Positions 1 through 64,000 of a DNA stretch of 64,000 nt are shown here, piece by piece (the stretch's first letter is position 1; the number at the start of each line of letters is the position of its first letter). The translations under genes were made by a program, and so were the position numbers. The DNA lies in NCBI RefSeq assembly GCF_029962835.1, contig NC_080583.1:68805158-68869157 (forward strand). Reading direction: 5' to 3'. Source of the DNA: Magnolia sinica (lineage: Eukaryota; Streptophyta; Magnoliopsida; Magnoliales; Magnoliaceae). The notes beneath the pieces are model-generated. The model ran no database searches and was not told the origin of the DNA. It worked only from the letters and a program-made list of their open reading frames with translations.

Positions 1-180
1 ACTAAGGAAGCCCGCTTAGTTCGACTTAAGGAGGTCCAGGCTGCCCTGCGGCAGGAGATTATTGATACCCGGGCCCTCGTAAAACACAAGTTTAAGAAGG
101 TGACTCGCACCTTGAAAGCTATCCTGTGCTGCCTGCAGGATAAGGGTGCCCCTCCTCCGTCGCCAGATTCGGTTGTCTAG
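1..180 (+). CDS. Partial open frame at window edge, unidentified
   Basis: An open frame enters from the left edge and ends at TAG 178-180 (59 residues visible). It is rich in Lys, Arg, Leu and Gln with a helix-like start (LKEVQAALRQEI) and a Pro/Ser-rich tail before the stop. No family is recognised. It could be the C-terminus of a retroelement gag-like or accessory protein, or of a host gene lying mostly outside the window. The next 180 bases are T-rich and hold an AATAAA-type signal near 375-380, which would suit a 3' untranslated region. Function is not assigned. Confidence 0.3.
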   Translation, partial: TKEARLVRLKEVQAALRQEIIDTRALVKHKFKKVTRTLKAILCCLQDKGAPPPSPDSVV

Positions 181-789
181 TCATCCAAGTTGTCGCACCG
201 TAGCTTGTTTTTGTTGCTATTTTAGGATGTCTGTGTTTTAATGTTGATGGGCCTAGTAGTGTAGTAGGTAGAAAGTGTGTTTGTGTTTGGTAGTTTGGGC
301 TTAGCATAGCCGCATGTGTTCCTGTCATAATTCATGTAGAACTTTATTCCATGCATTGTGATAAATTTTGTTAAATAAAATGCATGCCATTTCTTTTGCT
401 ATAAGGTGCATTGAATGCTTAAAGAATTGAGTATTGCTATGCTACATCTGACATGGGTTGCGCCCTATGTTATATTAGGGAAGGCCACCTAAGGCCACGC
501 GGAGTACAACACGTGATACACTTGGCGAGTCATTTGACGGGGCACCTCCCCTAAGTGATAGCCATACGGACCCCAGTTCGGGCCTGTCTCTCTCTGACAC
601 TATGCCAGATCTTCAGCCGACCATTGGCCCCACAATGGGCCGACACCTGTGGCACCATCTGGGGCACCACCCGCTGCACCATTGGTTCCAAAGCAGAACC
701 GTGCGTCGACTTCGACGCCATGCATGCCCCAATCTGCTCCTCCTACTGATAGATTGGAGTAGATAATGCTCTTGATGCAGCAGCAGCAG
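181..789. other. No confident gene; leader of the following retroelement or older flank
   Basis: No recognisable protein family. Short open frames at 555-749 have the low-complexity His/Leu-rich look of chance frames. A CAG run (776-795, encoding Gln) just precedes the gag-like region, so the right part is probably the N-terminal part of that gag. I see no copy of the 3' LTR sequence here, so the 5' LTR is either outside the window or lost. Confidence 0.3.
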
Positions 790-3700
790 CAGTAGTTCTT
801 AACCTATATGGCTGGTATCTTTGCCCAAAGTATGGGTGTGGCTCCACCTTCATCACCTATGCACCCTGCTGGGAACACGAGTGTCAGTGGCACATTCAAG
901 CGATTCCAGCGCTTGCGGCCTCCTACCTTGTGGGTACTCACCGACCTGAGGAGGCCGAGTATTGGCTTGACCGCATCTCTAAGATGCTAAAGCCGCTGCA
1001 CTGCACTGAAGCAGAGCAGGTGGAGTTGGTCACCTTTATGTTCGAGAAGAAGGCCAGTCTTTGGTGGGACAGTGTCCTTTGGACTATTACCGTCGGATAT
1101 GTATGGACGTGGGTAGACTTTGAGACCCGCTTCCATGAGAAATATTATCCCCTCACTTATTACCACGAGAAGGAGAGTGAGTTCCTTCACCTCCGACAGG
1201 GAGGGATGATGATGGCAAAGTATGAGAATAGATTCACGGAGCTAGGCAGGTACGCTCCATTGATACTGGCCGATGAGCTGATGTGCATGCGGTGATTTTC
1301 TGAGGGTTTGCGACCCGAGATCCGCTCGAAGATGTACTGCGCTAGCATACTTGGCTATGTTGAGCTAGTGAGCATGTCTATGTGAGCAGAGTAGGACAGG
1401 GACAGACAATCCCATATGCGAGCACCGATGGCTCCTAGACCGCGACTAGATCTTCTGAGTAGACTGTTCCTTGATAAGAGGCCCCGCGCAAACTCACCGC
1501 CGAGGCTGATGGCTTTACCTGCCCCAGTGAGGCGAGCTGATGTGTGGTGTGCCTACTGAAAGAGGCCTGGCCACACAGAGGTGAATTGCTTCACTAGGAT
1601 GAGAGATAGCACCTTCTCACCGCCCTAGAGGATCAACCGCCAGCTTCCCCAGGTTATATCAGCACCACCTCTACGGTCGGCACCAGCTCATCCATCATTC
1701 CGGCCACTCGCACCTCGATCTAGGCCGCCTCAACGGCCTATGGCACCTCAACCCAACCATTCTTAGCAGGCTCGTGTGCACTCGCAGCTGAGGTATCAGA
1801 GACAGCACCTACAACACCTGTGGCTTTTGACGTTATGGCACATATCCAAGGTACTCCAGTCTTCTTATTAGTGGACACCGGTTCCACTATCTCTATCATA
1901 TCGTGCATAGCAGTCAAGCGACTGGGATTGAAAACTAGTCCTATCGTTGGACTGAGAATCCTTACCGCCATGGGGACTTTCTCGGACGCTACCAGGATCT
2001 GTAAAGGGTGTTCAATAGATGTAGGGAACGAGGTAGTGCTCATCGACTTGATTGTCACCCCATTACATCATTATGACGTCATTTTTGGTATGGATTGGCT
2101 CACAGAGATGAAGGCAGAGATCGACTGCAGTACTAGAGTGGTGACAGCCTGTGGACCAGAGGGCATGACCTTTACATTCCCAGTGCAGGTCAGTTGGCCC
2201 TATCGCATTGGTTATTACGCTTCCATGCTGGAGGATGTTCATGATCCAACACTTGAGGACACTTCTGTGATCCAAGAATTTTTGGATGTGTTCAAGAAGA
2301 TACCTGGACTACCCCCTCTACGCAAAATCGATTTTACCATCGATCTAGTGCCTAGTACCACACCTATATCTCTCCCGACCTATCGCATGGCCCCGTGTGA
2401 GATGGAGGAGCTAGGGAAACAGATCGATGATCTGATGCAGGCTTTGTAGACCCAACGTGTCTCCATAGGGAGCACCCGTGTTGTTCGTAAAGAGGAAGGA
2501 TGGATATCTATGATTATGTATTGATTATTGCAGATTGAACCAAGTGACGGTGAGGAACAAGTATCCTTTGCCCGGGATAGATGACCTGTTTGATCAGTTG
2601 AAGGGGGCAAAGTATTTCTCAAAAATTGACTTGCAGTCGGGGTATCACCAGTTACGCGTCAGGGATGAGGATATGCAGAAGATGGCCTTCAGGACCAGTT
2701 TTGGACACTATGAGTTTCTCGTGATGTCGTTCAGCCTTACGAACACGCCGGCTGTGTTCATGGACCTGATGAACAGGGTATTTCGGCCATTTCTATTCCG
2801 ATTCATCATTGTGTTTATTGATGACATTCTGATATACTCTAAGAGTCGGGAAGAGCATGAGGTACACCTGCGAGCCATCTTAGATACTCTGAAGAAGAAC
2901 CAGTTGTTTGCACAGTATAAGAAGTGCGACTTCTGGAAAGAGGAAGTCAAGTTCCTAGGGCATGTGGTGTTCAAGGAAGGGATAATCGTGGACCTTGCTA
3001 AGGTAGCCGCAGTTCAGGACTGGGAGCAGCTCGGTTCGGTTACTAAGGTGAGGAGTTTTCTCGGGCTGGTAGGGTATTATCGACGTTTCATTCGGGACTT
3101 CTCCAAGATAGCCGGACCTTTGTCTCAGATGACTCGGAAGGATCTTAAGTTTGCCTGGAATGAAAAGACAGAGGTAGCTTTTCAGGAGTTGAAAGACAAG
3201 TTGACGTCCGTCCCTGTGCTAGTATTGCCAGAGCAAGGGGTCAAGTATATGATATACATGGATGTGTCTCGCGTCAGTTTGGACGGTGTTTTGATGCAAA
3301 AGGACAGGGTTATTGCCTACCTATCTCGACAGTTGAGGAAACACGAGGAAAACTACCCTACGCACGACTTGGAGTTAGCGGCCGTCATCTTTGATTTGAA
3401 GAGCTGGAGACATTACTTCTACGGAGAGAAGTTCGAGCTCTTTTGCGACCACAAGAACCTCAGATACATATTCACTCAGTGGGACCTGAATATGAGGTAG
3501 CGGCGATGGATGGAACCTTGAAGGACTTCAAGTTCGAGGTTTCCTACCATCCAGGCAAGGCTAACCTTGTGGCTGACGCGTTGAGCCGCAAAAAGACCAT
3601 AGAGTTTGCGGCTCCGCTAATGATGGCAGAATGGGGTATGGTAGAGTTCGTGTGAGACTTCAAGCAGAAGCTCACCGTGGAGGAGCCATTCGAGAGCGTC

Positions 3701-5790
3701 GCACACGTTCATGTGCGGCCACTTATTGATGATAGGATCATTGAGGCACAGAAGGGCGATGGACGATTGTTTGAGCTTTGAGAGTAGGCTAGTGGTAATA
3801 AGGACGCCGATTGGAGAGTTGGTACAAATGAGGGCTTATGTTACCGTGGCCGCCTATGCGTCCCAAATCTTCACGATCTGAGGTGGGAAGTTCTTGAGGC
3901 TGCGCATAATTCGAAGATGGCGATGCACCCTGGAAGTACGAAGATGTATCGCGATATGAAGAGATCGTACTAGTGGGATAACATGAAGGCCTACATAGAA
4001 GATTACATGTCCCATTGTCTCACATCCCAACAGATCAAGGCAGAGCATCACCGACCTCCTGGACTTCTTCAGCCCATGCCCATAATTGAATGGAAGTGGG
4101 ATTTCATCTCTATGGACTTTATCTCGGGACTACCGAAGACGAGGAAGGGTTATGATTCCATATGGGTGATCGTGGATCGGTTGACGAAATCGGCTCACTT
4201 CCTCCCGATTAAAGTTTCGAACTCAGCAGACGAGTTGGCCAGACTGTACATCAGGGAGATTGTGCGTCTGCATGGAGTTCCTTTGGAGATCGTGTCGGAT
4301 CGAGACACGCGATTCACATCTATCTTCTGGACTTGCATCTAGGAAGCAATGGGTGTGAAACTGAAATTTAGCACCGCGTTCCACCCACAGATTGATGGGC
4401 AGATGGAATGGGTGAATCAGATTTTGAAAGATATGTTGCTAGCTTGCATGCTAGATTTTAAGGACAGTTGGGACGACTGTCTCCCGTAAGCAGAGTTTGC
4501 TTATAACAACAGTTTCCAGGCGAGTATTGACATGGCTCCCCATGAGGCCCTGTATGGGCGCCCGTGTAGAGCGTTGCATTGCTGGGCAGAAGTTGGAGAG
4601 AAGAGCTTGATTGGCCCAGAGTTAGTTCAGGCGACCTGAGAGAAGATCAATATTATCAGGCGCCGACTTCTGGCAGCATAGAGCAGACAGAAGAGCTACG
4701 CCAATATGAGGTAGCAGCAGCTAGAGTTCGAGGTTGGGGACCATGTGTTCCTTAAAGTTCTCCCCATGAAGGGAGTCCTTCGGTTTGACAAGAAGGGGAA
4801 GCTCACGCCTAGATTCATTGGCCCATTCCAGATACTTGATCAAGTGGGGGCGGTAGCGTATCGCCTTGCTTTGCCCACTCCACTCGTAGGCGTGCATAAC
4901 ATATTTCATGTATTTATGCTAAAGAAATACGTTCCCGATCCTTCCCACATTATCAGATGGGAGCAGGTATAGTTGAGCGAAGATGTTACTTATGTATTGC
5001 GACCGACGCGTGTCCTGGATAGGAAGGAACAGGTGCTGTGTAGCAAGGTTATCCCACTTGTGAAAGTGTTGTGGACGCACCACACCGAAGAAGAGGCTAC
5101 ATGGGAAACAGAAGCCGAGGTCCGAAAGAACTACCCTCATATTCTCGAGGAGTACGAAAAGGTACTAATTTCGAGGATGAAATTTTTCTTTAAGGGGGTA
5201 GATTGTAACGTCTCGAAAAAATCCGTACAAAGGCCCGAGTACCACCTCAGGCAGAAATCACACAGGACCAAATCCTTTAGAAATTAGGCGGGAATTAACT
5301 AGTGCTAAACTAGCTTATCTGTGAAATTAGCACTAATCACTTTAAATATGATCTGCAAGACCTAAACCGTGCAGAATCATTATCGCTGCATTACCTTAAA
5401 ACTTAAGATCAATCTCAAGTCCCGGTTGCTCTTGGGAGCGCTTTGAAACTCCGTATCAGACCTGGACCGCACATCAAAAGTTCGATGACCGCGAAATTGT
5501 ACCGTTATGACTAACTTATTGGACTTGACTACCACCTCGGAAATCAAGTCCTAATTATATCCAGAAACGCACAACTTACGCCCGGAGCGAAGTGGGTGAG
5601 AGACATGAATATCTTTAGGAAATGAACTGGGACTTAAGTGAACTGAGTCGTTCACTTGCAGGTCCAAATATAAGGATTCAAACAGTCAGAATCTGACCTA
5701 ATTACACCCTCGAATCAGGAAAAATTGCCAAGATCTGTACAAGCACCGGTAAAAGTCCTTGTACAAATTTGAGTGCCCCGGCGTAGGCCA
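790..5790 (+). mobile_element. Ty3/gypsy chromovirus relic (Tekay/Del-like), gag-pol, broken
   Basis: A fossil LTR retrotransposon with domains in the canonical Ty3 order. Gag core about 900-1300 (EKKASLWWDS, RFTELGRYAPLI); a zinc-knuckle-like Cys/His stretch near 1540-1600; aspartic protease about 1830-2100 (LLVDTGSTISI); reverse transcriptase about 2530-3050 ([23 protein letters not shown]); RNase H about 3230-3600; integrase about 3880-4650 (zinc-binding part, then the core beginning near [13 protein letters not shown]); and a C-terminal chromodomain-like end about 5040-5150 (ATWETEAEVRKNYP). Protease and RT wording and the chromodomain tail fit the Tekay/Del lineage of plant chromoviruses. 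A purine-rich tract just before 5204 (AAGGGGGTAGA) is a likely polypurine tract. It is broken, with roughly ten or more disruptions, so it cannot make its polyprotein. No 5' LTR is visible and age cannot be read from LTR pairs. It looks old. Confidence 0.85.
5204..5790 (+). repeat. Probable 3' LTR of the Tekay-like relic
   Basis: It begins with TGTAACGTCTCG directly after a polypurine-like tract, the usual TGTAAC start of this lineage's LTRs. The right end is not certain. A possible TACA end lies near 5764, after which the sequence becomes plain AT-rich DNA. No target duplication could be found because the 5' end is missing. Confidence 0.45.
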
Positions 5791-7200
5791 GAAAAATTTT
5801 TTATTATATAATTGAAACTTGTATTTTTTTTTAAATATTTGAAACATAAAAAATGTTGCAGTACAATTTAAACTAAATATTAAATAAAATCTATATTACT
5901 TCATAATAAAAAATATATATAATATTTATTACAATAAATTGAAAATGGTCTTAAATAATTTTTTTTAAAAAAATCCTCTATATGGTACTCCCAGCGCGAG
6001 TAGTGTCAAAAGACTGAAGTGCTAGTTTGTAGGCCTAAATTTAGGCACAATTGATTAAAAACCTACGCACAAGGAAAAAAAATCAAAAAGTAGATAAATA
6101 ATATGCTAATGTATATCAAGGGACCTTAACAATGGTAGGTGAGCTCAGTTCACCAAGTGGCCCAATCGAGCACAATCACCATTTCGCTCAATGCAAATAT
6201 AAAAAGTCCTAAAGAGATACAATCTTGACAAGAAATGCAATGGAATTTTTTAAAACAATTTTCAACAAAGTTCAAGAAATACTCAATTTTAGTGACACAA
6301 CCTCTCCCCTCCTAAAAAATCAGTAAAACACCATATTCAACACAACTCTCAACACCTTTTTTCTTTTCTTTTTTTAACTTCTTGTTTAGCAAGCCATACT
6401 AACTGCAAATTCATCTTACTAAAGAAGTCCATACAAAAAAGGAAGAAGACTTAATTAACTAAATTTCTAAAAGTTTTAGAGGACATGGATGGAGGTCATT
6501 AGTAGTAAAACAGTGGAAATCAGTAACAATTCCTTGATTTTTGGAAAATATAGAAGAAAACCATCAATCCAAAACAAGTAAACAAAACCCAAATCACAAT
6601 CAAGATCATCCATTCTGTGTGCAGTGCCAAAGACATGAAAATTATAATTTAGCAATTTTGGTGTAGTGATGACATGGATCAGCCCAGGTGGGCCTTGACA
6701 CCTCGCTAGTAGGTATTCAATAAAGGTATTCTTTCTTCATTTTGCTTTATATTCAAATTGTGGGTTGATATACATTTCAAATAATTCATTTGAAATTAAT
6801 ATATTTCATCCATTATTGTTCTATTCTCCTAATTCACACTTGCTCAACTAAGTTGTCTTAGATTGACGCTTTAAATTCTAATCTTTGAAGGAATTGTGTA
6901 CAAAGATCATTACAATGGCTTTATATTGACCTTCCAATTTACTATAACACCGCTTTAGCTTTGATTTTGCTAGAAACTTGAATCATTCCAATTTACTATA
7001 ACAGTTATAGTAAATTTAAGGGCTGATGCTGATCATATTAAAATACTTCATTCTCAAGCCCTGTGTGACTAGTACTCATAGATTCAGATAGCATGAACCA
7101 AACAGACAAGACCCTAATCTAAACTTATTTCTGCAAAATGCAGAAAAAATCTCTCCTCTAATTTGAAATGTGGAAGTTAAATCAGCACCAAGATGGAAAA
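5791..7200. other. AT-rich stretch without genes
   Basis: About 1.4 kb of A+T-rich DNA with homopolymer tracts and no coding signal on either strand. One CACTA-end-like string (TTTTGGTGTAGTG) ends at 6668 but has no visible partner. The distal end of the CACTA element described below must lie somewhere here or in the captured-exon segment, but I could not find its inverted terminal repeat. Confidence 0.4.
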
Positions 7201-7219
7201 ACGTAACATACATTAGTCA

Positions 7220-7570
<351 letters not shown>

Positions 7571-7813
7571 TTAGTGACATGAGATTTCAATTCAAGGCAA
7601 GAGCATGTCTTTATCAGCAGATACACACTGCAAGAAAGAAAAAATAAAAATAGGATTTCCAATTTTTCAACCGAAGAAATTATAGCCAAAGTAGTCTGGA
7701 TTATTTCCATTTCATGTTCTCAAATGAATATGGCAATAGACATGAAAAAGACAATCAAACCTACCAGAACATAGGTGTCGTAGAAGAAAAAAACAAATTA
7801 AAATGTGACTTAC

Positions 7814-7909
7814 AGCTTGTATGCCCTTTCTAGTGGCTACACTGTCTTCAAAGTGGACATCTTCCTGGCCTACTAAAATCTTGGCCAGTTTTGAACGGAC
7901 GATTCCTTC
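7814..7909 (-). pseudogene. Splice-bordered exon of unknown origin, probably captured
   Basis: A 96-nt (32-codon) open segment between a TGCAG acceptor and a GT|AAGT donor, both on the minus strand. It reads EGIVRSKLAKILVGQEDVHF followed by EDSVATRKGIQA. I do not recognise the parent gene. It lies between the cullin-like and GAPDH-like fragments on the same strand, so it is most likely another transduplicated host exon. A chance open frame with good borders is the alternative. Confidence 0.4.
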
Positions 7910-8003
7910 CTGCACCATAGCAATACCACACAAATCATTCAGGCTTTGAAAAAGAATCAGTTCAGAAGAATACCAACAAATTTAACAGATCTTACAAACA
8001 TAC

Positions 8004-8465
8004 GTCTTTCCTGACTGTTCTTCCTCGAAAGAAGAGGAGGGTGCTGCATCTTCTACTTGTTTAACCAGGGTGGTTCCTTCAGTAGGAACATGCTACATCA
8101 CAAAGCACTCAGTAACCATAAGGAGGCAGGATAAACATAAGAGGGCAGTTGCTATGTTCTATTTATAAAACCAAAATGCAACTTTGGAAGGAAATGCACC
8201 CACCTGCTTAAATATTTGAGAAACGAGATCTAAGCCTCTAGTTATTCTACAATATAGCCTATACATCCTTGAGATATCATCCACCTAACACAGTGAAGAC
8301 AATAAGAATATTTTTTCCTCACTAAACTAAAAGACAATGCATAATCTTCACACAACAGCAACAACATAACCAACAACAAATTACATTTGCATCTCTACCT
8401 GGTGGTTGTATGTAATATTCGTGAATGCTTCCACAGGTTGTTCTACTGTAGTATAATCCTTAGCC
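8004..8465 (-). pseudogene. Captured cullin (CUL1-like) exon fragments
   Basis: Minus-strand exon 8284-8204 is exactly 27 codons between acceptor TTAG and donor CAG|GTGGGT and reads VDDISRMYRLYCRITRGLD followed by LVSQIFKQ. Exon 8092-8004 follows a TGTAG acceptor and reads HVPTEGTTLVKQVEDAAP. Together they match the consecutive plant CUL1 segment usually read as 'DLSRMFRLFSRI...IFKQHV.AEGTALVKQAEDAA', which sits in the cullin repeats of the SCF ubiquitin-ligase scaffold. A further splice-bordered piece, 8465-8399 (TVEQPVEAFTN), precedes them but I do not recognise it as cullin. Only about 50 cullin residues are present, so no cullin function is possible. The shared orientation with the transposase genes fits capture by the CACTA element. 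Confidence 0.75.
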
Positions 8466-9174
8466 CTGCAATTTTAAGGAGAAATATACACTTAGAACTC
8501 CAAAAAACAAAGTTAGACATGGCCTATAGTTGCATGAAGAAAGAAAGGAAGCGCTAACAGATTCATGGTAGAAGTCCATAGCACAAGTTCAAAGCATGAG
8601 CAGCACATGGTAGAAGGAACCTGCAACTAAGATGATCTAAAATCGTACAACAGCCCTTCTCCCTCCTCCTTTACCCAGGCTTGGGACCAGCAATGCAAGT
8701 AGTTGCATTGGCAGAGTTAAAAACGGGCTTACGATCCATTTGGTTTGATAAAAATTTACCAAATGGAGCTTAAGACTTATAATACTACAAATATGTACCA
8801 AGAATAACAACAGTAAAACTTACATAGATGTAGTTGTTTTCCTTCGCATTGGATCTTAAGTCAATCCAAATTGCAAAATTAGAGTCAAACACTTTCTATC
8901 CAAAACCAATCACACATCAATCCTGAACTCATGCACAAAATATAAAATATTTACAAGAGAGAGAGAGAGGGGTCCTTTCATTTAGCTCAATCCAACTCTC
9001 CTTAAACCTGCAAAACAAACAATAAAAAGAAATTAATTAGTACTCACAATCTTTTGTACAAGAAATTCTATTATATTTGAAAAAAATAAAAAAATCTTAC
9101 CTTACACAAAATAGAAGGCTAAACAATACTCGTTCCAATAGCATCCCCAATTGTTTTATATCGTCCATAGGGTC

Positions 9175-12100
9175 TGTCACGCCCCAAATCCGAAAATCGG
9201 ACTCATAGGAATTTCGATTGCCGAATCCGGTGCCGACAGCCTCCGTAGTACCCCATTCTCGGTTCCTAACGTTCATACGCCAGATTTTGATCGTTGGATC
9301 CTACAAGGAGGATTTTTTTTTGTACATTTAACTCGTAATAAGCACAACCGCAAGATTACCCAATTCATAAAAGCAACATCATCATCATCACATATCCACT
9401 AATATAAACGTTTTGAATACAATGCTGAAAGGGAAAAACATAAATAAAAAATCAAGCTCCAGAAGACCGCTGCACGCTCCAAACTCAACACTGCTGCAAC
9501 ATAACATCACCTGCACACATCTATCGTGCATAAGCTTATAGAAAGCTTAGAGGGTGGTGTAAGTGTGTGCACAAGGTAAGTGCCAAGTATTCAACGCAAT
9601 GCTATAGCCATACAATACCGAAAATACTGGTAATCCGTAAATCGTACCATATTGGAATAAGAAGAAATACTGACAAGGTCATGAATTATCAGGGTAAACA
9701 GAAATACTGACATGATCATGAATCATCAGGGTAAACAGAAATACTGACAAGATCATGAGAAGATCATAAATCATATGATAACAAAGTAAGCAGAAATACA
9801 AACAATTCCATGAGTCAATCAATATTAGAATACGCAATATAGAACAGCTATGCAAATGAGGAGTCGAAAAGAGCCAGGTATCAGATGCCGAGGATGCGAT
9901 GCAATATGCGATTCCTGATGAGTCCATGAATAGCATCGGTCGTATTTAGACCATATAATGCAGAAACACAGTAACCCAAAATGTCCTATGCCATGAATGT
10001 AATACAATATGCGGTGCAAATAGAACGACCATGCTGGAGTGTGAAGTCGGGATGATAGTACGTAGTATCGCAGGCTATGGGGTCCATCACAAGAGACTTC
10101 TATCCAAACCAGTCCCATACCTAAATTTGGATAGTCAGACCCAATGTGGTAAACTCCTGACCTCAGGTTAGTCGCGCGCCCAACCGAAATCTTGGCCATG
10201 CGAAGGTACACAACAATTAGTTATGCACCACCAGCCCGAGTGGATAGTGAATGAAATGAGTGCATGAGTATGCAACTCCTACTCAATAAGTCTACAAATC
10301 AGTACGGTTCTTCTCTGGGATCATCACCGGGGTTTAGTACACTCCAAATGGCACTGTCTCTCTCCCAGCAGCACAGTCCAAGTGAGCGTAAGAAACCTCA
10401 CTATCCGCCTGGCCAATAGTCTGCCAATACCTATCCGGCACGTCGATAGCGGACCCATTCACGAGCTGGTCAAACTCAGCCTAGTAATGCCCCCTACCCT
10501 CGGGCGAGTAAGGCCACACTCCCTCCCAACCGACCACGACACAGTGGGAGACGCGGCCTCCTAGTATTCGGCACTCGGGCGCTCATGTATCCACTCGGTC
10601 TCGACGTTGGGGCGTCTCCTGGCCTCGGAGGTTTAGGGATTTTCACCCAGGGACATCTATGGCGCCCGTATGCTAAAACCAAACATTTCCGGTGTCCCAT
10701 CTGGCCATCCACGATATGCCTGTGGAGGCTACAACCCTGATGTCGCTAGGGCACCAAGTAATCATAATGCAAGATGCATGAGTCATACAATCCAGTCATG
10801 CATCAATCCTGCGCATACCGTGCGCTTATGCGAGATAACCTCCGCCTATCAGGGAGTCTCATAACAACACGCTCAATGATATATGCAATTATCACCCACA
10901 TCTCATAACAAACATGCAGATGATGCGTATGGGCATGTATCATGATGCTATGCTATCACATACTCATAATCGGTATCAATAACCAGCATCGACAATCGAC
11001 CTCGACAATGTGGACATTTAACCTACATTGCCCTAAGGAATGGCCCACATAGATCCTAACATATAGTAGACCCATGACCTCACACAAGGGACAAATATAC
11101 AACATTATGGGCCTCACTCAAGAGCTTAATACACATCACAGTGAGCCTTTCAAATGGGCCTAACATACATTACAATGGGCTTCGTACAATCATAATGGGC
11201 CGCGTCACATGGGGCTAATACGCATCCCATGGGCTACATCACATGGGCCTATATGCATCGGATGGACCACATCCAATGGGCCCCGAATACATCACAATGG
11301 GCCACAACCCATGGGTCTCAAGTACATTGCAATGGGCCTCTCACACGGTCCATTATGCATCACATCCAGATGGGCCTTAATGGATGGCCATAGATACGTC
11401 ACATTGGGCCTCATATACATCAAGTGGATCCATTACATGGGTCACATATACATCACGATGGGCCACGCCCATGGGCCTTTATACATCACAATGGGCCTAA
11501 CCCATGGGCCCCAAATATATCACAATGGGCCTCAACCCACGGGCCCTAACACCCCACAATGGGCTCTACCAAATGGGCCCTAATACATCACAATGGGTCT
11601 CAACCCATCGACCCCAAATATATCACAATGGGCCGCAATACATGGGCCCCATACACATCACTATGGGCTGCATCATATGGTTGGATATACATCATAGCGG
11701 GCCTTACCAAATGGGCCGGAAATACATCATAACGGGCCTCATCATATGAGTCGAAAGTATATCACAATGAGCCTCACTCGTGGGCCTTAAATACATAACA
11801 GGTGGGCCCAACACATGAGCCTCAAATACATAGCATGTAGGCTACATCAAAGGGTTACACCAATGGGCATCATATCATCAAGTGGGCCGCATCCATGGGC
11901 CGCACCAATGGGCACCATATATATCAAGTGGGCCGCATCCATAGGCCGCACCAATGGGCATCATATACATCAGGTGGGCTGCATCCAGGGACCGCACCAA
12001 TGGGCATCATATACATCAGGTGGGCTACATCCATGGGCCGCACCAATGGGCATCATATACATCAGGTGGGCTGCATCCATGGGCCGCACCAATGGGCATC

Positions 12101-13097
12101 ATATACATCAGGTGGGCCGCATCCATGGGCCGCACCAATGGGCCTTGCGTGCATCAAGTGGGCCGCGACAATGGGCCGCAATACATGCTCTTCAAATACA
12201 CAATAGGTGGGCCCTGCACATAGGCCTCAAATACCTCAAGTGAGCTGTATCAACGGACTACACCAATGAGCTGTATCAATAGTAGTTGTAGGTGTAACAT
12301 GTGTATCAATGCAGACTATCATTTCATGGGGCACATGGCCCACTAACAGTGATCAGCACTGTCCAAACATTGCCCGAGTAAAATAGCACCATCCAAACAT
12401 TATCCATGTAAATCGGCACCGTCCAACCATTGTCCACGTAAATCAATCACCACCCGAACGTTGTCCAGCACCGTCCAGCACAATCTGGACGGTATGGATG
12501 AAATAAATACATCATGGGGTCCATGCTAGTGAAACAGATGGACGGACTATATATAACACATACATCCCACGGACCTACTGATGTCAATACAGCAGCTATA
12601 TAGCTGTTGTAGGCACATCAGCCAATCAATTTCCCTCAGAGACGGGTCCCACGTAAGGCCCACCATAATATAAAGATATATTATAGTATAATATAATACA
12701 ATATAACATAATATTATAATATAATATAATATAATATACTATAACATCAAAATGTCCAGCCACAGCACGTTACTGGCGTACTTACAGCAACTGCATAACT
12801 GATGCGAGGTACACAACCCAATCCTCTCCCACCGTCCTTGGATTGGACGGTGCGGTTACAACCCAAATAAATCAAGGTGGGCCCCACGTCCTTGTGGATG
12901 GTGAAGATAAAACCCATGCAGCATGGTGGCTTCCACAAAATTTACAGACTGCAAATACTGCAGTTGCTGCTGGAGCTAGGTCATCCATCAGATGAACGGG
13001 TGGGATCTAACACATCCCTCATGTTCAGCCATAGTTTACTGACGTGGGCCCAGCAGACTATTGGCCCAGGTGAACAGACGGCATGGATTTCACCACA
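9175..13097. mobile_element. 3.9-kb solo-LTR-like element (TGTCACGCCCC family)
   Basis: Starts TGTCACGCCCC at 9175 and ends ...CACCACA at 13097, flanked by the perfect 5-bp duplication GGGTC (9170-9174 and 13098-13102). The CACTA exon reads through cleanly once the insert and one GGGTC are set aside, which proves both borders. It has TG...CA ends, no coding domain and no internal pair of direct repeats, so it is best explained as a solo LTR of a Ty3 family with unusually long LTRs. About 400 bp (10310-10700) is nearly identical to 43905-44320 in the second copy of the family. The right third is full of CATGGGCC-type repeats. The element whose LTR this is has no internal region here. The clean TSD suggests it is younger than the CACTA copy. 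Confidence 0.7.
11100..12250. repeat. ATGGGCC-rich internal repeats, including a 46-bp minisatellite
   Basis: Loose repeats of 35-45 bp built on 'CATCACAATGGGCC' run from about 11100. From about 11858 to 12180 they become a regular minisatellite with a 46-bp period: the ACCAATGGG landmark falls at 11904, 11950, 11996, 12042, 12088 and 12134, exactly 46 bp apart. Long open frames here (Gly/His/Trp-rich, in all three frames) are by-products of the repeat, not genes. It lies inside the 9175-13097 LTR-like element. Confidence 0.85.
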
Positions 13098-15473
13098 GGG
13101 TCTTATCAAAACCTCATCTCGTACTATTGCCGCATGAATTAATACTTCCCAGAAACCAATTCTAAGTTCATGCCCCCCTACTTTTGTGAGCGGATCCTTG
13201 CTCAAAACAACTCCTTTAGCAATAGTAACCTCGGGTTTCGTGATACTTGTAAGACTAACTCCAGTCACATCCTTGAAAATAAAATATACCATCTAATTAA
13301 GAACACAATAACATCAAAATATAATAAAAGAACTATCCACTTAGTATAAGGAATTACCCCGGCACTAGTGCAACTCGTGGTCTTCCCCTTATTCGTCGAG
13401 TGTTTCTGCAAATAATAACTCAATATCAATCATCATATACCAACTAAACTATATATAATCTAGGATATAGTGCATATGTAAATATATACATGTATATAAT
13501 ATCATTACCTGAGAGGTCACCCAATGGCTTGATGATGAGGACGGTTGGTTCATGTTAGAACTATCTGCAACACCAAATACTGTGGGTGGGTTATTGTTTG
13601 CATTGTTCATAGTGACTATCAATTTCATCAGATTTTCTTTTAAGGAAGAAATTTTAACATCTCTTGCAGACGAGATTTCAACCATAGTTTGTTTAAGGGA
13701 TGACATTTCAGCTTCTCTTAAGGATGAGAGTGCAGTTATATTTTCTTTTAGAGAGACTATGTCAGCATGTAGTTCCTCATATCTTTCTTCTCTCCTTTGA
13801 GTAATGGAGGCCATCCTTTGCTGGCTGGATGTTGTGCCCCACAAATCAGATGGAGATGGTCCTAACCCATAAGTGCGGATACGACCATACCTATCTTCTC
13901 CCATGACTTGAGATAATAGGTCATTCTTTGTCGTGCTATTTTGTGAGGCTTCAGGTTGCTGAGATATTTCTTCATTGAGTTTTGCCTACAATAATAATTA
14001 TCACATGGTAACAATTAATGTGTAAATACTATAGTTGCTGCTACACATTTATATGGAGCTCTTATTGCATATAAATACGTTAACATACCATTACTACTGA
14101 TGAGGCCTCATCTACAGGGTTTCCATCTTTGCATGTATGAGTCAATATAAACATATCTGCTCGGCTTAGACCCTCCCCATTGGCCTTTTTCCTCTATTAT
14201 TATGTAAGCAAGTTATATAACACAAATATACTAACATGGTTGGTCAGGTTATTAATAAAATTTACATCTTCTTCACGTATTCGCATAAAACTCTTCATGC
14301 CTGCCGCGTGGTTAATCAGTTGTTTCTTCCGATGCTCTATATTTTTTTTAGAACGAGCCTATATGTGACACACCAACAAAATAAATCATAAGATATCAAC
14401 AAAAGATTTTGTATAATTCTATAATTGAATGAGGCATACCTTCCCCTCTTCAGAGCTCCAAAATTAAACGAGAGTCTTCCATTGATTCTCTTGGTCCCAC
14501 TCATTAAGATTTGTGAGCCGCTCCTCATCAGTCTCATGAGAAGAGTAGTGGAGTTTCTTCATCTTGCGCTTCCATTCCCTCCATTTTTTACCAATTAACT
14601 TCAGCACCCAAGCCTTAGCATTACCGTCAAACTCAAACTTTGACTGCATCACATGTTAAAAGCAGATAATCACATAATGAACAAAAAAAAAGCATCGTAA
14701 CCATTACCAGGACAAGCCCCCACATATCATCTTTCTTCGCATTCGTCATCGCCCTCAAATCATTAAATGTAAGGGGAACATATTCCCCATTGCGTGTTGT
14801 TGTTCCTATGAAATTTGTCAGCTTACTAGCATTGTCACAAATGGGCTGCCCTACATCATTGACGGAAATAGAAATTCGTTGACCATCACGCATTTTCCAT
14901 ACATCAAAACATTGTGTGGGGCCTCGAGTCCTTGGTTTCTTAGATGTTGAATCTGTTGAATAAAATCACAGTGGTACATATAAAACTAATTAACAAAAGC
15001 AAATTACATGGTATAACACATATTGTCCACGAGAGGAACACATTTTTGTTATACTGCTAGTAGCCCGAGGCAGCTGAGGCTGGGTAGGACCAACATTAGT
15101 TTGGGGCAGCTGAGGCTGGCTGGTGCTATCAGTCATAGGGCTTACAGATTGCTTAACCCTGCGTCTAGTACTCATGTTCTACACCTGTATATGTCTAGCA
15201 ATATGATAATTAAATATTTCTCATTTACATGGAGATTCATAAAATGAACAACTTGATTTGTGGAGAGTTACATATTGACATATACAAGCTGTACAAATTG
15301 CGAATCCCATTATCAATGGAACATATTCCAAAATCATCATATCAAGTAAAAGACATGTGAATTTCTATACAATAAAAATAAATGAACATGGGAAAATAAT
15401 AATAACTCAACTATATAAAAAAAGACATGTGAATTTCTCTTTCATACTTTAGGACAATCTAGTATATAAGAAA

Positions 15474-16512
15474 TCAATTATTGTATATAATGTCATTTTC
15501 ATCACAATCAAACAACTCAGTATCATCTACTCAGTCATCTACCATTGTCTGGGTAGGTGGTAAAGGTGTAATAATTATTGTACCATCGATATCTGTCCTT
15601 TCCCAACTATCAATTTCATCACTCGGATCTTCCGAACTTTAATCATTGCATGACAAGCTTCCCAAGTATGCATCAACATCATCTGTAAACTCCTCCCCAT
15701 GCATCTCAAACAAGTCCCTAGGTTTCACCCTCACCACAACATGCCAATCCTTCTCGACAGGGTCTTGCACATAGAACACCTGCTCAACTTGAGATGCAAA
15801 CACAAATGGTTCATCTGATTGATGTTCAAATATTTTCCATCTGGAAGCACCACATATACCACATGATTGCTCATCGACAGCCTTCTTCTAATATAACATA
15901 CAATCATTAGGACAAGTATCAATTTTATTGTATTTTAGACCCAAGTCCCCAATAATCTTCTTAGTCTCATAGAAAGACCTTTGTAAGGTTTTACCTTCGG
16001 GAAGTGCATCCTTTAGCAATTCAAGTAACATCGTGAATGACTTGTCACTCCATCTACCAAGGCACTTTATGTGATATAGTCGAATAACGAAAGAGAGCTT
16101 ACTAAACTTCTTGCAGCCTGGGTGTAATTCCTTATCGGCGTCTTCTACTAATTTGAAAAATTGTTGTGCTTCGGTATTAAGCCCCTGTGTAGGTCTATAT
16201 GTTGCATCACTCTCGTGATCATCTGGGCCTGAAAAATCGAATGCATCGTGTAACAATTCGTACATATTATCATTTGGATCCAAATTAGGCATATAAGAAG
16301 ATGTGGCTTCCCCATGAAAACGCCAATGAGTAGAACTCGTATTAAATCTGTCACACACAATATGATCGTATGCTTCTTGTTGAGATACGCAGAAGCTGTT
16401 ATTGCAGTTCTTACATGGACATAGGATCCTCCCTCTATCACTTGCATTTGTAAATGAAAAGTCTAGGAATTTCGTAGCTCCACTTAAGTATGCATTACTT
16501 ACCCTAAATCAT
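15474..16512 (-). pseudogene. CACTA tnp2-type transposase, core-deleted
   Basis: The N-terminal part is a Transpos_assoc zinc-finger-like domain (about 16500-16350): NAYLSGATKF followed by CPCKNCNN and a His downstream. Next is the start of the Tnp2 domain with KKFSKLSFVIRLYHIK, WSDKSFTMLLELLK and GDLGLKYNKIDTCPNDCMLY. Straight after the CGASRWK motif the frame jumps to what is normally a much later region, VFASQVEQVFYVQDPVEKDW and VKPRDLFEMHGEEF (DUF4216-like), and runs to a TGA at 15474. The several hundred residues normally between them, including the DDE catalytic core, are missing, yet the reading frame is kept across the join. One in-frame TAG stands where family members have Trp after CMLY, and a TAA falls in the tail. 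It is dead as a transposase, although its DNA-binding half could still be made. Confidence 0.8.
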
Positions 16513-17456
16513 TCAATGCAATTGGAGGACATATCAAACAATGTATCTTAACCATTGGGCAACAACAACTGGAAGGAGAAGTTACTAAGATACCTTAACA
16601 AATGAATCCAACTCTTATCTATCACTATGTTCCTCGACTACTTCAACAAGTTAGTTGAAATACAACGTGAGCCCGACAAAGCTTCCTAGGAGAGAAACTA
16701 AAATGGGTTTAAGAGAAATTTACGGAAGAGTACTAAAGAGACAAATTATAATGAAACAAGCACCATTATTGCTTACCTCACAAGCGACGACAATTTAGGC
16801 ATCTAATAGAATCTCTAATGGTATCTTTAACTGACTAACTAAATCAGTCACCCATCCAAGACTGGATAGATTATAATACTTTCATGTTCCCATTTAAATG
16901 CCCACACCGAAATTCCAGCAGCATCTCCCCATGTCTCTCCGAATACGTTGATCTTGCATTTGATTCCTATGTCAAGTATCCACATAATGTGAGGATATTT
17001 GACATTAAAAATAAATATAAGAAAAGTAACCAGAGAGAAAAGGATAGATACAACACAAAACTAGCATGTGCATTTAAATCAGGGAACCAAAAGCATTCTA
17101 ATCTATCCATCCTTGAATTGTCCAAATGTGGGACAATTTGAAAATTTTTATGCCTCTAAAAGCACACTATATCTATGCTTGGCCAAATAAAAATTCTCAA
17201 ATGGGCAACTGATTGTCCTATACTTAAACAATTACATAATCAATCACAATTGGCATTCATCATCTAGCTAAATAATAACAGAATGAATTTTAAACTAAAT
17301 AAATGAATTTTGTTTTGATAAATTAACCTAGTAATATTTACTACATACTAGTAACATACGAGCAATATTGGGGCACCATACCATAGGCTGCAAGAATATC
17401 ATGTCCCCTTAAAAAGTAAATCCTCCAAGGATAACATACATATATATATATGTATA

Positions 17457-17551
<95 letters not shown>

Positions 17552-17904
17552 AGTTGTTTATTGTCATTCACAATCACAAGTATCATTCATCATCCAACTA
17601 ACTATTAACAACATTTACAAAAATAAAAGACATCCAACCAACTCTATATAATAACTTGCAACTTAACCTGCTGGGAATCGTCATACACCGTAATATCTTA
17701 CGGTAGAGCGGGTTCTGAGGAGTTACAAGTTGGGCCTCTTGGAAAGCATATAAATGAAGCGACAAAAATATAAATTAAGCAAGATCAATTATTTATGGAA
17801 GAGATTGATGATAACTTCTATGTTGAAATGTGTAGAATGTCATATTTGTTGAAACAGTTAATCGCCTTCTGTGGGCCACCTGTGCTCATCCAAAAGAAAT
17901 ATTA
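16513..17904. other. CACTA 5' region, non-coding, with a long (TA)n tract
   Basis: AT-rich DNA upstream of the tnp2 remnant without protein-family matches. It includes a dinucleotide tract: (GT)n at about 17456-17471 continuing as (TA)n to 17546. A Tyr/Ile-rich open frame over the (TA)n tract is an artefact. Confidence 0.5.
17456..17546. repeat. (GT)n/(TA)n microsatellite
   Basis: A compound dinucleotide repeat: about eight GT units followed by about 38 TA units without interruption. Confidence 0.95.
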
Positions 17905-18063
17905 GATACCTTTCCTCAAGAGTCATGCTGTTCTGATCATCAGGTGTGTTGTGGGTACAAAAGAAATGGATGGTAAAGAGAAAATTGACCAATGATTCCC
18001 ATTCAGTGTACACATTGGCCCCACCTGATGATCAGAATCACTCGAATTTTGAGAAAGGAATCT
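17905..18063. repeat. Inverted repeat able to form a hairpin
   Basis: The left arm starts at GATACCTTTCCTCAAG and includes TTCTGATCATCAGGTG. The right arm carries CACCTGATGATCAGAA and ends GAGAAAGGAATC. Arms of about 42 bp flank a loop of roughly 75 bp. It may be a small MITE or a fragment of one. No target duplication was identified. Confidence 0.6.
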
Positions 18064-20334
18064 ACACAGTGGGGTTCAATGTGATGGCATGATTTGTTAA
18101 AATTTGTAATCCCCACAATTGGACAGTTGAAGCTTTTGAAGGCACATCACCATACAAGACCTAATCAGCACTTCAACTTGCCAGATTATCCCTTGATACT
18201 TCTCAAAAAATACAACGAAAGGAACTAGCCTTTGGCATATAGTGGTTGACAGCTGGATGCCAAATGTTAGAATGAACAAAGCAAGTACAACTTATCTTTG
18301 AGGATCAGGAAAAGTATGATGCTTATCCCTTATAAGTATTTCCATACATTATATATAACGTACTCTTATGCATAAGATATGTAGCATTGCATTCTCCAAA
18401 AAAAAAAAAAAGAGTGCAAAATATGTAGTAGGAATTATAAGTGTTCCAAGATGCATTAGAATGTACAGTTCTTATGCATCTATTTTGTAAGCGTGGGGAC
18501 CATGTTTTGGTCATCTAGCCTATAGATACGAAGGAATCCACCATACATGGATAACGTTCCCAAGATTTCCAGATTAGATGATCCTATCCATCTCATCTAT
18601 GGCTATTATTTCGGACTGTTAATGTATTTTTCGCTAACTGTTTGTTAATCGGCTGCTTATCCAAGGGCTAGAATTGTCTATTTTGGAATAACTTTTAAGA
18701 ACTACCATTTATTTTGGATTCCTTCTAATCAACAGCCTGAATTACTGAGCTAAGGAAGGATCTTGCATGTGCAAATTGACCCATCAGGGCCCAATGTGAC
18801 TGGTTGACTACCTAGCCTAGAAACCCTACTTTGAATATTCTGTTGCTTTTTGTACATTACTGTGTGCTGAGATGTGTTCTGAGATGTATTGTGAATAAAA
18901 AAAGTCTTAAGTGGCTGAATGACAGGTTCTAATGAGTCTATCAGTCATTTTACCCTGTTGTTTTACTCTGTGGGTTATGTGGGACTGGATCATTAGATTC
19001 AAACCTAAACATACAAAGTAGAATTTATGATCTAACAAAGAAGATTAGAATATGTATATATGTATTTGTGTGTATGCACGCATGCATGTAAGTATCCTTG
19101 CTAACATTTAAACCCTTTTACTTGCCAGACAAAAAATTGCGCATGAAAAGAAAAGTTGATCAGCATGGATTTGTTGCTATGTGAAAAGCACCTTACCTGT
19201 GAAGATATACAAGCAGTGAGGCAATAAAAACCTTTATTATCTTCCACTGGTATGCCAATAGTTTCAACCAGTCTATTATCCTCCAACTTGATCAATATAT
19301 GAAATTCAATCAGAGATAAACCAAAACTGCAGGAAGTTATTTTTCTTGCACCCACCAACTCAAAGATCAGAGTTGCCAACTAGTCACCTAGTAAAGTTTG
19401 AAATTAACATCAAACCATATCAACTCTACTAATTATTGATGAATAAATATTTGCTGAAGGAGAAAGATAAGCATAAGAGCAAAAGAGATTCAAAGATTTT
19501 AAAAACATAGTTGGAAAAATAAGATGTTTCCATTGGCTGATCTGATAAATGTATCAGAGGCTAATGCAACAGGGGACCAAGTACAATATCAGGTAAGAAC
19601 CACCTTTTGAAAGATCTAGAGTGGAGTAGGGCCCACTGTATTAGGACTTCATAAAATATTGAGATATTAATATGCCCATGACCTCAAGGTAGCAAAAGGA
19701 AGAAAGCAGAGTCAAGGCATTTAGACCCTGTGAAGTGACATGTAAAAGCCTCAAGGAAGATGGGCATAATCCAAATGAAAATAACTATAACAAAAAAGGA
19801 GAAAAAATAAAAAGGTAAAAAGGGAACAACCTTGCAAAATAAACCAAATGATTTAAACATGAAAATATGGATAAGGTGTCCACAAGTAGTTAATGTGAAA
19901 GTAATGAACAACTAAAAGGTTTTATCATAGCGATCATAGAATAGTTGACATTTTAGCTATCCACGGTATATCAAGTTACCAACTACCAAGTAGGCAAGTA
20001 ATCCCACAAAAAAAGTAATCCCACAAAAAAGCAATTGAACAAGTAAAACAGAAGAAAAGCAACTGGACTAGTTAGGAAACCAACAAGCAAAAAAGTAAAA
20101 ACTAATAAATGAGAAAGAGTCAAGACTTGAGACTCAAACAGGAGAGAAATACAACAAAGGGTTAGGATCCTTCAATGTGACATTTGAAAAAAAAGATCCT
20201 CTAGTGTGGGAGTCCGGAAGATTTCCATGGAAACTCCCATACACAATGTGGTACATCACATCAACAGTTTGGATCACCAAACCATAGGCCCCACCAATAT
20301 GGAATCCTCTGAATAAGTGAATTATACTTTTACT
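18064..20334. other. Non-coding CACTA 5' region, one exon-like piece
   Basis: Mostly AT-rich DNA without family matches. One minus-strand stretch ending at 19197 reads RLVETIGIPVEDNKGFYC and abuts a consensus donor (CACAG|GTAAGG), so it may be another captured exon. I cannot name its source. Confidence 0.35.
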
Positions 20335-20594
20335 GATGAACACAAACCTATAATGCCTCATTTCTTCAAATCAGGTCTAAGAGAATGACACACTTCCTAC
20401 AGATTTTTTATAGCAAATGAGAAGCAAGGTGCTGAAATATATTCATGAAGTAAGAACCTCTGTTGATGAACAAGACCCTAATATGTCTCATTTCTTCAAA
20501 TCAGGTCCAAGAGAATGGCACACTTCCTACAGATTTTTTATAGTAAACGAGAAGCAAGGTGCTGAAACATTTTCAAGAAGTAAGAACTTCAATC
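20335..20594. repeat. Two-copy tandem repeat, 130-bp period
   Basis: GATGAACA starts at 20335 and again at 20465, and the following roughly 120 bp are about 90% alike (CTCATTTCTTCAAATCAGG, then CACTTCCTACAGATTTTTTA in both). An open frame across the second unit (20417-20695) has no family match. Confidence 0.85.
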
Positions 20595-20962
20595 TAAGAT
20601 TGAAGATGACCACCAAATATGTGTTGAATAAGAGTCATCTATTGAGTGCTATGATCCAGGGCATTTTCTCCCCCAAATTCATCAAGGAAAACTGACTGCA
20701 TTATGTCAATTGCAAACCTGGAAAGTATATGATGAAAAGTTACATCCAGACTACAAATCAGTAAAGGCCAGCAGGCTTCAGATTCACAGAATAGGAACTA
20801 GAGACTCTGTTAGCAGAAGAAGAAGGGTTAGCATGGATGAAATAACTGAAATTACCTTATGATTAGATGTGGTCATAGATAATCTATTAATTACTTGAGA
20901 GAAGTCCCCATGTTTGCATCGAAATCTGTTCTAGCTTGAGAGAAAAACCAGATTCGGTCTGT

Positions 20963-20964
<2 letters not shown>

Positions 20965-21011
<47 letters not shown>

Positions 21012-21153
21012 AACCCTAGAGGAGAAGAGGTGGATTAAGATAGGGGAAACAACGAGATGGTCGATTGAGAGAGGGAAAAGGGGAAATAGAGAGAGAGGGT
21101 TGATTGAGAAAGGGGAAATAGGTGGAGATGGTGATGGCTATTGCTGCATCTAA

Positions 21154-21203
<50 letters not shown>
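20965..21203. repeat. Two (GA)n tracts near the CACTA end
   Basis: (GA)n at 20965-21009 and 21157-21203, separated by GA-rich DNA. They lie 140-380 bp inside the CACTA terminus, where the 5' leader of the transposase transcript would be expected. Confidence 0.9.
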
Positions 21204-21207
<4 letters not shown>

Positions 21208-21327
21208 GAGGGGGGAGCAAAAGAAGCAAAAGAGTCTAGGGCTTTTTGTACGGTATTTATACCGATCGCAAACCGACGCCCCATTTTAATTAACGCCGCT
21301 GATTAGCCAAATACATCATCGGCTAAT

Positions 21328-21345
21328 CCTCCTTTTGTTGTAGTG
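21328..21345 (-). repeat. CACTA 5' terminal inverted repeat
   Basis: The plus strand reads CCTCCTTTTGTTGTAGTG, the reverse complement of CACTACAACAAAAGGAGG. The immediately internal dyad at 21301-21328 is the kind of subterminal motif bound by TnpA. A 3-bp target duplication would be expected next to it (CTT at 21346-21348), but the partner end is not located. Confidence 0.75.
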
Positions 21346-21448
21346 CTTGTGGCACACCACACAATCCGCTTCCCCTGCAAATCCGGGCAGGGATTCGGTA
21401 CTAACCCGTCAGGATCTAGATAGAGAAAGACAGTCCAGTCTAGCGCTA

Positions 21449-21872
21449 TGTGGGGTCTACTGTGATGTATGTGTTTTATCCACGCCGTCCATCCGTTTTT
21501 TCATATCATTTTAGGGAATAATACCAAAAGACAGGCAGATCTAAGGCTCATGTAGGCAACACTACAGGAGATAGTAGGAATTGGGTGCCTACCATTGAAA
21601 ATTTCTTAAGGATACAGAGGGCTTTGATCAAGCTTATTTTTGTATTTTCTCTTCACCCAGGTCTATTTGACCTTATGAAGAGGTTAGATGGCAAATAACC
21701 TCACGGTGGACCTTAGGAAGGTGTTAAATTAGGTAGTCATTCCATTCCCACTACTTTTCGTGGTGTGATCGGCTTGAACTTTGGATCTGCATATTTTTTG
21801 AGATCATGCTTTAGAATGATATAAAAAATTTGATGGACAGTGTAAATATAACACATAAATCATGGTGGGCCT
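21449..21872. repeat. Foldback repeat, copy 1
   Basis: A roughly 420-bp element whose left end (GGGGTCTACTGTGATGTATG, then CCACGCCGTCCATCCG) is mirrored at the right end (ATCATGGTGGGCC). The two halves are imperfect inverted copies of each other. It has no coding capacity and sits just outside the CACTA terminus. Confidence 0.8.
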
Positions 21873-22609
21873 AGAAAAGTATTAGGGATTTAAAAAATAT
21901 ATATATTTGAAAAATATTTGCGATAGATTCACCATTAAGTTAGACCGCTTAACATCGATGGCTTTCGTTAATAAACACACCCTAAGTGTCCAATTTAGCC
22001 TAACCATGTTGTTCTCCTAACTTTTCTAAGCCCTTTTCATGTTGGGCACGATCAAAAGCTATACTCCAACTAAAACTTACAATTTATAATAAACACAAAT
22101 AAAAGGGACTTTTGATCGTCAATATGATGGAATCTCACAAATCCGGCATGGGCAACGCATGATAGCGGGTTGGCTAGCTAAAGTAGCTTCTCGTGCCCCA
22201 AAATCATAAATGATATGTCCAACCAGTTTATGAGATACGACTGTTTTAAGGTTTCGACGGTCTGAATCATTTTTGCCTCCGATTGAGTCTTCTTTGGTCC
22301 ATCTTTGCCATGAAACTGTCTGCAACCCGCTCTACATCATTCCATTGACAAGATTTTCAATGTGTCGGCCCATCCATGGTGGTGCCCATAAAAAGACATG
22401 GGCCTCAAAAAAATCACTGAGCACATTTTTGCATGAAGTGCACATTCTTGTAGGTTCCATCATTCCACTCTATCAAAGCTATACCAAAGGTCACGGAGTA
22501 AACTCAATAAAAATCCAAATTAATTACAAAAAAAAATAATAATAATAAAAAATTACTTGGCCTCTGTTTGAAACATATATCATGAAAGAGAGAAAAAATA
22601 ATAATAATC

Positions 22610-23248
22610 TTACAAGTATTTATGCTTTTTCCTATATGGTCCCATGGGCCCTAAATGTCTATCTTGGAGGGTCCCAAAATTATCATTTATGGTCCACTCG
22701 TTCAATCCTCGTGGAACTTGATTCCTGTCATGGATTCCAAGTGCTTGCAAGTTAGTTACATAATTGATGAATTCAGGATTGTAATCCAGAGCAGATGAGT
22801 CTTGAGAAGGCGGGATGGAGGAGTGGACCGTGCAACCTAACATCTCATCTTCACCTGAATAGTTATCAAATGGTAGATAATCTGGGAAAAGAAACCCAGG
22901 TGGGTAACTATAACTTTCTTTAGCCACAAGAGGGTTAACACCAGCTGTTGTCAAACCCACTTCACTTTTGGGATATTCACTGCTACCTTCAGTACAAATT
23001 TCTGCACTTTCTCCTTCGAAGTCTACCGAGTTTATCCATTCCTCCCATTCATCGTAATTGTCATTGTAAGAAATTGTTGAATTTGCTCCTTCTTGCACTT
23101 CATTAGAAATTATTGCATTTGTTTCTTCATCTTGTGCTTCATTAGAAATTATTGCATTTGTTTCTTCATCTTTTACTTCGTTGGGATTGCCATTGGTATT
23201 TTTCTTTTCACTTCTTTCGTAGATCCTACATAGAACCCAACCGTCCAA
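22610..23248 (-). CDS. NAC gene exon 3 with C-terminal region
   Basis: 212 codons and stop TAA (22610-22612). It begins with subdomain E ([16 protein letters not shown]) and continues into a variable acidic region containing two 13-residue units ([11 protein letters not shown]) encoded by a 39-bp tandem duplication (about 23098-23176). Trp- and acidic-rich stretches ([15 protein letters not shown]) resemble NAC transactivation regions. Confidence 0.9.
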   Translation of the reverse strand: MDGWVLCRIYERSEKKNTNGNPNEVKDEETNAIISNEAQDEETNAIISNEVQEGANSTISYNDNYDEWEEWINSVDFEGESAEICTEGSSEYPKSEVGLTTAGVNPLVAKESYSYPPGFLFPDYLPFDNYSGEDEMLGCTVHSSIPPSQDSSALDYNPEFINYVTNLQALGIHDRNQVPRGLNEWTINDNFGTLQDRHLGPMGPYRKKHKYL

Positions 23249-26200
23249 CTGAACAGACAAACACATATAGAAAAATGCACACTAACAATATCAGTAAAAC
23301 TACACAACATAAGTTGTTTTTACTTATTTTCAATGTAAACGAGCCACCATTATATATCTTTTCAGGGTGCTTGGTTAAAGAGAAAATTATAGTGTAAAAA
23401 CTTGGGAGTCAAATACACATCCAATGTAAATAGGTTAAAAAAATATATGTAAGAATTATATAAGGTGGGCCTTATTGATCAAGGGTCTTGATTGTCCTCA
23501 AGGTTAGATAATGTAATCGGGTGTACTAATGGACCCCATTCAAGTTGTGATGCATGCAAAATCGTGTAAGGGGTGGTGTGCTATAACTGTGCTACACAGT
23601 GTTTTAGTTGAACTGGGATTACTAAATTTGTGTGGAGCCTTGGGGAGAGGAGTTTCGATGGGTTCCACACTCCTTAACCTACTAGGTTAGGTCCCCAATC
23701 CTACACATCAATAAAAGCAAGAATTTCAATCTCAGGACTTCTCTAAGGGTGTTAGGAGAGGAAGATTGCGACATCAAGCCTACAAAAATGACGTCTCAAC
23801 AAGGCACACTATCTAGTTCATTTGATCTCCATATTAGATGCATAGCACGGTCCTTCAATTCCGCATATAGATTACAATATAGTCATTATGTTTTTACATA
23901 TCCAAAGGCCCATTTTTACGGTGATTCTTACATCCTATAATGGTCCACCCTTATCATTGTGGGCCACCTAGGTCACCTATAGCATCATTGTAGGTAAAAA
24001 TAAGTTTATGGGTGTCTCACGTATGTTTCATGTGTGATTCACGTGTGTAAACTCATATAAACACAATGATATATTTGTAATCATCTTTGATATATGATGC
24101 AACCATTCATTGAGCTGTTCATCTTCTCAAAATAAAAACATTTCCTCGTGTCAAAGCCATTGCATTATACATAAAAGATGATTATAAAAATATTCTTGTG
24201 TTTACATGAGCTTATACTCATGTGAATCACACACGAGTCCAGATAATAATCAATTGAAATTCCACGAAGGAAAAAAAAAAAAAACTAACAAAAAAAGCAA
24301 GGGACTTACTCTCATGTTGCCATCACTACTTCTAGTCTTGGTATCTGATAATTCTTTCAATCGGTATTCATTCATGCTCCAATTAGTTTTGGTCGAAACC
24401 TTGTGACCTCCTCTGTAGTAAACCAATGCTTTCTTTACCCAACCAGTATCCAAACCATTCTCATCAGTGATGGGATTATCTGAACCAGTAGCTTTCCAGT
24501 AGCCATTTCCAGCACTCCGATTGGGACGCCGTCCATTCTTGTATTTTCTATCTCTAGAGGTAAAGAAGTAACATTCTTTTCTTATTCTCCTACTCGACAG
24601 GTAATCTGCATGTTGAAACAAATGATCCAATTCATATTTCTTTCTCGCTTGTAAGGTGATATTAGAGGATGTTCTTATACTAATGAAAGTTTAGAAATTC
24701 AAACATATATAAATGTAAAATTGGCATTAATAATAATTCAAAACTCAACTCAACTCAATGCCTAGTTGGGTCGAGTTGATTCGAAGACTTGACTGGATCT
24801 TTTTATTTATTTTTTCCGACGACTCAATGTGTAATGATTAATTTAAAAGTAATTATAGATTAAAACTTTCAAAAATATTATGTTGTATTATATAATAAAA
24901 GATGCATAAGATCCACAGAGCTCCTTGTTTGGGCTGCTAGATGGAGACGCTGGGTGAGTTTTCAATAGACTCGGGTCGAAATCTTTCTGGGTTAAATTGA
25001 CTCGGGTGAGTATCAAGTCACCAAGTTTTAGAACTATGGTATTAATTATAATGAGAACAAGGGAAAGAACTAGCACCTAATGTACCACAATCTCAACATG
25101 CATGGTGCATGTGCTCAAGAGCTGGACCATGCATTGCCGAGCATGGAGTTAGGTAGGCCACATGCCGAAAGGATCCCATTGCTTAATAGCCCTTATTAAT
25201 GGTTACGTGGTTGAAGAATTATTCTTTGGGACCCAAGCTGCTAGCGCGCGTGCCAAAAAAAAAAAAAAAAAACCGCTCTTCTTTAGGGTTAGTGTTGACA
25301 CAAAAGAGAGAACACCGCTAATGTTGCGCGTTTGTCTAAGATCCAAACCGCTCGTCTTCTTCTTCCTGACATGGACGGGCTGTACACCAAAAGTCAAACA
25401 ATTAAGATGATCATCCACTAACAAAGAAAAAGATCCTACTTGTATTACTTAAAGTTACCATCTTAGTTATTAAACACTGAATCTCCTAGTACATATCTGA
25501 TGTAGGATGTAGGACGTGAGTAAACACGTGCCCATCACAAATTGACCGAAAGAAGTCCAGAAAGAAATTAACCAAGTTTCAGTATAGTTTGATCGACCGA
25601 GGAGACCATTCAAGTCAATTGATTGATCGGTTGATCGAGTTGATCGATTGAAATTCAAATTTATATGAAAAAATTTCTAGATAATTTTTACCTAGTTTGA
25701 TTGATCGACTAATTGGAATAAATTCAATTTTATGGGTTTTAGTCTCTAAACGTTTTGCCCCATTCTGATTGATCAATCGACCGATCGACCGATCAACATA
25801 ATGCGAAAATTTAGGTGTTTTTCAATTTTTATCTTCTTATTTATTTAAATTTTTTTCTACTTATGTCTTAGGATTTGTTTAAGGGTATTTAAGCATGAAA
25901 ACCCGTTTATTTGGAAACCTTGTTTCTCTTGTGCATTCGAGAAACCTTTCTTATGGATTCAAGAGAACTTTGTGGATTCAAGGTGTTTATTGTTCAAGAA
26001 AGACAATGATTGCCCTCATCACACCCTTCCCAGCGTTAATTTAGCATTAGATTAAGGCTTTTCCTCGAATCGATGTCTTTTAACGATAGATCGAGCAACA
26101 ATCTTAAGGACAATGCCACATGGAATCATCCTTTAACAACTATGGCTTTTGAGGCGGCGCAACAGGAGAATTGAAAAGTCATGCAGGGGCTACAGGTTGC

Positions 26201-29200
26201 TCTCAACCGCATAGCGGATGCCTTAGGGAAACTCCTCCGGTAGGCATTAAAATTCAAAATCATGCTGATCATGCGGTGATGCCAACGGTGAATCATAGAG
26301 TCATACTTGAGGATGTGGGATCTAGTGGAGTTGACCTTGGCGATCACATATGGCGAGACAAGACAATAGCTCTTTCGGATGAGTGTTACTACTGGCTCCA
26401 GCTGAAATGAAATGCCAGAAAAGTGGTACAATGATGTCATACATGTCAGGCCTCCAAGGGAAGATAACAGAACACGGGCTTGTACACTCCATTGCCAATA
26501 ACTGACAACCCGTAAGAGGATTTATCCATGTACTTTATGTTAAGCCTTCCACGAACTCGGTATTTGTTGTGGTCAACAGATTCTCCAAGATGGCTTATTT
26601 TATACTGTACAAGAAGACTCTTGACACTACACATATCACAAATTTGTTCTTCAGAGAGGTTGTTCAATTATATGGAGTTCCAAAATCTATCACCTCAGAT
26701 CATGACACTAAGTTCCTTAGTCACTTTTAAAGGACTTTGTGGAGGCAATTTGACACTAAGGTACAGTTTAGAAGTGCATATCATATTGGACAAACTGAGG
26801 TGATGAATCGTACACTCATAAACCTTATACGATGCATCTCGGGTGATAAGCCTAAACAGTGGGATTTTGCCTTGACATAAGCAGAATTCACGTTTAACAA
26901 TATGCAAAACTGTTCAACCGGAAAGTCCCCGTTTAAAGTTGTGTACGAATAAATACCTATACATACTCTTAATTTGATTCCATTGCCCGAGTTGTCAGGC
27001 GTGAGCGTTGCTGCAAAACATATAGAAGACTGAATCATAACTGTACATGTTAATGTTTAGGCCAAGTTGCAAGCCTCAAACGACAAATACAATGAAATGA
27101 CTGACACACATTGGCGCTAGAAGGTGTTCAATATGGGTGACAATATTATGATTCACTTACATAAGGAGAGATTTCCAACAAGGACATATAACAAGTTGTA
27201 GAATAAGAAGATCGGACGGCGTGTATACTCTATAAGATCAATGAAAATGCCTATGTCATTGATTTTCCTAAAGACGTGGAGATCTCACACACGTTCAATA
27301 TGGCAGACTTGTACAAGTATTATGAACCGGAGTCGAAGGATAACTTGAGGATGAGTTTTTTTTTTTTTTTTCAAGTGGAGGGGATTTGATGTAGGACGTG
27401 GAGCATGTACGTGTTCATCATAAATGGATTGAAAGAAGTCCAAAAAGAAATCAACAAAGTTTCAACATAGTTGATCGGTCGAGCAGATCGATCAAGTCAA
27501 TAGATTGATTAGTTGATCAGGTTGATCAATCAAAATTCAGATTTAGATGAAAAGTTTACTAAACAATTTTTACTCAGTTCAATCGATCGACCGATCGGTC
27601 AACTGATCGGCACAAATTCAAGTTTATGGGTTTTAGCCTATGGATGTTTTGCGTCATTCCGATCAACAGAATGTGGAAATTTATGCATTTCTTAGTTTTT
27701 GTTTCCTTATTTATTTTTATTTTTTTTTCTAATTATGTCTTAGGGTTTCTTTAAGGATATTTAAATGGGCGAATTTGTTTATTTGCATAGCTTTCAATAA
27801 AATCTCTTATTTCCCATGTGGATTCGAAAAACTTCTCATATGGATTCAAAAGAACCTTAGGGCGTGTTTGGGCAGTGGGATTAGAAGGGATTAGGTGGGA
27901 TGGGATTCATCTGGTCCCGTGCCAATTCCACTCCTTGTTTGGGAAGAATGGAAAAGCTTGGAATTAGATTATATGGAATTGCACGGGGTCCTGTGCCAAT
28001 TTCACTCAATGTTAGCAAGTTGTGTAGGTCCCACCATGATGTGTGGGCTATATCCACACCGTCCACCCATTTTTTGAGATTATTTTAGAGCATGGGCCAA
28101 AAAAACAAGTAAATCTAAAGCTCAAGTGGACCCCACCATAGAAAGCAATGGGGATTGAATACTTACCATTGAAAACTTCTTTGGGGCCACAAAAGTTTTG
28201 GATCTACCTCATTTTTAAGTGCATGCCATAAAATGAGGTTACAGAGCAAATGAACGGTTTAAATATAACACGTGTGTTATTCTTAGTAATTTCAAATGGT
28301 GGTGGGTATATCCATTCAATGTACCACCATGTTACCAGCAAAGCATGACATTAATCTTATCCCATGGCAACAAGGGACAATCCCAGCAAAGCATGACATT
28401 AATCTTATCCCATGGCAACAAGGGACAATCCCTGCCATGGGTAATAATTATGTTTCTTTGAATCCCATCCCACCCAATCCCTTCTAATCCCACCGCCCAA
28501 ACATGCCCTTATAGTTTCAAAGCGCTTATGGCTGGAGGAAGACAATGATAGTCCTCGTTGCACCCTTGCCTATGTGAATATCACACATTAAAGATAGGAG
28601 GGTTCGTATATATTTTTTTTAATCCAGTCATACCCTGAAAGCTGAGAATCTTAAAATGATTCCAGCCACCAATGAGAATGTTTTTACCATTGAAAAGTTG
28701 GACATTTTTCTAACTGCTCATTTGGAGGTCTTCCAATCAATGGCTACAATCACCCGAATGAAATGATTTTTTTGGTTATGCCGTGTCCACAGCATGTCTC
28801 AGTAATTGAACCGTTGTGATCATTTATGTGTGTGCCAATTGTGGAATAAACAGTGCACAATGCCAAGATCTAAATGATCACACTAGATCATGACCTAGAT
28901 TATAATAGAATTATTTAAGGACCAAAATTGTATAATTAATATCCACCTAAAAAAATTTTAAAAAAATTGCGCAGTATACTTGGTTTTCAGTTTATTCAAG
29001 TGGGCCCATGGTTCCATAATCAGGGTTCTTCGTAGCCGCTTATTGCGGGTCAGTGATTGAAAGGTTCCTATGGCAGAGCAGTAATTGGAAGGTTAGGATT
29101 TTACTAGGATGGAGATTTTGGGGTCATGAGCCATTCGTAATGCAGCTAGGAAACCGATTATTTGAACCATTAAGCGTGGGTGCTACTTACATAATCCGCA

Positions 29201-31265
29201 TGTCTTCTCCCGGATATGACTAAGAAAGCTGGACAAGGTTTACAGAGGCCAGTTCTTCTGCAAGTCTCTGGAGAGTAAGGAGCCCTTTAGCATCCCTACT
29301 AACAAGAGCTTATCAATCTGCTTATTGAATTTGGATCCTCTGTTTGTCACAGGTAGGAAAATCCTGATTGGTAAACATCATCACTGACATTATTAGCACT
29401 GCTGCATTAAATGTACCTGTGATGGTGTGGTCCAATTAGATTGCAACAAGAATGATTTTTCTGACAGTGGCAAGCAGTGGTTCATCTGTTTGCCACACCA
29501 GCAGGAAAATCTTACTTCATGTTGGTCCATGTCATCATTGACGTTTTCAGGACTATTGTATTAAATACTGCATGCAATGATGCAGTCCAATTAGATTGCA
29601 ACAAGCTGGATTCTCCAGCTTGTGGCAAGCAAAGATCCCGATTCTTATTTTTAAAAGAATTAATGGGTTATTTTAACCAAAAATTCCTAAAGTACATGCT
29701 ATTATGAGAATATCCAACTATTCATATTTGCCAAAACATACCCACCCATAATTTTTTTACTGGACCCACTGTGATGTGTGTGTGAACATTAACCTACTCT
29801 AACCATTAGATGTATAATTCTATATTAGGCCCAGTACAAAAAAATCAGGCTCACCAGTGATTCAAGTGGACCACACCAAAGAAAAGATTGGGAGAAAGAT
29901 GTGCAACTTGATTTTTACAAGGTCGACATTGATTTTTACATGAAATTCACTCCAACCATTATATACTACATTGAAATTTAATCTTAGAATTAAGCTCATT
30001 TGTTATTCAGGTGGGCCAAAATATTGGAAACAATTTAGAGCGAGCAACCTTGAATCATGGATAAAGCTGAGTTTTGAGCCTTGGGCTAAAAGGGGTTAGG
30101 CACCTATGGTCAGGGTAGATTTCACGTAAACATGACAGTGGGGTCAGGGGCCTCCTGAGCCACCGGCTCTTCCTTGGACCGGCCACTCAAGCCACCCTTA
30201 AAGAAATCTAAGGGAAGGTGCTTTCATGGTACTCAGATTAATTACGGAGGTAGCTTATTAAAAGAGACAGCCGAATGTATATTACTTCTTGTAAAATCCC
30301 TGAATACTAGATTGCGTTGTAACCATTAATACCTGTGTGAAAGAGAGAATCATTGGACATCTAGGAATTTATGACAGCGCGGGAGGTAGATCACCATAGA
30401 CCATGTTAACCTTGTTTTTTTGGGGTGCGGATTGAGTACTACCCCCACTAGGACGTAGCTATTAGAGGGACGGTTGTGTCAGGGCACTGTAGGGCCCACC
30501 ATGATGTATATTTCTTATCCACACCGTCTATCTATTTTCACAAATAATTTTAGGAGATGAGCTGTAAAACATTGCAGATCCAAGGCTCAAGCGGACCACA
30601 CCACAGAATGAGATGGGGATTCAACTCCTACCATTGAAAACTTCACCATAATATTTATTTACTATCCAACCTGTTTACGAGGTCACATAAACCTGTTTGA
30701 AGGGAAAACACAAATTTCAGGTTTATCCAAAACTTTTGTAGCCCCCGAGAAGTTTTTAACTTTCAATAGTAATCTCTTTATCCCCACTACTTCCTGGAGT
30801 GTGGTCCACTTTAGCCTTCAATCTGATTCATTTTTGGGCTCATGCCATAAATTAATTTATCAAAATAGATGGATGGCATGGATAAAACATATACATCATG
30901 GTTGACCCCACAAAGCCACTGATAGAATTGTGTCTCGTAGCCCCCAAATATACTATAACACCTATGCTCTCTCTCTAGGCTCTCTAAATATCAAATCCGT
31001 CCATAGTGTGGTAACCCTTATATTTTATGTTCAAGGTACATACAAAATACTAGGGGTGCACACTGGTGGGTTCGGGTTTGGTTATAGGGTGAAATCAAAA
31101 CTGAACCATTCTAGGATTTTTGGAACTGGAATCGCACCGTTAGCACCCTAGAATTGAAGAACCGGAACCCGACCATTAAAATCAATTGGGTTCCATGGTT
31201 TTGGGCTTTTTATAATCCAACCCAATTGCGAGAGATAGAGAGTTGCGAGAGATAGAGAGAGGAGC

Positions 31266-31310
<45 letters not shown>

Positions 31311-32379
31311 CAATGAGAGAGAGAGAGGGGGGCAACCGCCATAGGGACTTAGGGTATTGGGTTATTTATTTATTTATTTATTTTAATAGTTTGGTTCCTA
31401 GTTCGGTTCCGCGATTCGGTTCTATAGTTTGGTTCTACCGATCAATTTATAGTTCGGTTCAGTTCTACATACCCTCAAATTAAGAACCGAACCAATATAA
31501 TCAATTCTTTAACTAGAATCGAAATCAGACCAAACAGGACCATTTGGTCGGTTCCGGTCCAGCTCCATAGTTCTACCAGTTCAATGTGCACCCCTATAAA
31601 ATATGTTACAAATTGACAACAATAGTAACAACAATAACAACGACGACGATGACGACAACGACGACAACATCAACAATAATAATATCAAAACAATGGAAAC
31701 ACAATGTCAAATTACACCTAAAACTTCTACTATCATGCAATCTGGCTTCTTGACTTTTAGATAATGTATATTTTTCTCATCTTCCTTTCATCCCGATGAC
31801 TCAGACCTAATGAATGGTTTGATGAAAGAAAAAGCATCATGGTGGACCCACACACACGAACTTATGTTGGGCATCCCCTTCCCATTGTTCCCTTTAATGT
31901 GGCCCACCTGAGTTATGGATTTGGCTGATTTTTGACAATTACACTAAGCATTGATTAGTGAACCTGATGAACAGAGTAGATTTCACAAATACAGGACGAG
32001 TTGATAGCATGTACACAATACCACAAACCACTGTAGATGATGTTGTATGTATAAGCAGTTGAATGAATAGGTGAATGTGCAAGTAGAATAAAGAACACCA
32101 AGCCACATACACCATTAATAAAGAACTGATTTGATACGTACCTGTATGGCTCTCCGTCCCATGCATGGTGTGATATGCATATACAAGTTCATCTGGACTG
32201 TAATTGTACAAGTCTACTTCACCGATGATATTAGAAGGGAGAGGTTGGCCGAGGTTTTTCTTCAGAAGGTAATGAAAGATGAGCTCAAGATCAGTTGGAC
32301 AGAATCTAAAGCCTGGGGGATAACATCTATCGAATCGCTCCTCCTCTCTTTCTCTCTTTATTCCTACTCTTTCTTCCAT
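22610..32379 (-). CDS. NAC-domain transcription factor, three exons
   Basis: Exons 32379-32142, 24605-24310 and 23248-22610 join in phase (1, then 0) at consensus splice sites (CAG|GTACGT, AACATGCAG|, AGA|GTAAGT, TGTTCAG|) and encode 390 residues. NAC subdomains appear in order: [19 protein letters not shown] (about residues 20-37); [30 protein letters not shown] and [27 protein letters not shown] and [25 protein letters not shown]. The rest is an acidic, Ser/Asn-rich C-terminal half as in NAC activation regions, with no membrane segment. The protein should be a nuclear DNA-binding regulator of CGT[A/G]-type sites (family knowledge). The start is the ATG 20 codons before PPGFRF, and the 5' flank has a TATATAC motif about 45 bp upstream. 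Oddities: intron 1 is 7.5 kb and full of transposons, the usual H of the MHEYRL motif is N, and the tail has a 13-residue repeat. Length and order are normal for a NAC, and no inactivating change is seen. Expression is not shown by the sequence. Confidence 0.85.
24310..24605 (-). CDS. NAC gene exon 2
   Basis: 296 nt covering subdomains C and D, the DNA-contacting part ([23 protein letters not shown]). Acceptor AACATGCAG and donor AGA|GTAAGT. The exon ends in phase 0. Confidence 0.9.
24606..25497. other. NAC intron 1, proximal part
   Basis: Non-coding, AT-rich, with a poly(A) run at about 25256-25272. No elements recognised. Confidence 0.5.
25498..26032 (+). repeat. 5' LTR of the intronic Ty3 relic
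   Basis: Starts TGATGTAGGATG and contains several GATCGATTGA-like short palindromes. It aligns along its whole length with 27387-27859 plus 28509 to about 28571. The right border is approximate. Confidence 0.7.
28024..28280. repeat. Foldback repeat fragment within the MITE
   Basis: Begins GGTCCCACCATGATGTGTG with CACACCGTCCACCC and keeps the internal landmarks ACCATTGAAAACTTC and CACAAAAGTTTTGGAT. The right end is lost. Confidence 0.6.
28335..28430. repeat. 48-bp tandem duplication inside the MITE
   Basis: CCAGCAAAGCATGACATTAA starts at 28335 and again at 28383. The two units are identical as far as I can read, so the duplication is recent. Confidence 0.9.
28572..30490. other. NAC intron 1, middle part; old duplication
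   Basis: No coding signal. A weak duplication of about 150-bp period at about 29330-29630 shares CCAATTAGATTGCAACAAG and GTGGCAAGCA in each unit. A related inverted-type repeat (GGACCCACTGTGATGTGTG, GTGGACCACACC, CAGGTGGGCC) lies at about 29760-30015. Confidence 0.45.
30491..30910. repeat. Foldback repeat, well-preserved copy
   Basis: Left end AGGGCCCACCATGATGTATA and CACACCGTCTATC; right end GATGGATGGCATGGATAAAA then ATCATGG. Left-half landmarks (GGACCACACCACAGAATGAG, ACCATTGAAAACTTC) reappear inverted in the right half (AGTTTTTAACTTTCAATAGT, GAGTGTGGTCCACTT), so the entire element is one long imperfect hairpin. No open frame. Confidence 0.85.
31051..31596. mobile_element. MITE-like repeat with TAGGGGTGCAC ends
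   Basis: Opens TAGGGGTGCACACTGG and closes with the inverse GTGCACCCCTA. It has many GGTTCGGTT-type short repeats inside and a (GA)n tract at about 31271-31323. Repeats with these ends are widespread in plants. The superfamily is not clear and no convincing target duplication is seen. Confidence 0.6.
31597..32141. other. NAC intron 1, 5' end
   Basis: Includes an imperfect (AAC/GAC)n tract at about 31617-31690 and otherwise plain intronic DNA up to the exon 1 donor. No other feature seen. Confidence 0.5.
32142..32379 (-). CDS. NAC gene exon 1
   Basis: 238 nt coding for the charged N-terminus ([14 protein letters not shown]) and NAC subdomains A and B. It ends at ACAG|GTACGT in phase 1. An earlier possible donor (CTT|GTATAT) would not keep frame with exon 2, so the later site is preferred. 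Confidence 0.85.
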
Positions 32380-32509
32380 CTTTCGACTGTGAATGCTTGG
32401 AGAAAGATTTCATACGTACGTATGTATATACAACTCACAAGTCATAACGGTCTTGCGAACTGTTCGACGCTGGACGCCTTACCTGCGAGTAAAGCGGGGA
32501 TGAGCTCGA

Positions 32510-32778
32510 GTGGGCCCCATGTGGTGTATGTGAAATCCACTACAATCAACAGATGTGATAGCCTATGTTATGCCAAGGATAAAAAAGTTCAGACTTGTCT
32601 GTGTTTCAGGTGGGCCATATGATTTGAAATTATGTCTAAGGAGGATACTGCCTCATGAACTGTTTCCTTTTTTGTGGCCCAATTGAATTACGTAAAAATA
32701 TGAATTTTTGTCCCCGGACTAAAATATGAAGTTTCAACTGATGGATGGAGTGGATTTTACATGCGCATCAGTATGGGC
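32510..32778. repeat. Foldback-type repeat, short copy, upstream of NAC
   Basis: Begins GTGGGCCCCATGTGGTGTAT and ends with the inverse ATGGATGGAGTGGATTTTAC plus GCATCAGTATGGGCC. At about 270 bp it looks like a shortened or different subfamily. It starts about 130 bp upstream of the NAC start codon. Confidence 0.55.
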
Positions 32779-32944
32779 CGTGTAAAAATCCAGGGTCGGC
32801 GTGTGGAACCGTGCGAGTAGTTCGCACGAGACGGGAGCGAACCGTAACCTCATTCTTCTAGAAGGACTCGAAAAGGCCGGGAAGGAGGGAAACGGATCGG
32901 CTACTCACCCTGCTACTAGCCAATGGGGGGTGGTCAGTGCTCTG

Positions 32945-33355
32945 TGGGCCCCACCGTGATGTATGTGTTTCATCCAAGCCGTCCGCCCATTCTTCCATAT
33001 CAATTTATGGTATGAGCTCAAAAATGAGGTTGATCCAAATCTCAGGTGGATCAAACAATGTTGATTGAATGCCCACCATTAAAAACTTTTTGGGGCCACA
33101 AAAGTTTTGGATCAAGCTGATTTTATTTTATTTTTCCCTTCATCCAAGTCTGTATGACCTAATCAACATGTTAGATGTCAAATAACCATTACAGTGGGCC
33201 TTAGGATGTTTTTATGCTGGACATGCAATCACTACTTTTTCCCATGATGTGGTCCACCTGAGATTTATCTATACCTCATTTTTGGTATCAAGTTATAAAA
33301 TTATCTTTCAAAATGGATGAACGGCGTGGATAAAACAAATACAGGGTCCACATAG
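32945..33355. repeat. Foldback repeat, cluster copy A
   Basis: Left end TGGGCCCCACCGTGATGTAT; right end ATGGATGAACGGCGTGGATA followed by a GGGTCCACA. Full length. Confidence 0.85.
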
Positions 33356-33467
33356 CACCGACCACTAGCCACCTGGCTAGCCGCAGCGTCACTAGCCAAA
33401 CCGCGTCCGGGAGGGAAGCGGCGTGCCGCCCCACCTGGACAGCCTCCGTCCAGGCAAGGGCTCTGTG

Positions 33468-33605
33468 TGGCTCACCCTGATGTATGTGGTTCTCATCCGT
33501 GCCGTCCATCAATGTTTATAGATTATTTTAGATTGTGAGCCCAAAAATAAAGTAGATCCAACGGTTAAATGAACCACACCTCAGAAAGCAGCATGATAAT
33601 AACAA
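33468..33605. repeat. Foldback repeat, cluster copy B, left half only
   Basis: GTGGCTCACCCTGATGTATG and GTGCCGTCCATC, then AACCACACCTCAGAAAGCA. The right half is replaced by unrelated sequence. Confidence 0.65.
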
Positions 33606-33814
33606 CCACTATAGAAATCTTGGCCTTGGGCTTAACATGGGTCACATGCAGATCACGGTGGGACCCACTGGAGCCCACCCCGACTTTATGGGAAGGGGAT
33701 TGGCTGGTGTACCACACACCACTGACCTGGTTGGTGTGGGTACGTGTGGTGCGAAGATGACGCTCTTCCCGTTCTAAGTTGTACAAACGGTTCAAAGGAG
33801 ATCAAAGGTATATG

Positions 33815-34233
33815 TGCCCTACAATGATGTATTTATTATATCTACGCCATTCATCCATTTGACAAGATCATTTTAAAGCAAAAGCTCAAAAATAAGTCAT
33901 ACCCAAAGTTTAAGTGGACCACACCAAAAATAGTAGTGGGTAATAATTCTCACCATTAAAACATTTATAAACCCATATAACATTTATTTTCCATCAAATC
34001 TGTTCACGAGGTCAAACAGACCTGGATGTAGAGGAAAAAAGATCAGAAGAAACGAATACCATATTGATCCAAAACTTTTATGACCCCAAAAGGATTTTAA
34101 CGGTAGACGTTCAATCCCTGCTTCTTGCAGTGGTACCCTTGATCTTTGAGTCTTTGTTATCTTTTGCCTTAAAACGAGCTCTCCAGATCGATCGGACGGT
34201 TTGGATATAACACATACCTCCTGACCGGACCCA
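33815..34233. repeat. Foldback repeat, cluster copy C
   Basis: GTGCCCTACAATGATGTATT to GATCGGACGGTTTGGATATA then a GGACCCACAG end. Both halves present. Confidence 0.8.
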
Positions 34234-34325
34234 CAGAACTTAGTGACGTCTACGAAGGAAGCGGGTTTCCTTAGGGAAGCGGATTGGTAGTAACTGATTA
34301 GGCTTAGCTTACTGAGTGATCTCTG

Positions 34326-34735
34326 TGAGGTCCACCATGATTTATGTATTTTATACATTTTCCCAGATAATTTTAGGGTTTGATACAAAAAATGAAACAT
34401 ATACAATTTCAAATGGACCATACCACTTGAAACAGTTGACTTGAACTTTTACTGTTGAAAATTTCTTAGGGGTCACGGAAGTTTTAGATCAAGCTTATAT
34501 TTGTGTTTTCGCTTCATCCATATCTCTATGATCTTATGAACAGATTGGATGACAAATAAACATTACTGTGGGTCTATAGCAAGGTTTCAACGGTGCAAAT
34601 CATTATCCTGACTGTTTTTTTGTGGTATGATCCACTTGATCTTTGTATATGCTTCAATTTTGGGATCAACCCTTTAAATTAGATGGAAAAACGGATGAAC
34701 GGCGTGGATAGACCACATACATTCAAGGCGGGCCT
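34326..34735. repeat. Foldback repeat, cluster copy D
   Basis: GAGGTCCACCATGATTTATG to AACGGATGAACGGCGTGGAT then GGCGGGCC. Followed by the GAGTTTACTCAGTACGA linker shared with other copies. Confidence 0.8.
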
Positions 34736-34798
34736 GAATGAGTTTACTCAGTACGAGAAGAGCATGCCCAATCCGATTTCGGAAAAAAGTTAGGCTGT

Positions 34799-35240
34799 TC
34801 GGGCCCACCGTGATTTTTGGGAGAAAACTATCCTGTAAATCCGTTTTGTGAAATCATTTTAGTACTGTGTGAAAAAAAAAATATATATATTTTATGACAC
34901 GTGACAAAAAAAATGCACATGTAACACTAAAGGAAACCGTAGGGATATAGTGACCACCATTGAAGTATTCACGTGGCAACAAAACTTTCGTATCAGGCTA
35001 ACCTTTTTAACAATTCCACTTTATCCAAGTGAAAATGATGTTATAAACGGTTTGGATGGCATATAAATATTATGGTAGAGTCCAAAAAGATTTCAACGGT
35101 TGGAAATTCTTTCCCAGCTTTCCCTCTCGTATAGCCCACTTGAGTTTTAGATCCGTTACATATTTTGTTGTATATCTTTAAATAATCTAAAAAACTAAAT
35201 GGAAGGTATGAATTTCTCACAAACATAACAGTGGGCCACA
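34799..35240. repeat. Foldback repeat, cluster copy E, divergent subfamily
   Basis: CGGGCCCACCGTGATTTTTG to ATGGAAGGTATGAATTTCTC then ACAGTGGGCCAC. Differs from the common form in its 'TGAAATATTCACGTGG' middle. Shares that with copy F. Confidence 0.7.
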
Positions 35241-35335
35241 CAACATTCCATAGCGGGAACTTCTTGTCGCAGCCTTTCGCGGAAATCCGCGTCCTGCGAA
35301 AGCCTTCCGCGGGAAGTTATTGCATCGGATACTTA

Positions 35336-35752
35336 GGTGGGGCTCATTGTGATGTTTGTAATAAATTCATTCTATTCATCCAGTTTTTTAATACATTTTA
35401 AAACTTTAGACCAAATGTGAGTAGGATTTAGCACTCAAGTGGGCTGAAAACAAGAGGATCGGACGTCTACAGTTGAAATATTCGTGGGGTCACGAAAGTT
35501 TTGAATGAAGCTAATATTTGTGTTTTCTATTTATACAAGTAGGAATGACGTTATAAATGGCATGGATGGCATGTAAGCATCACGGTTGATCCCAGGGAGA
35601 TTTCAACAGTAGGAATTTTCCTACCCTCCTTTTCCTTTAGTGCATCCCACTTGACTCTTGAATCCTACCTACGTTTGGTCTCTAGTCCTAAAATAAGCTC
35701 AAAAAATGGATGGATGGGGTGGATTTCTCAGAAACATCAAGGTAGGCCTCAC
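35336..35752. repeat. Foldback repeat, cluster copy F, divergent subfamily
   Basis: GGTGGGGCTCATTGTGATGT to ATGGATGGATGGGGTGGATT then TCAAGGTAGGCCTCAC. Same subfamily as copy E. Both are bordered by GC-rich hairpins (GCGGAAATCCGCGTCC). Confidence 0.75.
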
Positions 35753-35918
35753 CTAGGTTTCCACGCAGAAACTTTCTCCGAAAGCCTTTAGGAGGAAATC
35801 CGCGTCCCATGTAGAGCAGTCCCATGGGGAACTGGACTCTCATACAGAGTTTGTATTGCGTTTGGATCTCGAATTAGCTGAGACCCCGTATCCAGGGAGA
35901 TGTGTGCTACCCTGACCG

Positions 35919-36333
35919 TGGGGCCCACTTCTTTGTATATTTTGTATATCAATGCCGTTCATCCTTTTAGTCAGCTTATTTTAGGAGTGCCCAAAACATG
36001 AAGCAGGTAAAAAAACCTAGGGTGTATCACACCACATGAAATAATGATGAATGAATGCCCACCATCGAAAACTTACTCCAGTCCACTGTAATGTTTATTT
36101 GTCATCGAACCTGTCGATAAGGTCATACAGACAAGGGAAAACAAAAATAGCAGCTTGATCCCAAACTCTTGTGGCCCTCCAAAAGCTTTTTAATGATGGA
36201 AATTCAACCTGTATTGGGGTACACCCGAGATTTGTTTCTTCTTCTTTTTGATGACCATAGCCTAAAATAAGCCGGCAAAACGGATGAATAGAATGGATAA
36301 ACAATATATAAATCAACGTGGGCCCCACAGTCA
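35919..36333. repeat. Foldback repeat, cluster copy G
   Basis: CCGTGGGGCCCACTTCTTTG to CGGATGAATAGAATGGATAA then ACGTGGGCCCCACAG. Confidence 0.8.
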
Positions 36334-36433
36334 GGTCGCACCCACCTGGGTTGATCCGGGGTTACAGCTAATCCGTGTTGGTGAATTTCGAAAGAGGATT
36401 GTGTAGCGAGGCGCCGTCCACCCGCTTTTTACG

Positions 36434-36792
36434 TGGTGTGAAGATCTACATGTTTTATGTAACCCTGTCCGTTTATTTTTTCAGAGCATAACCAAAGATG
36501 AAGTGGGCCACACAATAAAAAGTAGAAAACAAAGGGAATAATGACATCCACCGTTAAAACCTTCTCAGGTCCTACCTAAAGTGATAATAAGATTATAAAG
36601 ACCCACATGCATGCATGAAGAGAACACAAATATGCGCTTGATCCAAACCTTCGGCGGCTGCCAAGAAGTTTTGGATGGTCACCGACTTGAACTTTGGATA
36701 TACTTCAATTTTAGCTTCATGTCTTAAAATGCGTTGAAAAAATTGATAGTCCATGTGGAACAAGCACATAGATCATAGTGGGCCCCACAGGA
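36434..36792. repeat. Foldback repeat, cluster copy H, left end shortened
   Basis: The left end is recognisable only from GTGAAGATCTACATGTTTTA. The right end ATCATAGTGGGCCCCACAGG is intact. Confidence 0.65.
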
Positions 36793-36853
36793 TCTTCACA
36801 CTATCATAAAGGATGGTGAGGACCTCACTTATGGCAGTGAGTAAACTCAGTTG

Positions 36854-37262
36854 AGCCCACCTTGAATGTACGTGGTTTATCTACGCCGTCCATCCATTTT
36901 TCCATCTAATTGAAGGGGTTAAGCTTAAAATTGAAGCATATCCAAAGATCAAGTGGCTCATATCACATGAAATAGTGAGGATAATGATTTCCACGGTTGA
37001 AACCTTTTGAGGTCTTACAATGATGTTTATTTGTCATCCAACCTTTTGAGATCATACAGATATAGATAAAGGGAAAAGACAAATATAAGCTTGATCCAAA
37101 ACTTCTGTGGCCCTTGAAAACATTTCAACAGTAGACGTTTAATTCAACTATTTCCTGTTGTGTGGTACATTTGAAGATTCTATATGCTTCATTTTTGGGC
37201 TCAGGCCCTAAAATTAAACAGTGAAATGGATGGACCGAGCGGATCAGATAAATAAATCATGG
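36854..37262. repeat. Foldback repeat, cluster copy I
   Basis: TTGAGCCCACCTTGAATGTA with CTACGCCGTCCATCCA to AATGGATGGACCGAGCGGAT then ATCATGGTAGG. The last roughly 20 bp (GGATCAGATAAATAAAT) are duplicated in tandem at the right edge. Confidence 0.8.
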
Positions 37263-37460
37263 TAGGATCAGATAAATAAATTATGTGGACCTCACGGAGT
37301 TGACTCAGTACGGTAAGCGTAGTGAGTTACTACGCAATCCGCATCCCCCGCTAGCCGCATCTGTGAATTCACCCACATCACGTGGGGCCCACAACACCCC
37401 GATTTTATCGGAACGCGGATTGCGTCATACCCTGTTTCCAGCAAGGAACGGGCTGGGGCT

Positions 37461-37873
37461 TCAAGTGGCCACCGTGATGTATGGGTTTTATCCACACATT
37501 CATCTATTTTTTCGTATCATTTTAGGACTTATACCGAAAACTAAGGCAAATTCAAGATACTGGTGGATCACACAGTGAGAATTAAATTCTTACCGTTCAA
37601 AATTTCTTAGGGCACACAAGTTATGGAACGTAGCTGATTTTTGTGCTTTCGGTTCATCCGGTTCTACGTAACTTTATGAATAATTTGGATGACAAATAAA
37701 TACGACAGAGGGCCCTAGGAGAGTTTCAACTGTAAATATCATAATCACCCCTGCTTCATATAATGTGGTCCACTTGATATTTTCATCTTCCTAAATTTTG
37801 ATCCTATTCAATAAAAATCCAAAGAAAAATGGATGAACGGCATGGATATTAAAAACTCATACATCACGGTTGC
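37461..37873. repeat. Foldback repeat, cluster copy J
   Basis: GTGGCCACCGTGATGTATGG to AATGGATGAACGGCATGGAT then ACATCACGGTTGCC. The outer flanks carry GCGGATTGC motifs in opposite orientations. Confidence 0.8.
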
Positions 37874-37954
37874 CGGAAGCGGATTGCATACCGAGTAACA
37901 CAGGAAATCGGATTGCGTACTAAGTTACTCAGTAGGCTTTTATCGTACTGAGTA

Positions 37955-38383
37955 GTTGGGTCCACTGTAAATGTATGTGGTTTATCCGCACCGTCCATAC
38001 ATTTCCCCACCTAATTTTAGGGTTAAGCCCAAAATGTAAGTATATCCAAAGCTTAAGTGGACCATACCACAGGCAACCGAATGGAATATTAATGATTTCC
38101 ACCGTTGAAACCTTCTTAGGGTCCACAGTGATGTTTATTTGTCATCCAGACTATTAATAAGATTACAAAGACATGGATGAAGAGAAAACACAAACATCAG
38201 CCTGATCTAAAACTTTTATGGCCTCTAAGAAATTTTCAATGGCAGATGTTCAATCACACTGTTCCTGTGGTGTGGTCCACTTGAGCTCTGGGTATGCTTC
38301 TATTTTGTGCTCAACCGTAAAATTATTTGTTAAAGTGGATTAACGGAGTGGATAAAATAAATAAATAAGAGTGGACCCCACAG
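37955..38383. repeat. Foldback repeat, cluster copy K
   Basis: TTGGGTCCACTGTAAATGTA to GTGGATTAACGGAGTGGATA then GAGTGGACCCCACAG, whose end segment (CAGATTTTACTCAGTACGA) is tandemly duplicated once (38385-38426). Confidence 0.8.
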
Positions 38384-38502
38384 ATTTTACTCAGTACGAG
38401 TGGACCCCACAGATTTTACTCAGTACGATAAGGGTACTGAGTTACTCATTAGGCAATCCGCTTCGGTAACACAATACCCTAAGCGTACTTAGTAAACTTT
38501 AT

Positions 38503-38930
38503 AGGGCCCACTGTCATTTATGCATTGTATCAACTCTGTCCATCCCTTTTATCATATAAATTTAGGACTTTAAACCAAAGATTAAGCATATCCAAAGCTC
38601 AAGTGGACCACACCACTGGAAACATTTTGAATTGAAGTCTACTGTTGAAAAGTTCTTGGGGGCCACAGAAGTTTTAGATCAAGCTGATATTTTTGTTTTC
38701 CTTTCATCCATGTCTTTGTGATCTTATGAACAGTTTGGATGACAAATAAACATCAATGGCAGCCTTAGAAAGGTTTCAACAGCGGAAATCAATACTTAAC
38801 ACTGTTTCCTATGATATAGTCTACTCGAGCTTTTGATACTCTTCAATTTTGGGTTCAACGCCTAAACTAAAATGGAAAAACGGATGGACCGTGTGGATAA
38901 ACTACATAAATTCATAGTGGGCACAACAGA
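38503..38930. repeat. Foldback repeat, cluster copy L
   Basis: TAGGGCCCACTGTCATTTAT to ACGGATGGACCGTGTGGATA then TCATAGTGGGCACAAC. Followed by linker GAGTTTACTGAGTATGA and GAGTAACTCAGTACGCAATC. Confidence 0.8.
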
Positions 38931-38995
38931 GTTTACTGAGTATGATAAGAGCCTACCGAGTAACTCAGTACGCAATCTGATTTCACGGTTGCCAC

Positions 38996-39480
38996 TAGGG
39001 GTGCACACGAACCGAGCTAGCTCGGTTAGGTCACTTGACTTGACTCGAAAAAGCTCGATTCGACTCAGTTCAAAGCTAAGTTCGAGTCGAGTCGAGCTGA
39101 TTTTTTTAGCTCGAAAATGAGTTCGAGCTGAGTTCGAGCAGGCCCCAGGTCGACTCAACTCGGATCGAATCCAGCTCAAATCGAACTTGGATCGAACCAG
39201 TTCGGTGACTCGGTTACTTTGCCATTGATGTTACTGACCAAGTGTTTGATAAAATGACTCAACGAAGTGTGGCCGGTGGTAAGGAAGGTATGTACATGAA
39301 ACAAGTACCCTTTTTTTTTTCCTTGGTTTTATGTTGCTTAAAAGGTGTTTGATAAAATATTGCTTCTGTTTCACATACAGATGGATTTTGAAGGTGCAGT
39401 CCAAGTGTTTGTGGAAATGCCTCAATGGCGAACTCGGCCTGAGCTGTTGACCAAACTGAACCGAGCTAGAAAAATTTTCC
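38996..39480. repeat. TAGGGGTGCAC-type repeat, one end only
   Basis: Opens TAGGGGTGCACACGAACCGA with many CTCGACTCGA-like units typical of this repeat type. The matching right end is missing, and the sequence runs into the TAT relic at about 39480. Confidence 0.45.
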
Positions 39481-42400
39481 TGAGCTTACCCTGAAGGCAT
39501 ATTTTTTAAGGTTCAACTTCATCTAGTACTTCCTTAGGATGGTGAACATCTCTTTGAGGTTAGCCACGTTGTCTACCACCATAATTCTCCTGACCAGCAT
39601 GTTGTCAATATAGACTTTTATAGAGTATCCAATCTGCTTAGTGAACATCTTGTTGATGAGGCGTTGGTATATTCCTCTAGCGTTCTTCAACCCGAAAGGC
39701 ATGACCTTGTAGTAGTAGAGCTATTTGTTGGTGATGAAAGTCATTTTTTGGTTGTCGTGTGAGTGCATGGCGATTTGATTATAACCTGAGTAGGCATCCA
39801 TGAAGTTAGGAGCTCATGGCCCGCCATGTTGATCCTTAGGAGGGGGAAACTATCTTTTGGGAACGCCTTATTTAGGTCCGTGTAATCGACACATACTCTC
39901 CATTTTTCATTCAATTTCTTCATTAGCACAACATTTACTATCTAGTCGTGGTAGTAGAATTTCTCAATGAATTCGGTCTTGAGGAGCTTGCTGACCTCTT
40001 CTCCAATGATGGCGTACCATTTTGGTTTCGAATGCTCGTTGTTTTTGTGTCACCGATCGATGGTCATGATCAACGTTCAATCTATGAACCATTACGTCTA
40101 GTTTGATGCCGGGCATGTCCGAGTGGGACCATGTAAAGATGTTGTCATGTTGCTTTAGGAGGCTAATGATCTCTTTTTGCTGATCTGGGGCTAACAACGA
40201 GCTAACTTAGATCGTGTGGGTGGGGTTGGTCACACAGAGTGAGACGGCGACCAGGTCTTCCATGGGAGATCATCTTTCGATTGATTCTTCTCGGGGGTCA
40301 AGGAAAGTGATGACCATCGTTTCTTGCTGTGCTTTTGCCCTAAGTGTCATTGAGTAGCATTGTCGAGCCTCGTGCTAGTCACCTTTGACTTGCCCGACCC
40401 CATGCTTGGTCGAAAATTTCATCGCAAAATGATAGGTAGACACTTCTGCTCACAAGACATTGAGGGATGGTCGCGACAAAATGACATTGTAGATAGAGGG
40501 GCGGTCGATTATAAGGAAGTTGATTATCATGGTAGTCTGGTTGTGACCCTCTCCTGCAGTCATGGGCAATAGTATTGTAATGCCTTGCCCAAATCAGAAC
40601 AATATCCTGAGACACCCACGTGCGAATTGGCGCAGGAACGTATGAATTAATCACATGTGCGGATAAATTACCGGTAAATTAATCCAGATTAAATCACCAA
40701 TGTGATGCAATCCAACTACATTCGAGCCGAGCACGGGCCGTAGGGCTGGTCAGTCCAATAGTACTTGGCGACTACCTGTATGAGCCGTGCACCACCCGAG
40801 GTGGGACAGAAAATTTTGAAACTTGGGGAGGCTAGGGGCCTCACTGGGCTTGTGGTCCATCATAGACGTCAGGCTCGGATGATGCACAAAAATGGACGAC
40901 GACTCATGTCGTTCAGTCGGCACTTGTAAACCGCGAGTTGCCCCACTTGAAAATAAATAGCTGAAATTTAAATCAATTGGCCCCGTTACTTGAGTCAGTG
41001 AATATGAGCATTTCAGCAATCGGATCTCTTTTAAATTTACACTGAAGGTTAGAAATATTTCTTTACACTCGCCCACAAAATCTGACCCTTGATCGAGGAT
41101 CGGTGATCGTTGATCGCAAATCAAGACATTGTGACCAAATCTCGCATCCGTTTGCGGTCAAACTTTACCCAGCCCTTCATCGGACCATGGGGCACTTGTT
41201 CCATGAATCAGATGGGCCAGGGGGCCATCAGGGCAGCCCTAACAACCTGAAATGGGCCCCACAAGGCCGTTGGAGGCACTTAGTGAAACATAGGGCCAAC
41301 TGATTTAAATTCTAAGACATATAGCATTTAAACCCCTCTCTCTCACTCCCACAAGTCCAGCTGAGAGAGAGAGAGAAGGGTAGGGAGTGGTGTAGTGTTG
41401 GTGGTGCCGGGGATTGAAATTCCCCATACCTACGCCCTACATTTGCCAAGAACTTCGACCCGATCGTTGTAGGAGTAAACTCCGTTCAATCCAAGGTAAG
41501 AATTGGGCTCCAATCCATCCCTCTCTAGTCTCTAGCAACATGTATGCATCTTACCACCACTCCATGTAATGCAGGGCCCCGGCACGTCGAGTTTGCGGAC
41601 CCGGCGATGTTAGAACGATTTCAACGGCTTCCGGTCAACAATAGGTGCGGACCATTACCTTTAGGTGACCGATTATCGTGCCTACCATAGATTTTAATGA
41701 ATGTGTATGGTGTATTGCTCTTGCATGTTGCTGGATTTTTGGACTGCATGTTTAGGACCATAGATCTAGGATTTCCTAAAAATGTGGGGAGGGGTTTAGG
41801 CCCCGAATACCCCTAAATGTGTGGAATGCTCGGTTGCATGTTTAATTAGGGTGTAAGCATTTAATTTCCCCAAATGTTGCTAATTTATTGTTGAATTGTT
41901 GCATGACAAATATGCTAGGTGTTGAAGGAGTTAAATGTTGTCAATTTGTTGAATTGCTGAATTAATTGCATTTAATCCCCACCACATAACTGATTTGTAT
42001 GATTCATGCTGGCATATACGAAATTGAATTGTTGTGAATGGGTGCATGGCTGTCCATCAGGTTAAATAGTTGGAATATGTTGAACATGATCCTTACGGTT
42101 TGGTAGAGCTTAGTATATTGCTAACCATGTACCTAAATTGCTGAATTATGCTTGTTATTTGTGAATTGTCCTTGAATTTGATAAAACATGAAATCTAGTA
42201 GTGCATGTGCCCCTTATGGATTGGCCGATTAACTGAAATCACTTGGGCGACCTTCCGTTGGACCGCCCCATGAATAAATCTGGTTCGACTAGTTAAACTG
42301 TAAAGTGTCTGTTGTAGTTGGACTACATGAGACGCCATTCTCAGGCCGATCAGTTTATGGTTCAGCTTGTCGGGGTATATTAGCTCACGAATCGTCCATC

Positions 42401-43312
42401 CTTATATGTTAACCATGGTTGAACATGCTTATATGAACCCGAAGTACCCTGAGACCCTTGCGCTCACTGTTGATTGTGATTTATGGTCCACAAGACTCAT
42501 GAGTCGAGGATGGTGGTGTGGGACACTATGCCCATGCTGTTAGCCTATGCTGGGGTGACGAGCCTCCTCGTAGTGACCAGTGAGCACCTAAACTCGTGAG
42601 CTGGGGACGGTGGTATGAGACACTGTGCCTGTGCTGTCGGCCTATGCTGGGGTGACGACCTCCCCATAGTGACCGCGAGTAGGACTTTGAAGTCCCAACT
42701 GTTTTCGTCTGAGCTTAAGAACTATGGGATTGACGAACCCACAAGGGCTAAGGACCGCGAGAGTTATATGATCATGGCCATTATACCACGTGATCGAATT
42801 AGGGCAATGCTTCTGATAAGGATATTCCAGTTTCTCCAACCTGCTGGATGAATATATCTAATTAATCAACTGGGGTAATATGTTGCATGACATTGCATTA
42901 TCTATTGTGGCGATTCGGTCATCGAGGTCGCACTGAGGGAGTGGTGGTCATTGCGATTGTTAGCTGTTGTCGCTAGAGGGAGTGTTGGTGGCGAGGGGCA
43001 TGCATCATATAATTAAACCATGCATTACATTAACCAAGAGTACTTAGGATTCTATGATGCATGTTGTTCACTAAATTACTCTTGTGCATGATAATTTGTG
43101 TAGCCTATTGCTAATGGTATCACTGAGTTAGCTACTCACTGTCACTCTAGGACGGTGTTCTAAAACACCATTCAGAATCTGGCATAAGTGCAGGAATAAT
43201 GGAGTGGGACATGTTGTAAGATGTCCGTGCGGATGACGACTAGGAGTAGGCGTACTTCCAGACTTTTGGTTAACCCTACTAGCTCAATGGATGATGGTGG
43301 GATTGGGGTAGG

Positions 43313-45376
43313 TGTCACGCCCCGAACTCGGAAACAGGGCTCACAAAATTCCCGATCGCCGAATCCGGCGCCGACAGCCTCCGTAGAACCCCATTCTCAG
43401 ATCCCGACACCCATTTACCAGGTTCCGATCCTGGGATACTACAAGGAGGATTTATAATCACCAGTCTGATTCATAATGAGCATAACAAAAGCATAACCCA
43501 CGAACAATAAACACAAGAACACCACCACAAAATCCACTATGATCAAAAACTTTTTTTTTGTACAATGCGACAGAAAGAGAAAATACAATGTAACGAAAGA
43601 AGCAAGACTCCAGAAGCTCGGCTGCACGCTCCAACTACGGTGAGACTACGGCTGCGACTGCGTCCTGGTGTCACCTGCACGCATCAATCGTGCATAAGCT
43701 TATAGAAAGCTTAGAGGGTGGTGTAAGTATGTGCGTAATATAAGCGTGCTCAAAATGCAAGGTCAAAGTAATGCGGAATCATGGTGATGAGCATATGAAT
43801 GCAATCAGCCGTACCAAGGCTATGTGGTGGAAGATATGAATGCTATCGGCCATAACACAGTCATGCGATGCGAGATGCAACTCAAGCATGCCAATTCTCA
43901 TCATGTATCAGTACAGTTCTCATTCTGGATAATCACTGGGGTTCAATACCCTCCAAATGGCACTGTCGCTCTCCTAGCCGCACAGTCCAAGTGAGCGTAA
44001 GAAATCTCACTATCCGCCTGACCAATAGTCTGCCAATACCTATCCGGCACGTCGATAGCGGACCCATTCACGAGCTGGTCAAACTCAGCTTAGTATTGCC
44101 CCCTACCCTCGGGCGAGTAAGGCCACACTCCTTCCCAACCGACCACGACACAGTGGGAGACGCAGCCTTCTGGTATTTGGCCCTCATGCGCTCATATATC
44201 CACTCGGTCTCGACGTTGGAGTCATCCTCTGGTACCATCGGGTTTAGGGACTTTCACCCAGGGATATCTATAGCGCCCGTATGCTAGAACCAAACATTTC
44301 CGGTATCCAACCCAGCCATCCACGATGTGTCTATAGAGGCTATGACCCTGATGTCGCTAGGGCATATAGTAACTACAATCACACAAATGCAAGTGCATGA
44401 GTCACATTATCAGTCATGCAATAGTCCTGCATGTACCATGCACTTATATAAGGCAACTCCGCCTATCAGGGAGCCCATAAACAGTCTGCCTAAAGGCATA
44501 TGCTATGATCGGTCACTCCTCACATCAGGCATACATATGATGCGAATGATCATGAATCATGGATTTATACTAAACATGTTATGTGGTAATGGGCTCTGAT
44601 CAAAATGAAGATGGGCCTGGACGGCTTATATACTATAGGTATGGGCCTATTAATGGACCTTAGGGAGAATCGTAATGCGGACATTTTACCAACATTATCC
44701 TCACAATGTGGACATCAAACCAACATTGCTCCCAAGGGATGGCCTTCCAAGAATCACACATTTCAATGGGCCTTTTGTACATCTTATTGGGCCTCGACCC
44801 ATGGGCCTCTAATACATCAAATGGCCTCATACATGGGTCTTACATATATCAAGGTGGGCTCTCAATGACGGGTCACAAATGCATCAACATGGGCTTAGTC
44901 ACATAGGCTTGCATACATCACAATGGGCCTCATAATATGGGCCTTATACAAATCAAGGTGGGCCTCAACAAGGACCACCAATACATGAAGATGGGCCTCC
45001 ACAATGGGCCTTAAATTATCTCCAAAACGGTTGGATAGTCGAATGAAAAACATGCATCCTGATGGAGCCCACACTAATGGAGGGTGTGGTTTACAATACT
45101 TACATAAGTGGGGCCCACCATAATGCTTATTTTCCACCCAGCCTTAGGCCCAATATAATGTTTATTTTCCACCCAACTTAAGGCCCAACATAATGTTTAT
45201 TTTCCACCCAACTGTTCATAAAGCCACCTGAATCAAGGTAGGGCCCACTGGACTGGGCCCACTGGAATGTTTATTTTCCACCCAAACTATTCATAAGGTC
45301 ACACGGTCCGTGGGTGGGGCCCACCATTTATTTTGCATCCCTCGCACACGGTCAGGGAGCCCACCGTGCTGATATT

Positions 45377-45432
<56 letters not shown>

Positions 45433-47355
45433 CACGTGGATAGGGAGCCCACCGTGATGTGGTCCACAAATCCAGCCCGCTCATTATGTGTGTCCCACTT
45501 GGCTGAGGGCACAGACCAAGTTTCAGCCACATCCACATTTCAGGTAGGCCCCACCAAGTGTTTTTATATGTTTAGACATGTCTTCGCATGATTTTAGATG
45601 GTGTGGCCCACCTAAGTTCCATATAAAGCTGATTTTTGAGGTGGACATTCGGTCTGTGGGGACCCATCAAATGTGCGGTGTTGATCGTCGAAACGCATCA
45701 AAGTGGGGCCCACAGCTGGGGCCGTGACCCCCAGCCCGTCCATCCGTCAGGACGTCCAGCGCAGGCAGCGCTTGCGCCTGTTGTCAGTGGCGGCAGCAGT
45801 TGCTGCTTTTGTTGTTTTTTTTTTAAGAAAATCATTTTTCTTTAGTTTTCCACAGGCGGGGCCCACATCAGCAAGATCCACACCATTCATTGGCCCTTGT
45901 GGCTCGATACAAGTCTATCGAGACCAATATTGAGTAGTTTCCTGATGTACAGCAGCATCGGGATGTATTTCAATGGTAGAAAACTTGTTCGCTATGCTAT
46001 GGCTCACCATAAGCTCAGATTGAGATCATTTTTCGGCTCAACGCCTAAAATGATCTGAGGAAGAGGATGGACGGCTTGGATTTGACTTATACATCAGGGT
46101 GGAGCTTGCATGAGAGGCCCACCACTTCTTTCTCTCTCTTTTTTTTTAAAGCACACGCCCATGCCAGTTAACACTTCACCGTTGCCAACGTCCAGCGTCT
46201 AGGGACGCTGGACAACTTACATAATCACTTCATTGTGGTGGGTCCCACGTGGACGTGGCCCACCAATATAGATACATATACACATGATATATATCTTATA
46301 TTATATATATATATATATATATAAATACATATTATATTATATATTATATACATATATTATATAAAATATAACATATATGTATATATATATATATATAAAA
46401 AGATGCATTGGGCCCATCCAAACAGTGAATGGTGTGGATCATCACCTGTAATAGAGTGGGCCACACCGTCTGATGTAGATGGACGGGGTAGATGTAACAC
46501 ATATTGGTGGGATCCACACCATTACAAAGAAAGAGAGAGAGAGAGATAGAGAGATATACAGTGAGATAGAGGAACCCCGCCACTATGGGCCCTCTTGATT
46601 AAATCACATACATCCAAATGGGTCCCACCAACAAGTGGGCCTTAAAATTTAAAATAATGGCAAATCACCCACCTCGTTGGCCTCCTTCTTGATCCCTTGG
46701 CTTCAAATGCACCTTGCCTATGCCTTGGATGGTGGATGATGGAGTTTGGATGGTGTGGATGAGAGATGAGAGGGTGTAGATGGAAGATGAGAAGGTGGAC
46801 CACACTTGGGAGGGAGAGGAAAGCTTGGACGTTTGAGAGGCTTGAGTTGCTTGGAGATTTGAGAAATGAGAGAGAGAGAGGTGATATGGATGAGTGAGGT
46901 GTGATGGGTGATGGGTTGGGTTGAAAAATTGTAAAAGGCGTGTGGTTGTTGTTGAAAATGGGAAAAAGAGGAGTGGTGAGGTGGAAAGAGGGTAGACTTT
47001 TTGAAAAAGGAGGGAATGGGTTGTTGTACTTGAGGTAAGGCTTGCATTAATGATTGATTGATGTGACTAGTTGTAGAGATTCCCTCGAAATCCGCAACGT
47101 ACGGTGTTTCTTCGGAATAAATGCAGATCAACATCTTCTAGCCTGGGTATCGGTTCGGTGGGCAAGTCGCGGTGTTGGAACTACGGCGGCGACGCGGTCA
47201 CCAAGACATAGGTTTCGGATCGAGCCGACGTCGGTGTGCGGGACCTGGCTTAAGATCACGCGCAAACGTCAGATATGGTGCGAAGGTTGCAGAAATTTGA
47301 CCGGAAGAACCGCGGAAGCCAATGGAACGGTATGGATTAGGACACGGGTCTTAGA
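43313..47355. mobile_element. Solo-LTR-like element (4.0 kb), second copy of the TGTCACGCCCC family
   Basis: Starts TGTCACGCCCCGAACTCGG and ends GACACGGGTCTTAGA, flanked by GTAGG at 43308-43312 and 47356-47360. It shares with 9175-13097 the first 130 bp, the AAGCTTATAGAAAGCTT block (about 9531 and 43696) and a block of about 400 bp (43905-44320). The interior has ATGGGCC-type repeats (about 44760-45010), four units of AATGTTTATTTTCCACCCA-like repeat (about 45120-45290) and (TA)n tracts. No protein domain is found. The right 300 bp (47060-47355) is GC-rich and unlike the end of the first copy. Confidence 0.75.
45392..45427. repeat. (TTA)n/(TA)n microsatellite
   Basis: ATT repeats (about 45375-45391) run into an uninterrupted TA tract, inside the 43313-47355 element. 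Further TA-rich tracts lie at 46285-46400. Confidence 0.9.
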
Positions 47356-48229
47356 GTAGGGCCCTAATCTTTTTGGGGAGTGATGTGAGGATGGGACTGG
47401 GTCCCTAGTAGAAGACATTGTGGATGTTGAAATTTATGTTGGATATTTTACTTTATTAGTAGTACTTAAACTTCTTAATTATTTTAAATGTTTATTATGC
47501 TTGGTTAATTCTCCATTGCCCACTAATACCTGATATTCACATGCATTTGAGGCCCATTAGGGCATACGTGGCTCTTGGGAATTCGGGAGCCGAGTTTCTA
47601 CTTGGCCCTTGAAATTCGGGGCGCTACAAGTATACTTCCTTCGGAGTTGACCTTCTTCTAGCAAACCCAAGTAATGGAGTTCAGACGGGACGTAGTCGTT
47701 ATCTTCCGATCCCCATCTTGTTGAAAGCGACAATGAGGCGGATGTTAGCCGAGCTGCCGGTGTCCACCAATATATGATGCACCTTGTGGTTAACCATTGT
47801 CATGATCACCACCAAGGCATCGTCGTGTGGGTGGTAAATTCCTCGAGTATCCTCCTCGGTAAAGGTCAAGCAACAATGAATCAACTTCTGCTCCTTTGCA
47901 GTTTTACTTGTGAGATGAATGTGATGCTTTATACCACTATTGCTGATGCTCCGAGCATGAACCCTGCGAGCTCTATTCTAGTCTCTTGTGGGTCCTCTGA
48001 ATATTGTGTAGATTTCACATGTCGCTTCATTGTTGCTTCTATTGCCTTATTGCTTGTCCCTCTTATCTGGTCGCTCATCCCTTCTCCTGTGGATGTTATC
48101 CCATAGATGTCTACTCCGGATGAGGGATTTAATCTCTTTCTTGAGATTGAAGCAGTCGGCGGTAGTGTGGTCGTGATCGTGGTGGAAGTGGCAATACTTT
48201 CACTTATCTCTCTTGCCAGCATCAGCTTT

Positions 48230-51200
48230 TGTAACACCCCGAAATTTCACGGCTAGAGTTCCTACTCATGCCTGAGAAATCTGGGTATTAATAATGTATA
48301 AACTTGGATGCCTTTGAAAATCGCACCTTATTTTTTTCCATTTGGATCACTTCCAGATACATTCAGGAGGTAGCATTCTCAAGAATAACATTAACCCTAT
48401 TTCTTATTCTAAAATCAAATAAATTGTCAAATGCTTTTACGTTGGGAGCTGTTTACAAGTTCTGAGTACGCAGTGGAATTATAAAGAAAATAAACTTTAA
48501 GCTAAATCTTTTAGTCTAATCAAATAAATCTTTTGCCAATGTCTGATCTTCTGGGTCATCGACCTATACATCACCTACAACATCTTTATGGTTGGGAGAG
48601 GGTCAATGCCCTACTCATAGTGAAGGTTATCCTTTAAGATTGACAGTAATTCAAGAGATTCATAAGATAATGTAAGGTTTTGATACGTCTCATACTCCAC
48701 AACTACAAGAGGTATCAATGCATAAACAATCTATATGAGATGTATGCCTAGTAAAGTATATGCAGTGTATCATCCTTACCGATGGCTACAATGTGAAATA
48801 TGATTAGAGTTATTGGACTCGCCCTGCATCCCATACTATGGAGATTCACCGGCGTGTCCCATGCTTAACATGGCTTTACGCGGTTACCCCAAGACAAACA
48901 CAACACATGCCTGAAAGAATTACGTGACACGATTTGTTCATGGAGCGATTATTTGCGACATCCAATCCCAAAAGTGATGTAACACACATTGTGGATTACT
49001 TACATCGATTCATACACCACTACCCATGAAATATGGATTTACGTGTCGCCTTAAGGGCTGTTACTGAAAGCGCATTACGTCTACGATAATTAATCAATCG
49101 CTAGAGGAGGGATTCCCAACATAGTACTTGCACCAAGAGAGAATTCCTTTATCCATGGAAGGTTAAGAATATCAAGACACCTGCCGATCCCTTGAGGAAA
49201 AGGGTCGAGTGACAATAACCAGCTCGAACAAGAGACGAGTGATGAAGGTTAACTTGAATATGAGGAGAGTAGTTAGAGCCAACTCAATAATTAGAAGAGC
49301 GGCACGGCCGATTCTTTAAGAAGGGTGGCAATGGCCAACTCCATAAGTAGAAGAGCGACCACCGTCGATTCTTAGATACGGAGAGTGGCAGAGCCAAATC
49401 AATGGTAAGGTAAGGGCAAAGCTTGCATCCATGGCCTTCCCATGAATATAGGAAAGCCTCTTACAATGGATATCATATAAAATCTCAAAAAGTCAATAAT
49501 TGATGATATCAATTTAAAATGAAAATAGATGGAAAGTAATAAAAATCTGAGGACAGATAAAAGACATGTAAAGGATAAGTGTAAAGGTGAGATAAAATGC
49601 ATCATCTCAATTAAGACAAAAGATACGTAAAAGATGGGATAAAATAACATGAAGGCATAAAAAGATAGGATAACCATGACAACTTAAATTAATGTAAGCT
49701 TAAAGGATGAAACCCGCACCTTTAAAGTCGAATTGTCCTCATTTGAGGCTAGGTGTTCCTACATACCCCTTTATATTCAATCTTATCCTATATCATAAGA
49801 TCTACAAGGTTTACAAGGTTAGGATTAAATCTAAGGTTATGTTTATGGCCTAGATATAGGGCTTAACTAAGTACTATTTCAGAAAAACTTGAATCCAAAC
49901 ATTTGGTATTACATACTTTACCTGAACCTGGCCCTGACTCAGTCCTAGGACTCGGCGAGTCGACTCAGTACCCCATCACTCTCTTTCTTTCTTTCCTTCT
50001 TTCCTTCTTCTTCTCTTTTCCTTTCTTGCTGCCATGTCCAGCAAAAGCTAGATGTTGTTCTCCCTCTCTCTCTCTCATGTTTTTCTTCTCTTTCCCCGCT
50101 CTCTTTTCTTTCTTGCTTCCATTTTCTTTCTCCAACAGCGAGACGTGCGTGTCCTTTTATAGGGTGTAACGAGTCTTCCAGACTCTTCCTGCAAGGCCCT
50201 TAGCAGATCTTCTTTCACACGACTCTGTTTTTGGTGTGGCGAAATCGTGAAGACAGACCTTCTTACGGTGGCTATTATGGAAATCTGTGATCAAATCTGC
50301 CTGATCCGTCTTCTTGGGGACGATTGAGACTCCCTTTTGGAGTGCCTGGACGATCCTGATTGATCTCAAGCTCACTGGTTTGACCGTCCATTAGGCCGGA
50401 TTGTTCGGATCACTCATACGCTCGCATCCTGGGTATTGCCGGTTACGGTGATATCTTTGGGGCTCATATTCTCCGGTGTTTGAGAAATCCGCTCCTTCCA
50501 TTTGGTTCTCCTTGAAATCCTGGTCCAAAAGAGTATGGTATGGATCGGATCTGTGGTGGCCCGCAAGATCTTTCCTGATGCTGTCTACCTTACGTTTGAA
50601 TGGTTGGAAATCGTTCTCGCTGTCCTCTTACAAATTCCTCTTCTAGCCTTGGGTCAGGTGGTCCATTAGAGTTCGATGGACAGTTTGGATTGAATGTTTG
50701 AACCAAGATGGTGGCCCATTTAAACCGTCTCCAGATCCCTATTTTGAAATTTCCACAGTGGGAAGCCCATTGGAGAGAGATATCTTTCTCTTTTCGTGGA
50801 GTGCATGGGTCAAACCTAGTTTGACCATACTCCCCTCTCGGTGTGGTGCAGTAGTACGAGTGCTGTGTGTGCACCCCACTCCAGGTGGGGCCCATCGTAA
50901 TGTTTTTGGGAAATCTACACCGTCGATCCATTTTTTCCATTTAATTTAAGCGGTTGATCACTAGATTGAAGTATATCCAAAGATCAGTTGGACCATACTA
51001 CATACAACAGAGGTCACTTATGGTTTCCACCGTTGAAACCTTTCTAGGCCTTCCAGTGATGTTTATTTGTCATCCAGCCAGTTCATCAAATCATATAGAC
51101 ATAGATGAAGGGGGATATCTTACTGCGGCTGTCCATGACCTTTGATGGGTGCCAAACTCGACGGTTAAGGGCTGATCTGTCTATTGGGCCACTTATACAA

Positions 51201-51698
51201 TGATCTAACGGCTGCAATTCGACGTGTACGGTTAATTTATGATAGATAGGCCCGATACAAACTTTTACATAAAGCGGATCATGGAAACTATGTATTCTAG
51301 AATTAAGGGGTCTAGGTTGATGACATTTTCATAATTTTTAGTAATCAGAGGGTTTTGTGAAATCTAATGGCTCCATATGGTCATTTACATCTTTCTAAAC
51401 AATTCTTATAAGGAGACTTGCGTCTGTATCATTACGGATAGAGAGTTATTCGTCAGTTCATCTGAGGGAAGGTGTCTACGTCAAATCACGTAATGGATGA
51501 TCTTCTCTTAAAATCCATGTTCAGATGACTCAGTCTATTGCTTGGAGATCATTCTCGACAGTTAGGTTTGTATTAAGGAGTAGATGTAAGGTTTGGATAG
51601 TTGGGTTGGTATTACACGCACGTATATATTATGTTAAATCTTATGGTAATGCTTGAGGACTTTCGATGCTCGAGTATCAAAAAGTTCGGGGCGTTACA
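48230..51698 (-). mobile_element. Solo LTR (3.5 kb) with quasi-palindromic ends
   Basis: Left end TGTAACACCCCGAAATTTC, right end AGTTCGGGGCGTTACA, flanked by GCTTT at 48225-48229 and 51699-51703. The ends are near-inverse copies of each other over 14 bp. On the minus strand a TATAAAAGG box (about 50161-50153) precedes a GA-rich leader, suggesting minus-strand orientation. It includes half of a foldback repeat (50886-51112). No coding domains. Inserted into the gag region of the TAT relic. Confidence 0.8.
50886..51112. repeat. Foldback repeat, left half, within the LTR
   Basis: GTGGGGCCCATCGTAATGTT with ACACCGTCGATCCATT and TTTCCACCGTTGAAACC. It stops shortly after GACATAGATGAAGGG, near the middle of the normal element. 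Confidence 0.65.
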
Positions 51699-53118
51699 GC
51701 TTTCATCCTGCTCGACCATTTTAGGATCCTTTTGTCGCGGACCTCCATGAGTACTTGTTTGGGAGTCGTGTTCAGCGGAGTGTAAGAGCGGAACTTGCTC
51801 TCCGGTCGTCAGTTCAGGAGCAGACCTTTGCTCAGGTCGTCGTCCTTTGTCTTCTTGCTGCTGATTGTGGGTGGCTTCTCTTCCTTGCGCTTCATGTCCT
51901 TAGTTGAGCTCCCTGCACTTTGAGTAGCTTTTCGTGAGCTAAAGAGCTCCTCCGCGTTAGAGTATTTCCAAGCTCGATTAAGGAGATTGGCTAGAGTGGT
52001 TGATGGGTTCTTATCGATTGAGAAGAGGAACCTCCCTTCTCTTAGGCCGGATATCATAGCGGCTAGAGCTATCTAGTACGAATAGCCATCCACTTGCACT
52101 GCCTCCTCGTTGAAATGAATCATGTAGTCTTTTAACAGCTCGTCCTCCCTTTGGGTAACAATGCAGAGGTGGTCATTGGCTTCTTTCTATCATTCCTTCT
52201 GATGAACTGCGTGATAAAGGTCTTGTTAAGCTAGGTGAAGGAACTAATAGATCTCGGCTTCAGTTGCATATACCACTTTCTTGCCACCCCTGACAAGGTC
52301 AGGGAGAATGCTCGGCACATCATCAAAGTAGAAGCATCATGTAATTCCCATCCATGCCTTGAAGGACTCCAGATGTTCGGCCGAATCTTCGGCTCTAGAG
52401 TAGGGAGTAATCTGTCGCATTCAGAATCTCGGCTGAAGTGGAGATCCCATAATGTCATTGATAAACGGTGGTTCTGTTTCCTCCAACATAGACTCAACTG
52501 AAGTCGGGGCCCAAACACAGTATACTTGTTGGATGTCGCCGATTTGTCCTTAGATCTCCCTCAGTGCAGTCTCCCACGGGACCTCGTTCTCTGCCGTCAC
52601 CTCGGAAGCTTTCCCGCTCCTTCTTTTCTCCAGCGTGTGGCATAAGTCAAAGTTAACGAGCGTAGTGGTTCTCGCGGTGTGCATGGGTGCATGACTATGC
52701 TGCCCTGGTCGTTGCTTAACTATGTGCGAGTCGTCAGGCACTTGAGGGGGTCGAGAGAGCTTGGTTATCGTGGCTACTTTCTCCCTATGGTCGGGAGGTG
52801 AATTCTGTCTTTCCAGTATTTGCATTATGTTGTTTATGTTGCCAGCTAGGGCCTCTACCTGATTTTCCAATGAGACGGGTCATCCTCCCCGATTACGAGA
52901 CCTTTGCATGGCCATCGCAGTGAGAGAGTTGATATGATGTTGCGAGGGTGGATCTTGAAGATCCACAGGTCACTCTTTTGATATAGGGGTTTGTGCATCA
53001 ATGGCAGGCCAGGACTTCGTCCTCCCTTTAGCCATTATAGGGCAGATGGAGATATGACAAGCGAATTGGGAATGGCTTCCCTGTCGTTCCCACATACGGC
53101 GCAGTATGTGCCTTATCC

Positions 53119-53800
53119 ACATCGCGAGACCTATCATAATGTATGTGTCTTATCGGCATCGTTATCTGTTTTATATGATCAGACCTAAATTGAAGCATAT
53201 CCAAAGCTCAAGTATACCACACCATCGGCAGATTACATAGCTGCATATTCTAAGGGAAGGAAACTCATCGGCAAATTACATGGCCCGGCAAGTAAGCGGC
53301 TCCCAATCCCATTCTTTCTTCGATACTCTTTTTGAACTTCCACACCAGGTCAGAGGTTCTATCTTTCTTGATAAGGTTGGTCTTGGTTCGATTAAGTCAC
53401 TGTGAAGTTTTGTTTCCTTGTGCAGTCTTTGGTTTCTTTCATGATAGGCCCCTAATTTATGTATTGGGGTGCCCGAATGTACAAGTACTTATTTTAATGA
53501 AATGAAAATAGATTCACCAAAAAAAAAAAAAAAAGTATACCACACAACAGGAAAAAGTATGACTTCAACGCTTACCATTAAAAACTCCCCGAGGGCAACA
53601 GAAATTTTGAATCAATCTGATATTTCTTTTTTCCCTTCATCCCTGCTTTTGGGACATTATGAACACGTTGGATGAGAAATAAACATGATTGTGGACACTT
53701 GGGAAGGATTCAACGGAAAATGTCATCATCTCACTGTTTCGTGTGTTGTGGTTGATATTTGTATAAGCTTCAATTTTGACATCATGCCATTATTATGATC
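53119..53800. repeat. Foldback repeat split by a retroposed insert
   Basis: Left part about 53119-53222 (ATAATGTATGTGTCTTATCG); right part about 53534-53800 (ACCATTAAAAACTCCCC, TTCATCCCTGCTTTTGGG). The right terminus is missing where the 53811 element begins. Confidence 0.7.
53223..53532 (+). mobile_element. Poly(A)-tailed retroposed insert (LINE 3' end or processed transcript)
   Basis: A 310-bp insert ending in about 16 A residues and flanked by a 13-bp duplication, AAGTATACCACAC, at 53210-53222 and 53533-53545. That is the signature of target-primed reverse transcription. The sequence before the tail (TTATTTTAATGAAATGAAAA) is like a 3' untranslated region. No reverse transcriptase motif is present, so it may be a 5'-truncated LINE or a processed gene copy. 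I cannot tell which. Confidence 0.75.
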
Positions 53801-53810
53801 CAAAAAATAG

Positions 53811-54950
53811 GCTACTGAACACTTCAGTGGCGATGATGCTACTGAAATGATGTGGTCGCGTTTCATTGGCGCAAAACTTGGGGCTCGGTTGAAAGCATTT
53901 AATGCCCCTCTGTCACAGAAAAGAAAGGCCGTTTACTAGCCGCGTTTGTACTCGACCACGGAAAACCTTATTTTCTTTCTTTTTCCTTCTCCCACCGGTC
54001 CTCTCTACCAATCTCTCTGTTTTCCTTGTGATGGACACATCTCGAGCTTCAGTATTTCTCCTGATAAAAGAATACAATAAAGTCCCTTCTGCAAGTTGAG
54101 GATAGACGTGGCTGATAAGCCGTGGACATTCCCAGTGGCCCTAGCTTCTAAATCATACATCAAACTGAACAAATTCGAATTACTGAAAAATCATGCCCCT
54201 AATCATCAAAAGAAAATCCCAACTCTTAGAAAGATTTGGGGGAAAAAAAGATAATTTAGAATTTACTATGTGTCGCGCGCAGGAAAACAGAGAAAGGAAG
54301 AGAGGCATGTTGCGGAGGGAAAAATGAAGAAATTCAATTGGGTTGTACAGAGTAAACTTTGATGGCCCCATCGTGTCTGTATGAGGTTTATCCACGCCGT
54401 CCATCCATTTTTACAATTGATTGGAGCGGTTAAGCCCAAAATTGAAGTATATCCAGATCTCAAGTGGACCATACCACAGGAAACAGTGGGAATAATGATT
54501 TCCACCGTTGAAACCTTTTTAGGGCCCACAGTTATGTTTATTTGTCATTCAACTTATTCAAAAGATCACAAAGACATGGATTAAAAGAAATTATAAATAT
54601 CAGCTTGATCCAAAACTTCTGTGGCCTCCAAAATTTTTTTAACCGTAGACATTCAATTTACACTGTTTCCTATGATGTGGTCCACTTGAGATTTGTACAC
54701 GATTCGTTTTTAGTCTCATTCTCTTAAAATGTCTGGTAGTATGGATGGACGGAGTGGATAAAATACATATAGAGTTTACTGTGGCGTTCTGAGTTACTCA
54801 GTACCGGTTAAGTATCAACGCGGCCAGTAAACGGCGTTTCAGTTTTTGACGGAGGAGCATTAAATGCTTTCAACGGAGCCCCACTTTCGGGCCAATGAAA
54901 CGCGACCACATCACTTTGTAGCAATATCGCTACGGAAGTATTCAGTAGCG
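53811..54950. mobile_element. Non-autonomous TIR element with about 135-bp inverted repeats (MULE-like)
   Basis: The left arm 53811-53946 opens GCTACTGAACACTTCAGTGG. The right arm 54817-54950 is its inverse and closes ATTCAGTAGC. The arms are roughly 80% alike and share GATGTGGTCGCGTTTCATTG and GAAAGCATTTAATGC. Inside are a short pyrimidine-rich spacer and a nested foldback repeat. No transposase. Long TIRs suggest a Mutator-like MITE, but the 9-bp target duplication expected of that superfamily is not visible. Confidence 0.75.
54365..54775. repeat. Foldback repeat nested in the TIR element
   Basis: GGCCCCATCGTGTCTGTATG and CCACGCCGTCCATCCA at left; ATGGATGGACGGAGTGGATA at right. A TCTGAGTTACTCAGTACC flank at 54789-54806 matches those of the 33-39 kb cluster. 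Confidence 0.8.
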
Positions 54951-55161
54951 AACCCACGAGAAAATGACCACTGTAGACAAAACCTTTTACCCAGCGGTTT
55001 TTATGTTGGAATACAAACTTAAGTTACCAACTTCGACTAGCACGTGCGGACAGCGACGTTGAGGACGAAACTACCCCTCCTTTTCACTTTCACTGCGAAG
55101 ACGAGCGCTGACGCTCCTCCAACTGACAGTTGTGCGAGCGGTGTAAAAGAGATCAAAGTTA

Positions 55162-55465
55162 CATGGCCCCACAGCTATGTATTTATTATATCCACAACGT
55201 TCATCCATATTTCGAGATCATTTCGGAGCATTATCCAAAAAAAGAAAATCATATCCAATGATTAACTGGGCCACACCACACAGAGCAGCGGAAAATTGAT
55301 TTTCATCGTTAAAACTTTTGTAGGGCCCACCATAACATTTATTGTCCATCCAATCTATTCATAAGGCCACAAAGACCTGGATGAAGAGGAAAATCGATTT
55401 TCATAATGATCCAAAACTTGTGTGGCCCCTAAAAGGGTTTCAACTGTAGACGTTCAAGTAGAATG
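55162..55465. repeat. Foldback repeat, right part missing
   Basis: ATGGCCCCACAGCTATGTAT at left, then GGGCCACACCACACAGAGCA and the mid-element GACCTGGATGAAGAGGAAAA. It ends after TTTCAACTGTAGACGTTCAA. Confidence 0.7.
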
Positions 55466-55557
55466 GTAACGGCGTGAGGACAGCGATACGGATATAGCTA
55501 CGGTTAAAATCCGTAGCTATAGCAGTAAGTCGGCGATCAATCGTAGATTCCAGGATT

Positions 55558-55779
55558 CCACCGCAAGTTGCTATCCCTATCGACGATTAATCGTGAACTT
55601 TGCGATTCCACCCCCGATCTATAGTTATGGATTATAACCGTAGCTATAACCGTAGCTATAGTCGTATCCCACCACAAGTTGTTGTCCCTATTGGCGATTA
55701 ATCGTAAACCTTGCAATTCCACCCCCGATCTATGGCTACGGATTATAACCGTTGCTATAACCGTAGCTATAGCCGTATG
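55558..55779. repeat. Two tandem copies of a 111-bp unit with TAGCTA dyads
   Basis: Units start at 55558 (CCACCGCAAGTTGCTATCCC) and 55669 (CCACCACAAGTTGTTGTCCC). Each ends in repeated ATAACCGTAGCTATA motifs, themselves short dyads. A similar CCGTAGCTATAG occurs just before (about 55511-55522). Possibly the subterminal region of a CACTA or related TIR element whose ends I could not find. Confidence 0.75.
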
Positions 55780-55792
55780 CCAACACACTTTC

Positions 55793-56141
55793 TTTTTTTT
55801 TCTTTTTTTTTTTACATGGAGAATTTTATTCTACCTACATTTTTTTCTAACACATATTTATATAAATATGTAAATATAAGAATATAAAAAAAAAATCTCT
55901 TTTTTTTTTTTTCATTTCTTTCTTTATTCATATAATAAGAATATTTTCTAAACCCAAATTAGTTACTTAACGTACCATATATAATTTTAGGGCTGAAAGT
56001 TGGGCGGGCTCAACCCGACCAACTTGTGACTGACCTGACATTGGGTTGGGCTTGATCAAGATGTATCGAGTTTGGTCTTGGGGTTGGGCCATACAAACAA
56101 CAACTCAATAAAACTTGGGTTGGGCTTGGGTTGAAGTCTTG
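55793..56141. other. AT-rich spacer and TTGGGTTGGG-type repeat
   Basis: T-rich tracts to about 55985, then a 150-bp GGGTTGGGCTTGG-rich stretch of the sort found in many plant repeats. No gene. Confidence 0.5.
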
Positions 56142-56490
56142 GAAATTGCCAGGAAATGCATGGAAATGACCGTGAAATGAAGGAAAATGACCATGAAATG
56201 TATGGAAATGACCGTGAAATAAAGGGAAATGACCATGAAATGCATGGAAATGACCGTGAAATGAAATGGAATCGCTAGGATTGACCGTGAAATGCATGAA
56301 AATGACCATGAAGTGAAAGGAAATGACCGTGAAATGCATGGAAATGACCGTGAAATGAAACGGAATTGTCGGGATTGACCGTGAAATGAAACGGAATCGC
56401 CGGGATTGACCATGAAATGCATGGAAATGACCGTGAAATGAAACGGAATCGCTGGGATTGCCCGTGAAATGCATGGAAATGACCATGAAG
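56142..56490 (+). repeat. 21-bp tandem array, type A
   Basis: About 16 units based on GGAAATGACCGTGAAATGCAT, with variants AAAGG and CGGAATCGC(C/T)GGGATT. In one plus frame the units read as seven-residue repeats (GNDREMH, GNDREMK) over several units. His/Phe-rich open frames on the minus strand are the complement of the same array and not evidence for a gene. Confidence 0.85.
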
Positions 56491-57295
56491 TGACAAACTG
56501 GAAATTGAGCGGGACAAACTAGAAATTGAGCGGGCCAAACTGAAAATTGAGTGGGCCAAACTGGAAATTAAGCGGGCCAAACTGGAAATTGAGTGGGCAA
56601 ACATGGAAATGAGCGGGACAAACTAGAATTTCAGCGGGCAACATGAAATTGAGCGGCAAACATGGAAATGAGCGGACAAACTGAAAAATGAACATTTCCA
56701 TCGAAATTGAGCGGGCCAAACTAAAATTTGAGCGGGACAAATTGGAAATTGAGCGGGACAAACTGGAAAATGAGCGGGCCAAACTGAAAAATGAGCGGGC
56801 CAAACTGAAAATTGAGCGGGATAAACTGGAAATTGAGCGGGACAAATTGAAAATTGAGCGGGCAAACATAAAAATGAGCGGGACAAACTAGAATTTCAGC
56901 GGGCCAAATTGGAAATCGAGTGGGCAAACATGGAAATGAGCAGGACAAACTGAAAATTGAGCGGGACAAACTAGAAATTGAGCGAGGCAAACTGGAAATT
57001 AAGCGGGCCAAACTGAAATTTGAGTGGGCCAAACTGAAATTTGAGCGGGACAAACTGAAAATTGAGCGGGATAAATTGGAAATTGAGTGAGATAAATTGA
57101 AAATTGAGCGGGCAAACATGGAAATGAGCGGGACAAACTAGAATTTCAGCGGGCCAAACTGAAAATTGAGCGAGCAAACATGGAAATGAGCAGGACAAAC
57201 TAAAAATTCGAGTGTTACAAGCTGGAAAATGAGCGGGCCAAACTGAAAAATGAGCAGAACAAACTGAAAAATGAGCGGGCCAAACTGGTAATTAA
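56491..57295 (+). repeat. 21-bp tandem array, type B
   Basis: About 38 units based on GGAAATTGAGCGGGCCAAACT with common alternatives (GGACAAACT, AATGAGCGGG, AATTTCAGCGGG). Read on the plus strand it gives heptads such as ERDKLEI, ERAKLKN and ERAKLEI, with an ATG-initiated open stretch 56688-56891. The pattern has the charge spacing of a coiled coil. The boundary with array A is abrupt (about 56490). Confidence 0.9.
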
Positions 57296-58500
57296 GGAAT
57301 CTTAAGCACTTTCGTGGGTCCTAAAGGCAACCATCAGCAGTTTGGATAACTGAACAATGGCCCCCACGTGTAGAACTCCTTAAATCCTGAATGACATGTT
57401 GTATAAGCTTTAACAAACACTTCAAAAACCAAAACATGGCATACTATATTAGCTCAACCAATAGCTATTAAAAACACAATTGAATCTCTAAAAATATAAA
57501 AATAAGAAAAGACCTAAAAAGGGCCACAATCAACTGAAACCAAAACTTTTGTAGAAAACATAATCTTAGAAAAATCATAGACAACAAAGAAGAAGATTAA
57601 TTGGATAACAAAGATTGATCAATCAATATGATTTTATATATTTATGCTCCATCGACAATAGGGCCCACAATAAATTAGCATTTCTGTATGATATAATCAA
57701 CTGCATCTCTCCAAAAGTACCAGCTATCAGGGAATTTTGGAAGGTGAAATCCTTCCAACTATCAATTGTCTCATGTGGATTGATATCTCAAAATTTTCTA
57801 TGATGAATTGGCTGATGCATAATGCAAAACTGAAAGCGTCATCTCATGAGAGCATAGGCCAGGGATTTTTTCGATGGATTAGAGAGACTAAGTTTGGGGA
57901 GAGACGCAAGATAACCTGTCAATGGAGATCATAGTTGAACAGAAAAGGGTAATTAGAGGTGCTTAGAAAAGAAAATTAACATCCTCAAATGATATTCTTG
58001 TTATTCCACTAATGCTACTCTGGATGTTCATTAAAAGCTCATGTTTTCTATGTAAGTAGAAAAGCTTTGAAAGAAAGGAAAGATTAGTGGGGTTAGATGT
58101 CCAACTCTACTGTGTTTATCAAACAAAATATGCAATTTACATAAAATACACCTAAGTAAAGTTGGTTTTATTTCCTCATGATATCTGAAAAGTGGGGTCC
58201 TCAATCTCTTCATCATAGATTCCTATGAAAAGTTGGGTTTATTTCCTCAAGATATCTGAAAATTGCAAAAAGCACTAATCAAAAGAGTCTAGAGTTGGAT
58301 ATCTTCTGGCAATTGCCATGAAACTTGATTGAATTTCTGGAAACCTTTATCAATTTCTGGTAAGCTTATCTTATGTTTTTGTTGCTAGAAAATCATGAAA
58401 GTATATAATTCCTAGAATTCCTCAATCGTTACTGTTAGTCCATATCACTATCAGATGCGCATTCCAAGCATGTAAACGCGAAGCCTATTCATTATTGCAG
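57296..58500. other. Unique AT-rich DNA left of the PNPase exon, probably intronic
   Basis: No family recognised. A 65-codon open frame at 57737-57934 has no known match. The region just left of 58501 ends in a T-rich tract and ATTGCAG, a good acceptor, so part of this DNA is likely intron copied with the exon. Confidence 0.4.
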
Positions 58501-58569
58501 ATAGTGGTTGAGACAGGTCTTATTGGAAGACAAGCCAGTGGATCTGTTACCATAACTGATGGGGAAACT
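58501..58569 (+). pseudogene. Captured exon of organellar polynucleotide phosphorylase (PNPase)
   Basis: A 69-nt, 23-codon segment between TTATTGCAG and |GTAAGTTGC, reading IVVETGLIGRQASG and then SVTITDGET. It matches the beginning of the first RNase PH-like domain of plant PNPase (3'-5' exoribonuclease/polyadenylase of plastids and mitochondria), where the usual wording is 'VETGLIGRQASGSVTVTDGET'. No neighbouring PNPase exons are recognised, so it is an isolated fragment. It is flanked by 21-bp arrays on both sides, which suggests that the arrays and the exon moved together. It could alternatively be a true exon of a gene with very long introns, but the next exon is not in the following 5 kb. 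Confidence 0.8.
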
Positions 58570-58697
58570 GTAAGTTGCTATGTTTTCTTTATGTAGGCAT
58601 GATTTATTTTCCCTTGTAAGAAATAGATTCTTTCATATGCATATTACTCCTTTTAGTTGGGGATTTATTTTAGTGCTCAACTAGTAGTCCTTGGAAT

Positions 58698-59150
58698 ATT
58701 CATTTGAGCGGGACAAACTGGAAATTGAGCGGGACAAACTGAAAATTTAGCGGGCCAAACTGGACATTGAGCAGGACAAACTGGAAATTGAGTGGGCCAA
58801 ACTGAAAATTGAGCAGGCCAAACTGGAAATTGAGCGGGCCAAACTGGAAAATGAGCGGGACAAACTAGAAAATGACTGGAAAATGAGCGGGCCAAACTGG
58901 AAAATGAGCGGGACAAACTGAAAAATGAGCGAGACAAACTGAAAAATGAGCGGTACAAAATGGGAATTGAGCGGGCCAAACTGGAAAATGACGAGCCAAA
59001 CTGGAAAATGAGCGGGATAAACTGGAAATTGAGCGGGCAAACATGGAAATGAGCGGGACAAACTAGAATTTTAGCGGGCCAAACTGGAAATTGAGCGAGG
59101 CAATCTAGGATTTGAGCGAGGAAAGCTAGAAATTGAGCGAGGGAACCTAC
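58698..59150 (+). repeat. 21-bp tandem array, type B, second block
   Basis: About 21 units of the GAAATTGAGCGGGCCAAACT type, changing over the last roughly 70 bp into a GAGCGAGGGAACCTA variant. Same orientation as 56491-57295. Confidence 0.9.
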
Positions 59151-61636
59151 AACAATGCCGACGCTGAGACTGTGCGGCATTTCTACACTTCAATTTGAAA
59201 TCCAAACATAAAGTCACTGACCTTTGACCTAGCATTCGAAAATTCCCTGATACCCTTTAAGGTGACTGACATTAAGAGGATTTCTGGGGTGCCACACGGG
59301 ACAGTGATTGTTCGACATAGGGATTCGAAGCAGTCCAAGTATAGGGACGAGAGGACTGTTCAGATTTGTGGCGAACCTAAAAATTGGATGATCATGTAAT
59401 AATGGTGTGGGGCTGATCATGTTTGCATGTGAGTTGAGTTGGTAATCAAATGTGGGCTTAATTGTGTTTGCATGTGAGTTGGCAATAATGTATCGGTGGG
59501 TTCTGTGCTATTTTGTGCTACCAACTACTAAGCATGGCATATCTTGTGTGTGGGTGTTTTGTGGTTGGCCGTTTGTTTGGCAACTGCTGTTCCATGATCC
59601 TACTTTGCTTGCTTGCCCTCACCCTTTCGACAATCTGCCATTTAAGGGCCAATCCCAAATCACTATGAGAAGGAATAAGATAATGATGATGCCGATGGCA
59701 GTGGCAACGATCAAGAATAGCAAAGCACGGATAAAGACTAGGTTAGAAAATCCCAACGAACCAAAACTAGGAGATTTTCCATCTAACCTGCCTTTTATTT
59801 TATTTTATTTTATTTTATCTATGCATACACTTGTGCCACTATATTCATGAAAGTCTGGGAAAACCTTAGAAGAGTCTAAGATCATGTTTTAATTCCTCAT
59901 GTTTTTCACTCCCCGCCTAGAAGTTGGGGCAAGATTTATGACCAAAAGGAATTCATGGGAAATGTAAAAACCAACCAAGAACTGATTTATTTTTTATTTT
60001 GCCTAGAAACTAAGGAATTACTAAGCTAAGAAATGTAAAACTCAGCAACCAAAAATTTTCCTCACATAATGAATGTATTTTATTCAAGCCCACCATTCAT
60101 CTTTTCAACTCATTTTCAAGCTTGAATCCGAAAATGAGGCAGATCCAAATCTAAGGTGGGCCACACCATAGTAAATTACGTAATCTAAGGTGGACCCCTG
60201 ACTCTCCTCTTTTATGTAGTAATACTTGGTGGCCTTATCCTGTGTCGATTTTCTTTTGGATTGTTGGAAGCTGGCATTCTGAATCAGGTCAAGATGATCT
60301 CTTAGTTTTTTCATATACCTTCTAATATTTGGTCATCTGTGACTTGATGCAACAACTCATTGGAAGGATGATAATCATCTATAGGAAATTAAGGATAGCA
60401 TTCGTTCCTTGTAAGTACTGAAAGTATTGAACGATGACAGACTATAGTAAGTTTTCGTAGATGCAACATGCTAGTGTCTTTATGTGTGCACATGCATGTA
60501 TAAGTGCTTTTGTGGCATGCATATGTAGCACTTATACGAAATTCATGTTTATCTTGGGGTTGTTTGGTTAGCCTTGAAGTTGTATTCAGATAGAACTTTT
60601 TGAATGCATTTGTCTAGCTACGCTTGTTCGAAGCTTCTTGTATGGATAAGCAAATCTTCAAATTTTAAAGATGCTGGAGAACGAGATGGAGGATAGCAGG
60701 AGTGGCACCATTAAGACAAGTGATGTATACTATGACGTTCTTCCCTCCTTTGTACACTACTTGTACACTAACACCCATTTGTTGTTAGTGAGTCCATACA
60801 TATTTATGTTGAAAGCACTAAAAAATGAGAGTACCAAGCTTCTTTAAGCTACCTCAATAGTATGTAGAAAACGGGGACATAAAACATGCATATGAAAAAG
60901 ATTTTGGTCAGTTGGGGTTCTCCCCAAGTTGATGAAAGAAAGAAAATAGATGGATTCTTGCTTCTTCCAAGCTGCATTTGCAGTTCTACTGACAGTTCTT
61001 GGCCTTAGCACCATGATCTGATGAACATTTGCATTGCATGCAGTCTGCAATACTTATCCATTTATGTCGTCAAACCTGTACTTTTTTCTTTTAAGTTGTT
61101 TCTTTATTTCTTAGCATATACTTTGAAGGACAAAAATCCTTCATATCAGTGACCTTGCTTTGATTTTGTATTATGATTCAATAACGATCACTTGAATGGG
61201 TTGCTTTCGAGTTTCAACACTTGATGTAAAAGTGCATTTGGATTTCATAGTTCCCATGGTTGTCATAATTCATTGCAGAACATATTGACATAGGATGGTC
61301 TTGGTGGTGTGGGCTGTTTTTTGCCTATTTTGCATCTTCTATTTCTCTTGATTTGGTTACGTTAGGTCACTCTTTTCTAATCTTGCTGGCTAGAAGATAG
61401 TCTCTTCTTTGTTTGGTTGAGCTATCAGTGCTAGCAACAAAGAGGTTCATTTTTATTTATTTTTACTGGATTTCATATTTTGTTCATCATCCACATGATT
61501 TAGTGATTATGTTGTTGTGGTACGATGCAGTTAATAGAGAAGGTGAAACTCTCATGGCATAAAGCATCAACAAGTCTATTTTTACGCAAACAAGCATATG
61601 GTTTTAGTGGAAGTTAAACACATTGAACTTGATTTC
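59151..61636. other. Long stretch without recognised genes
   Basis: No protein family could be identified. Contains a (TTTTA)n tract at about 59790-59817 and a small foldback fragment (about 60085-60180, TGAGGCAGATCCAAATCTAA, GTGGGCCACACC). Several T-rich/AG borders suggest intron-like DNA, but no paired exons could be named. Confidence 0.4.
60085..60180. repeat. Foldback repeat fragment
   Basis: Internal landmark AAAATGAGGCAGATCCAAAT followed by GTGGGCCACACCATAG. Ends lost. Confidence 0.5.
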
Positions 61637-61830
61637 CTAAACCTAAACCTTAACGTATTCTCAATTCCCTAAACCTATAACCTAAACATATAACCTAAAA
61701 CCTAAACCTAAATCTAAAACCTAAATGTATTCTTAAATCCCTAAACGTAAACCTACACCTAATCCTAATCTCAACTCCCTAACTTAAACCTAAACCTAAA
61801 CTTGAAAACCCAGACCTAAACCCGATCCCG
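61637..61830. repeat. Degenerate telomere-like (CCCTAAA) tract
   Basis: CCTAAACCTAAACC, TCCCTAAACCTATAACC, ACCTAAAACCTAAACC and similar units derived from the plant telomere unit CCCTAAA, interspersed with drift. About 20 recognisable units. Probably an old interstitial telomere-like repeat or a promoter 'telo-box'-like expansion rather than a chromosome end. Confidence 0.75.
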
Positions 61831-62190
61831 AACCCGAACTTGATTGATGTAATAATGTAGCCCAATCACATGGCAACAAACAAGAAAATCTTGCTTTGTT
61901 GGCAAGCATACTCGAACTCAATCATCACAATGCATCAATTTCCATCTCCACTATCTCTTACAGCATAGATTATTTGAGATTTTGGATTTATCTCATTTTT
62001 AGAGTCATGTCCTAACACAATATGATAATATTAATAGACAAGGTGGATTTGTCACCAACATTATTCCAAGACCCATATAACTTCTCCTTATAAGTTGGGT
62101 AGGACACATGCAACTTGAGCCATCAAAGGAGATAAGGATCACCTCTCATATGTTCTCTCTCTTTTCATTTGTTTTTTCCATAGGATTGTG

Positions 62191-62192
<2 letters not shown>

Positions 62193-62258
<66 letters not shown>
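62193..62258. repeat. (TA)n microsatellite
   Basis: About 33 uninterrupted TA units. Confidence 0.95.
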
Positions 62259-62262
<4 letters not shown>

Positions 62263-62334
62263 CTAGATTAGGCTCAACCTAGACTATACTTAATTGAACC
62301 CAACCAATTTTAACTAGATCTAAGATGATGAACT

Positions 62335-62535
62335 CGTCTAGCCTCAATTTCAAGTTTGGCCCGCTCAATTTCTAGTTTGGGGTCAAATTGGAAATTGAGT
62401 GGGACAAACTGAAAATTGAGCAGGCCAAACTGAAAATTGAGCGGGATAAACTGGAAATTGAGCGGGCGTCACTCAATTCTTCAGTTCCCTCGCTGAATTT
62501 CTAGGTTCCCTCGCTAAATTCCTAGGTTCCCTCAC
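62335..62535. repeat. 21-bp type B units in both orientations
   Basis: At 62340-62383 the units are inverted (AAGTTTGGCCCGCTCAATTT), at about 62384-62468 they are direct (GGAAATTGAGTGGGACAAAC), and from about 62469 to 62535 the GAGCGAGGGAACCTA variant is inverted (TAGGTTCCCTCGCTAAATTC). Confidence 0.85.
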
Positions 62536-63070
62536 CAAGCACACTGGAAGGATTGCAAATCTAGGGGGTTTCTAATCTTGGGGGTTCCAAATCCAGGGTT
62601 TTACAAATCCACGCTCCCAACTAGGCCCAAGGATTGTTAAGTAGCTGTAATTTTTGAGGCGTAAACGATCCATGCTGATTAGTAAATATGGATGGACAGA
62701 TTTGCACCTCACACTGCCAAGTGTACTGGGTATAGATGGCTTTACCATACTCCGATTTTTTCCTCTCCTCTATGTCATCGCCCTTTGGATATGCCCACTA
62801 CAAGTTCAACCGGAATACGTAGATGCGCCGAACGCACTGAAGCAAGCCCACCCATCGGCCAACCGACACACTCATGTTGAATGTATACCGTCGGTTATCA
62901 TTGTTTCAACCGTCCATTTCTTTATACATGCCTGACCCACCCAACCAACAAAAATTTTAAGAAACAGAAAATTCACCATCAGAACCACCTTTATGAGCGC
63001 CCATGATCCCACAAGGATGTGGTTTGGTCGGTGACCCCAGCACCAGCCAGATAGTTGGTGTCAAAGCTAT
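62536..63070. other. Spacer without recognised genes
   Basis: A plus-strand open frame at 62654-62935 has no family match and no codon signature. Nothing else seen. Confidence 0.4.
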
Positions 63071-63493
63071 GTGAGCCACACCATTATGTATGTGTTTTAT
63101 CAACAATCTATCCAATTTATTTCAGCTCATTTTAGGCTATGAGCCAAAAAATGAGGCAGATCTAAAGCTCAAGTGAACTACCCCACAAAAAACTGTGGGG
63201 ATTGAATGCTTACTGTTGGAAACTTCTTTAACGCACACAAAAGCTTTGGATCAAGTTGATATTTGTGTTCACCCATCGTACATCGTGTGAACTCATGAGC
63301 AGGTTAGATAGCAAATAACCATCACTTTAGGCCCTGGGAAGGTTTCAAATGTGGACATCATTCTCACTATTGTATCTTGTGGTTTGATCCACCTGAGCTT
63401 TGGATCGCTTCATTTTTGGACTCATGCCTTAAAATGAGCTGAAAGAATGGATGAACAGCATGGATTAAACACATACTTCATAGTGGGGCCCAC
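63071..63493. repeat. Foldback repeat, full-length copy
   Basis: GTGAGCCACACCATTATGTA at left and ATGGATGAACAGCATGGATT then CATAGTGGGGCCCACAG at right. Both halves present, arms inverted. Confidence 0.85.
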
Positions 63494-63536
63494 AGCTTTT
63501 GCACTAGATAGCTGGCTCATGTTGGGTCACCTACTA

Positions 63537-63690
63537 GTTTTTAATGGTGGATATTCAGTCAACATTGTGTTCTTGTAGTATGGTTCACCTTAGATTTGTA
63601 CGTCTCATTTTTTGTCTTATGCCATAAAATGAGCCGGCTAAATGATTGAACTGAGAGGATAAAAGAGATACATCATCATGGAGCTCACAG
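63537..63690. repeat. Foldback repeat, right half only
   Basis: Starts mid-element (TTTTTAATGGTGGATATTCA) and runs to ATCATCATGGAGCTCACAG. Directly follows the full copy. Confidence 0.7.
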
Positions 63691-63789
63691 ATCAGCTAAT
63701 TGGCTGGTGCTGCGGTCAATAGCCTAATTACATCCTTGATCGTGCGTCAGTAATCAGCAGTCTTATTCTAGTTTCGATGGACTGCTTTC

Positions 63790-64000
63790 GATAGATGAGC
63801 CTGATTAGCCAGGGTTTAGAACATATGAAAGCCTAATTAGCCAGGGTTTAGATTCATGGTCATTTCAATGCACTTGACGGTCAATTCCCTTCACTTCACG
63901 GTCATTTCCACGCATTTCACGTTCAATTTGCTTCACTTCATGGTCATTTTCATGCATTTCACGGTCAATTTCGACGATTCCGTTTAGATTCACGGTCATT
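63790..64000 (-). repeat. 21-bp array, type A, inverted, running off the window
   Basis: After a 32-bp direct duplication (GATTAGCCAGGGTTTAGA at 63803 and 63835) come units ATTTCACGGTCATTTCCACG, the reverse complement of the type A unit at 56142-56490. At least seven units before the window ends. Confidence 0.8.

Follow-up and report, generated by a model that had tools for sequence, protein, structure and literature searches.

Pack-MULEs of plants (Jiang et al. 2004, cited in PMC6431247) combine Mutator-type ends and target-site duplications with a captured host gene fragment and the lack of a transposase of their own. In the part of PMC6431247 drawn on here, none of the first reported Pack-MULEs exceeds 7 kb, most measure 1–2 kb, and efficiency is stated to fall above 6 kb of cargo; terminal inverted repeats (TIRs) of 14–500 bp are given in the corresponding part of a survey (PMC6446971). 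In the portion covered of the paper on Mutator-like elements (MULEs) with multiple long TIRs (Ferguson and Jiang 2012, PMC3310237), these have additional inner copies of terminal sequence, and one of their families, which contains a gene fragment, is stated to have increased in copy number. Tm1 Mutator/Foldback elements of root-knot nematodes produce 9-bp duplications, have TIRs filled by short tandem repeats that vary in number and are unequal between sides, and carry a putative transposase in some copies, according to the sections consulted (PMC3169594). Tetris, in the part of its description covered, has long inverted ends with internal tandem repeats and is a source of satellite-like arrays, in another host and with a unit of about 220 bp. 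The foldback elements FB and FARE share this architecture and are likewise sources of satellite-like arrays, in other hosts and with other units. Helitrons, which by definition have neither target-site duplications nor terminal inverted repeats, also carry gene pieces with introns.

We analysed a 64,000-nucleotide stretch of the Magnolia sinica genome (the window), in which the interval 54958–66241 is almost certainly one giant non-autonomous Mutator-like DNA transposon, a Pack-MULE with repeat-array ends. It shares the defining features of Pack-MULEs and, unlike the first of them described in the part of PMC6431247 used here, measures 11.3 kb, has ends that consist partly of 21-bp arrays, and carries a captured piece that occurs in transposase-bearing copies as well. 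Inner copies of terminal sequence recall the MULEs with multiple long TIRs, although there, in the portion covered, the TIR sequence itself is doubled, whereas here two 21-bp minisatellites occupy the inner TIR and reappear as modules further inside (PMC3310237). The sections on Tm1 differ in reporting repeats of 13–15 bp, asymmetric 7-bp end motifs and a nematode host, and contain no two-array order such as the A-B order of the Magnolia element (PMC3169594). The part of the literature covered yielded no description of an element of this type from magnoliids or of one with 21-bp arrays. The preliminary description had suspected an undescribed kind of element; the family with these ends is a giant, foldback-like MULE family of the Mutator superfamily, so that the kind is known and this is a variant of it, giant and with TIRs partly built of 21-bp arrays.

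Borders and internal organisation

The idea of a single mobile element, first raised from array symmetry, was borne out by inverted termini at 54958 and 66241, by duplicated flanks and by further copies with the same borders. The proposed left border at 56142 marks just the beginning of the type A array, and the element (11,284 bp) starts 1.2 kb further left. Extension past 64000 did reveal the anticipated inverted terminus, 2.2 kb beyond the window end, which mirrors 54958 and not 56142. The features are as follows (window coordinates throughout; positions above 64000 lie past its end).

54949..54957, no strand: left copy of the 9-bp target-site duplication, CGAACCCAC (flank comparison)
54958..64000, no strand: portion of the element visible in the window (termini and copy comparison)
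54958..55457, + strand: outer part of the left TIR, opening with GAGAAAATGACCACTGTAGACAAAACC (inverted copy at the right end, 90% over 501 columns)
56140..56496, + strand: type A array of 21-bp units, left arm (partner, inverted A at 64549-65097)
56487..57297, + strand: type B array of about 38 21-bp units, left arm (partner, inverted B at 64396-64549)
57300..58027, + strand: inner segment that recurs in other copies (copy comparison)
58151..58706, + strand: captured host fragment (match to the host PNPase gene on C6)
58501..58569, + strand: PNPase exon, 69 bp, 23 codons, phase 0, IVVETGLIGRQASGSVTITDGET (AG/GT splice sites intact)
58698..59155, + strand: second type B array with a C-variant end, adjoining the captured fragment (B 58698-59106, C 59102-59155, both forward)
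62341..62382, - strand: inverted type B, two units, inner module (same relative place in the C2 and C18 copies)
62378..62476, + strand: forward type B block (refined array map)
62472..62540, - strand: inverted C-variant block (refined array map)
63012..63738, no strand: MITE-like dispersed repeat (57-bp imperfect inverted ends, 72% complementary)
63851..64000, extending to 64066, - strand: inverted type A at the window edge, extra inner module (same relative place in the C2 and C18 copies)
64396-64549, - strand: inverted B, right arm, past the window edge
64549-65097, - strand: inverted A, right arm, past the window edge
66242-66250, no strand: right copy of the target-site duplication, CGAATCCAC, outside the window (flank comparison)

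Both ends begin with GAGAAAATGACCACTGTAGACAAAACC in inverted orientation, and the termini are 93–94% identical across about 100 bp; the outer parts of the two TIRs agree at 92.3% of 492 gap-free columns. Each TIR starts with a conserved 27-bp end, followed by about 1.1 kb of subterminal sequence and, further in, by the 21-bp tandem arrays A and B in that order, so that TIRs bound the element on both sides, as in MULEs, and both arms hold A-B arrays, as in the long, internally repeated ends of foldback elements. The motif GAGAAAATG presumably resembles Mutator ends. The two copies of the target-site duplication agree at eight of nine bases, with one mismatch.

Unit matches at 16/21 identity or better occupy 398 (A), 1176 (B) and 131 (C) positions past 55,500 and 3, 7 and 3 positions before it, and five mononucleotide shuffles of the whole window each gave 0–17 positions at this threshold; all array blocks named in the preliminary description lie far above chance. 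Its left-hand order of A then B in one orientation was confirmed (56140-56496 and 56487-57297), as were the second B block, the PNPase exon with its splice sites, and the telomere-like and simple repeats (TA repeats among them) between the arrays. The array inventory was incomplete, omitting forward B at 62378-62476 and inverted C, a variant of type B, at 62472-62540. Inverted B (placed at 62335-62383) and edge inverted A do exist, but as inner modules and not as the terminal arms they were thought to be. The mirror order is real and lies between other blocks, reading terminus-A-B ... B-A-terminus with the right arms (inverted B and inverted A) and the right terminus outside the window. Inside it the blocks run A> B> B> C> B< B> C< A<, which is only weakly mirrored because the two-unit inverted B adjoins a larger forward B and then inverted C. 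Left and right arms measure 357 vs 549 bp for A and 811 vs 154 bp for B; the mirror therefore holds for order, not length.

The segment 57300-58027 meets the next one through seven common bases (58021-58027), where array-bearing sequence intervenes in two other copies (L014 and L017). The MITE-like repeat has relatives elsewhere in the window and sits within a 7.2-kb stretch shared with the C2 copy. A coding origin of the arrays, of which the B unit reads as the heptad ERDKLEI, was considered and rejected: third codon positions have no excess variation (0.155/0.122/0.077 and 0.075/0.145/0.082 at positions 1/2/3 of two B arrays) and the frame is broken in places. Circular same-strand alignment of the A and B units, made to look for a common origin of the two, scored 6, a value reached by 3.2% of 1000 shuffles, and the array patterns had no matches in viral and prokaryote collections.

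Copies across the genome and their transposase

The exact 27-bp terminus occurs 327 times in the genome (157 forward, 170 reverse; control pattern, 0), and among 100 termini listed, 27 of 28 neighbours no more than 40 kb apart are convergent. The recommended search for loci with the same borders recovered two 14.2-kb copies, on C2 and C18, that are 96.6% identical end to end and flanked by perfect 9/9-bp duplications; the right 7.2 kb of the window copy is 97.7% identical to the C2 copy. A 23.1-kb copy on C6 has a duplication matching at 8/9. Twenty further terminus pairs yielded 13 perfect 9-bp duplications, two at 8/9, three perfect 10-bp and two without any, and none of 380 mismatched flank pairs used as a control attained 8/9. 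In total, 22 of the 25 copies examined are flanked by a duplication of 9 bp (perfect or 8/9) or of 10 bp (perfect), within the 9–11 bp or so typical of MULEs; those without are the C15 copy, L040 and L048. Duplicated flanks also occur at pairs spanning up to 31.7 kb, lengths that, as for pair spans in general, may include later insertions. Empty sites, called for earlier in related genomes, were sought with joined flanks among the sequences compared and found in part: the C18 copy has a related uninterrupted site, paralogous at 77%, at window positions 35760-35570, and the joined flanks of a C3 copy (L056) gave a spanning match (69% over 106 bp), while those of the window and C2 copies gave none among the sequences compared.

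Examination of the middle of the C6 terminus pair located a transposase with domains PF10551 (2.6e-18), PF03108 (2.6e-9) and SWIM (6.6e-9), so that MULE, DBD and SWIM domains are present in relatives of the window element. The same MuDR-type transposase lies near one end in six of 11 probed copies above 17 kb (the C6 copy and five others); in five of the ten further large pairs it occupies a stretch 4.0–5.3 kb from one end, and in the other five it was not found at the probed offsets. The family thus includes a MuDR-type transposase, as expected of MULEs. Among 150 PF10551 matches scored, 44 lie on C1–C6, 38 of them in the stretch covered by the pair listing, and none falls within a listed pair. 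That no transposase is visible in the window copy was upheld, as three pieces of the C6 transposase had no match in the window or L010 (E <= 1e-4), in agreement with its Pack-MULE character. Of the window copy's 33 stop-free frames of at least 70 aa, the 14 longest are array translations or have no recognised identity.

The captured PNPase exon

The donor of the exon was located on C6, where a host PNPase gene has its exons in order (C6:98606641-98630527). A 514-bp intron-exon-intron piece (58193-58706) matches C6:98630832-98630319 at 93.6% without gaps, and 58151-58194, a repeat of 58222-58265, matches the donor as well. Judging from this identity, the exon was captured from that gene, which agrees with the earlier suggestion of a captured host exon and gives the element a host fragment of known donor, as in Pack-MULEs. 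The captured piece recurs at 31 other places, with exactly equal borders in 28. The lone exon occurs at 59 places, the window site included, and at 22 of these lies 2.1–4.1 kb from a transposase. Of the closest transposase relatives (>=91%), 21 in number, 16 have the exon within 12 kb, vs 2 of the 104 others.

Proposed assembly and movement of the element

A composite origin, compatible with a single transposon, stands at an even chance: the starting point would be a small A-B foldback element resembling the 7.3-kb C15 copy, which was enlarged by insertions of other elements and by internal copies of its own termini before the 14-kb form moved as a unit. In the C15 copy the arrays run simply A> B> ... 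B< (C<) A<; extra inner array modules occur in the C2 and C18 copies, together with inverted repeats of about 845 bp (95.5–96.9% identical) in their interior; and the MITE-like repeat sits inside the element. It is very improbable that independent dispersed minisatellite arrays fell into mirror order by chance; B-type arrays do seem very common (3350 first-look candidates, 40 scored) and the order seen in the window alone is a weak mirror, but block order is conserved among several loci, the copies have common termini with 9-bp duplications, and two are nearly identical end to end. Less credible still is that the exon belongs to a genuine local PNPase gene with arrays in its long introns. Its reading frame and splice sites are intact and introns are long in the real gene too (24 kb matched overall), but the ordered-exon gene is on C6, the exon occurs by itself at 59 places, the window site among them, and no second PNPase exon was found in the 64-kb window; this reading was rejected. 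A Helitron or retrotransposon, for which the known Helitron cargo of gene pieces with introns might speak, is hardly conceivable given the long inverted termini, the 9–10-bp duplications and the domains of the relatives' transposase.

For the Mutator-like transposon, we infer that the window copy is mobilised by the transposase encoded in full-size relatives, which would bind to the shared GAGAAAATGACC ends and cut with a 9-bp stagger. The arrays may grow and shrink through unequal exchange or copying errors, producing inner modules and size classes. Capture of the PNPase piece, into a B array or next to one, may have happened in the ancestor of one transposase subfamily, probably as a single event, through template switching during repair or through neighbouring ends mobilised together; the piece would then have increased in number along with the element. 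A broader reading is tentative and somewhat doubtful: in a giant-MULE lineage (7–32 kb between most paired ends), the 21-bp arrays may be a growing platform inside the TIRs that multiplies weak sites for transposase or host factors, which would let a Mutator transposase move much more DNA than it normally does, and that offers a landing place for captured host DNA, the PNPase exon having been taken up by one transposase-bearing subfamily and kept at a fixed place beside the transposase gene.

The two nearly identical copies, each with a perfect duplication, indicate that a multi-copy Mutator-type family moved a 14-kb unit intact, and the family may account for many of the dispersed 21-bp arrays of the Magnolia sinica genome. 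A single genome contains the donor gene, the captured piece, relatives that bear a transposase and copies that are non-autonomous, so that it can be worked out when and where the gene was captured. Relatives of greater length occur dispersed in this genome, and some of them have a transposase gene.

Borders, arms and inner arrays

Comparisons were made within the window's own assembly (1.84 Gb, 127 contigs, here labelled C1, C2 and so on; the window is C11:68805158-68869157). The 21-bp array blocks named in the preliminary description exist in the sequence, and within the window runs of A-type and B-type units occur only in the final 8 kb; up to 55.5 kb there are three A-type and seven B-type positions at the cut-off, with no excess over shuffled sequence. 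With the first 309 bp of the left B array as query, 3350 first-look candidates came up; the best 40 were scored (127 matches), and ten-kb stretches around 18 other places with B-array matches served as the comparison set. The block order of the window was seen at several of these 18 loci, which indicates that the arrays belong to a larger unit that is itself repeated.

Comparison of 50,001-74,000 (the window plus assembly stretch L010) with ten of the 18 loci revealed a left border near 54955 common to four of them (L014, L018, L020 and L023), which also match 65749-66241, inverted. The terminal 106 bp is present in 9 of the 18 loci. The element ends read GAGAAAATGACCACTGTAGACAAAACC, and the flanks (CGAACCCAC left, CGAATCCAC right) form a 9-bp target-site duplication with one mismatch. 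Extension past 64000, as had been proposed, reaches a right terminus at 66241, inverted relative to that at 54958.

Features of the element (window numbering, continued beyond 64000)
54958-66241, element of 11,284 bp, with termini and target-site duplication
56140-56496, plus strand, A array of the left arm
56487-57297, plus strand, B array of the left arm
62341-62382, minus strand, inverted B, two units only
62378-62476, plus strand, forward B block, next after inverted B
62472-62540, minus strand, inverted C block, C being a variant of B
64396-64549, minus strand, inverted B array of the right arm
64549-65097, minus strand, inverted A array of the right arm

From its outer end inwards, each arm (terminal inverted repeat, TIR) consists of terminus, A and B; the outer 500 bp of the two arms are 90-92% identical and a further 1.1 kb 74%. 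The inverted arrays earlier taken for the mirror are instead inner modules, which the related copies on C2 and C18 have too; the earlier list of right-hand blocks was right about inverted B and left out forward B and inverted C. This copy seems to have lost material between 58021 and 58027: L014 and L017 carry array-bearing sequence at this place, and seven bases are shared there. A 111-bp tandem repeat, itself containing 12-bp TATAACCGTAGC units, also lies in the left arm (55558-55787). Degenerate telomere-like CCTAAA repeats lie inside the element (61636-61822), in a region 97.7% identical to the C2 copy.

Related copies and insertion sites

Other loci with the same borders, which the preliminary description had suggested seeking, were found. 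Both termini are present in the C2 (14,147 bp) and C18 (14,217 bp) copies, whose flanks form perfect 9-bp duplications (TTTTCAAAA and AAATTTCTA); the two copies are 96.6% identical across their whole length. On C15, a copy of 7,287 bp shows the simple arrangement A> B> ... B< C< A< (>, forward; <, inverted), and its flanks lack a target-site duplication (3 of 9 bases agree). The genome contains the exact 27-bp terminus 157 times in forward and 170 times in reverse orientation (control pattern, 0). The 100 of these 327 places considered further run from C1 into C6; among them, neighbours within 40 kb form 27 convergent pairs and one that is not; the convergent spans range over 1.06-31.7 kb and cluster near 14 kb. 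The C2 copy is one of the 27, and flanks were compared for 20 of the other 26: 13 have perfect 9-bp duplications, two match at 8/9, three have perfect 10-bp duplications and two have none, against 0/380 at 8/9 or better for mismatched flank pairs. Including this copy and those on C2, C18, C15 and C6, 22 of 25 copies have duplications.

The search for empty sites was successful in part. When the flanks of the C18 copy are joined, they align across the junction with a related repeat that is uninterrupted, at window 35760-35570 (77% over 193 bp). This is an empty site of the paralogous kind, which is weaker evidence than an orthologous one would be; the joined flanks of the window's own copy found none. 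Just outside the right end, the first 14 bases (atgtattattggcg) are identical at C2:45551737 (L041), a pair without target-site duplication, and C6:17913566 (L078), a copy with 8/9, which suggests segmental duplication or recombination between copies.

A family transposase

The preliminary description saw no transposase, and three transposase pieces from the C6 copy are likewise unmatched in the window, L010, and the C2 and C18 copy stretches. This copy has 33 stop-free frames of at least 70 aa, the 14 longest being array translations and a few unnamed frames of 94-134 aa. Frames of the C6 copy (23,106 bp, 8/9 duplication) match MULE transposase (PF10551, 2.6e-18), MuDR DNA-binding (PF03108, 2.6e-9) and SWIM zinc finger (PF04434, 6.6e-9) domains; its transposase region is broken across several frames. 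Ten of the 11 other pairs >17 kb were probed at 4.0-5.3 kb from both ends. A 319-aa C6 transposase stretch is present in five (DNA identity 94.8-98.2%; unbroken at C3:102095303, frame broken in the other four) and was not found at these offsets in five. These domains and relatives indicate that the family encodes its own transposase, near one end of the element. A genome search with the 319-aa stretch gave 125 matches (best 125 of 1570 candidates); their identity is 75-100%, and many lie in long open frames.

Captured exon, classification and proposed mechanism

Capture of a host exon, as previously proposed, is upheld by a donor on C6, where a PNPase gene has its exons in order (C6:98606641-98630527). 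The sole PNPase exon detected in the window (58501-58569) lies in a stretch (58193-58706) that matches C6:98630832-98630319 ungapped at 93.6% over 514 bp, made up of the exon with 308 bp of the intron before it and 137 bp of the one after, and stopping where the B array starts. The PNPase search gave 70 matches: nine in the donor gene, two on C19 (other query parts) and 59 to the exon alone (E up to 0.38, window's copy included). An open frame is retained in many of the copies in which the exon stands alone. The piece 58021-58698 occurs at 31 other places at 94-100%, with identical borders in 28 (best 40 of 212 candidates). At 22 of the 59 exon places a transposase match is located 2.1-4.1 kb away, each time on the opposite strand. 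Among the best 125 of 1570 transposase candidates, the exon occurs within 12 kb of 16 of the 21 closest relatives (at least 91%) versus 2 of the 104 others. Exon presence tracks one transposase subfamily, and a single capture in the ancestor of that subfamily fits. The exon is intact in three of the 18 loci (L016, L017 and L014), has an altered splice donor in the C6 copy and is absent from the C2 and C18 copies. Alignment of this copy's exon with the donor shows four differences, all synonymous; with so few sites, this may be due to selection on the donor gene alone.

By its features this is a Mutator-like element, and this copy is a Pack-MULE with foldback-like ends. The nearest among the published systems found are MULEs with multiple TIRs (PMC3310237), nematode Tm1, whose TIRs contain tandem repeats (PMC3169594), MuTAnT, which has modular foldback TIRs (PMC4486113), and the foldback elements, Tetris among them (PMC4079207). 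Its size, its long array-filled TIRs (a published survey, PMC6446971, gives 14-500 bp for TIRs), the A-B order and the presence of a captured exon in copies that carry a transposase are unusual.

A MuDR-type transposase from full-size copies could mobilise non-autonomous ones like this copy in trans. Arrays may grow by unequal exchange or copying errors; the PNPase piece would have been taken up at a B array, either through template switching during repair or through joint mobilisation, and the element would later have multiplied with it.

A MITE-like repeat family occurs in many places of the window (63012-63738, 34364-34734, 36856-37214, 32933-33342, 21465-21869, 38516-38929, 54379-54694 and others) at about 68-75% identity in long matches, the copy at 63 kb having 57-bp imperfect inverted ends. 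Translations of 930-5287 contain what we take to be Ty3-type retrotransposon frames (protease, reverse transcriptase and integrase pieces), and those of 22610-24630 and 31939-32379 on the minus strand presumably represent NAC-type gene pieces.
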